Of a stretch of DNA of 64,000 bases, positions 1 through 64,000 are shown in pieces. Location of the stretch: NCBI GenBank assembly GCA_018902385.1, contig JABSSW010000033.1:124001-188000 (forward strand), written 5' to 3'. Below the pieces are notes generated by a model. It was not told where the DNA came from. It worked only from the letters and a program-made list of their open reading frames with translations, and did no database searches. Origin of the DNA: Physcia stellaris. Its lineage: Eukaryota > Ascomycota > Lecanoromycetes > Caliciales > Physciaceae. The position numbers were made by a program, and so were the translations under genes. Positions within the stretch are counted from its first letter, which is position 1, and every line of letters starts with the position of its first letter.

Positions 1-218
1 AAAAAAATAATCGAAATATTTTTCAAAACGTTGTCGAACAATTTGAATACGCATGATCAAATCGAGTATGTTATTGATTTGCAATCAAGCAAAAAATCGC
101 GTTTTGAATTTATATACAATATGTCACACGACGAGCTTATTGTTATACGCAATTATCTCGAGAACGCGTTGACGAAAAATGAATTCGTTTTTTCAACGCA
201 TTTGCGAAAACATCTGTA

Positions 219-575
219 TTGTTTGTCAAGAAATCAAATGACAATTTGCGTTTATGTGTGAATTATCGAAAACTCAATGAAATCACGATCAAAAACAATT
301 ATTCATTGTCGTTGTTGTTTGAAACGTTAAAACGTTTCGCGAATGTTAAACATTTTATCAAAATAAACATCCGAAATGCGTATCATAAAATTCGTATTCG
401 TCAAAAGATGAATGAAAAATTGCTTTTCGTACTCGCTATGAACAATACGAATATCAAATTATGTTTTTCGATTTTGCTAACGCTTTTGTTACTTTTCAAT
501 TTTATGTTAATGAAACATTAAAATCATACATTGACGTTTTTGCGTGATGTATCTGAATGATGTGCTGATTTATTT
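219..575 (+). pseudogene. reverse transcriptase fragment (Ty3/gypsy)
   Basis: The translation contains the finger/palm signature LCVNYRKLNEITIKN followed by KINIRNAYHKIRI, matching the LCVDYRxLN..TKLDLRxAYHxIRI block of Ty3 reverse transcriptases. Downstream in a shifted frame the catalytic box reads YLNDVLIYF at 550-576, where active enzymes have YLDD. The catalytic aspartate has become asparagine through GAT to AAT, a GG to GA change. In-frame stops make this a dead gene. Confidence 0.8.
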
Positions 576-785
576 TGAAAATGAACAACAGCATTGAAAA
601 CATGTTCGTTTGATGTTTAAAACGTTGTTACGTTATCGCTTGTATGTCAAGTTGAAAAATGCGAATTCAACAAAAAAGAAATCAATTTTTTAAATTTCGT
701 TGTTGAGCGCAATGATATTCAAATAAAACGTTCGCGTATAGACGCAATCGTCGATTGATTTGAATTCGAAAATGCGAAAAATATC

Positions 786-992
786 ATGATTTTTTTAGAT
801 TTTGTTGAATTTTATAAGCGTTTTGTTAAAAGATTTTCGCAAATCGTAACATCATTTACGAATTTGACGCGTGATGCGAAAAAGAAAAAATCGCTTTTCA
901 TTTGTTATGAAAAAAAAAAAAAAATTAAAATTGCGTTCAACGAATTCAAAATTAAATTCACGATTGTTTTTATTTTTACGCATTATGATTGA
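786..992 (+). pseudogene. RT connection / RNase H start fragment
   Basis: The stretch LDFVEFYKRFVKRFSQI matches the FLGFxNFYRRFIxxFS segment that follows the reverse transcriptase in Ty3 elements, and the downstream Phe/Lys-rich part aligns with the start of RNase H. It sits in the expected place after the RT fragment. Stops on both sides show decay. Confidence 0.65.
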
Positions 993-1859
993 AAAGCGAA
1001 ACTACGCATGAAAATTGATGTTTTTGATCGCGAAACAGATAATATGTTCAATCAAAAAAACAAAAACGATCAATGACATCTCATTGCGTTTTTCAGTTAC
1101 AAATTCAAGAAAGCAAAAATTAATTGAAATACGCATGACAAAAAACTGTATGCGATAATGTTTGATTTCAAAAATTGAAAACATTATTTGCAAAATAACA
1201 AGCATTTCATTCGCGTTATTTTTGATCACAACAATTTTCGATATTTTATGACAATTAAAAAGCTCAATGCGAAACAGATTCGCTGAATTGAAAAATTAAT
1301 TGCGTTTGATTTCAATATAAAATATCGCAAAAACAAATTGAACTTTGCGAACGCGTCGTCGAAAAAATCTGATTTTATGAAATCGAACGATAACGACAAG
1401 AACAACGATAAATTCTTGTTTATTTTGCGAAACAAATTTCGCAATCAAAATTATCAGTTTGATTTGCAAAGCGATTAACGTGTGTTTGTTTCAATCAAAT
1501 TTGCAACATCGACAACGCGATTGCGTAACATTGTTACGACAAATATTCGAAATATTGTTTCGAATGAGAAAGTTCTCGATAGATGTGCTTGCAGAATTTT
1601 AAATATTGTCGCATTTCGATTCTTAGTTCATCAAATTATGAAATCGAAAAATTTTATTTGAAGTTGCGAAAATCAATGATTGCGTGATTATTCAAATTAC
1701 AACAAAAAACGCTTTTGTTGTTGAGAAACAATGACGTCAAAAATACGCAAACAAGCAAAACGAATTTTCGAAATGAAATGTTGAAAAAAATGAATTGTTT
1801 CGTCGTGATTTCGCAATTTATGTGTTTGAAAATTTCGCTACAAAACAAGAAATTTTTCG

Positions 1860-2655
1860 TATGAATCATGACGATTCAGATGTTGAACATTTTGCGCGAA
1901 CAAAAATCGAAAATGTTGTGCGACGTAAGTATTTTGATTTGACATGATTAAGAAAATAACAAATTATGTACGTATTTGTTCAGATTGTCAACGAATGCGA
2001 ATTCATCGACATAAATTTTATGACGATATGATAGCAATCTCATCAAATGAAAAGCAATCATTTGATACAATTATCGTTAATTTCATTACAAATATGTTTT
2101 TTTGCTAGAGATTTTTATACGAGAAAGACTAGCGATTCAATATTAATATTGATAAACAAATTGACGAAATACGCAACGTACATAACAATCACAAAAACGT
2201 TAAACGCGATAAATTTTGCGAATTTGCTATGACGAAAATTCGTATGTCGTCATGAAATGATGCGTAGCATTATTTCGAATCGGAAATTTCTTTTCACAAG
2301 CAATTTCTGATCTACTTTGTGCTGGAATTTGAAAGCGAAACGTAAATTTAGCACTGTCTTTCATTCACAAACAGATGAACAGACAGAAAAACAAAATGTT
2401 GTGTTCGAACATTATTTGCGAATGTATTGTAATTTCAAGCAAAATAATTGATCAGAATTGCTATTTATGACACAATTTGTTTACAATAATAGCAAACATT
2501 CAAACATTGATCAAATTTTTCAAAAATTTTTGTCTGAATACGTTGCGACATTAAACGACGATTCTGTGAACAATTTTCAAAAAGAAAAGACAGCATTTGC
2601 AACAAACAAAACAAAAACGTTGCGAAACAATCGAACGCATTTAATGAAATTGTGA
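1860..2655 (+). pseudogene. integrase core fragment (Ty3/gypsy)
   Basis: Two in-phase pieces carry integrase signatures. At 2047-2232 SDSILILINKLTKYATYI corresponds to the DSILVIVDRLTKMAHYIP strand of Ty3 integrases, with the first catalytic D changed to N. At 2355-2655 HSQTDEQTEKQN and MTQFVYNNSKHSNI match the HPQTDGQTER and AEFAYNNSxHxS segments. Frameshifts and stops separate the pieces. Confidence 0.75.
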
Positions 2656-2966
2656 AAAACGATTTTCGAACAACAAATCAAATATTATAATGAAAATCAT
2701 ATAATGAAAAATTTTGAATTTGAAAAAAAATGTTGTTGCGTGAAATCAATATACGTACATTGCGTCTCAAAAAAAAAATTGATCATAAACAACTAAATTT
2801 CTTTGAAATTGTCAAGAAAATAAATACGCAAATTTACGAGCTTGATTTGTTTAAACAATATGAGTTCATACATTTTGTGTTTCATGTCTCTTTATTCGAA
2901 TTTTGATATAATCGTGACGACGCAAATTCAAAATCGCAATCAATATTAATAAAAAACGAGAAAAAG

Positions 2967-3117
2967 TGAGAAATATCGCAAATGTTAGACAAACGCATTA
3001 GAAAAAATCAATCTGAATATTTTATTGCATGAATAAATTCATCGCCATATGAGAACTCGTGAAAGTCAATGAAACATCTCGAGAATACGAAAAACGCAAT
3101 TGTCAAGTTCGAAAATG
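2967..3117 (+). pseudogene. integrase-linked chromodomain with all three tryptophans turned to stops
   Basis: Immediately after the integrase, the frame starting at 2967 reads like the WEVExIL..YLVKWxGY..TWEPxxNLxNA chromodomain fold. It contains EISQMLDKRIRKNQSEYFIA and later SMKHLENTKNAIVKFE. Each of the three conserved tryptophans is a TGA stop. Chromodomains of this kind steer integration to modified histones in chromoviruses. This copy is non-functional. Confidence 0.7.
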
Positions 3118-4890
3118 CGCGCGAATTACGCAAATCTGAAAAAATTGCGAAGCGTCGAAAAACAAACAAATTCAAAACGAAGTCGAGCGAAAAACTTTCA
3201 ACAAAAGAACAAACACGTCAATTTTTAAAATTGAAAAAACGTGAACGATTCAAAAGCAAAAATAACAATAATTGCGACGCAAAAACACAAACAATAAAAT
3301 GATATTGCGAATTGTTTTTGATTACATGCGCAGTTTGCATACATTTCGATGTTATAAAAATATATTGAAATTCGTAAATTTCAACAAGCAAATCACAAAA
3401 CAACACGTCACAACAAAAACAAACAAACATCAACATTTCAACGCAAACAAGCACAAAAACAAACAAAATCAACATCAAATATGCGATTTAATGAATTCAA
3501 AAAAACACGAAAATGTACGTCAACGCGTCGATAAATTTATCAATCAAAATTCAAATCACAACAATCAAATCGATTTCGATTGCGTCATGTTAATTGTCGT
3601 CGCGTTTAATTGAAACGTTGCTTATCATGTATTACGCGATTTTGTTGCGCGAAAACAAACGCAAAAACAAACGCGACAACAAACGAATTTGTTTGCGACG
3701 CAAACGAAACGAAATCGAAAACAAACGCAAACGAATCGAAAACGAAAAAAATCGAAAAAAAAACAACGCGAAGCGAATCAAAATCAGAATCAAAATCAAC
3801 AAACGAAACAAAAAAATCTTGATTTGCTTTCGAACAAGCGCAAAAGCAAACGAAAACGAAAAAACAACGAGCAAAAAGTCGTTTTTGTGACAGATTTTGA
3901 TGTAATTGTTGCAACAATTTTGCGAATCGCGATAAAAACAAAAAACAACGAATTTTTTCGATTCGTTTTTGCGTCATGTTAATCACGTTACGCACAAGAT
4001 TTGCATGCTATTATTTTTTCAAAATTTCAAAATTGTTTTCAATTTGTTTTGAGCGCTATTTTGAGCAGCAAAAACACGAACAATAACTTGAAATTGCGAA
4101 AAAGTCATGTTTTTCTCGCAATAATGCGAATTCTTGTTACAAAATTGACATTTGACGCGCTTGTTATTTCTCGAAATTTCGCAAACGTGTTTAAAATTTG
4201 TGCGAAATTTTCGAACGCAACGTTGACATCAAAAATAAATTGATTTTGTTATACATTAACATTGATTCGAAACAATTATGCGTGTTTGTTTATTAAATTT
4301 TGACAACATGCGTTCGCGATTGTCACGCGAAAAAAACATTTGAATTGTCGTGTTTTCATTCAATTGTTCAAATGAAAAAAATTTATTAATTTAATATTGA
4401 ATCAACAACGTCAACATCATAAACAATACATTTACAGCAAAAATTGCAAAAAGCGATTTGCGAAATGTAAAAAACAAAAAAAACGACGTCATGATTTATT
4501 GCGTTGTTAACACACGTATTACATTGTCGACAATTGAAAATTCAATTTCGTCGTCATTGAAACATCATTGCGACAGCATTATCATTTGCAAAAGCGATGT
4601 GATAACTGTACAGACAACGATATATCATGTTAACATCATTGTCGCAATAATTGTTGTTATCGCAGAGACAAAAAAGATCAAATGAAATATTTACTATGTT
4701 ATGAAATAAAGATGTTAAAAAAGAAAATTCAAAAAATGAATTGAAAAATTGAAATAAACATTCATCAACACACGACGCGATTCATTTCGATTCGATTTCA
4801 CAACACGAACGCGATATTTGAAATTGCATTATATTGTTATTATTATTTCTATTTATTGAATTACAATGTTTTAAGATTACACGTCGAAAA
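3118..4890 (+). other. A-rich, low-complexity 3' region of the first retroelement
   Basis: About 1.7 kb between the chromodomain and the presumed 3' LTR, built largely of AAC, ACG and GAA-type words (for example around 3640-3850). Open frames exist on both strands here because stop codons are rare in this composition. Their products are Lys/Asn-rich or Phe/Ser-rich and look like no protein family, so I do not call them genes. The length is large for an untranslated 3' region and may hide another decayed insertion. Confidence 0.45.
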
Positions 4891-5182
4891 CACAAAATTA
4901 TTTACAAAACAACGTTGTTGCGATACATTTCTGATATATTATAAAGACATTGATAATTGACGCGAAAAATCGATCATTCAGAAAAGAAACAATTGTAATG
5001 AGACGAAATCGATCAAGCGAACGCTAAAACGCTGTGAATTTAGCTGTCGCATTTCGTGCTTATATACTCGAAATTTCACGAATTTCTTTTTGTTTTTTAG
5101 CAATTAGTTTTACTATGTGTCTAACATTTATCATAGCAATTAATATTATTATTCGCACATTCTAGTCACGCAGTGTCTTACA
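4891..5182 (+). repeat. probable 3' LTR of the first retroelement (start uncertain)
   Basis: This stretch is visibly less AT-skewed than its surroundings. It has a TATA-like TTATATA near 5060 and ends in TTACA, the same LTR terminus seen in elements A and B further right. The 5' partner is outside the window, so the left edge and identity are inferred. Confidence 0.35.
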
Positions 5183-5749
5183 TTTTTACACAAAAACATC
5201 GAAATTATAATACGTTTAAACGACAACGAAAAAAACAACAATTGAATTAATACGAAATGAAACGTATCGTCAATGAAATCAACACATGCATTACGAAAAA
5301 AAATATACAAATCAAAAATATTCGAGCGATCAAAAAATTTTTCAACAATGATTTCGCGATACACGCGATAAACGCAAAAAAAACAAAAAAATTGCGAAAC
5401 AACAATGCATGAACGACGATATTCGATAAAAAAACGAAAACGATCGTTTCGATTTATGCGATCATGATTAACGAAATAAAAATTAAAAAATTCGATTTAA
5501 CAACGACAAAAAATAAAAAAACGACGATACGTAAAAAAAAAAAAAAACGAAAACGTGAAAAAATTAAAAAAAATGAAAATTTTGTACGTGTTTTGAAAAA
5601 ACAAATTCACGACAATATAACAATATCATTTTTTGATTATTGAAATCATTATTTCAAAAATGAATAACAATATGTTGAACAACAACATCATGATCGAAAA
5701 AAAACTAAAAATTTGTTCAATGTTCAACAAAACATGCAAAATTAATCAA

Positions 5750-5915
5750 TGTTATAAATGTCATTATCATGAACACAATACAATTTAATGCACAAAAAAA
5801 AACGATGCGATTATTGCGCAAATGCGTATGTTACGAAAAAAAAAAAAATATACAAAAATTTACAAAATCAAATGTTACGTATGTGAAAAAAAACACATAA
5901 TTCATGAAAAAAAAA
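5750..5915 (+). pseudogene. LINE ORF1 zinc-knuckle cluster
   Basis: At 5750-5791 the frame gives C-Y-K-C-(x4)-H-(x4)-C, the CX2CX4HX4C retroviral-type knuckle, preceded by Gln as in Tad1 ORF1. A second knuckle, RCDYCANAYVTKK, begins near 5803 in a different frame, implying an indel in the A run between them. A third, KCYVCEKKHIIHE, follows near 5870. Three tandem knuckles are typical of Tad1-clade ORF1. One stop lies inside the first knuckle. Confidence 0.7.
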
Positions 5916-6445
5916 ATGCAAAAAAAAAAAAAAAAATCGAAAAAATCATGTATTAACGTTCGATTACGTCAACGAAATTCGAAATTCAAAAACAACAATA
6001 CATCGTCGTCAATAAAATGATAACGATTTCGAAATCGATAAATACAATTCACGAAAATTCAAAAACGACAATCGTTACGAAAAAATTCAATCAATTAAAA
6101 AAATTACAACGACGAGACATCGTGAAATCACAAAAAAAAATTTTTATTTAAACGAAATCAACAAACGCAAAAAAACGAACGCGTATAAATTTTATGTAAA
6201 AATGATTTTATCGATCGAAACAATGATATTATCGCAATTATTTTCAAATTCACAAAAATTTCGAAACAAAAAAAACAATAAATCGACGTTATCGATCAAA
6301 AACAAAAAAACATCAACAATCAAAAAAAAATACGAGAAATTTGAAAAAAAAAAAATTTTTCGTTCACGATCATCAAAACATTTTTATTTAACGTCACGAA
6401 TCGAAATACGAAATTCAAAACAATGAAAAAATGTTAAAAAACGAC

Positions 6446-6589
6446 ATATTATCGATATTACAATACAACGTCAACAATTCGAAAATTCAAATCATGATAT
6501 CGTTATTCGAAACAAAAAACATAAAAAAATTCGATATATTGATTATACAAAAATTATAAAAAAATTCATTTCAATTCACGACAAATAAT
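6446..6589 (+). pseudogene. LINE endonuclease, N-terminal half (interrupted)
   Basis: In one frame the sequence reads ILSILQYNVNNSKIQIMISL, then a stretch ending FDILIIQKL, a stop for Trp, and KNSFQFTTNN. This is the ILQYNVxxSR..DILAIQEPWxN opening of Tad1 apurinic/apyrimidinic-type endonucleases. It continues in the same frame at 12019 after removal of the inserted LTR element. Confidence 0.8.
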
Positions 6590-6900
6590 TGTAAAACATT
6601 CAAAATTTAAATCAACAAAACAATGCGAATCGAATGTCAATAAAATCAAATATTTTACATGATCGCATGCAAAGCAAACATCGAATCAAAAAAAATGCTG
6701 TTTGCATTTTTTTGTATCACAACAAGCAATAAATTTAATGATTTGCAATTGAAACACGTTGTTCGATTCATTCGTATCATTGAACGTACGAAACGATTAT
6801 ATAGTAAAAAGTTTGCAAGACAATTAGTTTTGCAATTATTAATTTAGACATAATATCGTTTTCGGCTATACATTTCTGATGTCACATTTCGTATTTTACA
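6590..6900 (+). repeat. 5' LTR of element A
   Basis: TG..CA-bounded, 311 bp. It carries a TATA-like ATTATATAG near 6798 and the conserved block TTCTGATGTCACATTTCGTA before its end. Most of its differences from the 3' LTR are C/T or G/A in CpT/ApG context. Confidence 0.85.
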
Positions 6901-9159
6901 TTTTAATAATTACAATAATCATTCGATTAATATCATTCGTGTATAGTTAACAATCAAGCAATTCAGTGATTGAACGTGTTGACACGTTTTCGTCGTCCGA
7001 TTTGAACGAGACATCGATTCTACGAAAATCTGAACGAAAAACAAATTGAGAAAAAAAATTGTATATTATACAATTAAATGTCGCAATCATGATTGATTGT
7101 ATAATTTTGTTATCATTATATCGTTCGATCTAGAAAGCGAATCAGAACTTAAAAACTGAAAATTTCGAAACAGAATCGTCGAAACAAACTATTTCGATGC
7201 AATAAAAGTTTACAACAAGTGATTTCAAAACATTCGATCTCGTTGATGTTTTCAGCGACAAACGTCAATTATTTCAGTTTTCGATTATTCATAACAATAA
7301 CGACGAATCAAAAACATCAAAACAATTGAAAAAGTTTGCGCAACGTGTCGAAATTTTGATACAAAATGAATTTTTACATTCAAATTATATTTGAAAAAAC
7401 AATATCAAAACAACGATTTCGATCGTCTCGTTTTCAATTCAAAACATCAAAAATCAAAATATCATAACATTTTCAAAAACAAATCGCATGTTGATTTCAA
7501 CAAAAACATACGATCGAGAAATCGCACGAATGCGATATAATTCAAAATCGAAAAAACGATAAAAAATTCAAATTCGATAAAGTTAACAGACATTCAATCA
7601 AAATCAATAAAAATTGTGAATGTGACAAATTTGAACAACATTTGATACGATTGCAAAAATTTCGTATTGTTTCAATAAAAATTGATTTGTAAAAATTGAT
7701 TTCGAAAAACGAACAACAATGATCGATTTAATCATTTTCAATCAAATTCGCATAATGAATGTTTTCATAAATTATAAACAATAACAACAACGAATTTTTC
7801 ACGACGAGTTTTGTTGACATTATCATCAAACATCGTCGCAAAAAAGTCATGCATGATTAATTGCAATAAAATTCATGATATGAATAAAAGTCATCGAAAT
7901 TTTTGAATTCAAAAGCAAAAATCAATTCGTAAAATAATGTTTTCGTTGAATTCAAAACAATTTTATTTCAAATTTATAATCACGATGCGATGATTTTAAA
8001 CAACAATCAATTCAAATCATTGACGTTTGATTCGTACGAATATCATTTTCGAACAAAAGCAATCGCAAACGTTTTTTGAATAAAAAATTTCAAAAATTGA
8101 TTTGAATTAATCGATTTCGTAAAATCGCATTGATGCAACGAAATCAAAATGAATATATCGATTTCAACATTTTGCAATGCAAAATTTTTTCATCATAAAT
8201 CGTATCGAGCACATCGAGTCGAAAAAATCAATCGATTTTATTATTTATAACAAAAACAAAATTTTCGACACATTCGTACGAATCATTTGTGATATGAACA
8301 TGATTTCGCATGAAACGCATTTTGAACAATGAATTCATGTATTTTCAATTTTATCGAAAATCGAAAACAAAAATATTCATTCGCAAAAAGTTTGCGAAAT
8401 CATCGAATCATGTATTTGACGAATTTTGAATTTGACAAACATATAATTTGTTCAATACATATGCAATAAATTTGACGAACATGCGATATGTTTGACGAAT
8501 TCGCAATGAATCACAAAACATGCAATAAATTCGCAATCGAACAAGAAATCATTTCATAATTTTATTTATTTTTTATCGAAAGATGATTAACAATATTGAA
8601 AATTTATTTGAACGAATTTTTGAGAAGCAATTTTATCGAATCTGAAACAAATGAAAAAATATGCTGTATAAGCATCGAAAATGATTTTTACAAATTTTTC
8701 AATTTTGTTATTTTCGTCGAAACGTCAAATTTTATCATTTGATCAAGAAACGTTCGACGAAAATTCACAAACTATACAGATTTGACATTTATATAATCAT
8801 AAAGTGCGACATTCAACAGACTTCGCACAAAACAAAAATAAATTTCTGACGAAACGTTTAAATCTATACGTTCTCGTTTCTTTTCAAAATGTGCAAACGT
8901 AAAAACAAAAAATTTCGTAATTTTTTCGACGAATGTGCAAATGCAACAACATAAATTGTTATACAAACAACGAATTACATCAAAAAATGTGTTCGAAATT
9001 CTTGAAAATCTACAAACACAAAGAAACTTCAATGAGTTTGATTTTTGATTTAACGTTAAAGAACAAGCAAAATTTCACACGAAAAATGAAACAGATGTCA
9101 AAATAAACAAAATTCAAACGTCGACAAAACGCGTTTTTGAAAACATTTATTTTGCAATA

Positions 9160-9420
9160 ATTCGATTCGATTAAATCGTTCGTGTGAAAATTGACGCTCA
9201 AAACAAAACAATAAATTTTATTTTTCGTCAAGATGATTTTTGCAACACAACGAATTCACAAAAAGTTTTGATCATAATATTATCGAAATTTCAATCATTT
9301 CGTTTCGACAACAAGAATTTTGCAATGCGAACGATTTATTCAAACGATTCGATCAAAAAATCATTAAAAAAAATAAATGCGAAAATTACAATTATAATGA
9401 TTTTTCACATTAAGTCATTT
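9160..9420 (+). pseudogene. RNase H fragment of element A
   Basis: The frame from about 9160 encodes a degraded FDSxKxxRVKIDAxNKAI..FRQDD block, the RVETDASDxAIGAVLSQ strand of Ty3 RNase H. The same block is clearer in element B near 55860. Frameshifted and non-functional. Confidence 0.5.
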
Positions 9421-11478
9421 CGATGCGATCAAGCAAACATACAGAAATCAAATCGTTTGATGTGATACGCATCAAAAAACAAATAATTCGTGTTCGAATG
9501 AGTTTCAAGTCAACGAAGAGTTGCGAATTCGAATTTTTGACAACGAAAAAAATTTCGTGTTCGAATGATTTCGTTCTTTTTGAAAATTACGTTTTTCGAG
9601 AAATTTTCAATAAAAAAAAACTTCGTGTTCGAATGATTTCGTTTTTGTTTTCGATTGTGCATCAAACGTGATCGTCGATGAATATAATAATATTGATAAT
9701 GCGCAAATTTTCGAATCTGATTCATGCGATGATTGAACAGAAACATATTCACGAATTTGATGATAAACAATGACGACGATTTTCGATATTTGAATTCGTT
9801 TATTGTCAAACAATGACGACGATAAAATCACTGACACGTTCGTCGAGTTGATTCGTTCATTGTCGCAAAATTTCGTGTGCAATTGTGAAACAGAAATTAG
9901 TTATTTTTGATATGTCACGTTCGCATTGACAAAGCAAACTAAAACAAAGTACAATGACACGAAAACTGCTTGTACGTCTCGTCGAATTCTAAAAAGAACG
10001 TTCGTGCAAAACAATTTTTTGATCGAACATTTGATGTGAAACGCATTTTGAAATCAATACGAAAATATTGTAAATCGAATCAAATTAACAAGATCGTTCA
10101 TCGAACATCGGCGTGATTTTTAACATGCAAGCACGATTTAGAATTTGAACATGTGAAAAAAGTCAGAAATTGCGAGATATAAATCGTTTGTCAAGACATT
10201 TCGTCAAGATTTATGTATATTTTTCATGTAATGCAACAAGTCGAAAGCGAAATACAAATCAATTGTCAAAACATTTCGTTCGAATTGAAACATACGAAAA
10301 AAATCAAACGACGAAACATGCGTCAACGACATCTCGTCATATTTTAGCATGCAAACAGATCAGAAATTGCGAAATATGAATCATTCAAACATTTCGACAA
10401 AATTTAAACATGCGAGCATGAATCAGAAATTTGCAACAAGCATTTCGTCACAAATTACACGATAAATTATCGTTTTCGTTCAACGAAATTGAAATGAATT
10501 AACTTTACGTGAATTTCATAACAAATTATCAAAAAATAAAACATGAATTGTGTATTCACAATGTGATGATCGCAAAAAATTTCTTAAACGCTATTAGATT
10601 TCATTGCATGACGACAATTTGTTTGAATTTTTCAAAAATAAATTAAGTTTACAAATCAACGAAAAGTCACGATGTTTTTAAACATGCATAGTTTAAAACT
10701 CGAATCAATAACGTTTATACGTTGACGTTTCATCTTGCTTCAAAAAAAATTTAAGTTAAAAGAAAAAAAAATTTCGTTAAAATTTTGCTAGAATTCACGT
10801 ATCAATTTACAAGACATCGACATTGACAATCACTGACAAGTCGTATTGCGAATCACGATCAAGTCATACAGCGAAAACGTATTTGAAAATCAATAACACG
10901 ACAGATGCAGTTTTCTGATGATACAATTGACGAAACGATCATATCAATATTAATATCATGACGCGTTCAACGCTTTGTAAATGCAATTTTTTCAATTGAT
11001 ATAATTGATTCGAACAATCATGTTTTTTTCGACATTCATGTCATCAATTTTTGTGTTGTTTACTGTCAAAGAATTTACGACGCATGAAAAATTAAATCGT
11101 GTCAAAAACATTTTCAAAAGTTGTTGTTCGATTTAATTGAACGTTGAATATTGCGATGAAATGAAAATAAAAAATCGAAAAAATTTTCGAAATCAAACAT
11201 ATTCATTGAAATCGAAATTATTTCATCAATCGAAAAAAATTATTGAATATTTTTCGCGCGAGCAATTCATCGATTTCAACACGTATACGAGAATAAAAAA
11301 ATAAAAAATATTAGAAATTCGAATTCGATTTTTTTGTCATTCAATTAACTGTCAATCATCAAATCGAAAATCAAAAATAACAAACAATGAAATCATCAAA
11401 TCATGTTTTTTTTGAGTCATTCACGAAGATGATTTTCAGATTTTTAACGCAGATTGATTAGAAATCGAAAAGAACGAG

Positions 11479-11613
11479 ATTCGATGCGAAGATCACGATC
11501 ACAGTGCTTTTTCAAATCAGCATATTCGATGCGAAAGTCACGATCACAATGTTTTTTCAAGTCAACATATTCGATGCGAAGATCGCGATGACAACGATTT
11601 TTCAAATTTTCAA
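11479..11613 (+). repeat. 45-bp minisatellite, three copies, upstream of 3' LTR of element A
   Basis: Copies start at 11479, 11524 and 11569, each beginning ATTCGATGCGAA and ending in a run of T then CAA. Element B carries the same motif at the equivalent place (58651 and 58696) with two copies, so copy number differs within the family. Confidence 0.8.
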
Positions 11614-11709
11614 AATGAAGCATACAGACACATAAATCTAAAAATATTCGCTGCAAAGCATATGAAAAAAAATCATTTCAAGAAATTTCGATGTTAAAAA
11701 GAAAACGTA

Positions 11710-12018
11710 TGTAAAACATTCAGAATTCAAATCAACAAAAAATGCGAATCGAATTTCGATAAAATCAAATATTTTACATGATCGCATGCAAAACAAACAT
11801 CGAATCAAAAAAATGCTGTTTGTTTTTCTTTGTATCACAACAAGCAATAAATCTAGTGATTTGCAATTGAAACACGTTGTTCGACTCATTCGTATCATTA
11901 AACGTACGAAACGATTATATAGTAAAAAATTTGCAAAACAATTAATTTTGCAATTATTAGTTTAGACATAATATCGTTTTCGATTAAACATTTCTGATGT
12001 CACATTTCGTATCTTACA
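11710..12018 (+). repeat. 3' LTR of element A
   Basis: 309 bp, TG..CA-bounded, direct repeat of 6590-6900 with about 20 differences. LINE endonuclease coding sequence resumes immediately after it. Confidence 0.85.
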
Positions 12019-12269
12019 ATAACAAATTTTCGCAATAATTCGAATTATTGTATATGTTCGATGCAATCACGAAAATGTGTATATTCGTTAACAAAAAAAT
12101 AACGAAAATCGAATATTTTTACACGTTTTACAACAAAAATTTGATTTCGTTAAAAATGCAAATCGCGAACGACAAAATTATTAACATTCACAACATGTAT
12201 AATTTATGCAAAAACAACGAAAATTTCAACGCGATATTCAATTTCAAAAACGCGATGCAAAAAAATTAA
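12019..12269 (+). pseudogene. LINE endonuclease, C-terminal half
   Basis: The frame joins the part ending at 6589 and reads NKFSQ, stop, FELLYMFDAITKMCIFVNKK, then NDKIINIHNMYNLCKNNENF. These match the Tad1 endonuclease segments RVCFFVNKR and GRxINIHNVYNPxP. The reading frame is continuous across the insertion once element A and one target repeat are removed. Confidence 0.8.
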
Positions 12270-14678
12270 CGAAAAACACGTCGTCGTAAAAAATTTTAAT
12301 TTGTATTATTTCAATTGAAAAAAATCACATGTGAAAACAAACGCGAACGTATACGAATTCATAATCACGATAAAAAAATATAAATTGAAAAAAATCACAT
12401 CGATCGAATTAATTACATGAAATAAACACACGAACGAAAACACAATCGATTTCACATACGCAATATCGTTGTTTCGAAACAACATAATCGAAATTGATAT
12501 CGACGAAAATATGAACAATCATTCGAATTATCGTTCAATTAAAACGATATTGAATTTGCGTACGAAAACGATCACGTCGAAAATTACAAAAATTTGAACG
12601 AAAACAAATATCGATATATTACGCGAAAAATTGCAAACGAAAATTACGAATAACGAAATATTCATTTTTAACAACGACACGTACAACAATCAAACAAAAA
12701 AATCGACGATCAAATCAAAAAATTGATAAAAATTATTCAAACAATTATCGAAACAATTATTTCGATCAACAAATCGAATATTTACGCGAAATCAAAATTT
12801 ATCGAAAAATGCAAACAAATATCGAAAACGATCAAATCGATCAAAAAAAATATCAAAACAACGACAAAATCGAAAATTTGTGAAAATCGTACAAAAAAAT
12901 GAAAAATCGTTTAAATCACGTAATTTTTAAAATCATAAAAACACAATACAAAAAAAAAATCGAAAAAAAAATGTGATACATCAAACAACATGTAAAAAAC
13001 ATGCAAATGAACAAAAAATAAAATTTCGAAAAAAATTTGTTTATCGACATTACACGATCATTCATTTATGTTGTCAAAAATTGATTTAATCAAAAAAACA
13101 TTCATATTATTGAAAAAAAAAATTTTCGTCGTTTACGATTGTTTTAATCGACATACAAAAATCACATACAATCAAAATTTGAAATTGAAAAACATACAAT
13201 TTCACGAAATGACGAAAATTATAATCAAACAAATTTCGAACAAAATTTCAAACGACAACGACATAATCAATAAAAATGAAAATAAATAAATAACATTATC
13301 GCATTATATTTGCAACGCATATACAACGTTAATTTGAACGAAAATTATTGTTCGAAATATTTTCGAAAATCGATTACGATCGCATTACGTAAATCAAACA
13401 AAAATATTTATTCGATAACGATTTCGTACAAATCAATAATTTTATTCAATATTATAAACAAACAAGTTTGTTCGTGAATTTTTTTTAAAAAAAAATTTGC
13501 GAAATGATTTTCAGAATTAAAATCAAATCTGATAAAATTGCGAAAATTTTCGCATCGAAATCAAAATTTCAATGATTTCGAATTCGTTTTGCGATTTCAT
13601 CGATATCGCATTTTAATAACATTTGCATTCAATAAATAAAATATACAATCGAAAATTCATTTTGAAATTTGAAGTGAATTTTATTCAAATAATCAAAAAT
13701 ATCGAAAATTCATCGTTGTCGCATTGAGTTGTGATGAAAATCGCATCATTGCGTTGCAAATATTGCGAAAAATTGAATCGACACGAATTTGACAACGACG
13801 CAATTTTTCAAAATTCAAAATTATTGCGATAATGAATCGATTTTCGTTATTTTTGATGCATTGAAATGCATTCGTTTTGTTTTACAATTATGATTACATA
13901 GATGAAAATCATATATGATTGTTGATTGAAATGCAAAACGCGAAATCATTGTACAAATCAAAAAAAATTGAACGAAATCATTTCGCAAACATTTCAACTT
14001 GCGATTTGACACAGATTTGACAACGACGAAATTTTCGAAATTTCATAACTATTGCGATTATGAGTCGATTTTTGTCATTTTTACAACGTTAAAATGTTTT
14101 CATTCTGTTTTACAATTTTGATCAAACAAATGAAAATAATATTTGATTGTTGATTGATGTGCAAAATGTGAAATAATTGCACGTTGTTGAAACGTTTTGA
14201 AATGATTTTGACGTATGTTTCGATTGAAAACAAAAATTAAATATTGATTGAATTTATCGACTTTAAGAAATACGAAAACAAAATTGATCAAAATTTTTCT
14301 CGATCGATCATTCGCGTTAAGCGAATATATTGAACATTTTTTTATAAATTGTGTTTTATTTATGAAAATATTGATCAAACGAATCAATTTTTGACGAAAA
14401 AACACGATTTGTTGTCACGCACACATTTCGAAATCAGAAAAATCGTGTTTACGAAACACGCGTTACATTACATAATGAAACGAATACATTCGATATGAAA
14501 CAAAAAATTGATAATCGTGATCATGTTTTTCGACGTAATAAACGTTTTCGACAATATAACGCGTTTAAAATTGTTACATAATTTCAAAACAAAACGTTTC
14601 AACGAAAAATTGATACGATGTATTGATTTTTTTGTTCAATAAAATGACGATTTTGAAAACGAACAAATATAATATCGA

Positions 14679-14905
14679 ATGATTCGAAATATTTATAAAT
14701 ATTTTTCAAAATTCATTTATGTTATCGATTTTTTTTTTTTTTACAACGCATTTTTATTGAAAATTTTGAAAAAAAAAAACATTTTAACGAATGAATTCGT
14801 CGACGATGTAAAAATGTTAACGAAAAATCATATTTTCGAAAAATGCAACGATATTATAATCAAAACACACGAAAAAATTTGCGTATCGTGAACATTGAAA
14901 CACGA
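14679..14905 (+). pseudogene. LINE reverse transcriptase fragment
   Basis: Contains FFFYNAFLLKILKKKNI and EFVDDVKMLTKNHIFEKCND, matching LFLFYNADLLE and the catalytic GFVDDVNIL box of Tad1 reverse transcriptases. The two catalytic aspartates (FVDD) survive, but the surrounding frame is broken. Confidence 0.8.
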
Positions 14906-15629
14906 AATAAAATTTGCATTTTCAAAATATCAATTCATTTATTTCGATCGAAAAAAAAAACAAACGATATCGAATCGATACGATTTTTTGAATTCAATCA
15001 AAAAATCAAAACAAACAAAAAAATGAAATATTTGAACGTCATAATGAACGAAAAATTCAATTGAAAAACACAAATCAATCAAAACAAAACGAAAACATTA
15101 AAATTTATAAAAACATTACGCAATTTCGACGACATTACATAAAATATTAAATTTTCGAAAATAAAACAAATGATGCAAACGATTTTTATTTCACAATTTA
15201 CATACGCATGTTCGATGTGATACACGTCGACAAAAAAAAAATCACAACAAAAAAATAATCAAAAAATTAACGAATGTTCAATATCAAATCGAAAAAATCA
15301 TAACGAAAACATACAAAATCATTTCGAAAAAAACGTTTAACATCGAAATCAATTCAATGTTTATGTATTTACGTTTGAACAAATTCATCAATACGTTCGT
15401 AATGAAATTGATAACAAATTCAACATACGACACGATTATACGCGATCGTTTTATCAAAAAATCGAAAAACGTCAATTTATTGAAAAAATTAATAAATAAA
15501 TTCGAAAAAAAAAAACGAATATCAAAACACACGATATGAAAAAAAAATTTATTTTTGTCGTATCGTCATGATTTAACATCGTCAATTGCACGTATCATGA
15601 AAAACAAAAAAAAAATCGAAAAATATCAC

Positions 15630-15896
15630 AAAATACAATTAACAACGAATTCGATCAATTACATATACACAAATAAAAACGATATTAACGACAAAATGAA
15701 TGTAACAACGATATTTTCAAAAACGAATTTTATTACAACGAAAACGTATTTGAAATTTATTACGTCATACACGATTTATTTTGCTGAGTTATATGACATC
15801 GTTTTAGCAATGAGCATGCAATTGCATTCGTTTTTAAAATTTGCAAAAAAATCGAAATTCGTCATATGCATCGACAATCAGACAGCAATTTAAACG
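15630..15896 (+). pseudogene. LINE RNase H fragment
   Basis: YIYTNKNDINDKMNVTTIF resembles the xYTDGSxxxGKVGAA strand. Then TIYFAELYDIVLAMSM and KSKFVICIDNQTAI match VYAAELQGIxLAL and VxIFTDNQAAI of LINE-encoded RNase H. Frames shift nearby. Confidence 0.75.
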
Positions 15897-16217
15897 ATAC
15901 ACGATTCAAAAATCAATTTCGATCAATATTTGATGAAATGAATAATTTGATTGATCAACGAATTGCGAAACAAATATATAAAAATAAAATTACATTGAAT
16001 TTCGATTCATATCGATATCGAAAACAACGAATAAATAGACGTTGCGATCAAACAAATCACGAATTGAAAATTGAAAAAACGAAAAAAAAAATGAATATCG
16101 ATCACAAAACACAACAAACAAACGTACAAATATTGAAAAACGTCGTCAAAATCGTGATAAATAAATCGATAAAATAACAATAATGTCAAAAATGAAAAAT
16201 TTGCAATAAAAAAAAAT

Positions 16218-16454
16218 TTGTACAAAATTACATCGAAAACGAATACGACAATTATGCGATTACACGAAAAATTCATTAAAAAATTCAATGTTATAACAAT
16301 ACAATTTCGCACGATCAAAATAAAATTAAAAACGTTTTTATACAACAAAAAACAAATCGAAAATTTCATGTGTTTATGCATATGTAACAAACAAACAATC
16401 AAACACGTGTTTTTCGAATGCAAAAAATTGAAAAAATTTCGAAAAAATTTATGA
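16218..16454 (+). pseudogene. LINE C-terminal RNase H tail and zinc knuckle
   Basis: NTTIMRLHEKFIKKFNV corresponds to the SxLMRLRxGKIGL tail, and CLCICNKQTIKHVFFEC matches the CxCGxxxETVKHVLLEC knuckle that ends many fungal LINE polyproteins. Defines the 3' coding end. Confidence 0.75.
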
Positions 16455-16821
16455 ATTGACGAAATTAAAAAAACGAAAAAAAAAAAAATATTGATAAACG
16501 TATTGATCAATTCGATCAATTTGACAAAAACGACAAAATTTATCGAAAAATTCGAATTCATTGATTATTTACGAATTTCAATTACGAACGACGAAAAATA
16601 AAAATTGCAAAAAAAATGCATTGAATTGAAAATTTTCGTACAAAATGAAAATGAAAAAAAATCATGAAAATAAAAATGTTTGAAATGATTTGTTCGAATA
16701 AAAAAACAAAACATCAAAAACAAATAATTTTGTATAAAGTCAAAAATTTTTTAGAAAATGATTGATTCGATTGTTTTTAGTCGCATAACGAATTTTTAAG
16801 ATCGGTTTCGAGTGCTTAATG

Positions 16822-16846
16822 AATCAATCAATCAATCAATCAATCA
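16822..16846 (+). repeat. (AATC)6 microsatellite at the AT/GC boundary
   Basis: Six perfect AATC units just right of the LINE 3' end, exactly where base composition switches to balanced GC. It may be the simple-repeat tail of the LINE or an independent microsatellite. Confidence 0.9.
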
Positions 16847-17566
16847 GCACGATTCAGCCTGCAGGAAGACTAACCGTGTGGCCGGGCACAAGAATGGACA
16901 TCTTGCTCTGATGCGAGAAAAATGCATGATCGCTAAGGATTGCCGAGACGCAGACACGCATATCTGCAGCGGAGAATGGTCCTCGAACATCCTGGCTTGC
17001 AGGTGAGCACATAGTGCTCTGTTATCCTGCTATTCACGCCCCTATTTGCGCCGCGCAAATCATTTCTACCATCAATCAACGTGCTCCTGGACCAAAGCGC
17101 AGTTACTGTACGATGGAATCTACTTTCGCACTGTTCCAAGCACATCGGAATGTGAAGCCAACTATGTCCAGGGTGACCAGCGAAGGGGATTTTCGTCTAT
17201 CTCGGTGTAGCCGTCGGTTTTTGTGCCCCGCTGAGCTGCGTCTGGGCCCTGTAGGTGATCTAATACGACTGTGACGAATTGCACTCAGATGAGTCCTTGA
17301 GATAGTGGCTGGAGACTTTGATATCGTTGGTGTTAGAGTCAGGAAGGTCGGAAGGCCTCCGGGGGCCATTCCGGGGACTAATCCGGGCTGGGGGGTTCAT
17401 TCACCAAGATGAGCCCTTATAAAGGTAGCCCTTGTTAAGGGGTCAATTCGTTCAATTTTACAGTCTTCAAATCAGTACATGCCTGTGGAAGCCTTCCGCG
17501 CGCCTAGTTCACTCCTTCCTGATTTGCTGAACGTCATACCCTCTGGAATTATGACAGCGAAACCGC
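16847..17566. other. non-genic stretch; possible solo-LTR-like segment
   Basis: No supportable gene. A segment 17270-17538 starts TGTGACG and ends CGTCATA (near inverted termini) and contains a TATA-like CTTATAAAGG near 17415, like a solo LTR. The flanking 5-mers do not match, so this is only a suggestion. CCTCCGGGGGCCATTCCGG at 17356 resembles a motif near 26291. Confidence 0.25.
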
Positions 17567-18100
17567 ATGGTTAGATATCTCAAGAAAAGCTGGGAAAACG
17601 CCAATATACATAGAGGACGAACGCAAGTGCCGTCATTCTCGACAAGTGTGGGCAGATTGTTAGGAACTGGCTGTAAGAGCCGTATGGACTCTAAGGAAGG
17701 TTTGATATTGTGGGACTACGGGAAGCCTGGACAGACGATCAGCATACCAAACAGAGGTAACCCCTTGCCCAGTAAACGAGCAACCCTCAACAACATGCTA
17801 GAGAAGCCCTTTCAGTCATTTACCCCTTGTTATCTCCATTGGAAGCAGATTGGACCTGCTATGCGTGTCTCTATCTATCAGCCTGAAATATTTGCCGAAT
17901 TTCGACTCGTTCAACCTCCTCACGGGACGGCCTCGATCTCAAATCCCTTACGAGCAAAACATTGTCTATTTCGATTTCGTCAGCCACCTCAATGTCAAGT
18001 GCAGCGTTTTCTTCAGCAGCATCAACGGCCCGTGATTACCAAAATCTGTAGCAATTTCCGCCTCCTTGGCCTGCAGCTCGTCGATGGACGACCTAAATAG
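17567..18100 (+). CDS. hypothetical open frame, 177 aa
   Basis: ATG-started uninterrupted frame of 177 codons with no recognisable domain, membrane segment or signal peptide. Arg, Gln and Pro are frequent and the sequence does not look family-like, so it may be a chance frame or a shadow of a decayed minus-strand gene. The minus strand near 18010-18100 reads ELQAKEAEIATDFGNH, which looks more protein-like. Treat as unproven. Confidence 0.15.
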   Translation: MVRYLKKSWENANIHRGRTQVPSFSTSVGRLLGTGCKSRMDSKEGLILWDYGKPGQTISIPNRGNPLPSKRATLNNMLEKPFQSFTPCYLHWKQIGPAMRVSIYQPEIFAEFRLVQPPHGTASISNPLRAKHCLFRFRQPPQCQVQRFLQQHQRPVITKICSNFRLLGLQLVDGRPK

Positions 18101-18945
18101 GAGCTCCGGACGTGATCAGAATTAGACCCGGGAAGGATCATCCACTGCATCTCGAGACAACATAATTTCCTGCTCGTCAGTGTCTTCGCGCTGTACATGT
18201 CTTTGTACTAAGGTTTCGAATGGCCGCAGGAACTAGTAAACCACAACGATGAATGCGGTAGGCTGGGCAATGGGCATTAGCAAATGATGCAAGGCAATTT
18301 AGACTTTACGGCGCTGTCAACGGGATTGATGCATGGCAGCTTAGTCTCCGGTCCTCCGTCAATTGGGTTGTGCAAAATTTTCATTTGATCGAGTCAAGCT
18401 TGAAGTCCACAGTCGGAGGAGGCGTAAAATCGTTTATTGCTTGGAGCTTTCAAGATGAGAATATCTGTCATTGCCTGAAAGCCCAGATATGGAAATGTTC
18501 AACATATTGGCCATGCAACTGACCACACCGAAAGCGACCTACAATTACTTATTTCAGTCCGAGTGTCTACTAAGCAAGACGGCTGCATTAGTCTGGATGG
18601 TAGGACAATACAGCAAGCACCTACCAGGTACACGGGGGAGACCTCAGGCTTGATGTATCAGAATTAAAATTGTACCGACTCGGACGGAGATCAACAAAGC
18701 GAGATGAGAGTGTGAGCTAGTTCTCGCAACCCATAAGAGACTTTTCAAGCGCAAGTACTATTGGAAGGCCTTGTGAACGGTGTCTGGACTAAGGTTCGTG
18801 ATAGTGGAGAATGTTCGTTTTCCTTCATGAGTCTCGTGCTAACATTCGGAATTATCTCTTCCAGACCAAAAGCTCTTTCATAGGGCTAACACGGTTTTTT
18901 GCCTAAAGTTCCCCTTGTCAGCGATGTTTCACCCGAGTTCCTCAT
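18101..18945. other. non-genic stretch
   Basis: Balanced base composition, no frame with recognisable protein character and no repeat noted. Confidence 0.5.
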
Positions 18946-19170
18946 TCACTCACAAGGGGGTTTATATGGAAGACCAGGATCCCTGACCTCCAGACTATGC
19001 CGCTCCTCAGTCACCCCATTATATCTGCTGTCTTGCATCGTCATATCTGTTAACAGCGCTGTGCAACAGGAACGGTAATGTATTGACGTACCAAGATCGA
19101 CCGGCTGTGCATTTATTGCAAGAACGAGCAAGAGCACTGGAACAATGGAGGCCAAGTAATGAATATGCAT
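18946..19170 (-). CDS. possible small secreted protein
   Basis: Reading leftwards from the ATG at 19170, the frame gives a hydrophobic N-terminus, MHIHYLASIVPVLLLVLAINA, with a plausible signal-peptidase site after AINA. A short polar tail rich in Asp, Arg, Pro and Cys ends PYKPPCE. Unspliced it is 74 aa. A 45-bp intron with a GTACGT donor and CTGTTAACAG acceptor would remove 15 codons in frame to give about 59 aa. Small secreted proteins of this size occur as effectors or pheromone-like peptides in ascomycetes, but no family is recognised. It lies 2 kb from the transposon block. Confidence 0.35.
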   Translation of the reverse strand: MHIHYLASIVPVLLLVLAINAQPVDLGTSIHYRSCCTALLTDMTMQDSRYNGVTEERHSLEVRDPGLPYKPPCE

Positions 19171-20015
19171 GATCAGGAATCGGAGACGAGGAACTGAAAC
19201 AGTTTGGAAAACTCTGCTGAGATGGAAGTAGAAGCTGTCCAAATTTGAGGAACGAAACCTGTCTTAGGGAGGGAATGCAAGGTTTTCTAATACAGGTGTC
19301 AGCACACCTCCACACCATGGCATGGTGCATCATCGATCGCCAGCATCGCCGAGTACGGCTGCACGGCAATTATCAACGGCTCCTCAAGATCCTTATTTCT
19401 TTGGCATTCTTATCCTTCCTGCAAGAAGTCAGCTTGGTTGCCTTCGCCGCCGTATTGCGCTCCAATCAAGGACAGGTGGTGGTGCGCATTCATAACACTC
19501 ACCGCCATTCTTATTCACATGCGTGAAAATTTGAAGCAATGCAAAGCCCATCTCACCGAGCTCATGGAATTTCTGGTTGGTCGTTTGTGGGGCATTGCGC
19601 AGGGTATGCATGTCAGACGCGTGCTCAGCCGCTTAAGGAAGTAAGCATATGCATGTCAGACGCGTGCACAGCTGCACAAGCAAGCTAGAATTCATACTGC
19701 GCCGGGATACCAGATGCAACTGAAACAAATAAATTAAAATTCTGTCTGAGGTAATACAAGGCTTCACAAAGTCCCCATTTCAGGACGTCGATCAGCCTGG
19801 ATGCCTGCCTGGATGCCTGTCAGCAAAGAGCCATCGAGCTGTTGCAGCGCCTCTTATCAAGTGGGGGTATCTCCAGATGTTATATCGAGATTCCCAGAAT
19901 CGAACGATGCAATCATTGAATCACTAGAGCCTGGTCACCATTTGTATTCTTTGACGAAAATATCATACACTCCCGGATTCCCATCTCACAGTGGCCGTCA
20001 AGCTCACACACAACT
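19171..20015. other. non-genic stretch with a short duplicated 19-bp word
   Basis: No supportable gene. The word ATGCATGTCAGACGCGTGC occurs twice about 43 bp apart near 19609 and 19651. Confidence 0.5.
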
Positions 20016-21561
20016 ATGTTGTCCACCTTCTTAGCCACAGACGAGTCACCCGGCAAGATGTACGCTCTTGCTGTGGTCTTGACCTTATTAGCCATCGTGA
20101 CTGTTGCATTACGCTTCTGGTCACGTCGACTCACCAAATCCGGGTTTGCGTGGGACGATTTTTTCATCGTGCTAGCGCTGTGGGTAACCTTTGGAGAATA
20201 CCTTTTTTCTCGAAGCTGATCGTCAAAAGAATGTTCACAATCGCTACTGGAGTGTGCATGTTCATTGGTGGGTTTACACCCTTCAATGTGCATCATGAGA
20301 TTTATTGATGGTATCAGCAACCGCGAAAGGAGCACTGGGTCAACATTCTCAATTCGACCCGGAGACTGGCTACCCGATCGTTGATGACCGATTAGTGGTC
20401 ACGATGCATGTTAGTCATCGACCGCGAATACTGCAATCGCAAGCTAATACATGCTCAGTCCATCTTTGCATCTCAACTAACGCAGACTTTTGCATTCGGC
20501 TTCACAAAACTAGCCGTACTATTCTTTTACAAAAGGTAAAGCCACCCCCTTTCTTCGACGTGAAAAGAAGCAATTCACAAAGTCCCAGATTCCTCGTTGG
20601 CCGCAGATATGAAATCGCACTCTGGGCTATGATCGCTATGACAGTGGCCTGGACTGTCGCCTTCTTCTTTGCCAACCTGCTGCAATGCCTACCACTGTCG
20701 GTCAATTGGAGCGCGCTGGGCTATACGCCTGAAGCTTGTGTCCGTACGGATCTATTGTATATCGCTCAGGGATATTCAGATATCTTTACAGATGGTAAGA
20801 CATGGAGGAAGGGTGGTGCCTATATCCTTGCAGCGAACATTAATATCTCGCAGTACTCATACTGTTCTTGCCAATACGCCCAGTATAGGTCACTAATCCC
20901 CGTCTATGTGATGTTTTTTTAATTAGGTATTAGATTTGGTCCCTTCAGCTGCCTCGATCTAGCAAAATTGCCGTCAGCTCCATACTTCTGCTCGGAGCTT
21001 TGTAAGTCTGTATCACAATAGAATTGGCCAGGTTCTAACTCCCCGTCAAGAGATGTAGCAGCAGGAATCGGCAAACTGGTGGTCCTTTATCAGGTTGTTG
21101 AAGGTGCGCTTTCAATTGTCAAAAAAATAAAAAATTGGCCAGGATCCGCGCTGATTAATTTCGCAGCTGTCGACTCCGGTCAGGTAGACATGGCATGTAC
21201 GCATCCCCCCCCACAGCCTGATTCCGCCACTCCTTTCCCTAACAGCGCTCTAGATATCTTGACCCCGACCCTCTACTGGCCCATGATCGAAGCCTCCCTC
21301 GGCGTGGTCGGCGCCTCCCTCCCAACCATGCGACCCATCGCCAAGATAAGCCTCCAAAAACTCAGGAGCCGCACAACGTCAACCTGGGCCCTTTTCAGCC
21401 GTCGGCCCTCTTCCAGCTTGGACTTCAAACGGTCTGGAGGAAACCCTGAGAGCGAGAAGGTACCCTCGGTTCACTCTTCGCAGGCTGGTAAGCTGGATAT
21501 GCAGCATCACACTGTGTCTGTTACGGCGGTGGGTGATGGGTGCTGTGATAATCGTTGGTAA
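20016..21561 (+). CDS. fungal rhodopsin-domain (Pth11-like) seven-helix membrane protein
   Basis: Nine exons give one uninterrupted 344-aa frame: 20016-20179, 20230-20267, 20318-20409, 20459-20535, 20589-20794, 20854-20882, 20934-21001, 21051-21103 and 21254-21561. Every junction is GT..AG with matching phase. The product has the order typical of the fungal rhodopsin domain family (PF20684): a first helix then RFWSRR and WDDFFIVLAL, a GALGQH turn, QTFAFGFTKLAVLFFYKR, WAMIAMTVAWTVAFFFANLLQC, a DVLILFLPI helix, SSKIAVSSILLLGAL, and PTLYWPMIEASLGVVGASLP. Members are plasma-membrane proteins often linked to signal sensing. Known relatives include the Pth11-related receptors. The Ser/Arg-rich C-terminal tail is cytoplasmic by inference. 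The eighth intron (150 bp) is long and may hide another small exon. Confidence 0.72.
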
Positions 21562-23441
21562 GGGGAATGATGTCGGCTTTGCCTGCGAGGGATGAGTGAC
21601 GAAGCGGTGAGGCTTGGGCTGGAGGCTGGGGTTTGGGGAGGGAGGTGGGTGAGTGAGTTGGTATCTGTGCTGAATACTCTCGTAATGGTGGAAACTTGAT
21701 GCCTTAAACGGAGGCCCCGAATTTTAACCTCTTCACAACTCTCAATCAAACTCAACAACAATTGAACGAACAACATCAAACATATAAGTGAGATTTTGCA
21801 CTTACTTTCCGCAAGATTTAATAGAGAGCACTCAAGAACCTTTCGAGACATCGTTCTCATGATCAGAAAGCTCGGCATCAGGTACTTGTGCATCCGCGCA
21901 TTGTTCATCATGCGAGATCCTTTCGAAAACTGGAACACAAAGGCATCGATCATGTGAGCTAAGCAGATATGCCAATTGAAATTCCTCAATAGTGGCAGGT
22001 ACCTCATCGAATTCAAAAGAGGGATTATACCGTATCTGAGCCCAGGCACCGCCGCCAGATATTATACAGACGTGATCCATTGTGGGGCTTGTTCTCAATG
22101 CATGCTTGTGTTAAGATCTGTGTTTAGAGGCCAAATCGTACAGCATCGTCGGCCGTTGTCACCGTCGAATATGGGATCACCATATCCTGTCAACGATTGC
22201 AAAGTGATACTTCCGCCGTCTACACCTACGTCTTGGGATTCTTCTTGTATCATGTCTCATAGCATATATATCTTTGGGGCGACTTTCTCCGACACCTACC
22301 TACGTAGCGCGTACGAAGCCTTGGCCAGAAAAAAAACTAAAGCAGTTGATGAGCAAAGGAGTTCCTGCTTGAAGGAGTCGACAGTTGCCAATAGATCTAG
22401 CCCATCGGTGAATGTCTGCTGAGGCGGCGGCAATAATACTATGTCTGATGGAAATTAGACCGAGGCGTATCTCAACCCTTCGCTCTCTGGCCTTTCTTTT
22501 ACGCTGATAGCGATGAGTGCAAATCCGGAAGCAAGAGCTGACCGTACTCTCCACTCAGTGACGTTGTCATCGATGAACCACTACATCTTGTCGTTATTGG
22601 ACCGGCTTGAGAACTAACAGTCCGATAACGCTGGTAGGGTGGCAGACTCCACCTACTAATCTCAAAGCTACTGGTCCAAGATTTGAAGCGGCGAGGATCA
22701 TAGCCAGAAGAGCTCTTATATGAACAATGTTGCTGTAGTGGGTTACAACGGAGTATGTCGTACTCCTCCGAGGGTGTGCGACCCCACGTCCCAAATCGGC
22801 ACTGTCACGGCTCAAAGAGTACTAGTACACCATCCACAAGAGACCAAATGTGGATGGCACCTATATCCATTGGTTCAGTGACAGATACTAGGTGGACTGC
22901 CCTCGCCTTCTGATTGGGTCCAGTATGAGGGGTGCTCAAGGCCTAGATCAATGCGACACTATCCCTTGGGAAGTCATGTTGATTTGGTGGGAGGGAGTTA
23001 TGAGGAAGAGGCTTGGCACCCCCTTAAAAATCCTTGTCGTCGTCATTTCTCGTTCTCTTTCTCCTTGTCTTGGATGCCTCCGCGGTATCACTACATGACA
23101 TTACATTCGTTAAGCTGAAGACAAGCGCGCAACGATTGGCGATATTGTCGCTCCACTGACTCTGGCGCACCGCACGCCAGGATAACATCACTGCATTTCC
23201 CATGAGGCTACCGCGAGGTCGTCAGCCTTATTTTCAAGACTACACTGCTTGCATGGTCGAAGAACTTTTACACAAAAACCTTCTCGCGATTGCCGCCTTG
23301 TTTCATTCACTGTAAGTAGCAATGGTACTGCCTTAGCAATTGCTCTCTTAGTATCGGCTTTTGAAAAATCAACCTGAAATTCAGCATATCGGTGGTGTAT
23401 AACTCTGCAGTAATCACGCGTGCCGTCGTCCATTCTTCGAT
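21562..23441. other. non-genic stretch with one possible minus-strand exon remnant
   Basis: Mostly featureless. On the minus strand 22080-21832 an ATG-started frame of 82 codons begins MDHVCIISGGGAWAQIRY and is rich in acidic residues. It has coding-like composition but no family I recognise. A gene remnant is possible. Confidence 0.3.
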
Positions 23442-25798
23442 ATGGATCCTCTGTACACCGCAGAGCGTGAATCGCGGGAACGAGTTTGGCAGAGTCTTGT
23501 GCGAATCGACGAAGAAAACCGTCGGAGAAAACGCGAACCTAGTATAGAGCGAATTAGGCCCCCACTGTCCATCATTCTGGTGGAGAGAGAACGTGAATTT
23601 CAGAGCAGAGACCAACTGGACTTATGCTACTGGTCTGACGCATCTGGATCTTCGAGTTTTTGTGTGCGTACTGACTTCGATAGGTATGATGGGCGTTCGA
23701 TATGTTCGTTCTGTGGGATCAATGCGGAAGGACACGCGTGGTCTTCCTTTGAGAAGATTGGGGAAGACGTCGATGTTCCTAGATGGATGCCAGCCGACTG
23801 CACGTTCCACATCCTCCTTGATCGCATCGCTGAGGATTTTTTCCCTGGACGGAAGATTTATTTGGACGTCGAGAAGTCGCATTGGGACGTTGAAACCCAG
23901 CTTGTCTTCCACGAAGTAGACGAATTCCAAGCTGTGATGTCCACGACGTGGATCGATCTACAGAAACAGAAGCCTCAAAGCGAAAGCTATCAAGCTATGG
24001 ACATTGAGCAACAACTCGATGCATTGAAAGGATGGCTTGGCGCTTGCGATGGCGAAACGGTAAACCGTCGCGAGGACTTTCATAAAGAGTGTCATGAGAA
24101 TGTAGACCTCGACATTCCCGCCAAAAGAGTCCTGGATCTAGTAGACGTGACAACGGGTATGGTACGCCTTGTTGAGACAAAGCATCGCAAAGGTCGATAC
24201 GTAGCCCTGAGTCATTGTTGGGGAGATCCGACAAGACGCCCTTTGATGTCAACCCATGCGACTGTGGGGGCTCACATGTCCGGAATAGCAATGAACACCC
24301 TTCCACGGTCCTTTCGCGACGCTTTCAGGATCTGTTTTCATCTCCGTGTCCGATACATCTGGATAGACTGTCTCTGCATTCTTCAAGACGATAGGTACAT
24401 TCAGCATCCCCCGATATGACCGCAAGCTGACTCCTAGGTAGTGCGGAGTGGCTTACAGAAGCAGAGAAGATGGCGGAGATATATTCAAAATCATACTTGA
24501 CCGTCGCAGCAACGAGAGCCCGGAACTCCCACCACGGGTTTCTGTACGATTTCCCAGATGATACCATCAACTACGAAGTCATAGCCGAACGTTCTTCAGA
24601 CGAAGGCCCATCCGAATACCCTACCTTGAATGCAACCTTCAGCATCAACCACAAATATTCCAAAGACGACTCATCTCCTCTGGACAAGCGTGCCTGGTGC
24701 TTGCAAGAGTGGTACCTCCCCAGAAGGATCGTCGAATTCTGTCTCCACAATATCCGTCTCCTGTGCCTGCGCAGGGTAGAGACCCGCTTTGGCAGGACCA
24801 ACGATCAGCACACGTGGACACGAACCATAGCCCGTGGCTTCGGCTTCAAGGAGGAAGATTTCTTCCGAACCTTGTGGGAGAATGCAAGGAGAGACTTTTT
24901 CTACCGGAGCCTTACCAAAGTCTCAGATCGGCTTCCGGCAGTGGCGGGTCTGGCGCAAATGCTCGAGGGTCGGCTTCAGGATGTCCCGAACCATAGGTAT
25001 CTGGCGGGGCTCTGGAGTACAAGGATCACGGAGGATCTCAGCTGGACGGTGCTTGAGTATGACGAGGAGGCTGAAGCCATGGAGGGTGTTCCGTCGTGGA
25101 GCTGGGCCTCTGTTTCGGCTCCTAGCGACTATATCTATGGGAGGCCATCGACGACGTTTGTGGATTTGGTAGAAGCGAAGTGCACTGGTTATGCTCGACC
25201 TAGAGAACTATTTGCTTCATTGAGGCTCAAAGCGTTCCTTGCACGGGCATTCCTTAGAGTGGATCACCTAGTAGAAGGGTATGAGGGTCGTCCACAGCTG
25301 ACGTTTTGGGTTCATGAAGTTTCTGCGAGGAGTACCACGCGAGAACGGGTTCAGTTGATCGAGAAGACTAATCGGACAAGAGGCGTCTTTGTTTCGGATA
25401 TGCCATTTTCACCTGCACCGCACAGTCACGAAGGAGATGAAGATATTGGGGGCCCGCGTCTGTTGAAGGTCTCAACCGTTGTACGAGCTTCGCACAAGCA
25501 GCAACTTTGTCACGTCTGCAGAGATGGGGGTTACGTCTGTGCCGTGCAGCTTTTGCTTCTCACCAAGACTGACGTTTCACTGACGGCGCTGATCCTGGCG
25601 CCTGTATCGGCATCAGTGAGAGAGAGGGATCCAAGTCTTTTACAGACTGAAGAGGTATATCACAGGCTTGGACTGTTAGAGATGGATTGCATAAGGAAAG
25701 CTCCGCAGATGGAGACGACGGATGGCCATAGGATTCCGGCACAGAATTTCTGGAAGATTGGAGAGCCTTCGGCCAGGCGGATTGTGACCGTCATCTGA
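23442..25798 (+). CDS. HET-domain (heterokaryon incompatibility) protein
   Basis: Two exons, 23442-24394 and 24442-25798, with a 47-bp intron (GTACAT..GCTGAC..GTAG) joining CILQDD to SAEWL and giving 769 aa. The HET domain (PF06985) is clear: YVALSHCWG near residue 253, RYIWIDCLCILQDD near 304-317, SYLTVAATRA just after the splice, and KRAWCLQEWYLPRRIVEF near 399. HET proteins trigger cell death after fusion of genetically unlike hyphae or act in related recognition. The N-terminal 250 residues, with a CSFCGINAEGH motif, and the C-terminal region have no firm domain. The frame is intact, unlike the HET pseudogene at 50309. The first ATG is used. Confidence 0.9.
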
Positions 25799-25914
25799 GT
25801 CACGTTTGGTGAAAGCCTAATAGCACCGAGCTAGCGATGTCGGCTTCATTGACTGATATTGCGTTTTCGATGTGGACAGCAGAGCACTGACTAGCATCTA
25901 AAAACACGCTGCTA

Positions 25915-26363
25915 GTACGTGCACACCCCACTCCGGTACATGCACAACCTATCCAGTGCGCGCACACCCTATTCCGGTATGCGCACCCACCCCCTTTGCC
26001 CTAATCCTACTGCTATACCAACTTTCTTGTACATGGTGTTGAGGTATTTGTAAAATTTTCCACAAATTTTCAGATTTTTTCAACGTCTGTCGCGTTCGTA
26101 ACAATAGTTTGCAAAATCAAACGTTTTCTCGTCATCGAGAGAACGTTCAATCAGTATCGCACTCACATCATGCTTTGAAATTCAATCAGAACTTTGTCTT
26201 TGTCATTATCTAGAGTAATAACATAAACTACTGAAACGACTGAGTATCTCCGGCGGAAACGAGTTTTGGCAGGAGATGGTGAGGTCGAATACTCTCCGGG
26301 GGCGGTTCCGGGGACTCCGCCGGGGAAGAGGGGTGCGCGTACCGGATTGGGGTGTGCATGTAC
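25915..26363. mobile_element. candidate foldback/MITE with 31-bp inverted ends
   Basis: 25915-25945 and 26333-26363 are inverted repeats matching at 27 of 31 positions. Next to the left arm are further degenerate 20-21-bp tandem copies of the same motif (GTxCxTGCACACCCxATCCGG) up to about 26000. The 449-bp interval has no coding frame. Terminal inverted repeats plus sub-repeats suggest a non-autonomous DNA element. A target duplication was not identified. Confidence 0.4.
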
Positions 26364-27086
26364 TGACAGCGTAAAAATATTCAGCCATCAATTCGAATCT
26401 CCAGGACTATGGATGTTTGACGAAGCTCTACTCTCGCAAAGTATCACGTCGAGCGTAACCGCCGAAGATCACAGAGAAGCCATCCAACTTTATTGCGAAT
26501 TCGATATGAAACCGACAACACGACCAATGGGAAAACACACCCATTTCATTCACGGTAGGGCGTAAAGAGATCTGGTACCCGGCTCAGCACATAGGGAGGA
26601 TTTCCGGGCACTGAATCTCCGGCTTGTCCGTGCTTCGGACTAGCTAAGTGTACACGTTGTCACACCTTAAGCCTGGTAAACAGCATACTATCCTGGATGC
26701 ACTTTCCAGGCTGGGTACTCTGACAGCCGGAAGATGAGATCGCCACCGCCGACTAATGTAGGTAGCCCAGTAAGTGTTTCTCATAACTTAAGACGGCAGC
26801 TTCTTGCTTTCTTCTGTGCTAATAGTAGATTAGGATGCATGGTAGGATCGAAGAAGCCTATCTCGCAATTCACGTAGAAAATGCATCGAAACCTTGAATT
26901 CAAATTCCACGAAAGTGAAACATGTGCAAATGGTGCAAACCTGATTGAATGGGCACAGACCATCTCATCAAAGGAGGAGCCACGAATTTGGCACATAGCA
27001 AAGATTCATATCTCTGATGTTCATTTGATGACAGATGCTCTACTTACTCGAAATCAGTCCACCTCCATCTCATCCTCATCTCCACC
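26364..27086. other. non-genic stretch downstream of NOC2
   Basis: No frame with recognisable protein features. Contains the 3' flank of NOC2. Confidence 0.5.
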
Positions 27087-29369
27087 TTAATCATCCTGAA
27101 AGCTCTCTTCCCTCTCAATCTCTTTTTCTCTCCTCCCTTTCCCATCCTCTTTCCTCCCCTCCCTAAGGACCTTCTCCCTCTCTTCCTTCCTCCGCCTCTC
27201 CCCAACCACAAACCCTCCCAGCGGCGTATCTTCCCTCGGCAGGTCTCTGAGAAAATTCTCCACCTCCTCCCGGTCAGTAGGTCCAAAGCGGACTTCTCGG
27301 CGCTTGGCCTCGATAAATGAGCTGTTGAGCTCTAGCTTTTGTACCAGCAGTGCGATCGCTGTCTGAGTTTTGGAGTTCCCAACATGTTTTCGTGAGCGCT
27401 GGCGGGAGGCTTTCGCGTCCTGAGATTTGCTGTTGGCGCTTTTCAGCCAGCGTTTCAGATGGACGATCGGTGGCAGTGCTAATTCCGGGAAGGCGATGTG
27501 CTTTGCCCAGATGTGGAAGAATTCTGCCAGTAGCTCGGCGAGTTCAGATCCAAGACCGTCTTGGTAGATGCGAGTCCCTAGATATGACTTCGGGGCTCGC
27601 AGCACTACTGAGAAGTCTAATGGAGCGAACGTTGAGGGTTTGGGATTGCTCCTTGAGCATTCGGGCGAGCTTAGGACTTCGAGAAGTGAAGGTGCCAATG
27701 GGATTAACGTGGTAGTGGCAAACGAAAGTCGGAGAAGGGCGCGGGTGAGGTGGAAGCGAAGAGGGAAATATAGGGGAGTCGGAATGAGACGAAGAGCACC
27801 AGTGGTGATCTGCACAAGCGGGTACACTAAGGGATGGAGCGGTGACGAGGATGGTTCTTTGAGATGTGGATTGCTTGCAGGAGAGCAGTGTGTCGAAAGT
27901 ACCCTCGACCAAAAATCAAGAGCATGTACATATTGCCAGTTGTAAATTGTCTTGTAGGAGTCGCTGGTTGGGTGATTGACTGTCTGGCGGAGGTGAATCG
28001 CTAATTGGCGAATGTAGGTGAAGCCAGTCGTGTAGCCAATATCTGCGTCGAGGCCCCAAAGTTCAGCAGCTGAATTCTTCATTAGGTTGATGCCAGAGAG
28101 CGTGTGAATATTTGTCGTACGGCTCCCTTTGACAAAGCCCTGATATGTGGTCTTGAGGACAGCCTCACGGATTGAAGCGTCACTTATAACAGCAAGTCGT
28201 CGAATGAAGAGGAAAGCAGTTACTCGCGTGGCCTCTGTAGTAGAGGTGTCGGACCATATTTCGACACAAGTTTTGCAAAGCTCGCGTAGCGCCTTCTTGA
28301 AAGAAAGCAGATAGGGGAGCAGTGGAATCAATGAGGATATGGTAAGCTTGGTGGTCGAGGCGTCCGATAGGTTCTCTAACAGTTGCTGTATGGATGCCGC
28401 GTGCGATTTGAGTAAGGGTGTGATATTACGAAATTTCTTAGAGTCAGAAGCGATACGGACCTTTCCTGATGCTGATTCCTTTGCGGGCAGATGGTGGCTA
28501 AGAACACCAGGAATATGCTCAAGCGCGACAACCAGCAATTGATGGTAAGCCTCTGGACCGGATATCGAGTACTTCTGCTCTTTAGCATCATCCGAGTTGA
28601 CTTGAGCAGCAGCTCTGAAAGCCAAAATGACCTGGCGCATTGCTGCTAACGAATGCTGCTCTGACAGTGCTGTCTTCCATTTTTGTATCATAGCCATGGT
28701 GACTTCCAAAGTATCATCTTTGCTCCTTGCGCTTTTCCCTTGGGATGATTCCTTACCCTTCTCTTTCTTGCTACGTGATGTGTCGTCTTCGCTCAACTGG
28801 TCACCCTCAAAGCCGTCTTCGTCGAAATCTAGCAGCTCAGCGTCGTTCTCTTGAAGGTATTTGTAGAATTCAGGGTCCTTTTGTGCAAGTGCGTCCAAGT
28901 CACCTTTTTGCATCTCCAATCCCACTTCTTCTGCTGATTCCTCTCCTTCGTCACTGAGATTACCACCTTGCTCTTCGGAGGCACCTGAATCCGAACCCAC
29001 ATCTTCTGCGTCCACATTATCGTCGCGCTTCCTTTTCTGTGTTCCTTCAGTCTTTCCGCGAACACTAGTCGTAGTACCTGCTTGTTTGGCCGCCTTCCGC
29101 TTTATTTCTGGGAGCTCAAACCCGCCTTGGAAGAAATCGTCCACACTCATGTCATTGAGGGGCCCCGCATCCTGCTTCTTGGCCTTCTTCGGCGCTGGCT
29201 CTTGCTCGTCGTCGGACACCTTTGCCTTGTCGCCAGCATTTCGAGCCTTTCTCTTTGCCTTAACCTGCTGACGCTGCTTAGTTTTGGCAAATTCTTTGCG
29301 TCGCTCGATGGTGTCTTTGAGGTGGTTCTTCTCGAACTTCTTGGTAGACTTCTTCGCGCGACCAGGCAT
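27087..29369 (-). CDS. NOC2: nucleolar complex protein 2 (Noc2), ribosome biogenesis
   Basis: Single-exon frame of 760 aa starting at the ATG at 29369. The N-terminus MPGRAKKSTKKFEKNHLKD is the conserved Noc2 start. It is followed by a basic nucleolar-type region, then acidic low-complexity stretches around residues 130-230, then the helical Noc2 core (MKNSAAELWGLDADIGYTTG, QLAIHLRQTVN, YNWQYVHALDFWSRVL). Noc2 pairs with Noc1 and Noc3 to escort pre-60S particles through the nucleolus and into the nucleoplasm. The length agrees with fungal orthologues. The C-terminus ends in a charged Lys/Glu/Arg tail. An upstream in-frame extension has no ATG support. Confidence 0.93.
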   Translation of the reverse strand: MPGRAKKSTKKFEKNHLKDTIERRKEFAKTKQRQQVKAKRKARNAGDKAKVSDDEQEPAPKKAKKQDAGPLNDMSVDDFFQGGFELPEIKRKAAKQAGTTTSVRGKTEGTQKRKRDDNVDAEDVGSDSGASEEQGGNLSDEGEESAEEVGLEMQKGDLDALAQKDPEFYKYLQENDAELLDFDEDGFEGDQLSEDDTSRSKKEKGKESSQGKSARSKDDTLEVTMAMIQKWKTALSEQHSLAAMRQVILAFRAAAQVNSDDAKEQKYSISGPEAYHQLLVVALEHIPGVLSHHLPAKESASGKVRIASDSKKFRNITPLLKSHAASIQQLLENLSDASTTKLTISSLIPLLPYLLSFKKALRELCKTCVEIWSDTSTTEATRVTAFLFIRRLAVISDASIREAVLKTTYQGFVKGSRTTNIHTLSGINLMKNSAAELWGLDADIGYTTGFTYIRQLAIHLRQTVNHPTSDSYKTIYNWQYVHALDFWSRVLSTHCSPASNPHLKEPSSSPLHPLVYPLVQITTGALRLIPTPLYFPLRFHLTRALLRLSFATTTLIPLAPSLLEVLSSPECSRSNPKPSTFAPLDFSVVLRAPKSYLGTRIYQDGLGSELAELLAEFFHIWAKHIAFPELALPPIVHLKRWLKSANSKSQDAKASRQRSRKHVGNSKTQTAIALLVQKLELNSSFIEAKRREVRFGPTDREEVENFLRDLPREDTPLGGFVVGERRRKEEREKVLREGRKEDGKGRREKEIEREESFQDD

Positions 29370-30862
29370 ATTGATTAGTAGTCCTGACCGTGTCAGGAGT
29401 ACCGGTAGGTCCCTCAAGGGTTTTGCTTGAATTGCATATTTCATGCCGCAGCTCGGCTAAATTGTCGAAGACTTTAGCGCGCTGTTTCGGCCCGCTATTC
29501 CGGAAATCAGCCCTATGGGGAACCTCCTCAATACACTATCTCTCGTCTAGAGTACCCTCGTCTGCTCTTTCTTTGTCGAATTTTTCGTCACATAGGGTGA
29601 GCCTTCGTACTGCCACTTCGTACTTCATGGCAATACTGTCTCGCATTCGTATCCATGGACGCGACCCACTGATTTCATGCTGCGGTCACTGGTGATTTAA
29701 TTAGGCTTACGTGAAGCCGTCACAACTTGTTTGATGGTACAGTAGTAACACCCATATTCTATCGATAGCTTTGTTTGATGTTCCTGCAGATGCAAGTATA
29801 TCTCATACTAGTTGGTACAAGAATTTAATTTTGTGTCTAGCGACCCTAGTCCTTAAGGGGTTCGAGGGATTACTCGTTATTCGTTACTACATGCGTAGAG
29901 AAAGCATCTTAAAGATATACAGACGGTAAGGCAGCAATTTAGCCAGTCTACGCATTCGAAATGGATGTTTGCAGCAGAGTCACGACTCACGAAATAAGAA
30001 AAAGAGGAAACGAGCTCAGAAGCATTTAAATTAATTACGCGGGAGAGATAATCAAACATCTTTCAATCAAAAGACTCTCTACCTATTTCCTGTCATATTT
30101 TTTGACCGAGTTCGTCCTCCGAAGTCTCACATGAAGTCGAAGCGGAGCCCATAGCAAGGAGCAGACCTCGCTTCCTAAGTTTCGTTTCTTCCGTGAAACT
30201 TCCTGAGCCACTGCCTGTGCTTCGCTGGCGCTATTTAGCCTTCTGGGTTGCCCGTAATCTGCAATCAGCTCCCGATCTCAGCTCCCGATATCTGTGGATG
30301 TCCGAAAGCTGCCCGGAGAGCCTCACTCTTAGGTTTAACGTCAGGCTCTTTTCGTAGAGCTGCTAAAATTGCCTTGACGCAGCCATTATCTGCCGAGTCT
30401 CTGACTTTGTTTGTTTCAGCATGTTCAGGTGGATAACCTATCGCCCCTAAACAAGAAGCAAATTCTGCCGACGTGAGTGGCATCCCAAAGACTCGATACT
30501 CGTTGATCATCTAGCTATGCTTTCCGTCCCATCTGGCGCCCAATGTCTCGAGTCTTTCGGGAAGCTCTTCATCGGAGATCACAGAAGTATCTCACGATCG
30601 TGCAAGGCAAGGTAGCGAAATGACTGTCTTTGTTCTCTCATTGGGCAATGTATTAACAACAAAGGTCCACCTCAAAGGCCCAAGACAATGCTTTGTGATG
30701 TCAGAGTCGAAGTCTTTGTTTATCGTCACATACAATGCATTCCAATTCACAGCACCCATGCTGCTGTTTCAAACCAATTTTTTATGTACCTGACTTACAT
30801 CTTGAGCTAGAGTGAAACATCCACAAGAACTCCTGGCGAGTACAGCGGCTGAAAAGTTCGCC
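29370..30862. other. intergenic, with possible decayed minus-strand coding pieces
   Basis: Minus-strand frames at about 30265-30760 look coding-like in pieces. One ATG-started 81-codon frame begins MINEYRVFGMPLTSAEFASC; a piece upstream reads PLRWTFVVNTLPNERTKTV. The pieces are separated by stops and no family is recognised. Could be a decayed gene or a short multi-exon gene I cannot resolve. Confidence 0.3.
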
Positions 30863-32233
30863 ATGACAAGCTCAGACGGTCAACGCATCAAGAAGACTTT
30901 GAAAAAACTTCTACCAGGATCTGAAGAAAAGTATGTCCCCCTTCCTTACGGAGGGTATGGATTACCTGCTATCGTCAGAAGAAAGTTCTCATTCCCAGCC
31001 CAGCTACCAAACATTTCGACTTTATCACTTCTTCCAGACTTCAACTCCCCACGTCACGATCACCTTGATAAAGGCCTTGCATCGCAACACCAGGCTCAGA
31101 CTACCCCAAACCCACACCATCCACTGCGTATCCGATATAGTCTAACACGATCGCTGGAGTCTATCAATGAGGCCGAGCAACGACAGCCGACTCCAAGTCT
31201 TCGGAGGATATCAAAGAGGATATCAAAGCCTGATTCGCTTATGTCCATTCAGGAAAGTGAGGGCTCTAGTGAAGACGACGGATTTGCTTCACAAAGCGGC
31301 TCATTCACTGATGCAACGACCGCAATTAACATCACGCCATCTGTGAGCCCTTGTCCTGAGAGCATCATCAGGTCAATCGACACGAGAGATTCGCAAACTC
31401 CTTCCCCAGGCTCGCGGCCTACGAGCGACACAAACAGGGCATCAAGCAAAAGCAGATTCCCATCCGTTCGAGACCAAATCACCCTAAAACTAGAAAGCTG
31501 CGTCCCAAACCTCCTCCGCGAATTCTGCATCATCGATCTCCAACTAGAAGGCACCCCCATCGCCGTCGTCACGCAAGATCTCCTCCCAGCCCACCACCTC
31601 GACCGCAACGAAGCCCACTTCCTAACCGGCCCCCTCCCAGAAACCACCTTCCAGATCTGCGTCCAGACCCACGCCAGCGGAGAAACCTACAGCGTGATCC
31701 TCCAAGGCGATTTCTACAGCTGCTCCAGCGACTTCCGCCGGCCCACGCACCGCTTCATCGCGAACCTCGACCTCACGCCCTACGTCGAGAGCGTGCGAAG
31801 GGGCGCAAACGACATCTGGCGGTACGAACCCCAGGACCCGGATATTTGGCTCGAGCTCGCGCACGACGAAACCGGCTCACCCATCCCAACCCGCTACGAA
31901 GCCAAGCGCGTCTCCAAGAAAGACCGGCTCGACATCGCGATGGAGGTGCTCACGGACTTGTACCGCGATTTCTTCGTGCTCGGGATCGTGGATGCGGCGC
32001 ATCAGCTGTATGAAATGACGCATGTCTCGCGAAGCGTCTTCGAGCTCGATCGGGAGAGCTGTAAGCCGCCTGATCTGCCTTCACTCGTGGGTAGGCTGCA
32101 GGAGGGGGAGTGTTTTTACGCGGACTTGGAGTGGGGTGGGAGGAGAAGGGTGTATTGCATCCCGATGTATGGGCCGAAGCTGAATTCTTGGCTGTGCTTT
32201 TTGGTGGAGAGGGGGGTGCCTGTTGTATGGTAG
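30863..32233 (+). CDS. conserved fungal protein of unknown function
   Basis: Single-exon frame of 456 aa from the ATG at 30863. The upstream in-frame start is GTG and not used. Residues 1-210 are Ser/Pro-rich and probably disordered, with RISKRISKPDS and acidic SSEDD patches that resemble kinase-target regions. From about residue 220 the protein becomes globular: SCVPNLLREFCIIDLQLEGT, then FYSCSSDFRRPTHRF, DLYRDFFVLGIVDAAHQLYE and a final WGGRRRVYCIPMYGPKLNSW. The globular part has a PAS-like feel (strand, helix, strand around small molecules), but this is a guess. Codon third positions turn strongly C-rich from about 31500. Confidence 0.75.
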   Translation: MTSSDGQRIKKTLKKLLPGSEEKYVPLPYGGYGLPAIVRRKFSFPAQLPNISTLSLLPDFNSPRHDHLDKGLASQHQAQTTPNPHHPLRIRYSLTRSLESINEAEQRQPTPSLRRISKRISKPDSLMSIQESEGSSEDDGFASQSGSFTDATTAINITPSVSPCPESIIRSIDTRDSQTPSPGSRPTSDTNRASSKSRFPSVRDQITLKLESCVPNLLREFCIIDLQLEGTPIAVVTQDLLPAHHLDRNEAHFLTGPLPETTFQICVQTHASGETYSVILQGDFYSCSSDFRRPTHRFIANLDLTPYVESVRRGANDIWRYEPQDPDIWLELAHDETGSPIPTRYEAKRVSKKDRLDIAMEVLTDLYRDFFVLGIVDAAHQLYEMTHVSRSVFELDRESCKPPDLPSLVGRLQEGECFYADLEWGGRRRVYCIPMYGPKLNSWLCFLVERGVPVVW

Positions 32234-34703
32234 GCATGGATCTTAACTATTCCCTGTATTCTGGATGTCTCGTTTTCCAGTCTGATTTTCCAGAATTGCA
32301 TAAAATAGATTCAATCGTGCCATTTCCCGCATCTACGAATCCACCCCTCCTCCTTTCGCTCTTAACTTGAATGTAGCGTGCCATCTCAGCAAATCTCTCA
32401 TCTCCCTCGAATGAATCCGTTTCTTCGATTGCCCTCCCCCTCCCCGTCCCTCTTCCCTCCCCCATCTCACGCGCTGCAAATCCATCCTAAAACCCCACCT
32501 AAACCCCCCATTCTCACCCTCTATCGAACTGCTAGCACCAGCATCGTCCTTGATCTCATCCCCCCTCGAACTGTTTACACCCGCATGATCCTCCATCTCC
32601 CGAGCCAGCGTGGTCCATTCCTCGAGAGTACGGATTGTGCTTTCACGGTCTGTAGCTGTGTTCTCATGTTCCGCGTTCGGTAATGTTGCGGAGGTGGGGG
32701 CGACGCTGCTGAAGCAGTGTTTGGGGGACATTTTTGATGTTGATTGTGTGGGTTGGGGTTTGGGAATTTGGTGTTGGAAGTGTGTGTATATCAGAAGCTT
32801 GGGGTTGGAGGTTGGGAAGGGGAAGGGGAAGGGAGGAAGGGGGGGAAGTGTTGCAGGCTGGTTAAATGTATAGTTTGGTGCGTTAGACTTCGGCGCTAGT
32901 CAGTCCTAACGATGGGTTGAGGCGGGAGGAGACGGGAGGAGGTACATTACTCGGAGCTTATTCTTTGGTTTTGGTTTTGCTGGCTCCTATGTCTTCTTAC
33001 TTGTACCTTAAGTCGGGATTTTAGGGAGTTAGGGAGGGGCTTGATTGTTACTTGAAGTGGTGATCTAGATCGAGCAGTCCTTATCTTCTGATGTACTCAT
33101 GCAGTACACAAGTGAGTGGAACATTTCTTGGCTCGACGTGAACCATCGTTCCCTTGCGATCTATTTGCACTCCGGATGTACTCGTCCCGAATAATTTTCC
33201 AGGCAAACAAGACGCATAGTCCTGGTCCGGGCCTAATCCTGCAGACGACTATCTTTTCTCTTTCTGTTTTCGTTTCACAGTTTCAGTTTCGGTGAATTGG
33301 TCTTTGCTGAATTATCTCGGACACCCATCGAGGATTTGCCTCGTATGTTCATGAAAAGCAGGGATGACAATATAAAGAGATGCTGAGAGCGGCCGCAATA
33401 AAGCGGCTTTCACCTCAGCCTTATAATTTTCCACATTCTTCATCTCTTCCATCCGCTCTTGTTTGGCAACTTCTTTGGCGTTATGACTTTCTAAGGAGGA
33501 TTTCTTCGCTGCATAGCTCGGTTGCAGACGTAAACGCAGTGTTTAGATTCGAAGTCAGTGAGAAATCTACATGCTGATCTCGAGAATTTGGAAAGAACAT
33601 AGCATTAGCTATATCACTTAAAGCAGACACTTCTTTACAGACACCTCCAGAGGCATTGTTGACCACTTCTGCAACCGATACTATTTTTTTAACCCAATCG
33701 TCAGAGATCGAGCTAGATATCATAGCGGCTTAGCATAGAATCCTCAGAAGTGCGCTCACTCCGCCTTCTCCCATCTCTTGATTGCACGTCTTCATCGGTA
33801 TGTGTCCTACGTTGACGCTCGTGTGCTACGGCGGCAGAGATCGAACCACTGAGATTGCTCCCAACCGCATCCGCTTCATCTTCTGGTAACGTAAAAGTTT
33901 CAACCCGGCGCACAGAAACAGCGACCTGAAACCGAATGGAAAGGCACATATGCAGAAAGAGCCGGGGTTCACATAAGTGCGAAATGCTCAGTGCCTCCGG
34001 AAGCTTTGCCCTTGGGTCCGTTTCGAGGGAATGGCCACGGCGAGATCAACCATCGTAATGTGCCGAAGCGCCTTTCTCGACTGGATGATAGGTGCCGAGT
34101 CTGAGAGAAGTAGCCGTCACAGGTTTCGCGGCCGCAGTGCCAGGTTGCCTTTTTCAGGCAACCCTTTGTAACACTAACCACCAGCCCCCAACGTATGGGC
34201 GCAGTAAAACTTTATTCCCAACGTCACACTTCGGATGCAGCGACCGGCTGACACTAATGCACGACATCTTGAAAGTCATTGGAGGGTGCGCCCCAGTCAT
34301 GTTCACGGCATGAAGAGATGCTTGTGTAAAAAACGATGCTACACCACATCCTTACTTGAGGAAGCCTCGTATCGGATGAATTTTGTTTGAGCATAGGCCA
34401 GAGCATGATAGATATATTGACCAATTTCCGTGCTACTCCTGAGTCCACACTACGTTGACAGCTGTGGAAAATATTCGTCGGTTAGTGGATGCTGATTAGA
34501 TCCATCGGTCGAACCAAGGGGAAATGATGTTCTATCGCAATTCTCAATACTCCTCATCGTGATACTAACCTTGTACGAGGTCTGCTCTCCACCAAAAGAA
34601 GAAGAAAAAACTGAAGTCCAAATACTTTGCGAAGCACAGGATAAGACCTAGGATTAAGAAACCTGCTGAAACGCGATCCATGTGAAAGAAACCTAGTTCA
34701 GAC
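32234..34703. other. long intergenic stretch with a G-rich tract and a possible decayed gene
   Basis: 2.5 kb without a firm gene. A purine tract of GGGGAA repeats lies at 32814-32848. Minus-strand frames 33949-33713 and 33723-33481 overlap by a few bases in different frames and look coding-like, with GSNLSGSISAAVAHERQ and SISDDWVKKIVSVAEVVN. They may be one frameshifted gene remnant of unknown family. Confidence 0.35.
32814..32848 (+). other. G-rich purine tract, possible quadruplex former
   Basis: Runs of three or more G separated by AA or A, at least four runs in 35 bp. This satisfies the simple G-quadruplex pattern. It follows the 3' end of the unknown gene at 30863-32233. Confidence 0.6.
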
Positions 34704-36203
34704 ATGCTTCCAGAGCCAGTGCAGACTGGATATCCATTCGATGACGGACTACAATTGGCCGGCAATCCATGCGGAGCAGAGAAATATCCAGGCAGACTCC
34801 ACCACGACCCGCTGTATCCACTCGACAGGGACTCCGAAGGGCTGGAATTGAGCAACGAGGGACACACCGATGGCCTCGAACGTTCCTCACAGGTTCTGGA
34901 AGCCGACCAGCCATCGCAAAAGCAAGCCGTCAGACCCAGGAAGAGGTTCATGTACATTATCTTTGTCGCTGTATCATTAAGCATCATAGCAGCCATTGTC
35001 GGCGGAGTGGTGGGATCTCGAAAAGCGCAGGCCGGCCAAAGAAAGTAATGGACCTAGCTTTGGAATCCATGTGAGACTGTTGACTAAAAATTACACTCTT
35101 CCAGGTCTCCAGAGTCTCCTTCGCCCACACCTACCCCAAGCCCAAACTCATCTTCGTCTCAAAGCACGAAAAGCAATCAGGCATACAATGGCACTTCGTT
35201 CGCTGCTACGGCATATTCATACGCAGCCGACCCTACTTACTTTTTGATCTACCAGACCGCTAACGGCGACATCCAAAAAGCCGTGTACAATGGCGCAGGC
35301 TGGCAGAAGCCAGTATACGTTACAGATAACGCACGCCTAGGTACAGGGTTGACCACAGCATGGCTGAACGGCACATCAGATATTGAAATATGGATCTATT
35401 ATATTGACACGGCCAACAAACTCCAAGAACTGCGAGGCGCCCACGGTAGCGATACTTGGCAGCGAGGAACACTGGGTCAAGCCGGTTTCGACGATGCAAC
35501 CCCGGGCTCAGCGATTTCCATGCAATATGTGGGTGACTGTGCTTCTGGCGTCAATGCTTGGCTGTGCTACCAAACTTCGAATGGGACCATCCGTCAAATC
35601 TCATGGAATGCGGCCAACGACTCGTGGACTGCTGGGGTCACTTTTCCTGGCGTGAAGCCTCGGTCTGGGTTCGTGACCTACCACAGGAACTCCATTTGGC
35701 GGGTCTTTGCGATGGATACAGATTCCAACGTGGTGCAGTACGACTGTGTTGATTGTTGTAGGAGCCTTAAATGGAATCAAGGTACGCTGTCTTTGCACGA
35801 TTACGCACTTCAGAGCTGATTGGTGGACCTTTTCTTACGTCCAGGATTATCCTACAGCTTTCCACCGGGTTCTGTCACCCCAGATCCAGTTGGTTTTGGT
35901 GCCATCGGCGTCGGACAAAGAAGACTGCGCTACCAATCTAGCGATGGGCTCATTCGTAACCTGAATAATTCCGGCGACCTTGGCAACGAGAGATACGGAA
36001 GTACACCGTTGGTGATAGGAAAAGCAATGCTAGGCACGAAGATGGCGATCGCGGACGGCTCAGTGCTGCTCACTGACGCCTCATCAACCGGCCAGCCTGT
36101 CAAGGCTTTCTACCAGGTCAATGGATCGGATGTTACCGTCACTTCCTGGGAACAAGATGCCCAACACCTGAGGACGACAATTCAGCTGTCTTTAGTCCCT
36201 TGA
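34704..36203 (+). CDS. membrane-anchored fucose-specific-lectin-like protein (first copy)
   Basis: Three exons, 34704-35044, 35105-35781 and 35845-36203, introns of 60 and 63 bp with CTAA/CTGAT branch sites, giving 458 aa in phase. Residues 1-80 are hydrophilic. RKRFMYIIFVAVSLSIIAAI starts a single membrane helix at about 82-104. A Ser/Pro/Thr stalk follows, then beta-propeller-type blades such as FLIYQTANGDIQKAVYNGAGW, GTGLTTAWLNGT, WLCYQTSNGTIRQISWN and RRLRYQSSDGLIRNL. This repeat pattern is that of the fungal fucose-specific lectin family (PF07938), whose known members bind fucosylated glycans. The topology is type II with the propeller outside, inferred from the lack of a signal peptide. 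A diverged relative with the same layout lies at 61296-63000. Confidence 0.82.
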
Positions 36204-37611
36204 TGCGACATTCTAGAGCCGTGGAGATTGAATCATATGCTTTTCGTCATTTGATCACTTCTTAAGGAATTCCAACAAGACTGTTGTTGGTGTTGATCTT
36301 CGGAATAGGGATACTCCTTGATCACCTCTTGCGCGCTTTGGCAGGGTTTCAGCTATGAAGGGTTGCGGATCAGGCAATGCGACGATACCAATGCCTTCCC
36401 TAAAGACAGAATATTGAGATGAAAAAGGAAGGAAACGGGATGCCACTTCAATACGTTCTCATGCAAATCGCCGCTTTCAACCCGCAAGCTATGCCCGAAC
36501 GAGGAATGCCAGAAAAGTCGAGTCGAGTTTCCCTGCAGGAATGACTGCTTTTGCATAAGCGACATGCCATATTCCGGCAGAGCTTGCCTATTCTGGAGGG
36601 GTGTAGCGGAAATGTACTACGGAGTACTGCATGCACGATCATTTGGAAGTTTTTGTCTGGGGGAGGGGATGAGGGAGACTGGCATTGGGTAGCATGCCAG
36701 CTTGGTGGGGTTTTCAACCACAAATTGCACCCTTTATTGAATCTTTGGATGTGAGTGGATTTGATTAGTTAGGCCAGGAAGTAGACAGTAATTCGCTGGC
36801 CCGTGCGTTTCACCATAGCATCGGTTCCAGGCAAAATATCTCTGCTTGTCTTGCATGCACGAGCTCCTTGACAGCTTTATGTTTACTACGCATTTCTACC
36901 TTGATTTAGACGTACATCGGCTCCCGGACAATCGACACTCAATGAGAATGGTTGACACATAAAGGGTTCGCCGTTCACGGTGAGAAGGTGATCGTGTGTT
37001 CAGCATCCCTAAGGCCTTTGGAAACCATCTCATGGTGATGTAGTCAGCCGAAAAGGCCGATATAACAATGGAAATTCGCACGCCTACCATTCTCGTACTG
37101 GACCTCTTTGTCGAAGATAGCAGAGTTGTGTCCAGCATGGGTTTGGAATTGACTGTAAAATTTTCCATCATTGCAGTGCGAACGACTTGTGGTGAACATT
37201 TTCTCCTTGACAGATCCATTGTGGAATGGCATTTTTGAGGTGGTGTGGTTCTTAAACTCTTGTATATTTTTGCATCTTGATGAACATGAGCTCTATCGAC
37301 GATCCATACCTCAAGTACACCACCTAGCGCTAGTTTGGCTCCGATAATGAGACGTCCGTCTATGGGCGATATTTTTTTTTGACCTTCTGCAAATATTGAT
37401 CAAAAGAGATCCGTATCAGTTGGGTGCTTTGATCTTTGTGCTGGAGCGGACTACGTTGCTCTCTTGACTGAGGAGCACGTAGCAGTGACCTGGTACCTCA
37501 CTAGTTTAAAGTTGATAGCCTTTGAAGGGATTGATAGGTTTTAGATAGCGTCGGATTTTTGTGATCGCCAGGATGTAGCACTGGCATCCACTCACTTTGC
37601 CAATGCATTTT
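36204..37611. other. intergenic, possible small minus-strand gene remnant
   Basis: On the minus strand an ATG-started frame at 37232-37044 begins MPFHNGSVKEKMFTTSRSHC. A likely donor GTAGGC follows after about 49 codons. Further left GEPFMCQPFSLSVDCPGADV is coding-like but in a frame that the visible splice sites do not join. This could be a decayed small Cys-containing protein gene. Confidence 0.3.
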
Positions 37612-39890
37612 TTAGGCCGCTGCGGATCGAACATCAATCTTTTGCGGTTGTGAATCAGAACGCTCGGTTTCTAGTTGCTTTAACCTCTGTTGGATCTTTG
37701 AGATTTTCCGACTGGCTAGACTTTGCTCCACTGAACATTGGGCCATCATCTGCTTCAACGCCGCAGCATCTGTTGTCTGCTCGAAAGCCACATCTTCAGC
37801 AGACTCAGTAAGGAGCATTGGCTCCTCATCCCGTTCTTCTGGATCGGTAGTCTCTGTCATTTGCTTCACCACTCGCTGTGCCTTTGACACTGCACTCTGT
37901 AGATCTCGCGCCATCTCTCCTAGTAGCTGGAGTGGTTTTCCCGCCCTGTCTCGATCTGCCAGGTCTTTCGATATCTCAGCTGTTACGCCCAATGTCCGCT
38001 CCTGTTGCTCCATAGTGTCTGCCAACTGCGCTACACTCTCGTCCTGCTGCGCCGGTCTTGACGATTCCTTGGGAGCTTTGGCCGCCCTTCCCAAATTCAC
38101 CACGTTTCTCAGAGTACCGAAAGTCAAGACATCTCCGATTCGATTTGCACCTGTGAATAGCATCACCAGCCTATCAATACCGCAGCCCCAGCCTCCAGTA
38201 GGAGGAAGTCCCCATTCTAATGCTTCAATGTACGACTCATTGATTCGAATACTGCTTGGTGTGCCATCAGGGCTCGCCTTACCCTCCCGATACTTCAGTG
38301 CTTCTTCAAACTTCCGTCTTTGATCAAAAGGTGAATTTTCTTCTTCGTACATGTTAGCTACCTCGTGTCCCTTGACAAAAAGTTCAGCGCTATTGGCAAC
38401 TCTTTGCCCTATCTTCACGTCAAAGTAGGATTTGGCTAAAGGAGCAAGGCATTCAGGGTGATACATGATGAAAGTTGGAGCTTGACAATGAGGCTCAATG
38501 AATTTAGTTGCAAGTTTGTCGAGAAGTCGAGGGAGAGTTGGATGTCGTGGGATTGGCAGTTCGTGTCTTCTGAAAATGGCAAGCAATTGTGCTGTGGCTT
38601 TCGGTCCATCGAGTTTTGGAAGCCTTTCGTTAAGACAACCTTCGATAGTGGAAACAAACTCAAGTCGACCAAACGGCGGAGCTGACTCGATACCCGGGTC
38701 TGGCAGACCTGTTGGTTTTTCTTCGTTAACCCTGCGGACGAGCTTATCAATTTCGCTGAAAAGTTTTTCTGTTGTGGAAATGAGTTCCTCGAGGGTGGCG
38801 TATGCTCGATAGAATTCACAAGTCGTGAACTCGGGATTGTGGTTCGCGTCCAAACCTTTATCCGTAAGCAGGGAGATGGCAAGGCTAGCCGATTTTCACC
38901 CACCTTCGTTGCGGAAGCAAGGTCCTATTTCGAAGACCCTCTGGAGTCCTCCGAGCACTAGACGCTTGAGCCACAATTCCGGTGCTATCCGAAGTGAGAT
39001 CTGCCGGTCAGGAAATTCAGTTGCAGATGTATGAAAGGGCCTTGCTACCGCCCCACCTGCTTCCTGCGCAAGGATAGGTGTCTGGACCTCCACATGCCCT
39101 GAATCATCCAAGAATTTTCGTATATACCTAATTATACGTGAGCGTACGAGAACCCTCTCCACTGCTAGCTTGTCGGTCCAGTATTCAATGTGAGGATTCC
39201 GTATTGTCGTATCTGATTGACTTGGGCTGTCGACGAAGGGATGAAGACAAGGGGAAAGAAGTAGAGGCATCGAGGTGAGAGAGATAGAAAGCTCCCCAGA
39301 TTTTGTACGGCATGGGTTGCCAATGAAGCCTGCACTTGTAAGCTAGGCGCTGAGCCTGAGACTGCTAATCTTACTGTAATAATCCCCCTTGGCGATGCGG
39401 CCAATAATCGTCTGAAAAGCTTCTGGCTCCGGAGGGTTCTCTATCTTGGCATAATTGCACACAATTTGGGTCGACTCATTCTTATCAACTAGTGAGAGGA
39501 ACAACAAGTGTTTGCCGACTAGTCGGAGTGCTGTCACTCTTCCTGAAAGTATTAGCAAACGAAATGTCGACAACCCGTTCTTGATTTACCATTGAAGACT
39601 AGCTTCTTCGATTCAATAAGAGTATCAGGCTCAAGGTGGTCGCCCCATTCTTCGAGTATACGACGATTTATTGTATTGCGCGTCGTTGTATTGCGAGGAT
39701 ACAGCCATTTGGGGCACTCCGTTTCTCCTTTGAGAAGCTGATGGCGCCATGCAGGTTTCAAAAAGTCCGGACCTACGTCAGGGCTGTGCAAAATGTTATA
39801 ATAGCGGAGATAGGCAGAGGAGGTAGGCTTGATTGCCGAACGGGAGTGCAAGTGTAGGTATGGCCGCAAGAATTGAGCGGGTCTGGTCAT
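37612..39890 (-). CDS. MSK1: mitochondrial lysyl-tRNA synthetase
   Basis: Four exons, 39890-39590, 39542-39375, 39329-38904 and 38855-37612, all phases agreeing, total 712 aa. The Arg/Ser/Tyr-rich start MTRPAQFLRPYLHLHSRS suits a mitochondrial targeting peptide. An OB-fold follows (GRVTALRLVGKHLLFLSLVD), then class II synthetase motifs: motif 2 RVFEIGPCFRNEG..LDANHNPEFT, with the third intron splitting the Gly codon, and motif 3 GWGCGIDRLVMLFTGANRIG. The enzyme charges mitochondrial tRNA-Lys. After the catalytic domain there is an unusual, probably coiled-coil tail of about 150 residues rich in Gln, Glu and Ser. Divergent from TIM10, another mitochondrial gene. Confidence 0.9.
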
Positions 39891-40335
39891 GCTGGTTCGC
39901 GTCAGCTCATGTGCTTGAAACTGCGTATCAAGGTGAGAGGAAATATGTATAGATGGAATCAGACATGGGATAAGCATTGACCATTCACTTGCAATGCAAG
40001 CGTCATTCGCAACGGTTCTTGTCTGAGGTTTCTCTTCATGGATGGCAATCGGGGAGCGCGTGGGAGTAAGAGACATCGTACCTGTTCCAAGGGGAGCTCG
40101 TGGATGCGAAGCCTACCAGGTCCGCGAATAGAAGTCACGGTAAGATTGGAGTTGCGAATTGCGCGAAGAGAGGAATCATCTCTCCGGACCATGTCGAGGC
40201 TAGGGTTAGGGCCTGAACTAATCTCGATCTTGGCCATTGAAGTTATTGTGCTCCACTCCTCGGGCAGTGAAAGGTAGCACCTCAATCATATACCCCCAAA
40301 ACTCTCGTCAGAACTCCAAGACTTATTTCCCAACT
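39891..40335. promoter_or_regulatory. shared divergent promoter region, MSK1 / TIM10
   Basis: 445 bp separate the start codons of two divergently transcribed nuclear genes for mitochondrial proteins, so their promoters must lie here or overlap. A minus-strand ATG frame inside it (40239-39959, beginning MAKIEISSGPNPSLDM) could be an upstream ORF or alternative first exon of MSK1, with a possible donor GTACGA after ELPLEQ. No specific binding site was identified. Confidence 0.5.
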
Positions 40336-40682
40336 ATGTCGTTCATGTTCGGCGGCCGACCGCAACCATCATCAGCGGAAAAGATCGCCGCCGCGGAAGC
40401 CGAGATAGAAATGATATCTGGAATGGTCAACAGGTAACCTGCGATCCTTCTCGAACTCCCTCTTTTCTCCGAACATGAACCGCTGACAAGAGCTGCAGGC
40501 TGAATCAGTCATGCACCAAGAAGTGCATCCCCGCAGACTACCGAGAACCGGACTTGAACAAAGGCGAATCTGTCTGCTTGGATCGATGCGTGGCCAAGTT
40601 TTTCGATGTCACGATGAAGGTCAGCGAGAAGATGCAGGCCGATCAGCAGTCTGCGGGGGGCATGGGTATGGGAGGGGCGTAG
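40336..40682 (+). CDS. TIM10: mitochondrial intermembrane-space chaperone Tim10
   Basis: Two exons, 40336-40433 and 40499-40682, with a 65-bp intron splitting an Arg codon and giving 93 aa, the same length as yeast Tim10. The twin CX3C signature is present as SCTKKC (C38, C42) and VCLDRC (C59, C63), with the family's DLNKGES segment between. Small Tim proteins are oxidised by the Mia40 relay in the intermembrane space and with Tim9 escort hydrophobic carriers to the TIM22 translocase. The ATG is followed by the expected short helix. The Gly/Met-rich C-terminus is typical. Confidence 0.95.
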
Positions 40683-41010
40683 GAGCTTGCGGGAAACATC
40701 GACTACCACTTTGGCACTGGGGGTGGGATCTTGGTGGACAGCACCGCTGGAGCAATCCCGGAGAGGAACACCCACTCTTACAGACTCCACTCTTGGGTCC
40801 GCAGGCGTTGGGATTGGTGTGATTGGCATAAAATTACAGCAAACTACGCCGTACGTGGGAAAATGACTGGCCGCAGTGTTGCCTGGCCAAGGAACATAGA
40901 TCACCCTGTTAGATCCAGAGCATTGGGGGTATCATACAGATCCGAACGTATTTCCCTCCGGAAATTGAAAACGCCGGCGCTATGCAAACATGGAGATTCC
41001 TAAATTACAT

Positions 41011-43635
41011 CTAGGCGAAGCCTTTACCGGTGAGCAGATTCAGATACCAACGAAGCCACGATTCCTCCTTCTCGCCGTCAAACTCCTCTGCTCTAGTCTC
41101 GAGCTGAACGACCTGACGCTCATACTCTGCGATACCGTTCTCCATATCTTCTACTTTCGACTGCAAGGCATCCAGCTCGTACTCGAGCTTGGCCCCCAAA
41201 GTCTCAATGTCCTTGACAGCATCTGTCAAATTTATTTTTTCTTCTGTAAGGAGATCTTCTGTCGCATCCCGGAGGTTGTTGTACTCCTCAAGCCTCTCAC
41301 TATAAGTGGAACCCAAGATGTCATGATCTCTTCCCGCATGAGCGTCTAGCGAAATTACCTCATTTACCTTTGCTTCCACGACAGAACTGTCAACGTCTTT
41401 TATTCGCTGTAATTCTGCTGCCATTAATTGTGCTTGGAAGGCCAAATCCCTCTCTCTTACCAAAGCCTTTCTGTGATCTTTGGAGGCATTAAGCTCTACT
41501 GAGCTAGCCCAATCACTTTCTATTCCTGCAGGCTCGGCATCCGGGAAGATGTTGAAGGAGAGACGCCTTGGCCATCGACCCGTCCGAAATTTGGGCTCAT
41601 CCCGGATTCGAATTTCCGGTAGACTTTGTCTCCTCCGGAGCGTGGGCGGGAAGGCGTGTTCACGCTGGAACTGCTTTGCATGGTGGTTTCCATCTATTTC
41701 TCCGCTCGAATAAATATCAAGCTTCTCGGTTGATGGCGGATCTAATTCACTAGCTAGGATATTGTCGGCAGTTCTCATGGGAGGGGCAGGCGAAGGCTCT
41801 TCAATTCGTAAGGAAATGTCGGCGCTTTCTACACTCGCTATTGATGCTCCATCTTGTTCGATGAATGCTTCATCCCTGCAAATATCTTGAGAGATAGCGG
41901 ATGGCCTTGCCAAGTCCGTGGTATCTGGCGGCAGGTTTCCGGTTTCAACTGATCGAAGAGAACCCTCTTTCGAGTCGTCATCTTCCTTGGATAGGTCATT
42001 ATGTCGTGGTAAGAGCTCGCCTTTCTCAATCTTACGCGACTTCTCGCCGCTTTTTCGTGTTGGTCTCTCCTTGAAGCTATCACCATCGGAGATGAGGGGA
42101 TCTTCTTTGGAGTACTTGTGATGATGTCCACGAAATCCAGTCATGCCTACAGCATCCTTGATACGGCCGAGTCCATTCCGGGCGTCAGTCATCTTTCCCT
42201 GAACCCCTTTAAGAACATTTCGTCTCAAAGTTGGTTCCCGTTCTGGGGAGTCCAGACTTATCTGAGACTCGTGACTTTGATGGCTGTATATCCGATTCGA
42301 TAGTGCTTGCATTCGTGAATCGTCAACGACTGACTCACGCTTTTGACTCGACCATACGTAACCCCCCTTTTCGTCCTTGGTAAACATCATACCATCTTCG
42401 GCGCCTATGTTTCCAGAGCTCTGTGTGTCATTGTGCTTGCGAGGCTTGCCGTACCATAACCATTTCGACCTCTCTCCAGATATGAGGCTGATAAAAGTTT
42501 CGATGTCCAATGTCTCAATGTCCGCAATCCCAGCTTTCTCGCGTGCCCCTATTCTGCCCATGACCATGTCACCGCCCTTACCACTAAGTTCCGCAACGGT
42601 AGTCTTAACAGCTCGAGGGACTGTCCATCCTTCGCCACTAGCAGCTTTGGCAGTTACATTGCGTAATCGCTGTAACGTCTTAAGGTCGAGCCGACGCGTG
42701 CGCTGGAGATCCTTCTGTGTCTTCTGAAAATAGGCTATACCTCTTTTAGTACTGGCAGTATCAAAGACATCTTTGGCAACAGGGGCTCCATAAGCATGCA
42801 GTCTATTCCGTGCACCCATAAGAATTCCAAGCAAAGCTGCTACGGTCGTTGGGCCCAGGATACCATCGGTAGGATCAACATTAAAGTACTCAGTGCCAAG
42901 GTCATTCCACCAATCGTTGATGGCTTGCTCGGTGATATCGCATATCAAGCCATCAGCGTACTCTGGCGCAAGTTTGCCATATAACACTAATGCAACTTGA
43001 CATAGTTTGACCAACTCAATTACGGCTCCATAGAACTGTACACGGTCACTGGTTCGATATAGCTGAAGGAACTTGGCTTGAGTGGCACCCGTCGGTGGAA
43101 TTAGATTTAGACCTGCCCGCCCAGAGCAACCCATACGCTTCATGTTCTCGTTGACGATGAAGTCTTCTCGGTGACCCTTGACATCGCCGTCAGGCACCGG
43201 GACAACTGTCAGTGCGGAGGGAAAGCCACTCAAGTTGGTGACCATCAAGATTCCAAGTGGGGTCTCTTTTCTACGAGCATGATACTTGGCCAGCGCCTTG
43301 AACCATACACGAAGCCGCGGTGACCACTGGTCTTCGTCGGTTGGAACACTGAGGACACCAACAAGAACGGAATGCTGCTCAAGTCCAGTATATGTGGTAA
43401 TCACGAATGTGGGATGCACTCTTGAGCAGATCCATTGCTCTACAATGTACAGTTCATAGCCCTGAAGACGCCGCCTTCGCTCAAGAACAGTGATGGAAGG
43501 GTCCTCTTCGAGATACCTGAAGGCAACAGGATCTGTGAGTACAAGCCGTTGATGAGCTGGACGTGTTTCGGATTTCTTTGCTATGAAGTCAGAATCCCCT
43601 AGCGGCGACCCGATCAATTCTTCGTTGCCTTCCAT
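41011..43635 (-). CDS. STB6-like protein (Stb2/Stb6 N-terminal domain)
   Basis: Single-exon frame of 874 aa from the ATG at 43635. The N-terminal region around residues 25-290 contains ERRRRLQGYELYIVEQWICS then RVHPTFVITTYTG, and later DPTDGILGPTTVAALLGILM. This matches the conserved N-terminal domain shared by yeast Stb2/Stb6 and their filamentous-fungal relatives. Yeast Stb proteins were named as Sin3-binding proteins, but the molecular role in filamentous fungi is not established. The middle 400-700 is charged, Ser-rich and probably disordered. Residues about 745-855 form a long heptad-like coiled coil (EEYNNLRDATEDLLTEEK onward) before a short hydrophobic end, WLRWYLNLLTGKGFA. Confidence 0.75.
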   Translation of the reverse strand: MEGNEELIGSPLGDSDFIAKKSETRPAHQRLVLTDPVAFRYLEEDPSITVLERRRRLQGYELYIVEQWICSRVHPTFVITTYTGLEQHSVLVGVLSVPTDEDQWSPRLRVWFKALAKYHARRKETPLGILMVTNLSGFPSALTVVPVPDGDVKGHREDFIVNENMKRMGCSGRAGLNLIPPTGATQAKFLQLYRTSDRVQFYGAVIELVKLCQVALVLYGKLAPEYADGLICDITEQAINDWWNDLGTEYFNVDPTDGILGPTTVAALLGILMGARNRLHAYGAPVAKDVFDTASTKRGIAYFQKTQKDLQRTRRLDLKTLQRLRNVTAKAASGEGWTVPRAVKTTVAELSGKGGDMVMGRIGAREKAGIADIETLDIETFISLISGERSKWLWYGKPRKHNDTQSSGNIGAEDGMMFTKDEKGGYVWSSQKRESVVDDSRMQALSNRIYSHQSHESQISLDSPEREPTLRRNVLKGVQGKMTDARNGLGRIKDAVGMTGFRGHHHKYSKEDPLISDGDSFKERPTRKSGEKSRKIEKGELLPRHNDLSKEDDDSKEGSLRSVETGNLPPDTTDLARPSAISQDICRDEAFIEQDGASIASVESADISLRIEEPSPAPPMRTADNILASELDPPSTEKLDIYSSGEIDGNHHAKQFQREHAFPPTLRRRQSLPEIRIRDEPKFRTGRWPRRLSFNIFPDAEPAGIESDWASSVELNASKDHRKALVRERDLAFQAQLMAAELQRIKDVDSSVVEAKVNEVISLDAHAGRDHDILGSTYSERLEEYNNLRDATEDLLTEEKINLTDAVKDIETLGAKLEYELDALQSKVEDMENGIAEYERQVVQLETRAEEFDGEKEESWLRWYLNLLTGKGFA

Positions 43636-44146
43636 CTCGCCAGCTTTAGCAAACTTCAGAATGCATTGAGTAGCAGGTCTTTAGTTCGACTCCATGCAAT
43701 GTAGGAAAGTTGAGGCTTCCTAACAGACAAGCAGAACAGCACAGCAACATCTTGAGCACGTAGCCTTGGCTCGAGCTTAGACAAGTCGATACTTTCGATT
43801 GGTTAGTCGTATGCCGTATTCACAATGTTAACAAGAATTTGTGGTACTAAGGGAAAGGCGTTGGTGATTCGTAGGGGCTCTTGGTAAGGTGATTGCGGCG
43901 GGAACACGGGCCGGCCTGCTACCGCGGCAATAACACAACCATGCCCAGCCAGGATTTACCTTCACATGGTCACCTCCTCATATGACCATCTAATTACACG
44001 ACCAGAAGGTCTTCGCCATCCTTCTGTCGCATTGGCCAAGATATGGGTATGGACTGAATAAGCAAGGTATGGACTTGATGCTCTGAGAATGGAACCTTAG
44101 CAATCGTCCTAGGACTCTTTCCACTTTAGGACAGTCCAAAGCCAAT
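43636..44146. promoter_or_regulatory. divergent promoter region, STB6-like / GID2
   Basis: 511 bp between divergent start codons with no other frame of note. It must hold both promoters. Confidence 0.5.
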
Positions 44147-45587
44147 ATGGAGTTCGTCTCAATCGACCATGGAAAACTTGTCAAGAATCTCAACCTGGCG
44201 AAGAGTATTGATGATGTTCAAGCCTGTATAGATCAGCTTTCCAGAGCTCGGGAAAAGATCGCCGCAGGTGAGACCGGCTCCATTTGTCTAATGCCTTCAA
44301 CCTAGTCTTACCTTTACACATGCTGAACGTAGTCTCCTCCAGATCCTAGATCAGCCTCGGTGACTCTTGCGAAGCTCCAAAATGGTATGAAGAAGCCATT
44401 CGACCAAGTCTTCGATGACCTTAAGGAGGTCTACAATGGTCAGGGCAAATACTCGAAGCAATTGGACAAGGTATGGCGCCTTTCTCCGGCTATGTCTTTT
44501 GGCAGACTTCTGATCTGTTACTTTGCAGAAGTTCAAGGACAAACCGTTGCCTACTTCTAGCTACGATGCATTGGTTTCCCAGCGCGCATTAATCAACCGG
44601 GCCATCGCTATGCATCTCTTGAGAGAAGGCCAGTTCTCCGTAGCCTCTACATTCGTCCAAGAAGCCTCCTTGAACACTTCAGTCGATACAATGGACGTCG
44701 ATACTGCAAACTCGTATACGACTCCAGAGCGCAAGTTAGGCGTCAACTCGCTGGACTCTGAAGCCCTGAGGAAGCAGTTCGCTGATATGCACAACGTGTT
44801 GGAAGAGTTGAGGAACAGAAATCTACTACCAGCTATCGAGTGGGCCAGGGCTAACAGCAAAGCGTTGGAGACTAGAGGAAGCAACCTCGAGTTCGAATTG
44901 GGTAAATTGCAGTTCATCCATCTATTTCTTGGCGGCTCCTCTTCCGACGACACTAAGAATATATGGGAGGGACAACAAAGAGCGCTTGAATACGCCCGTC
45001 ATGAGTTTGGTCGCTTTCAAAATAGGTACCTCAGGGAAATTCAACAGTTGATTGGGGCTATGGCCTATTGCCCAAATCTCCAGCAATCTCCATACCGACG
45101 TATCTTCTGCAATGATGACGCGTGGGACGAACTTGGCAGCACCTTCATGCGAGAGTTCTGCTCTCTTCTGGGTTTATCCGCAGACTCGCCACTCCATGTT
45201 GCCGCTACAGCAGGCGCTATCGCCCTGCCTACACTTTTGAAGCTTCAAAATATCATGAAGGAGAAGCGCACTGAATGGACTACACAACATGAACTTCCAG
45301 TATGAGTCCATTCTAACGCCCCAATGAGGTCTGCTTTTTTGAGAAGTACGGCTGACTCTGATTCACAGGTTGAGATACCACTTCCTCCAGCCTACCACTT
45401 CCATTCGATCTTTGTTTGTCCCATATCCAAAGAACAAGCGACAGATGAGAATCCGCCTATGATGATGCCCTGTGGTCATGTCATCGCGCATGAGAGTTTG
45501 AGCCGACATGCCAAGGGTAGTAGATTTAAATGCCCCTACTGTCCGAATGAGAGCCATCCGAGAGAGGCACGCAAGATTATCTTCTGA
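44147..45587 (+). CDS. RMD5: GID/CTLH ubiquitin ligase RING subunit Gid2/Rmd5
   Basis: Four exons, 44147-44267, 44343-44470, 44529-45299 and 45369-45587, phases consistent, 412 aa. A LisH motif (INRAIAMHLLREGQFSVAST) is followed by a CTLH region (LRKQFADMHNVLEELRNRNL) and CRA-type helices (YARHEFGRFQNRYLREIQQL). The C-terminal degenerate RING reads FVCPISKEQATDENPPMMMP then CGHVIAHESL and FKCPYC, the Rmd5/RMND5 form lacking some zinc ligands. With Gid9/Fyv10 this subunit forms the catalytic E3 module that degrades gluconeogenic enzymes in yeast. The length is close to fungal orthologues. Confidence 0.93.
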
Positions 45588-46058
45588 AGGAGACTTCGAG
45601 CGATAAAGCTCCTGCCATAAATGGCATGGTATGAGTGATTGCAGGTTCCAGCTACTGGCTTACTTGCTATCTCATGTATAGAGTTGAACAATAAGCCTTG
45701 GGTGGGGTAGCTCTCAGTATTCCCATTCCAAAGGCGGCTATTTGTTGTCTCCATCAAATTCTTACCCGAGGGAAAGTTCTTTGTGTTTCCGTCACTGCGC
45801 CAACGAAGATTCGAAGTCGATGTAGGGACCGACTCCCTCGGACTTCTTCGGACTTCGGTGACCGAGCGGCTTCGACAATCGACCTATGGCAGCACACAAC
45901 AACATGATCGCGCCGGAAAAATGTTTTGAAATCTAGTGATACCGCTCAAGCAACTGGAACTTGGAATCGGAATCTTTCCACCGGGCAGTCTAGAAGAACA
46001 CGAGAGTCTGCGGAGTAAATTACGTTACGATCAGAACCTGGAAGCGGAAAGAGAGAAG
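45588..46058. other. intergenic; possible 5' coding extension of the EthD gene
   Basis: From about 45936 an in-frame stretch without ATG (IPLKQLELGIGIFPPGSLEE) leads into the EthD gene and looks coding-like, so an upstream exon with the true start may exist here. Confidence 0.35.
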
Positions 46059-46560
46059 ATGAAGGGCAATCCGGGCCTTTCTGCCGGCTATCTGGGAAGC
46101 ACGGGATTCCGAAAGGTGGTGAAATGCACCATCCTGATAAAAAAGAAAGAAGGCATGTCGGATGAGGAATTCGTGGAGTATTACAACAACAAGCACGCGC
46201 AGATGGCGACAGACGTGATCCTCAGGCACCAGCCTATTACCTACAGCTTGGTACAACTTCCTGCCAGACCCATCAAAGGCGAGTACTGACATGGCCGTAC
46301 TTCAGACATACCATCTCTCGTCAGATCGTCGGCGCATGCAGGATATCTTACATGGCAAGGCGCAGCTCCTGGACTACGATGCCATCTGTACCTTCGTCTT
46401 CCCTGACTGGAGGGCACTGGCCAAATTCATGTACGACAAGGACTGCAAAGCTCTGGCCGGGGATCATGGTAACTTTATGGACGAAAGCCAGATGAAGATG
46501 ATGGTAGGAGATGAGTTCATGCTCGTCGAAGACGGCAAGAGGTGCGAACATCAAGCATAG
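46059..46560 (+). CDS. EthD-domain protein (dimeric alpha-beta barrel)
   Basis: Two exons, 46059-46250 and 46306-46560, joined by a 55-bp intron (GTACAA..TACTGAC..TTCAG) that links YSL to TYHLSSD, giving 148 aa. GMSDEEFVEYYNNKHAQMAT, LLDYDAICTFVFPDW and KMMVGDEFMLVEDGK match the EthD family (PF07110). Its fungal members include small dehydratase-like and decarboxylase-like enzymes of polyketide pathways and many proteins of unknown role. The start at 46059 is the first ATG but an upstream exon is likely. It lies 0.4 kb upstream of the arabinitol dehydrogenase on the same strand. Confidence 0.75.
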
Positions 46561-46977
46561 AAGTTGCCAAATACTTTCAACCTTTGGAGCTGGTTCACGG
46601 ACCGGCGATTGGCCGAAAGCACGACTTCCGGTTCACATTCATTGGAGGGGCATTCTGTGACATCAAGCTCTCCGGCCTGTCATGGTCATTGCGGATCTCA
46701 ACGCGAATTCCCATTGCGCTCTACTTCTCTACGAGTACCATTTCTTGACCTCATTCCGCTTCCTCATTGCAGCGGTACTGATCATAGTCCATTCTTCCAC
46801 ACGTGATCCTCGACTACAGGAGCGCCTGAATCCTTCGCTTCCGAAACTCTTGGTGAAGCTGAGCAATTACCCCGCCTGACTGTCAACAAATCACAGTGAG
46901 CTTGAAGGAAGTCCGCCCATCTCTTCTTCTCACTCCCTCCTTCTTTGACTCGTTCAACTCTTTCACCATCTCCTACC
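46561..46977. promoter_or_regulatory. intergenic, presumed promoter of the arabinitol dehydrogenase gene
   Basis: 417 bp with a pyrimidine-rich stretch (CTCTTCTTCTCACTCCCTCC) just before the ATG at 46978, common in fungal promoters and leaders. No specific site is claimed. Confidence 0.4.
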
Positions 46978-48218
46978 ATGTCGACTACAGAAACCATCAC
47001 CGAGCCTACAATGTCGATTACAGAAACCATCACCAAGCCTACAAGCTCGACCTCAGAAAGCATCACCAAGCCCAATGTCGGTGTCTTTACCAATCCCGAG
47101 CACAAGCTTTGGGTCGGTGAAGCACAGCCCAGCCTTGACGTTGTGAAAGAGGGAAAGGAGCTCAAGGAAGGAGAGGTCACAATTGGCGTGCGTACTACCG
47201 GGATATGCGGGTCCGTTTTATCTTTTCCCATTGCTCAATCTGCGTGCTCTGTCTGCCAGTTCAAGACTAATCCTCCATCTTCCAATCCAGATCTGATGTC
47301 CACTTCTGGCACGCTGGGCGTATAGGTCCAATGGTCGTAGAAAACAACCATATCCTCGGCCATGAGTCCGCCGGTGAAATCCTCGCTGTCCACCCCACCG
47401 TCAAGCATCTCAAGCCTGGAGATCGTGTAGCAATCGAACCGAACCTCATTTGCAACGCCTGCGAACCCTGCCTCACGGGGCGCTACAATGGCTGCCTCAA
47501 GATGAAATTCCTCTCCACTCCCCCGGACAACGGCCTGCTTCGGCGCTATGTCAATCACCCAGCAGTATGGTGCCACAAGATCGGGGACATGAGCTTCGAA
47601 GACGGCGCGATGCTAGAGCCTCTCAGCGTCGCGTTGGCGGGGATGGAGAGATCAGGCGTAGCCCTCGGCGACAGCGTTCTCGTGTGCGGCGCAGGTCCAA
47701 TCGGACTCATCACACTGCTCTGCTGTGCGGCCGCCGGCGCAGAACCGCTCGTCGTCACGGACATCGATGAGGGGAGACTGCAATTCGCGAAGAAACTGGT
47801 GCCGCGGGCACGAACATACCAGGTCCAACGCGGCGTCAGCGCCGAAGACTGCGGGAAGCAGATCGTCGAGCTCGCCTCGGGGGTTCAGCCGGCCGTGGCG
47901 TTGGAGTGCACGGGCGTCGAGTCCTCGGTCGCGAACGCCATCTACGCGACCAAGTTCGGGGGCAAGGTGTTTGTGATCGGCGTCGGGAAACCGGAGATGA
48001 CGCTGCCGTTCATGAGGCTCAGTACGCAGGAGATTGATCTGCAGTTCCAGTTCCGGTACTGCAACACCTGGCCCAGAGCCATTAGGTTGGTGGAGAGTGG
48101 GGTCATTGATCTGAAGAAGCTGGCTACGCATCGGTTTGATATTGAGGAGGCGGAGAAGGCTTTTGAGACGGCGAGTGATGTTAAGAGCGGTGCGATTAAG
48201 GTGTTGATTAACTGCTGA
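46978..48218 (+). CDS. LAD1: L-arabinitol 4-dehydrogenase (medium-chain zinc dehydrogenase)
   Basis: Two exons, 46978-47210 and 47291-48218, intron 80 bp with a weak GTCCGT donor, giving 386 aa. The catalytic zinc region is [17 protein letters not shown] and [10 protein letters not shown]; the structural zinc cysteines are in [15 protein letters not shown]; the nucleotide fold is [15 protein letters not shown]; the C-terminal block is [40 protein letters not shown] and the other blocks agree with fungal LAD, which oxidises L-arabinitol to L-xylulose in arabinose catabolism. Xylitol and sorbitol dehydrogenases are close relatives and remain possible. The N-terminus has a Thr/Ser repeat ([21 protein letters not shown]) not usual in the family. 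Confidence 0.88.
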
Positions 48219-50308
48219 TGGATTGGGTATGGTTGGTGCTTTGGAAGAGGGAGGGCGATGGATCGGAGCGATGGGTTATCTTGCGTCTACATATTGGAAT
48301 TGGTTAGTCCAGGAGGAGTACGATGCGGGATGTTCACTACCTCTTGTTTGGATAGTTTGCGAAAGGTGTATCTTACCCATATACCGCACAGCCATGACCG
48401 CTTCTCCTCATGTTCATAACCGTCTCTTCTCGTCCCATCTCATCCAACCCAACGTCCCGTCAACCCCCAATATCCTCACCCCACCTCACCAACCCAGCAA
48501 CCATACTAACAACACCTCCTCGCAACAGCAGCCCTATTCCCCTCCGCCATCTACCGAAACCCATCCTCCATCTTCAACCGATCGTGGTCCTCGCGCGATA
48601 AGTTTTTCTTCTCGCGCCGTGATAGCTCGGCCCATTTCTTTGGCTCCTCTTTCGTATCCCTCGCCCCTTCGGAGGTGGATGCTGTAGACGTAGAGGCAGC
48701 AATGGGAATGGTGCGTAGGGGGAGGATTTGGGACGGGGGCGGGGAGGGGGATGCACATTTTGGGGGAGGGGAGGGATGGAGGCTTGAGGGAGGAAAATGC
48801 TGGTGTGAAGGATGAAAAATTGTAAGTTTTGCAGGCGAAGCGGGGAGGCGGGGTCACCATAGGGTACTCAAAATCTATTTTAAGCCTGATTAGGAGAGAT
48901 AGGCGAGGCTTGGCATTTTGTAGAACCCGCCCCGTAGAACTAAATAGTATCAGCAATCACATCCTTCGAGTGATTCAGCTCCATTACTTTCTTCCGATTG
49001 AGCGTCCATTTCGTGCAGCCGGGTCCTCTATGGCCTTTTGTTGGATGAGAGACGAATAGGACTTCGGTGACGGTGGGGGCGGATAGTTAATGGCAGTGTC
49101 GACGCCCGAAAGTATTTGACGCAGCGACAAAATTTGCAAGAAACAATTATACCTCGAGAAGTGTACCCCGCAGCAGCTTACGCGAAGATACACGGTCGAT
49201 GAAAGGGATGTCTAGCCTCATTGTGCGATGTTGAAAGCACAGGCCTGGAGATATTCCCCTAGTGATCATCTTTCCAAAGGGTTCATGAACAGTTCTACGC
49301 CACTATCACTGCTGTCGCAACTGATTTGATGTTTAATGGGGATTCCTGACTGATTGGCCCGATGAGGAGGGAACCCCACTGCAACTCTATGGCTAATGGG
49401 TTTGATTCGTCTTGGTGCATCTAGCACCGTCAGCCTTGGGAAACAACATACACTTCATACAGCGACTGCGTCCTGTTTGGTCGAGAAGAAATAGCCTCGG
49501 CAAATCTGCGGTTGCTCTTCCTTCTCATTCAGTTATCCAGCCTGGGGGTGAGTACAGCGAGGTGGTTTGTTGGATACAATCAGTGATGCCTGAATCTAAT
49601 TTTGGCTGCTTAGAGAACCTCTGAATTCAGGCAACATAACTCCTCGAAACAGCTAGAGCGAAATTTCTGATGTTGTCCACCATGTATAGCATGCGGTGAG
49701 GAAGAGTTTCAGAGTCTGACTTCATGTAGCGAGTGGTTGATGAGACCGTAATTAGTTCATTGGCTAAATATGAGGCAGTGAGAAGGGCTTACAGCGCCTT
49801 CTGTATAACAATGGGCCTAATAAGATTAGTACGGTCATAGATTTGTATCACAATCAGCTGAAAGAAGGCCTGGCAGCAGACATACCTGCATTAGGAAGAC
49901 CCACAGGATGAAATATAGACATGAAACAACCAAGAATTGATCGCTCGAGACTCTTCTCCCGAGCAGCAGTCATTGTTCTATGCTTTGGCTAACACCAGCC
50001 CCGACCACGGGGATGGGTCCTCGCCTTATTTATATCTTATGTGCAGCCCCTCAGAAAGCAAAGCATCATTGTTCAATTATTTCTCTCAGCCAAAATGGCT
50101 TGGAAAATACATTTTTCGATGTACGGCTCAACTCGAACGCCCAAGGTAATACAACCTTAGCCTTGCCAGTCAAAGAAACTTTATCTACTATCCCGCGCTC
50201 CGCTATTCCCTTTCGTAGCATTCAATTCCCTTCTCATAAGATCATATCATGGGGAAACTCAAGGACTCCACTGAATTGAAAGATTTCTGATCCGAAGCAG
50301 ATCCCGAT
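48219..50308. other. long intergenic stretch
   Basis: About 2.1 kb. Pyrimidine-rich at 48420-48680, then featureless. No frame resembles a protein family and no repeat was noticed. Confidence 0.5.
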
Positions 50309-51620
50309 ATGTTGATTTGCTGTGTATGTGAAAGAAAGATCGGATCAACTGCCCTCATTCGAACCTTCCGCTTCTATGTATCAAGCTGTGGTATCGAGCT
50401 TTTAAAGCACACCAAAATATTATCCAATCACACTAGCGAAAACATTGTCATATATGATCGACATCTACAATGCTTACTCCAAAGTGGGATCAGATACTCA
50501 GCTACATCGCATATCCAGGATCCAGGTATATCCTGCGCCCAAAGCCTCGGCAGACCTGTACCACGGCTTCGAGAAGCCAGTAGCTTGATAATCCAGCAGC
50601 TGCTCCTCATAAACTATGGTCTATTGAAAAGTGATGACATTTCAGAGCTAGATGAGATTTGGCATGATGATGTTTAGCGTACCATAATGGTCCGATGAAA
50701 TATAGGATAGAATCTTACTTGCTATCCCTGATATCTACGGATCGGCGATATATTACAGCCATCCATTTTGAAGATCTTAGAAAAGAGAGTGTGCGGAAGC
50801 TCTATCAAAGCAAGTCAACCAACGAACGTCTGGAAGGCATCATAGATATCTGTAACAGCAATTGGTTCACGCGCGTAAGGACCGCCATGGAGTATCTACA
50901 CAGTCGTCGGGTGATAGCTACATATGGATCAAGAGTTCGGTATATGCTCTGATAGGACGGACCCCCAATTACTAAATTGGATGTTCGACGTCTGGAATGA
51001 TAAATTGGTAAAATATGAGTCGATCCACAACCTAGAAGACAGAGCCGAATTGGCAAGAACTTTGTGCTATGAAAATGAGGCCCGGTCATGGTCATGGGTA
51101 AAAAGAAACCATCGGTTTCTGGACAAGCGTACTCGCTGCTTTCGAAACGTCAATGTCAAAATAGCCACGACTTCCTTCGTTCACGCTTTGCTCTGATCGG
51201 CCACTCGAGCGTCTCTTTGACCATGAGCTTGAACGCATTGCGAAACTATGCCTCGCAATTGGCGCCCACAGTCCCCTACTAATGACACCTCCACTTAAGA
51301 ATTATGATGTAAGTGGTGACGGATAGTGTAAATGATTTTGGTACTCAGAATATGCTGGATCGAACACGAGCAAGGAATGCGATTGGGATGCCTATTATCA
51401 CTTATCCACCATCAAGAATCAAGGCTGGATGCTTGAACTCCTGGATATGCCTGAAATATGGAAAATTTTGCAAGAGGGTGCTCCTGTTTTGGAGAAGATA
51501 CGGGGCTAAATTGCGCGTCACTGTTGTGAGATTGATTCAGCTGCTGGATTCTTTTACTATCGCTTTAGGGATGCTCATGTTTCTTCGTCAGAGATCTTGA
51601 TAGTGATATGTTATTCTATT
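50309..51620 (+). pseudogene. decayed HET-domain gene
   Basis: Successive frames carry parts of a HET protein. VIYDRHLQCLLQSGIRY with SHIQDPG (SHVWDP in live genes) lies at 50450-50530 and ELDEIWHDDV at about 50650. Further on come AIHFEDLRKESVRKLYQSKS and NSNWFTRVRTAMEYLHSRR, the WxxRVWTAMEFxRSRR motif with Trp changed to Arg, at 50760-50910. LLNWMFDVWNDKL and more fragments reach 51600. At least three frame shifts and stops separate them. Base composition is normal, so decay was by ordinary mutation, not by the process that acted on the transposons. Confidence 0.65.
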
Positions 51621-51913
51621 CAGGTGGATAGTCTGGATAGTCTGAGTTTGAACGGAGGTCTGCAGTACAAAACCTACTTGCCTGAGATTCAAATTGCAAA
51701 TCGCTGGAGATTACTAGGAGTCTTCACAGTAGCTTTTTGCGACCTTGTAGACTTCGTTAGCCCATCGACCCATTAGATCCCGTAGAGCTCTTGAAGTGAC
51801 TGCGATCGTGAGAGTCCCGTTCAACAGAAATTAGTTGATTTCGAAAATCGATTCATTTCGAAAAGGTTCAAATCTTCAAGATCTGCATTGATTCGAAGAA
51901 AGCACTTTCAATC

Positions 51914-52081
51914 TGTTGAAATATTTGGTAGAAACCAGATCAAAACCAGATCAATTGTAATGTGTAAGAATGACGATTCTATGTACAGAAAACCTGTTTA
52001 TGTAGAGCTAAACGTATCACGTGACTCGACTTAATACATTTTCGTATAGCAACATCAACTCGTGAATCGTATATTGCAACA
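51914..52081. repeat. left LTR of the outer element
   Basis: 168 bp. Differs from the right LTR at 15 positions: 14 are transitions and all 14 fit C to T before a pyrimidine, or G to A after a purine. One is a transversion. Confidence 0.88.
52016..52023. promoter_or_regulatory. ATCACGTG palindromic E-box in left LTR
   Basis: ATCACGTGA matches the RTCACRTG consensus of Cbf1/centromere element I type basic helix-loop-helix sites. It is unchanged in both LTRs (60185-60192) although other positions have mutated. Function is inferred. Confidence 0.35.
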
Positions 52082-52254
52082 CCTTCTTTCGAATCGGGTT
52101 CGAGCTGTAAATATACAAAAAGACAGTAATTAGATCTCATTAAAATCTTCCGTCTGGCAAAACCCTGTGAAAAAAAACCGAAACGTAAAAAAAAGAATGT
52201 AATAGTCAGAAATGAAAAACAAGACGCCGTAAACAACTGTGACAAAATCAAATA

Positions 52255-52642
52255 AATCGCAAAAACTTGTATAAATTAATAAAAGAATATCGAAATCGTG
52301 AAATCGTGACGCGATAAGAAGATATGTTGCAAACTGCAAAAGCTGCAAAAATCGCAAAAAATATAAAGATTGTATAGATTAATGAAAGCATATCGAAATC
52401 GTGAACGTGACGCGATAAAAAGATATGTTGCAAATTGCAATGACTGTACTGATTGCAAAAACTGTAAAGAATGTAAAGATTGTATAACGTATTGAAAAAT
52501 ATCGAGATCGTGAAATCGTGAAACGATAAAGCAGACTGCAAAAATCGCTGAAAATGTAAAAACTGTATAACGTATTGAAGAATATCGAGATCGTGAAATC
52601 GTGAAACGATAAAACAGATTGCAAAGATCGCTGAAAATGTAA
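52255..52642. repeat. tandem repeat array, left part (about 83-110-bp units)
   Basis: Four units centred on ATCGAxATCGTGAAATCGTGA at about 52288, 52394, 52502 and 52585. Each is followed by a TTGCAAANTGCAA or GCAGANTGCAAA stretch and a TGTATAACGTATTGA segment. The array continues at 59149 with two more units after element B, showing that B inserted into it. Minus-strand open frames across the array are by-products of the repeat. Confidence 0.75.
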
Positions 52643-52647
52643 AAATT

Positions 52648-52955
52648 TGTAAAGCACTCAGAGTTCAAATCAGTAGAACACTGCGAGCCGAATTTCGATA
52701 AAATTATATCAAGCAATTCGATCATCGAAGTTCGATAAATCATGAAAACGATCAATTTGATCACGTCAGCATCAAACTTTCGATTGAATTCAACAAGTTC
52801 ATATTTTCGAATAGATTTCGAAATGTGTGTACGATTGAGCAAATTGATTGATTATATAAACAAAAATCTGTAAAATAGTTAGTTTTGCAGTTATTAGTTT
52901 AGTCATACAATCGTTTCTGCTATACATTTTGATGTCACATTTTTTGAGTTTTACA
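52648..52955 (+). repeat. 5' LTR of element B
   Basis: 308 bp with a TATA-like ATTATATAAAC near 52850 and the TGATGTCACATT block near its end. Of about 26 transitions separating it from the 3' LTR, about 24 lie in CpT/CpC or ApG/GpG context. Confidence 0.9.
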
Positions 52956-53004
52956 TTTTAATAATTATCATAATTCATAAATTAGCATCATTCGTGTATA
53001 CAAC

Positions 53005-53816
53005 ATGTCTACACTTTTCACTAATATGAATATTTTCACGAATTTTGAAAATGAATTCATTTTGAATTCATCAAAGTCAAATGTCATCATGAAAAAATAT
53101 CGAGCATACATTCAACAACAGCGCTCGAATGAAAACATTACAAAATGCATTTACATTTACATTCTCAATCGCTCAAATTTTTGTCATTAGAAAAAAATCG
53201 TTCTATATCAAGATAATGAACGACAAATCAAAATTATTTTCTGAAGACAACTATAAAGAATGAACTCAATACGTTTGAGAAATGAAAAATCAATTCGACA
53301 TGAATCAAATGAACGATTACGTCAAGAATTTTGACAAAATCAAACTCTTTTTTGTTGTCATTTTTCTAAAGAAAAAATTTACTGCACAGCTACTATGAAG
53401 TGTCAAAGTCAAAAACAATTCAAAGAAAAACTATATTTGAAAAAAGTATGTCGACTTTCTCAAAAAAAAACATCAAAGAAATTTTCATCAAAAAGAAGAA
53501 TAATTTCGAAAAATATAAAAATTACAAACAGAAAATCAATCAATCAATAAGAAATTACGATGCACATCGCATCGTTTTGTTTTCGAATTTACATTCAATT
53601 ATGAAGTCTTCATCAGCAATAAAGTTACAAAATTTCGTATTAAATCTAATTCAGAATAATCAGAACTTTCTGATCGAACAAAAAATTGAAAACGATAAAA
53701 ACGTGATTTTGAAACGTTTCAAACAACGAAAAGATTTTCAACGCAAGAAACAACGCAACGTCAATCAGAATAAATCTGATGACGACTTTAACAAACGCAA
53801 AAAAAGACGAGAATAA
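53005..53816 (+). pseudogene. gag remnant of element B
   Basis: Broken frames after the 5' LTR. The longest (53400-53816) is Lys/Asn-rich with YKNYKQKINQSIRNYDAHR and LQNFVLNLIQNNQNF, compatible with a Ty3 gag capsid region by position and spacing. No zinc knuckle is readable. Confidence 0.5.
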
Positions 53817-54097
53817 TTTCGATGAAAACGGAAAAAACAATCGTCGATCTAACAAAAATCGACGAAAAAATCGAAAAAAACGATAAGAAATTCAAATCTG
53901 ACAATTCTAATCGCGAAACAATCAAATTCAAAAACTATGACGCTGAATCAAAATTGAATACAAAAATATCGTGAATAACAATAAACGATCGATTGCGATA
54001 AATCGAAATGCAATATTAAAAAATGTAAAAATATCAAATCGAATATCGTTTTTTTCGAGAAAATCTTTTCAAATTCTAAATCAAAAAAATAATCGAT

Positions 54098-54520
54098 TTG
54101 ATAATTTTCAATCAAGCTGATACGAAAAAGAATTCAATAACAGATGATCGCATCGATTCAAATTCGAACGAATTCAATACGTTCACTATCGAAATCAAAA
54201 ACGCAAAACGTCGTTTTAGAAAATTTCGCACGATCAAATGCAAAAAAACAAAAATCAAAATAAATAGAACATTTGACGAGAAAAGTAAACTGAAGTTCGA
54301 AACCGTTATGAATTCAAAAGCAAAAATCAGTTTAATAGATCAAAAGCTTGCTAAACGACTCGAATTAAAATCATTCAACGTATCGAGTTGCGAAACAATG
54401 ATCATAAAAAACAATTCACTCAAAAATTATGAAATCTACTTTGTACAATTCGAAATACAGAACGAAAACGACGTGAATCGTTTTTTTAACGATAACTTTT
54501 TAGAAACGAATCTAAATTGA
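54098..54520 (+). pseudogene. aspartic protease region of element B
   Basis: Contains ETVMNSKAKISLIDQKLAKR, corresponding to the ALIDSGAxxNFIDxxLAxR active-site loop of Ty3 proteases with the DSGA altered to NSKA. The downstream residues follow the family pattern. Non-functional. Confidence 0.6.
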
Positions 54521-54859
54521 GACATAATCTTAAATCTATTCTGAATACAATTATTCGAAATCGACGTGAATTGAAATATCGACAAAATCAAATCATGATC
54601 GATGACTGTAAAATCACTTCTCTTCATCACGAACCGTATCGAAAAATCGAATCAGAAAAACTGATCAACGCAATTCTCAATGAAAAAAACATGTTTTCGT
54701 CATGTTCGTACAAATGATTTCTGACGAGATAAAGTATTTGAATGACGTACACATCGAACGACGATCACAAATCGACTTTGCTTTCGCGAAAATGAAAAAA
54801 AAGATATCAAAAACTTTCTATTTGAAATTTTGAAAAAATTCGCTGACATGACAAATGAG

Positions 54860-55510
54860 AACAAAACATACGAATTATTTGATCATGAATTCGACGATCA
54901 CGCAATAGATTTAAAGTCAGACAAGAAATCATCGTATGAATTCATTTACGCATTGTTCGAAAACGAACTCAAAATCTTGCGAGCATATCTGAATAAACAT
55001 TTGAAAAACGAATTTATTCGATTTTTCATTTTTTTTGCGAGCGTTTCGATTCTGTTCGTTAAAAAAAAAACGAAATTTTACGATTGTGCGTAAATTACAA
55101 AAATCTTAATTTTTTAACGATCAAGAATAGATATTTTCTATCACTAATCGATGAAAGTCTGAATCGCCTAAACAAAATTCGCAAATATACAAATCTTGAC
55201 ATGATAACGATCTACAATCGACTTCGTATTAAAAAAAAAAAACGAATGAAAAACAACGTTCAGAACACGATACGAACATTTTGAATATATCGTTATGTTT
55301 TTCGATCTCATTAATGTATTTGCAACGTTTCAGAACTTCGTCAACAAGATTTTGATCGAACGATTAAACTTGTCGATCATTGTCTATTTGAACGATATAG
55401 TTATTTATTTCAAAAACGAAACACAACACGTCGAGAACGTCAAATGAATATTAAGTCGTTTAAGAAAGCACAAGCTCTTTCTTAACATGAAAAAATGTAA
55501 ATTTTTTAAA
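54860..55510 (+). pseudogene. reverse transcriptase of element B
   Basis: DHEFDDHAIDLKSDKKSSYE, LKILRAYLNKHLKNEFIR and VSILFVKKK are the HDHxIDLxPGxxPxY..ELxxLRxYLxExLxKGFIRxS..ILFVKKKDG opening. After a frameshift come CVNYKNLNFLTIKN and a catalytic box reading YLNDIVIYF at 55385-55411, with D to N at the first catalytic Asp, as in the retroelement at position 550. Confidence 0.8.
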
Positions 55511-55839
55511 GATAATATCGAATTTCTGAGTTTTATCGTTTCATCGAAAAAAGATGCAAATGCAACAAAACAAAATCGAAACTATACAAAATTGATTTGC
55601 ATCTAGAAACGTGTTCGAAATTTTCGAATTTCTCGACTTGTGCAATTTCTATAGACGATTTATCAAAAATTTCAATAAATTGACATTACTCTTGATTTTC
55701 ATGCTAAAAGAATCAGCAGAGTTTCAAAAAAAAAACTAAAAAAACGAAATCGAAATAGAAGTCACAGTAAGAAACGATTATCGAACGAGTTTTTGACTTT
55801 CGAAATCTTCGAATCATTCAAACGATTACGCAAAACGTT

Positions 55840-56010
55840 TATGAAAATTTCTGTTTTGCAACATTTCGATTCGACTAAACTCATTCGTGTGAAAATCGAC
55901 GTCTCGAATAAAGCAATAAAAAAAATATTCTGTCAATCAGACGACAAAAATCATTGACATTCGATAATTTATTTTTCAAAAAAAATGATATTCGCGAAAT
56001 GTAATTATGA
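55840..56010 (+). pseudogene. RNase H fragment of element B
   Basis: HFDSTKLIRVKIDVSNKAIK, FCQSDDKNH, a stop for Trp, then FSKKMIF match the RVETDASDxAIGxVLSQ..WHPVAFxSRKLSPAE strand of Ty3 RNase H. Broken frame. Confidence 0.7.
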
Positions 56011-57069
56011 AGTTCACGACAAAAGTTTCTGATCATAATTTTCGCATTCAAACATTGACGTCATTACTTGAAAAAAACGAGACATCAAATTCTCGTTCTG
56101 ACGAATCATCGAAATCTCAATCGCTTCACGATTACAACGAAATTATCATCTCGACAAGTACGATGAGCAAAAAGCTATCACGTTACAATTTTGTCATCGA
56201 TTATCGTTTCGACAACAAGAATTTTGCGAACGACTTGTCAAAACGATCTGATCACATGACGATTACAAAAAATGAAATTGAAAACAATCGTCAAATTCTG
56301 ACGCGTTTGCGACAGTCTTTACAAACAAACTCGAACGGATTTTCGATTTATGTGAGCGAAATTAGAGTTACGATATTCGAATTCAATGAAAGTGAAATAC
56401 TCGCGTGCGAATTTTTTGAAAAAGTGAAAAAAACAATTTTTCGAATGATTTTTTCTCGTTCTAAATACATCAGACGTGATTATCAACGAGTGAAAAACAT
56501 TAGTACTGAATAATGCAACGATTTTCGAGTCGATCGATGAAATGATTGCGCGAAAACATATTCATGAACATGATGCAACATACGACGATAACATCACTGA
56601 CAATTTTGTCGAGTTGATTCGTTCATTGCTAAAAAAAAAATCCTTGTGCGATTCAAGTGAGACAGAAATTAGCTACTTCTGAAAAGTCACATTCGTCTTG
56701 AATAGACGAGAAAGAAATATTATGACATGAAAACTGTTTGTACGTTTCATCGAGTTTGAGAAAAAATGTCATAAAGTCAAATCACGACAATTTTTCGCAA
56801 ATCATTTCGATGTAAAACGCATCTTAAAATTAATACGAAAAAAATATTATTGATCGAATCAAGATAAAATCGCTGACGTCGAACACGACTCAAACATGCG
56901 TGCACAAGTAAAAAAATATTGCGAAACATGTGCAATTTGCAAAAAAAGCAAAACATTTCGTCACAAGTCATATGAAAATTATCATTTTTTTTTATATCGA
57001 AATTCAAATGAATTGACATTACAATGAATTTCGTGACAAATCTATTTGAAAACAAAACATGAAACGAGA

Positions 57070-57761
57070 CAACGTATGATGCAATATTAATTGTCGTAAA
57101 TCGTTTGACGAAAATGACACATTACATTTCGATCAAAAAAACAATGATCGCAGAGAATCTCGTCGAAATATTGATTCGAAAAATCATTAAACTTCATGAT
57201 CTTTCTTTTTCGATAACAACAAACAAAAACTCGATTTTTACTTCAAAGTATCACGACGTTTTGTGTTACGCTTTAAAGATCAAGTTTAAACTATCAACGA
57301 CTTATCATTCGCAAACAGATGATCAAACGAAACGTCAAAATTCAATCATGAAGCAGTATCTCAGAATTTTCGTCAATTTTCAACAGAATAACTGAATAAA
57401 GCTATTGTCGATGACTGAGTTTGCTTACAACAATAATAAACATGCGTTCACGCAAATGTCGTCTTTTGAAACAATGCAAAAATATATTTCGAAAATGTCA
57501 TTCGAAAAACTTGCAAATTTCAAAACTAAATCAAAATTTGCAAAAAAGCATGTCGAAAAGCTGATCGAACTGATGAAAATACTAAAAGTCAATTTAGCAC
57601 AAACACAGAAACAACAAATCAAATACAAAAATGCAAAGACAAAGATAAAAAGTTTCGACGTAAAAAGTTACGTCAACGTCAATGACAAGAACATTCGCAT
57701 CAAACGCAACAAAAACTCGAATGAAAGTCTTTCGATTCATTCAAAGTACTCAAAACAATAA
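57070..57761 (+). pseudogene. integrase of element B
   Basis: LTKMTHYISIKKTMIAENL, SFSITTNKNSIFTSKYHD, LSTTYHSQTDDQTKRQN and MTEFAYNNNKHAFTQMS follow the Ty3 integrase core. The second catalytic Asp (SDRGS) is now Asn and the Glu (TERQN) is now Lys, so the DDE triad is lost. Confidence 0.75.
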
Positions 57762-57927
57762 AAATCAAGCATATCAATTCGAAATATTCAAGCGTTGACG
57801 AATTCATGACGTCTTTCACGTCTCGTTGCTGAAAAAAGTCAAATCTAAAAAAAGAGAAAAAGCTTCGCTAAAATTCACGTATCAGTCGAATATCGAAAAT
57901 GACGAAAAACTCACGAACGAGAAATTC

Positions 57928-58090
57928 TGAATTGAAGTCATTTTGAACAACAAAATCTATAAAAAAGATCAAATTTCGAATAAATCATACAGTGAGTCAG
58001 AATTCTATTATCTGATTCAATGAGAAAATTACGAAAAACGTATTTGAAAATCAGTTGCAATGATTAAACATCTAAAAATATGTTTCGCGA
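57928..58090 (+). pseudogene. chromodomain of element B, tryptophans turned to stops
   Basis: Reading from 57928, a TGA, IEVILNNKIYKKDQ, FYYLIQ, TGA, ENYEKRI, TGA, KSVAMIKHLKI. The three TGA codons (57928, 58021 and 58045) occupy the three conserved chromodomain tryptophans, the same outcome as at 2967-3117. Confidence 0.55.
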
Positions 58091-58650
58091 ATTTCACATG
58101 AATAATTCGAAAAAACGATGCAAACAAAATCATCAATCGTCGACGCGTTCGACGTCAAATAAATGTAATTTTCACGATGAAATCGCTGACAAGAAAGTTC
58201 AATTTTCACATGTAATTCAGTGCTATTTACTGTCTAGAATTTACGACGCATGAAAAAATTGAATCGTGTCAAAAACATTTTCAAAGATTGCTGCTCGATT
58301 TGACTGAACGACGAATAAAATGTGAAATGAGAAAGAAAATCAAAAAAATTTTCGAAGTTTGATATATCGAATGCGATCGCGATAACGGCGTTTTTCGCGT
58401 CTAGATTTCTCATGAATTCGATATACGAAGAAGAAAAACAAAAAAATAAAAAATGACTCGAATTCAGAATTCATTGTCAATCAGTTAGTTGTCAATCATC
58501 AGATCGAGAACTGTGAATTGTACGAAATCAAATTTTCGATTTTGAAAGCAACAAATAATGAAATCATCAAATCATGCTTTTTTTGAGTGTTTCAAGAAGA
58601 TGTATTTTCAGATTTTTAACGCAGATTGACTAGAAATCGAGATGAAAAAT

Positions 58651-58740
58651 ATTCAAATGCGAAAATCACGATGACAATGATTTTTCAATTCAACGATTTC
58701 AAATGCGAAGATCGCGATTACAGCGATTTTTCAAGTCTCA
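58651..58740 (+). repeat. 45-bp minisatellite, two copies, in element B
   Basis: Copies begin at 58651 and 58696 with AT(T/T)TCAAATGCGAA-like words. They correspond to the three copies at 11479-11613 in element A. Confidence 0.7.
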
Positions 58741-58840
58741 AAAAAGAAACATATTTACACAAGTTTAACGAATCTTTATTGCGAAACATGTCGAAAAATG
58801 TTGATTATTTCAAAAACTTCGATGTTAAAAAGAAGACGCA

Positions 58841-59148
58841 TATAAGACACTCAGAATTCAAATCAACAGAGCATTGCGAGCCGAATTTCGATAAAATTAT
58901 ATCAAGCAATTCGATCATCGAAATTCGATAAATCATGAAAACGATCAGTTTGATCACGTCAGCATCAGATTTTCGATCAATTCAACAAGTTCATATTTTC
59001 GAATAGATTTCGAAGTGTGTGTACGATTGAACAGATTGACTGATTATATAAGCAGAAGTCTGTAAGATAATTAGTTCTGCAATTATTAGTCTAGTCATAC
59101 AATCGTTTCTGCTATACATCTCTGATGTCACATTTCTTGAATTTTACA
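58841..59148 (+). repeat. 3' LTR of element B
   Basis: 308 bp, ends TTACA, directly followed by the aaatt target copy and by resumption of the tandem array. Confidence 0.9.
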
Positions 59149-59400
59149 AAATTGTATAACGTATTGAAAGCGATCGAGATCGTGAAATCGTGACGAAATA
59201 AAAAGATATGTTGCAGATTGCAATGACTGCAATGATCGCAAAAGTCGCAAAAAATGTAAAAGTTGTATAAATTACTGAAAAACGATCGAGATCGTGAAAT
59301 CGTGACGATATAACGAGATAAATTACAAATTGCAATGATTGCAATGACAGAATGATTGCAATGACTGCAATGATTGCAATAATTGTAAAAGTCGTTAACT
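59149..59400. repeat. tandem repeat array, right part
   Basis: Two further units with GATCGAGATCGTGAAATCGT at about 59170 and 59285, plus GCAATGATTGCAATGACTGC short repeats. Continuation of 52255-52642. Confidence 0.75.
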
Positions 59401-59689
59401 AAATTGTATAAAATGAGTGAATTTTTGAAAAACATTGAGACTGTAAATTCTTTTTCTGACGCAATGCATCGACTGATGTATAATATAAAAACTGCAATAA
59501 GTTTCTCTTTTTGTCAATAATTGTTGAGAATTTTTCTTGATTTCATGTTCGTGCAACTCAATTGAACGACGAATCAAATGTTCACATCAAATGATCGAGT
59601 CGTCGAGTTCATAACGAGCGTACAATTGATGAAAAGACTTTTTAAATCGACGAGATCAAAAAAACGTCTCAACAATCACTGACAGAAGT

Positions 59690-60010
59690 ATAGTATCACA
59701 ACAACGTGATATATAGTAAAGTCACAACAACGTGATATGTAATAGAACGTCGAATTGACTGATCTCGTCACAGCAACGTGATATGTAATAGAGTTACGAC
59801 ATACGTGATATGTAATTGAGCGTCAAATTGACTGATTTCGTCACAGCAACGTGATATGTAGTAAAGTCACAACAGCGCGATATGTAGTAGAATCACGACA
59901 AACGTGATATGTAATTGAGCGTCGAATTGACTGATCTCGTCACAACAACGTGATGTGTAGTAGAGCGTCGTTGACTGACTGACAAAGCGTCACAACAACG
60001 TGATCACATT
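59690..60010. repeat. minisatellite with ACGTGATATGTA core, nine copies
   Basis: Nine copies of about 24 bp of the form TCACAACAACGTGATATGTAxTA, grouped in a higher-order unit of about 100 bp separated by GAGCGTCGAATTGACTGATC. Each core holds a short inverted pair, TCAC..GTGA. Confidence 0.85.
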
Positions 60011-60082
60011 GTGCGAATAATATAATGATTAATAGAGCGTCGCATGACTTATATAACGAGCGAATAGTTCGAGCTCATAATC

Positions 60083-60250
60083 TGTTGAAGTATTTGATAT
60101 AAATCAGGTCAAAATCAGATCAATTGTAATGTGTAAGGATGACGATTCTATGTACAGAAAACCTGTTTATGTAGAGCTAAACGTATCACGTGACTCGGCT
60201 TAATACACCTCCGTATAGCAGCACCAACCCGTGAATCGTATACTGCAACA
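60083..60250. repeat. right LTR of the outer element
   Basis: 168 bp, TG..CA. It retains more CC/GG than the left LTR (for example ACACCTCCG where the left has ACATTTTCG). Carries ATCACGTG at 60185. Confidence 0.88.
60185..60192. promoter_or_regulatory. ATCACGTG palindromic E-box in right LTR
   Basis: Same site as in the left LTR at 52016. Confidence 0.35.
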
Positions 60251-61295
60251 CAATCACTCGCCACTACGAGATTGTCAAAGAAGTCTAACCGATAATTAGC
60301 TAACGTACTCATAGACCTTGTAGATCTCGTGAAAGTTGTGTTTCAGACCCCTGCTTGCGAGGTCTACGAGGTCGAAAAAAGTTTACTGTGGAGACCCTTA
60401 TTGGGTCATTGGGTCGCGACTATGAGTTACTTCGGAGCTCCAAAGTGTTCATCCGCTCTGACTCACCATGTAAGCTTGAGATGCATCAGATCGCCTGGCA
60501 AATTACCCCGCTTGTGCTGGGATTACTGATACTAAATACACTTCCACTTCCTATCGCTGATAGATGTTCACGGGAAGAAGTCTTTATCATATAAATCCAA
60601 AATGCTGAATAGCTTTAAGGCAGCCTGTTTCGAAATTTAAGGTTTTGTTTGTTTCCGTGTTCGACGAATACTATATACAGGACTTGATTCTCAACATTTC
60701 ATACGGGCCAAATCTGAAGCTGTCATTATGCCTGAAGAGGACCCTGAATCCGATGAAGAGAATCGAGTTATGAATAAGTAGCGTCGCCCAAGAAGTTAGA
60801 TTGTCCAGAGGAACGCGATCGAACGGAAATGATGAACGATCTCTCCAAAGAAAACACGAAATATTAGGAAGCTAGGCTGCCCATGTCATTACCGAGTACT
60901 GTGCAAATATCTCATACTCATGCATCCCACGCACATCTTGCTCATCCTTGGCCAAAAGTCATCAGTGTAACAAGCAAAAAATCAACGTCCCAAGTCGGGC
61001 AAATCTCGATCTGTAAGGATGTATCCGTACAAACTTGGTCCAATTGGTGTCAGGCCTGGGATATGGAAGGTGTCAAGCCCGCAGCGACCTTCTGTCGTTC
61101 TTTCTCTTAGGTTCTGCTTCAGCACCCTTGATCCAGTCGGCCGATGAAGGGCTTTTCAAGACCTTTTGCGGTCAGCTTCGAAAAACTGTAGGGGCATGAG
61201 GACGTGCTCCACAAAACCGGGGGTGTGATCTCAATGGGAAAGGGCATACTTACTGGCTTCCTAGAGTAAACTTCGAAACATTCTAGTCAAAGAGT
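60251..61295. other. non-genic stretch right of the transposon block
   Basis: Balanced composition. A short frame near 60728 (MPEEDPESDEENRVMNK) looks like a coding fragment without context. Nothing else supportable. Confidence 0.45.
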
Positions 61296-63000
61296 TCAAT
61301 CTATTTTAACGGAGATATTGCTGCTTTGCCAAAACCCAGAGCCATCCCACAGCTCTTCAGCAAATATGGAATCGTTCATTTGATGGTAGATATAGTTTTC
61401 TGTGCTATTTATTTGGAATGTAGTACTTAGGTGGCGGAATGGGAAATTCGCGGTTGGTGTTGGTATTCCTGGCCCATCCGTCAAGAAGGGATTCTCTAAT
61501 TTCGTCCCATTGAGCCACAACGCTTCGCCGTTCGCGAGACCGGCAAAGTCTGGCTGATATGTTTGGTTGATTTGGCTAACTATACTTTTGGAACCACCCA
61601 AATACTCGGAATCTGAAGACAGTCAGAACGATACTTAGCGCGTTCCTGTTTTTCTTATCGTTCTTAGCTTACACAATACTTCAATGGTCAAATTCCCTCG
61701 AGTATCGAAGGATATTCCGAGCCCCAGATATACTACACCATTATCCGCGGTCTTTGCAAAACAAAACATCAAGTTTCCATTATCTGTTTGGGAAAAACTG
61801 CAGCCTGAAATGAAACGAATGTCTACATTGACCAAGTTGTAAATCTCGCTAAGATTGGTACTTGCCAGAGACTCAATCTCGTCACTCATGTTTTGCCATT
61901 GCCATTGGGATCCAGAACCCTGGAAGCCATACAAGATGTTGATCACGTGTGAGGGATCCTTGTATGTCAGGAAGATCATGGTCTGGTTTGCTGTCCAGAT
62001 CACCATAGCCGATAGATGTTGGGAGTCTTGTGCTATGCGTATATCAGGCAACGACAAAACGTAATACGTACAATCTTCAGGAGACATCCTGCTGTCCATA
62101 TCATTACAGAATAAGTCAGATTATTCCACTTTGCTGAGACATAGAAGAGAGTCCAAGACTATTTCGTAAAAATTAAGTGTTCGATACTTGCAGAGGACAA
62201 GATGACTTACATCGTTGAACGACATAGGGGGGCCTCGGATTGCGGCCAGCGGAGTTCTGTTCCTCGCATCATTTGGTAGCTGAAAGTTCGAATTGAGATC
62301 AGCTGCCCAGATGTTCTTGTTCTTGGAATACATGGCTTGGCGAATTGTTCCGGTGGATTCCTGAAAGAAGAGTCGTCGATCATCGTCAGGAAGAGTGAGT
62401 GCCGCAATTGAAGTATTCTCCAGGATGCGATGCTTCGACGGGGGTGTTTGAGGGGTTTGAGAAGCCTGTAAATTGGAGGAAGCTAATGTTGCGCTTAACG
62501 TACGGTCAGAAAAACACACACGACCGATGGCATGACACAATTACCTCAAAATACTCGTAGATGAAGGCCTTTCACTCACTGTATGGGTCTGATCTCCTCC
62601 TCTTCGCGTCAACCCAAGACCTAGACCAACACCCAGACTGACCATAGCCATTACTGCTACTAAAGCAATGAGAGCGATGACCTTCCGACGTGAGCCATGG
62701 GCTGGTTTTGCATCGTTCGGAACAATGCTGTCGGTGGTAGGTACAAGTTTGGTCCGAACGGCCTCTGGTGGAGAGTTGTCGTAGAAGGTCTGTATCCCAT
62801 TGCCCAGAGACACCTTCGAGTCGTTAGTTTTTGCAGTGGCACGATCTAGTAGTACTCACTTGTGGAGGCACATTGTCACCTCGATATTCTGGTGCTAATA
62901 GGGTGTTGTCGATCTCTGGTGCTAATAGGGCGTTGTCGATCTCTGGCGCATTAGCAGCCGCATCGTCGAGCGCAAACCCAGCTGAAGCTGTAGATGCCAT
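61296..63000 (-). CDS. membrane-anchored fucose-lectin-like protein (second copy)
   Basis: Five exons, 63000-62860, 62813-62580, 62465-62188, 62088-61673 and 61612-61296, all GT..AG and in phase, 461 aa. The ATG at 63000 is the first in frame. The N-terminus holds repeats of APEIDN/APEYRG. SRRKVIALIALVAVMAMVSL starts a membrane helix at about 91-113. The ectodomain has propeller-type strands (DDRRLFFQESTGTIRQAMYS, GFQGSGSQWQWQNMSDE, DNGVVYLGLGISFDTRG) and several N-glycosylation sequons (NQT, NMS, NLS, NGT, NST, NIS). Same architecture as 34704-36203, but sequence is well diverged. The third donor (GTATCG) was chosen because GTAAGT nearby breaks phase, so that junction is less sure. Confidence 0.72.
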
Positions 63001-64000
63001 GTCAGCCGTGATCTCTTCACTTTTGTGATTTTCGAGGGAAGTCGCATACTCTGGAGCCACGTTTGTCTTTTGCAATTTGTTTCAAGGGCGTGGCAATGTC
63101 TGCATTAAAAGAAGGCAACCAGGCCGCGAGCGTCCAATCGATCTTCAGAGCGTGCTCGTTTGCCTTACCGAGGCACGATCATACAGAATCGATGTCGAGC
63201 TTTCAAAGGACCTTTTACTGATGATGAGATCTGATCTTTTGAGCTTCTTGTTAGACTTTGTATGATGAAAGTCTGAAAAGTGAGTATTGTCCAAGCTCTC
63301 GCAACGTTTTCGCGTACGGAAAACCGCCTTCATTGAGCCGCACAGTACCAATCTACTGCGACCTCCATTGATTTCTTAGATCAGCCTCTAAGTACCTACT
63401 ATCCGCCATCATTGGAGTTTGTGAATCAAGTTTTGTGGCAATACAATCCTCTGTCGGGAAGTCTCTTCTAATCTGTAGGTTAGGTCAATCATTGCTTAGA
63501 GAGACATACGTTGGTTGAGCTTCATCACATCTCATCGGTCGATTCCATCCCAATGAATTAAGTTGCTGTTATTTGGAGTATTTTGCTGTTTGTAGGTGTA
63601 CAGAAGCCGGAGGACTTCAAATACTTAAGACTTCTCACCTTTTGCCAAGCATACTAATGAGGAATAGGGTGTTTGTATAAGCGAGCCTCTAACTCGCTGC
63701 TAACGGCCAGAGCAGCCATTCAGGCTTCCAAATCAGGTCTATAGATATCCACCGGTGTCTATCCCATAGCAGCATATCTCCTTGGATTCCAGTGGTCATC
63801 TAGTATCGCTATTTCCCCGGTGAGATATTTATCAAAGCATAATTCTTTTCCCTTTTCTTGATGAGGACTGAACATTATTTGCGCGACATTTACTCAACGC
63901 TGAACGAGAGTGGATGATAGTTGAGAGTCAGGAAATGGTCAATCCACATACACGTTTCGCTGAGTAGCTTTTTCGGTATCATACGCAAATTCAAACGGTG
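63001..64000. other. upstream region of the second lectin-like gene; otherwise non-genic
   Basis: An in-frame stretch without ATG continues upstream of 63000 to about 63075 (KTNVAPEYATSLENHKSEE) and repeats the APEY motif, so a further 5' exon is possible. The rest shows no gene. Confidence 0.4.

Follow-up and report, generated by a model that had tools for sequence, protein, structure and literature searches.

The AT-rich blocks in the genome of the lichen-forming fungus Physcia stellaris (44-Mb assembly) are best read as repeats hypermutated by a RIP-like mutator, which would change cytosines followed by a pyrimidine (CpY) and be run by either of two RID-class genes; we put the probability of this reading at about 0.75. 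The depletion of CpC and CpT on which it builds is real, strong and genome-wide. What appears to be new is that CpC comes first while CpA is spared, a combination not found in the literature searched, whereas CpT targeting is already in print.

Depletion of CpC and CpT in the window and in the genome

The window, that is, the whole 64-kb stretch of contig C33 that was analysed, contains the following features.

1..16790, no strand: AT-rich mutated-repeat block, with 0-2 CpC+GpG per kb as far as 16000; extends left beyond the window
6590..6900, + strand: left terminal repeat of damaged element A, 92.9% identical to 11710-12018
11710..12018, + strand: right terminal repeat of damaged element A, pair of 6590-6900
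12400..13462, no strand: multi-copy repeat containing 12541-12840, most listed copies 91-94% alike
13460..14359, no strand: second repeat family nested inside the 12400-13462 repeat, with its own copy set (query 1051-1963)
14358..14700, no strand: rest of the 12400-13462 repeat, containing 14461-14640, by copy search and dinucleotide counts
16840..51900, no strand: undamaged gene block serving as internal control, with normal CpC and CpT; HET, Noc2, tRNA synthetase, CTLH and ADH genes
52655..52955, + strand: left terminal repeat of damaged element B, 91% identical to 58848-59148
52956..58847, + strand: body of element B, with 0-2 CpC per kb and still 20-33 CpT per kb
55223..55537, + strand: reverse transcriptase (RVT_1) remnant in element B with 2 in-frame TGA (C33:179223-179537)
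58848..59148, + strand: right terminal repeat of element B, pair of 52655-52955

Element B is probably gypsy-type, judging from its terminal repeats and RVT_1, and element A probably likewise from its likeness to B, to which its internal parts match at 69-78%. The damaged block on the left starts near C33:121000 (L008). Three borders between damaged and undamaged DNA were looked at, of which that at 16790-16840 is sharp and those at about 52100 and 60200 are gradual. No RNA family reaches its gathering score within the 64 kb.

Within 12541-12840 there are 48 cytosines, 26 in CpG and 22 in CpA, with 0 each of CpC, CpT, ApG and GpG; the 24 cytosines of 14461-14640 are divided into 13 CpG and 11 CpA, again with 0 of each of the other four. 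The first count is identical with that of the initial annotation, and the second agrees with its claim that here too C stands only before A or G. On the whole of 5183-16790, CpC occurs once (observed/expected 0.00) and GpG twice (0.01), CpT 62 times (0.13) and ApG 144 times (0.24), while CpA (n=919, 1.27), TpG (n=567, 1.37) and CpG (n=671, 3.40) are all in excess and TpA is low (n=703, 0.46). The observation that CpA is intact is therefore borne out. That C survives only before a purine holds over the full interval for CpC, which is gone throughout, but not for CpT, which is lost only in the most damaged parts. Element B, in which CpC is all but gone and CpT still occurs, represents a less advanced stage of this damage.

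The depletion is neither chance nor local. We compared CpC+GpG with expectation in 464 windows of 500 bp, taken from the 64-kb window and 17 other stretches. The value lies below one quarter of expectation in 214 of 223 windows with G+C content under 0.35 and in 7 of 10 with 0.35-0.40, and such depletion is found in 0 of the 231 sampled windows at 0.40 or above. In four windows under 0.35, CpC+GpG is still above half of expectation. Two of them are at borders of damaged blocks, one is at a contig end with the CCCTAA repeats of a telomere, and the fourth, a true exception, is at an end of contig C10 that has no telomere repeats (L019 501). Mitochondrial COX1, sought as an AT-rich control, has no match in the assembly.

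Nearly all AT-rich windows sampled are thus depleted of CpY. Even the oldest of the stretches, 12400-14700, belongs to repeated DNA: its copy search gave 68 matches from 40 scored candidates, with the other copies 75-94% alike. All three damaged stretches searched for copies proved multi-copy. Other sampled gene-bearing DNA is spared, like the block 16840..51900, so that confinement to repeats is seen as a correlation. No damaged duplicate of a host (non-transposon) gene was found in a search for MFS genes, in which the 9 scored of 342 candidates are all open. A dCMP deaminase match (PF00383, contig C64) with 4 TGA was considered as such a duplicate and rejected; it lies in undamaged DNA and its stops are probably introns.

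Mutation spectrum from comparison of repeat copies

The direction of change was obtained from one family, in which 8 damaged copies of a gypsy-type element were compared with 2 undamaged ones at sites where the undamaged two agree. C to T change is found at 2485 of 2652 CpC sites (94%) and 1914 of 2620 CpT sites (73%), against 112 of 2655 for CpA (4%) and 37 of 2624 for CpG (1.4%, the least mutated). The fraction therefore ranges from 0.014 to 0.94 with the 3' base, and the 5' base has little effect (0.38-0.47). C to T and G to A occur at similar levels, which means that both strands are hit. Each 3-kb damaged copy carries 480-760 such changes against 1-7 transversions and 2-11 reverse transitions, and damage is graded among the 8 copies. 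In terms of rates, CpC is changed at 1.7-3.3 times the rate of CpT and at 53-150 times that of CpA. The initial annotation had proposed a C-to-T mutator of repeats aimed at CpY instead of CpA, and the polarised copies support this; no predominance of CpA appears in the family alignment. Its single class CpY needs refinement, in that both pyrimidine contexts are hit but in the rank order CpC before CpT.

A second family, element B in 5 copies (55000-58500, unpolarised), has 404 of 411 CpY sites variable, with 69 of 404 for CpA and 24 of 400 for CpG, leaving out 52 sites whose neighbouring base was mixed or odd. The sparing of CpA is accordingly imperfect in both families. The two undamaged copies of the first family, L029 and L030, differ by 114 transitions, weakly biased (CpC 39/413, CpT 33/388, CpA 24/378, CpG 18/384), and 35 transversions; the presence of undamaged copies with 95% likeness over 3 kb shows that the mutation process has not been constant. 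In RVT_1 remnants the stops are 249 TGA, 33 TAA and 3 TAG, in 149 of 150 rows, an excess of TGA that is expected if TGG to TGA is the sole stop-making CpY change. Codon usage, base composition and chance are ruled out as causes by the polarised comparison, and an ordinary CpA-directed RIP followed by a further process is ruled out by the low TpA (0.46) and the kept CpA.

Evidence on the action on single strands comes from one copy, L031, and its one sister pair with L032. In L031, a run of 44 consecutive CpY sites on the + strand, spanning 295 alignment columns, is untouched, a length reached in 0 of 1000 shuffles, and 27 of 36 sites in the same tract are mutated on the opposite strand. The sisters have 457 mutated sites in common, and L032 has 45 extra on the tract strand, 40 of which fall in bins 0-150 and 1500-1950. 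As the two differ mainly by single-strand tracts, the mutator appears, from this one pair, to work strand by strand. Same-strand autocorrelation in L031 is 692 against a shuffle mean of 622 (sd 17), and is not above shuffles in L032 or L033; significant untouched runs are absent in 15 of 16 copy-strand tests.

Candidate enzymes and rival explanations

The genome carries three PF00145 genes, one DIM-2 and two of the RID class (class I). The initial annotation had suggested looking for RID, DIM-2 and DIM-5 homologues and their sequence changes; one of the two RID-class genes has an altered loop.

L005, C6:790905-792561: divergent RID-class paralogue (PF00145, catalytic PCQ, DNMT fold; class by sequence)
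L007, C5:498816-501703: RID orthologue, placed among the long RID-class proteins that other Lecanoromycetes have
L006, contig C3: clear DIM-2 (E 4.6e-188 against a solved DIM-2 chain)

Both L005 and L007 belong by sequence to class I (RID/Masc1/DmtA), and the L005 clade departs from it at near-invariant positions of the loop following PCQ. This loop is typically AHTxxGxxDDxN-like in the class, while L005 and the members of its clade nearest to it have an AQxxKPxDFEDKQ-like form. At three of its positions the L005 clade has Q in 9 of 9, F in 9 of 9 and K in 8 of 9 members, while the other class I members have H in 36 of 42, D in 40 of 42 and N in 42 of 42. That this divergent methyltransferase occurs in the same genome as the CpY damage is a correlation.

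From its sequence, L005 is a candidate for the CpY mutator enzyme, with a likelihood a little short of even. The second choice is L007, and only slightly less likely than the choice of L005 is that L007 or the DIM-2 gene L006 is the mutator in its place. RIP in N. crassa is carried out by RID, as reported for rid crosses (PMC12543289), and both the grouping of L007 and the clear DIM-2 identity of L006 fit this alternative; however, L007 keeps the class-typical H, D and N that L005 has lost. A mutator outside the methyltransferase family, namely a single-strand cytidine deaminase, is considerably less probable. Its action on an exposed strand also agrees with the strand-confined tract, and 8 PF00383 matches are present in the genome, but known APOBEC/AID enzymes select by 5' neighbours, a choice that is not seen in Physcia, and the C64 match, the one of the 8 examined, sits in ordinary DNA.

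It is also unlikely that no active mutator is needed and that CpY-specific methylation of silent repeats was followed by ordinary long-term deamination. Such slow loss would agree with the DIM-2 gene and with the gradation among copies, yet it is opposed by the large excess of C:G to T:A changes over transversions in damaged copies, set against the 114 to 35 of the undamaged pair, and by the tract, which points to discrete events. Least credible of all is an artefact in which the Nanopore and Illumina assembly reads T for modified C of repeats; repeats are hard to polish, but the change is near-complete and pure in context, and the tract is confined to one strand. Moreover, predicted proteins from other sources have likewise lost Pro and Gly. 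Among those related to a damaged ORF (ENA, JGI, NCBI and one other source), 101 of the 120 listed have less than 1% P+G, a share that is biased since the query itself is without P and G, though the existence of such P/G-poor relatives is not. The undamaged ORF has 9.8% P+G, and His and Gln are kept in these relatives. CpY damage may thus occur in other species, as protein composition suggests; DNA relatives of P0299 were sought in viral_contigs and genome_contigs, with no relative found.

In the CpY mutator that we favour, C would be changed to T before a 3' pyrimidine, as observed in transposons and other repeats, within tracts some hundreds of bases long that each lie on a single DNA strand, as observed in one pair of copies, with repeats hit and sampled gene-bearing DNA spared, as the correlation indicates. 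The implied end point would be the exhaustion of CpY sites, with C left only before purines. The agent would most likely be a RID-class (DNMT1-type) cytosine methyltransferase that binds cytosine and promotes its deamination, presumably in the sexual cycle. We tentatively suggest, at somewhat less than even odds, that a lineage-specific RID branch in Physciaceae and relatives, with a catalytic loop rebuilt to read the 3' pyrimidine, runs a CpC-first defence whose specificity may be widespread. If this is true, CpC becomes the first instead of the last target of a repeat-mutating defence, stops arise only from tryptophan, and what repeats lose instead are their codons for proline and glycine. 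With its pair of class I paralogues, whose loop is usual in one and altered in the other, Physcia offers a natural experiment on how a cytosine methyltransferase-like enzyme selects the 3' base, and the clean spectrum and single-strand tract offer quantitative handles (order, rates, tract length).

Comparison with known systems

Like RIP in Neurospora crassa, the process turns C:G pairs of repeated DNA into T:A, affects both strands and spares genes, in a genome with RID-class and DIM-2 genes; the transitions are near-exclusive, the confinement to repeats is correlative, and class I genes are present. The difference is in the order, which is CpA>CpT>CpG>CpC in N. crassa (PMC5496416) and CpC>CpT>>CpA>CpG in Physcia, so that the CpA preference, typical of RIP if not strictly defining, is absent here. 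In Trichoderma reesei, where C to T also occurs in duplicated DNA, CpA and CpG are about equal, followed by CpT, and CpC is least (PMC5496416), while it is first in Physcia. In the repeats of N. crassa, too, alignment-based work has reported that CpT is strongly changed, and CpT alone is therefore not new. CpT signatures are reported in Botrytis, Sclerotinia and Magnaporthe (Amselem 2015), Colletotrichum truncatum and Anisogramma, and van Wyk 2021 gives CpT>TpT as the dominant change in its RIP-capable controls. The CpT target, sometimes dominant, is shared with Physcia, but CpA is a co-target beside it in the Amselem 2015, C. truncatum and Anisogramma papers, in the main text of which 'CpC' does not occur, and is nearly spared in Physcia. 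Change at CpC is in print as well: RIPCAL reports CpC/GpG depletion in Stagonospora repeats and the Monilinia paper CpC>TpT double mutations, both giving CpA>TpA as the main or classical form. Transposons of Microbotryum and other basidiomycetes are also hypermutated from C to T, at CpG, which is least mutated in Physcia, and unlike in MIP of Ascobolus, where methylation occurs without mutation, the Physcia repeats are massively mutated. Full-text searches on mutation context in open-licence PMC found no description of a CpC-dominated RIP. Physcia would thus have a RIP-like defence without CpA preference, contrary to the conclusion, as given in a 2025 kingdom-wide screen, that RIP-like defences share this preference (PMC12543289).

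If the suggested specificity is right, a second form of RIP may have escaped notice, since the indices used to score RIP count CpA and TpA. In 5183-16790, TpA/ApT is 0.45 and (CpA+TpG)/(ApC+GpT) is 1.36, with usual cut-offs given as 0.89 and 1.03, respectively; both values are on the side of no RIP, and this heavily mutated stretch would be scored as unaffected.

Dinucleotide signature in the window and in the genome

The initial annotation had read the oldest retrotransposons of the window as hit by a RIP-like (repeat-induced point mutation) process that targets cytosine before a pyrimidine (CpY, i.e. CpC or CpT) in place of CpA, and its counts are reproduced exactly: 12541-12840 holds 48 cytosines, 26 in CpG and 22 in CpA, with no CpC, CpT, ApG or GpG. 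Cytosine survives only before a purine also in 14461-14640 (24 in all, 13 in CpG and 11 in CpA; CpC, CpT, ApG and GpG are 0). Over the whole of 5183-16790 the claim holds for CpC and GpG, of which 1 and 2 are left, and only in part for CpT and ApG, of which 62 and 144 remain (observed/expected 0.13 and 0.24); here CpA, TpG and CpG exceed expectation and TpA is under it (0.46). The second damaged block, at about 52.2-60 kb, is almost devoid of CpC yet retains 20-33 CpT per kb, showing that the two are lost at unequal speeds. At the damage border at 16790, CpC+GpG rises from 0 to 7 per 50 bp inside 100 bp; near 52100 and 60200 the transition is gradual. Two direct repeats (51910-52082 and 60079-60251), 91% alike and weakly damaged, lie outside the terminal repeats of element B, the damaged gypsy-type element of this block, and may mark the ends of an enclosing element; next to element B, at 59694-59964, is a tandem array with units of about 99 bp.

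P. stellaris is a lichen-forming fungus of the Caliciales, and its genome paper reports axenic ascospore cultures, Nanopore and Illumina reads, and an assembly of 46.57 Mb in 184 scaffolds, differing in extent from the one analysed here (43,974,083 bases, 147 contigs; the window is C33:124001-188000); the word 'repeat-induced' is absent from the main text of that paper. On the whole, among 464 windows of 500 bp from the window and further stretches of the assembly (L008-L024, for the most part contig ends and arbitrary positions), CpC+GpG is less than a quarter of expected in 214 of the 223 with GC<0.35, in 7 of 10 with GC 0.35-0.40, and in 0 of 231 with GC>=0.40, and the median of CpA+TpG is above expectation in all GC classes. 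Four AT-rich windows have more than half of the expected CpC+GpG, two at block borders, one at a telomeric end and one at another contig end. The last of the four, L019 501-1000 at the end of C10, is an exception to the rule: it has no telomere repeats and retains CpC (observed/expected 0.82), and a word is repeated in tandem over its first 200 bases. In addition, L014 4001-5000, L017 7001-8000 and L019 2001-3000, of GC 0.14-0.20 and without CpC, have 128-142 TpA per kb, roughly double the figure for ordinary damaged DNA.

Mutation spectrum in repeat families

The direction of change can be read in a gypsy-type family with two undamaged copies:

C12:59300-62300, undamaged gypsy-type copy (L029)
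C5:1165500-1168500, undamaged gypsy-type copy (L030)

These are 95% identical over 3 kb, with GC 0.48-0.56 and long open frames. The family has at least 41 matches (40 scored of 226 candidates), and those beyond the undamaged copies are damaged and 69-81% identical; L029 and L030 escaped the mutator, and dozens of relatives are heavily damaged. Eight damaged copies, taken across the match list and not all independent because L031 and L032 are sister copies, were compared with L029 and L030 at sites where these two agree. C-to-T change is found at 2485 of 2652 CpC (94%), 1914 of 2620 CpT (73%), 112 of 2655 CpA (4.2%) and 37 of 2624 CpG (1.4%), which supports and sharpens the reading of a CpY target. 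The least damaged copy has 83, 45, 1.8 and 0.3% respectively. Sorting by 5' base gives values of 38-47%. A simple hit model puts the rate at CpC at 1.7-3.3 times that at CpT and 53-150 times that at CpA, and the rate at CpT at 26-58 times that at CpA. G-to-A change is similar to C-to-T, and each copy has 1-7 transversions and 2-11 reverse transitions. Transition purity, the presence of RID-class genes and, as a correlation, confinement to repeats are all found as in RIP, and the CpA preference of RIP fails in Physcia. The process works like RIP, as a hypermutation with CpC as first target.

For the piece 55000-58500, five copies were compared, namely the window's own and the next best four of 43 matches, and 87-99% of their differences are C/T and A/G. 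Without polarisation, and with 52 sites of mixed or odd neighbour excluded, 404 of 411 CpY, 69 of 404 CpA and 24 of 400 CpG sites are variable, so the sparing of CpA is imperfect. Stops within RVT_1 remnants (149 of 150 scored matches; 527 candidates) are TGA in 249 cases, TAA in 33 and TAG in 3. The sole route from a sense codon to a stop under a CpY mutator is TGG to TGA, and under CpA RIP the stops would be TAA and TAG. Since stops then come from Trp codons only, Trp-poor frames can stay open despite heavy alteration. At the contig end C10:1-10000, L019 3537-9998 has long open frames with about 1% P+G+W in DNA nearly without CpC, one of 923 aa with an OrsD domain and one of 524 aa with DEAD/Helicase_C.

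Copy L031 shows a run of 44 untouched + strand CpY sites spanning 295 alignment columns, a length reached in 0 of 1000 shuffles, and in the same tract 27 of 36 opposite-strand sites are mutated. L031 and L032 share 202 changes on the + strand and 255 on the - strand; extra changes on the + strand number 45 in L032, 40 of which fall in bins 0-150 and 1500-1950, and 1 in L031, and on the - strand 10 and 6 respectively. Under gene conversion with an undamaged copy, both strands would have been reset. The remaining 15 copy-strand tests give no significant run, an outcome to be expected where repeated rounds have filled every site. In this one pair of copies, the mutator acted on one strand at a time.

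Artefact question and comparison with published RIP

The CpY pattern is probably not an artefact of assembly, an explanation we consider very improbable since related predicted proteins from ENA, JGI and NCBI sources have likewise lost the codons for Pro and Gly, which require CpC/GpG. Among the listed relatives (120 of 256 hits), 69 have no P+G and 101 fall below 1%; the undamaged ORF has 9.8%. The share of such proteins is biased because the query itself lacks Pro and Gly, and the point is that they exist. His+Gln, which would be removed under CpA RIP, has a median of 6.3% in the 101 proteins and is 6.6% in the undamaged ORF. Many NCBI/JGI rows are no more than 41-45% identical and are probably from fungi other than Physcia, so the loss of CpC may extend beyond this genus. 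Proteins such as P0299 (64 members; NCBI and JGI) are related to reverse transcriptases, have almost no Pro or Gly and share about 42% identity with the query; they too are probably from other fungi, and the signature may be wider than Physciaceae.

According to PMC5496416, the order of RIP is CpA>CpT>CpG>CpC in N. crassa and CpA~CpG, CpT>CpC in T. reesei; CpC, last in both, is first in Physcia. CpT as a target is already well known: Amselem 2015 gives it alongside CpA in Botrytis, Sclerotinia and Magnaporthe and puts forward a RID-class motif for CpT, the C. truncatum and Anisogramma papers list it with CpA, van Wyk 2021 describes CpT>TpT as dominant among its RIP-capable controls, and RIPCAL reports that CpT change overshadows CpA change in N. 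crassa Tad1. As for CpC, its depletion in Stagonospora repeats (RIPCAL) and the CpC>TpT double change in Monilinia are described with CpA still as the main form, and Badet and Croll 2025 (PMC12543289) conclude on CpA preference. The lichen genome of Cladonia rangiformis is reported as heavily RIP-affected, 'CpA' and 'CpT' being absent from the main text of that paper. No CpC-first case came up when open-licence papers were searched for mutation context.

Candidate methyltransferases

A diverged RID/DIM-2-type methyltransferase had been suggested, and the PF00145 profile detects three genes in the assembly. L006, on C3, is DIM-2, matching the chain of the solved DIM-2 structure at E 4.6e-188; L007 (C5:498816-501703) clusters with long RID-class proteins from other Lecanoromycetes and shows no difference from a P. 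stellaris protein in residues 600-934, the part searched; and the divergent L005 (C6:790905-792561) falls in a separate clade with support 100/100 and stem length 0.48. The position of this clade near Eurotiomycete DmtA and Pyrenula has weaker support (89/90), and in the tree, which includes 49 of the 51 rows chosen, its named members are from Physcia and Heterodermia only. In the loop that follows the catalytic PCQ, three positions set the L005 clade apart, with Q (9/9), F (9/9) and K (8/9) against H (36/42), D (40/42) and N (42/42) among the remaining class I proteins; L007 carries H, D and N there. The altered loop would set the 3' base preference. The AlphaFold model of the Heterodermia orthologue of L005, with mean pLDDT 84.6 (about 70 in the loop) and pTM 0.86, matches DNMT1, ZMET2, DIM-2, and the HaeIII and HhaI methylases.
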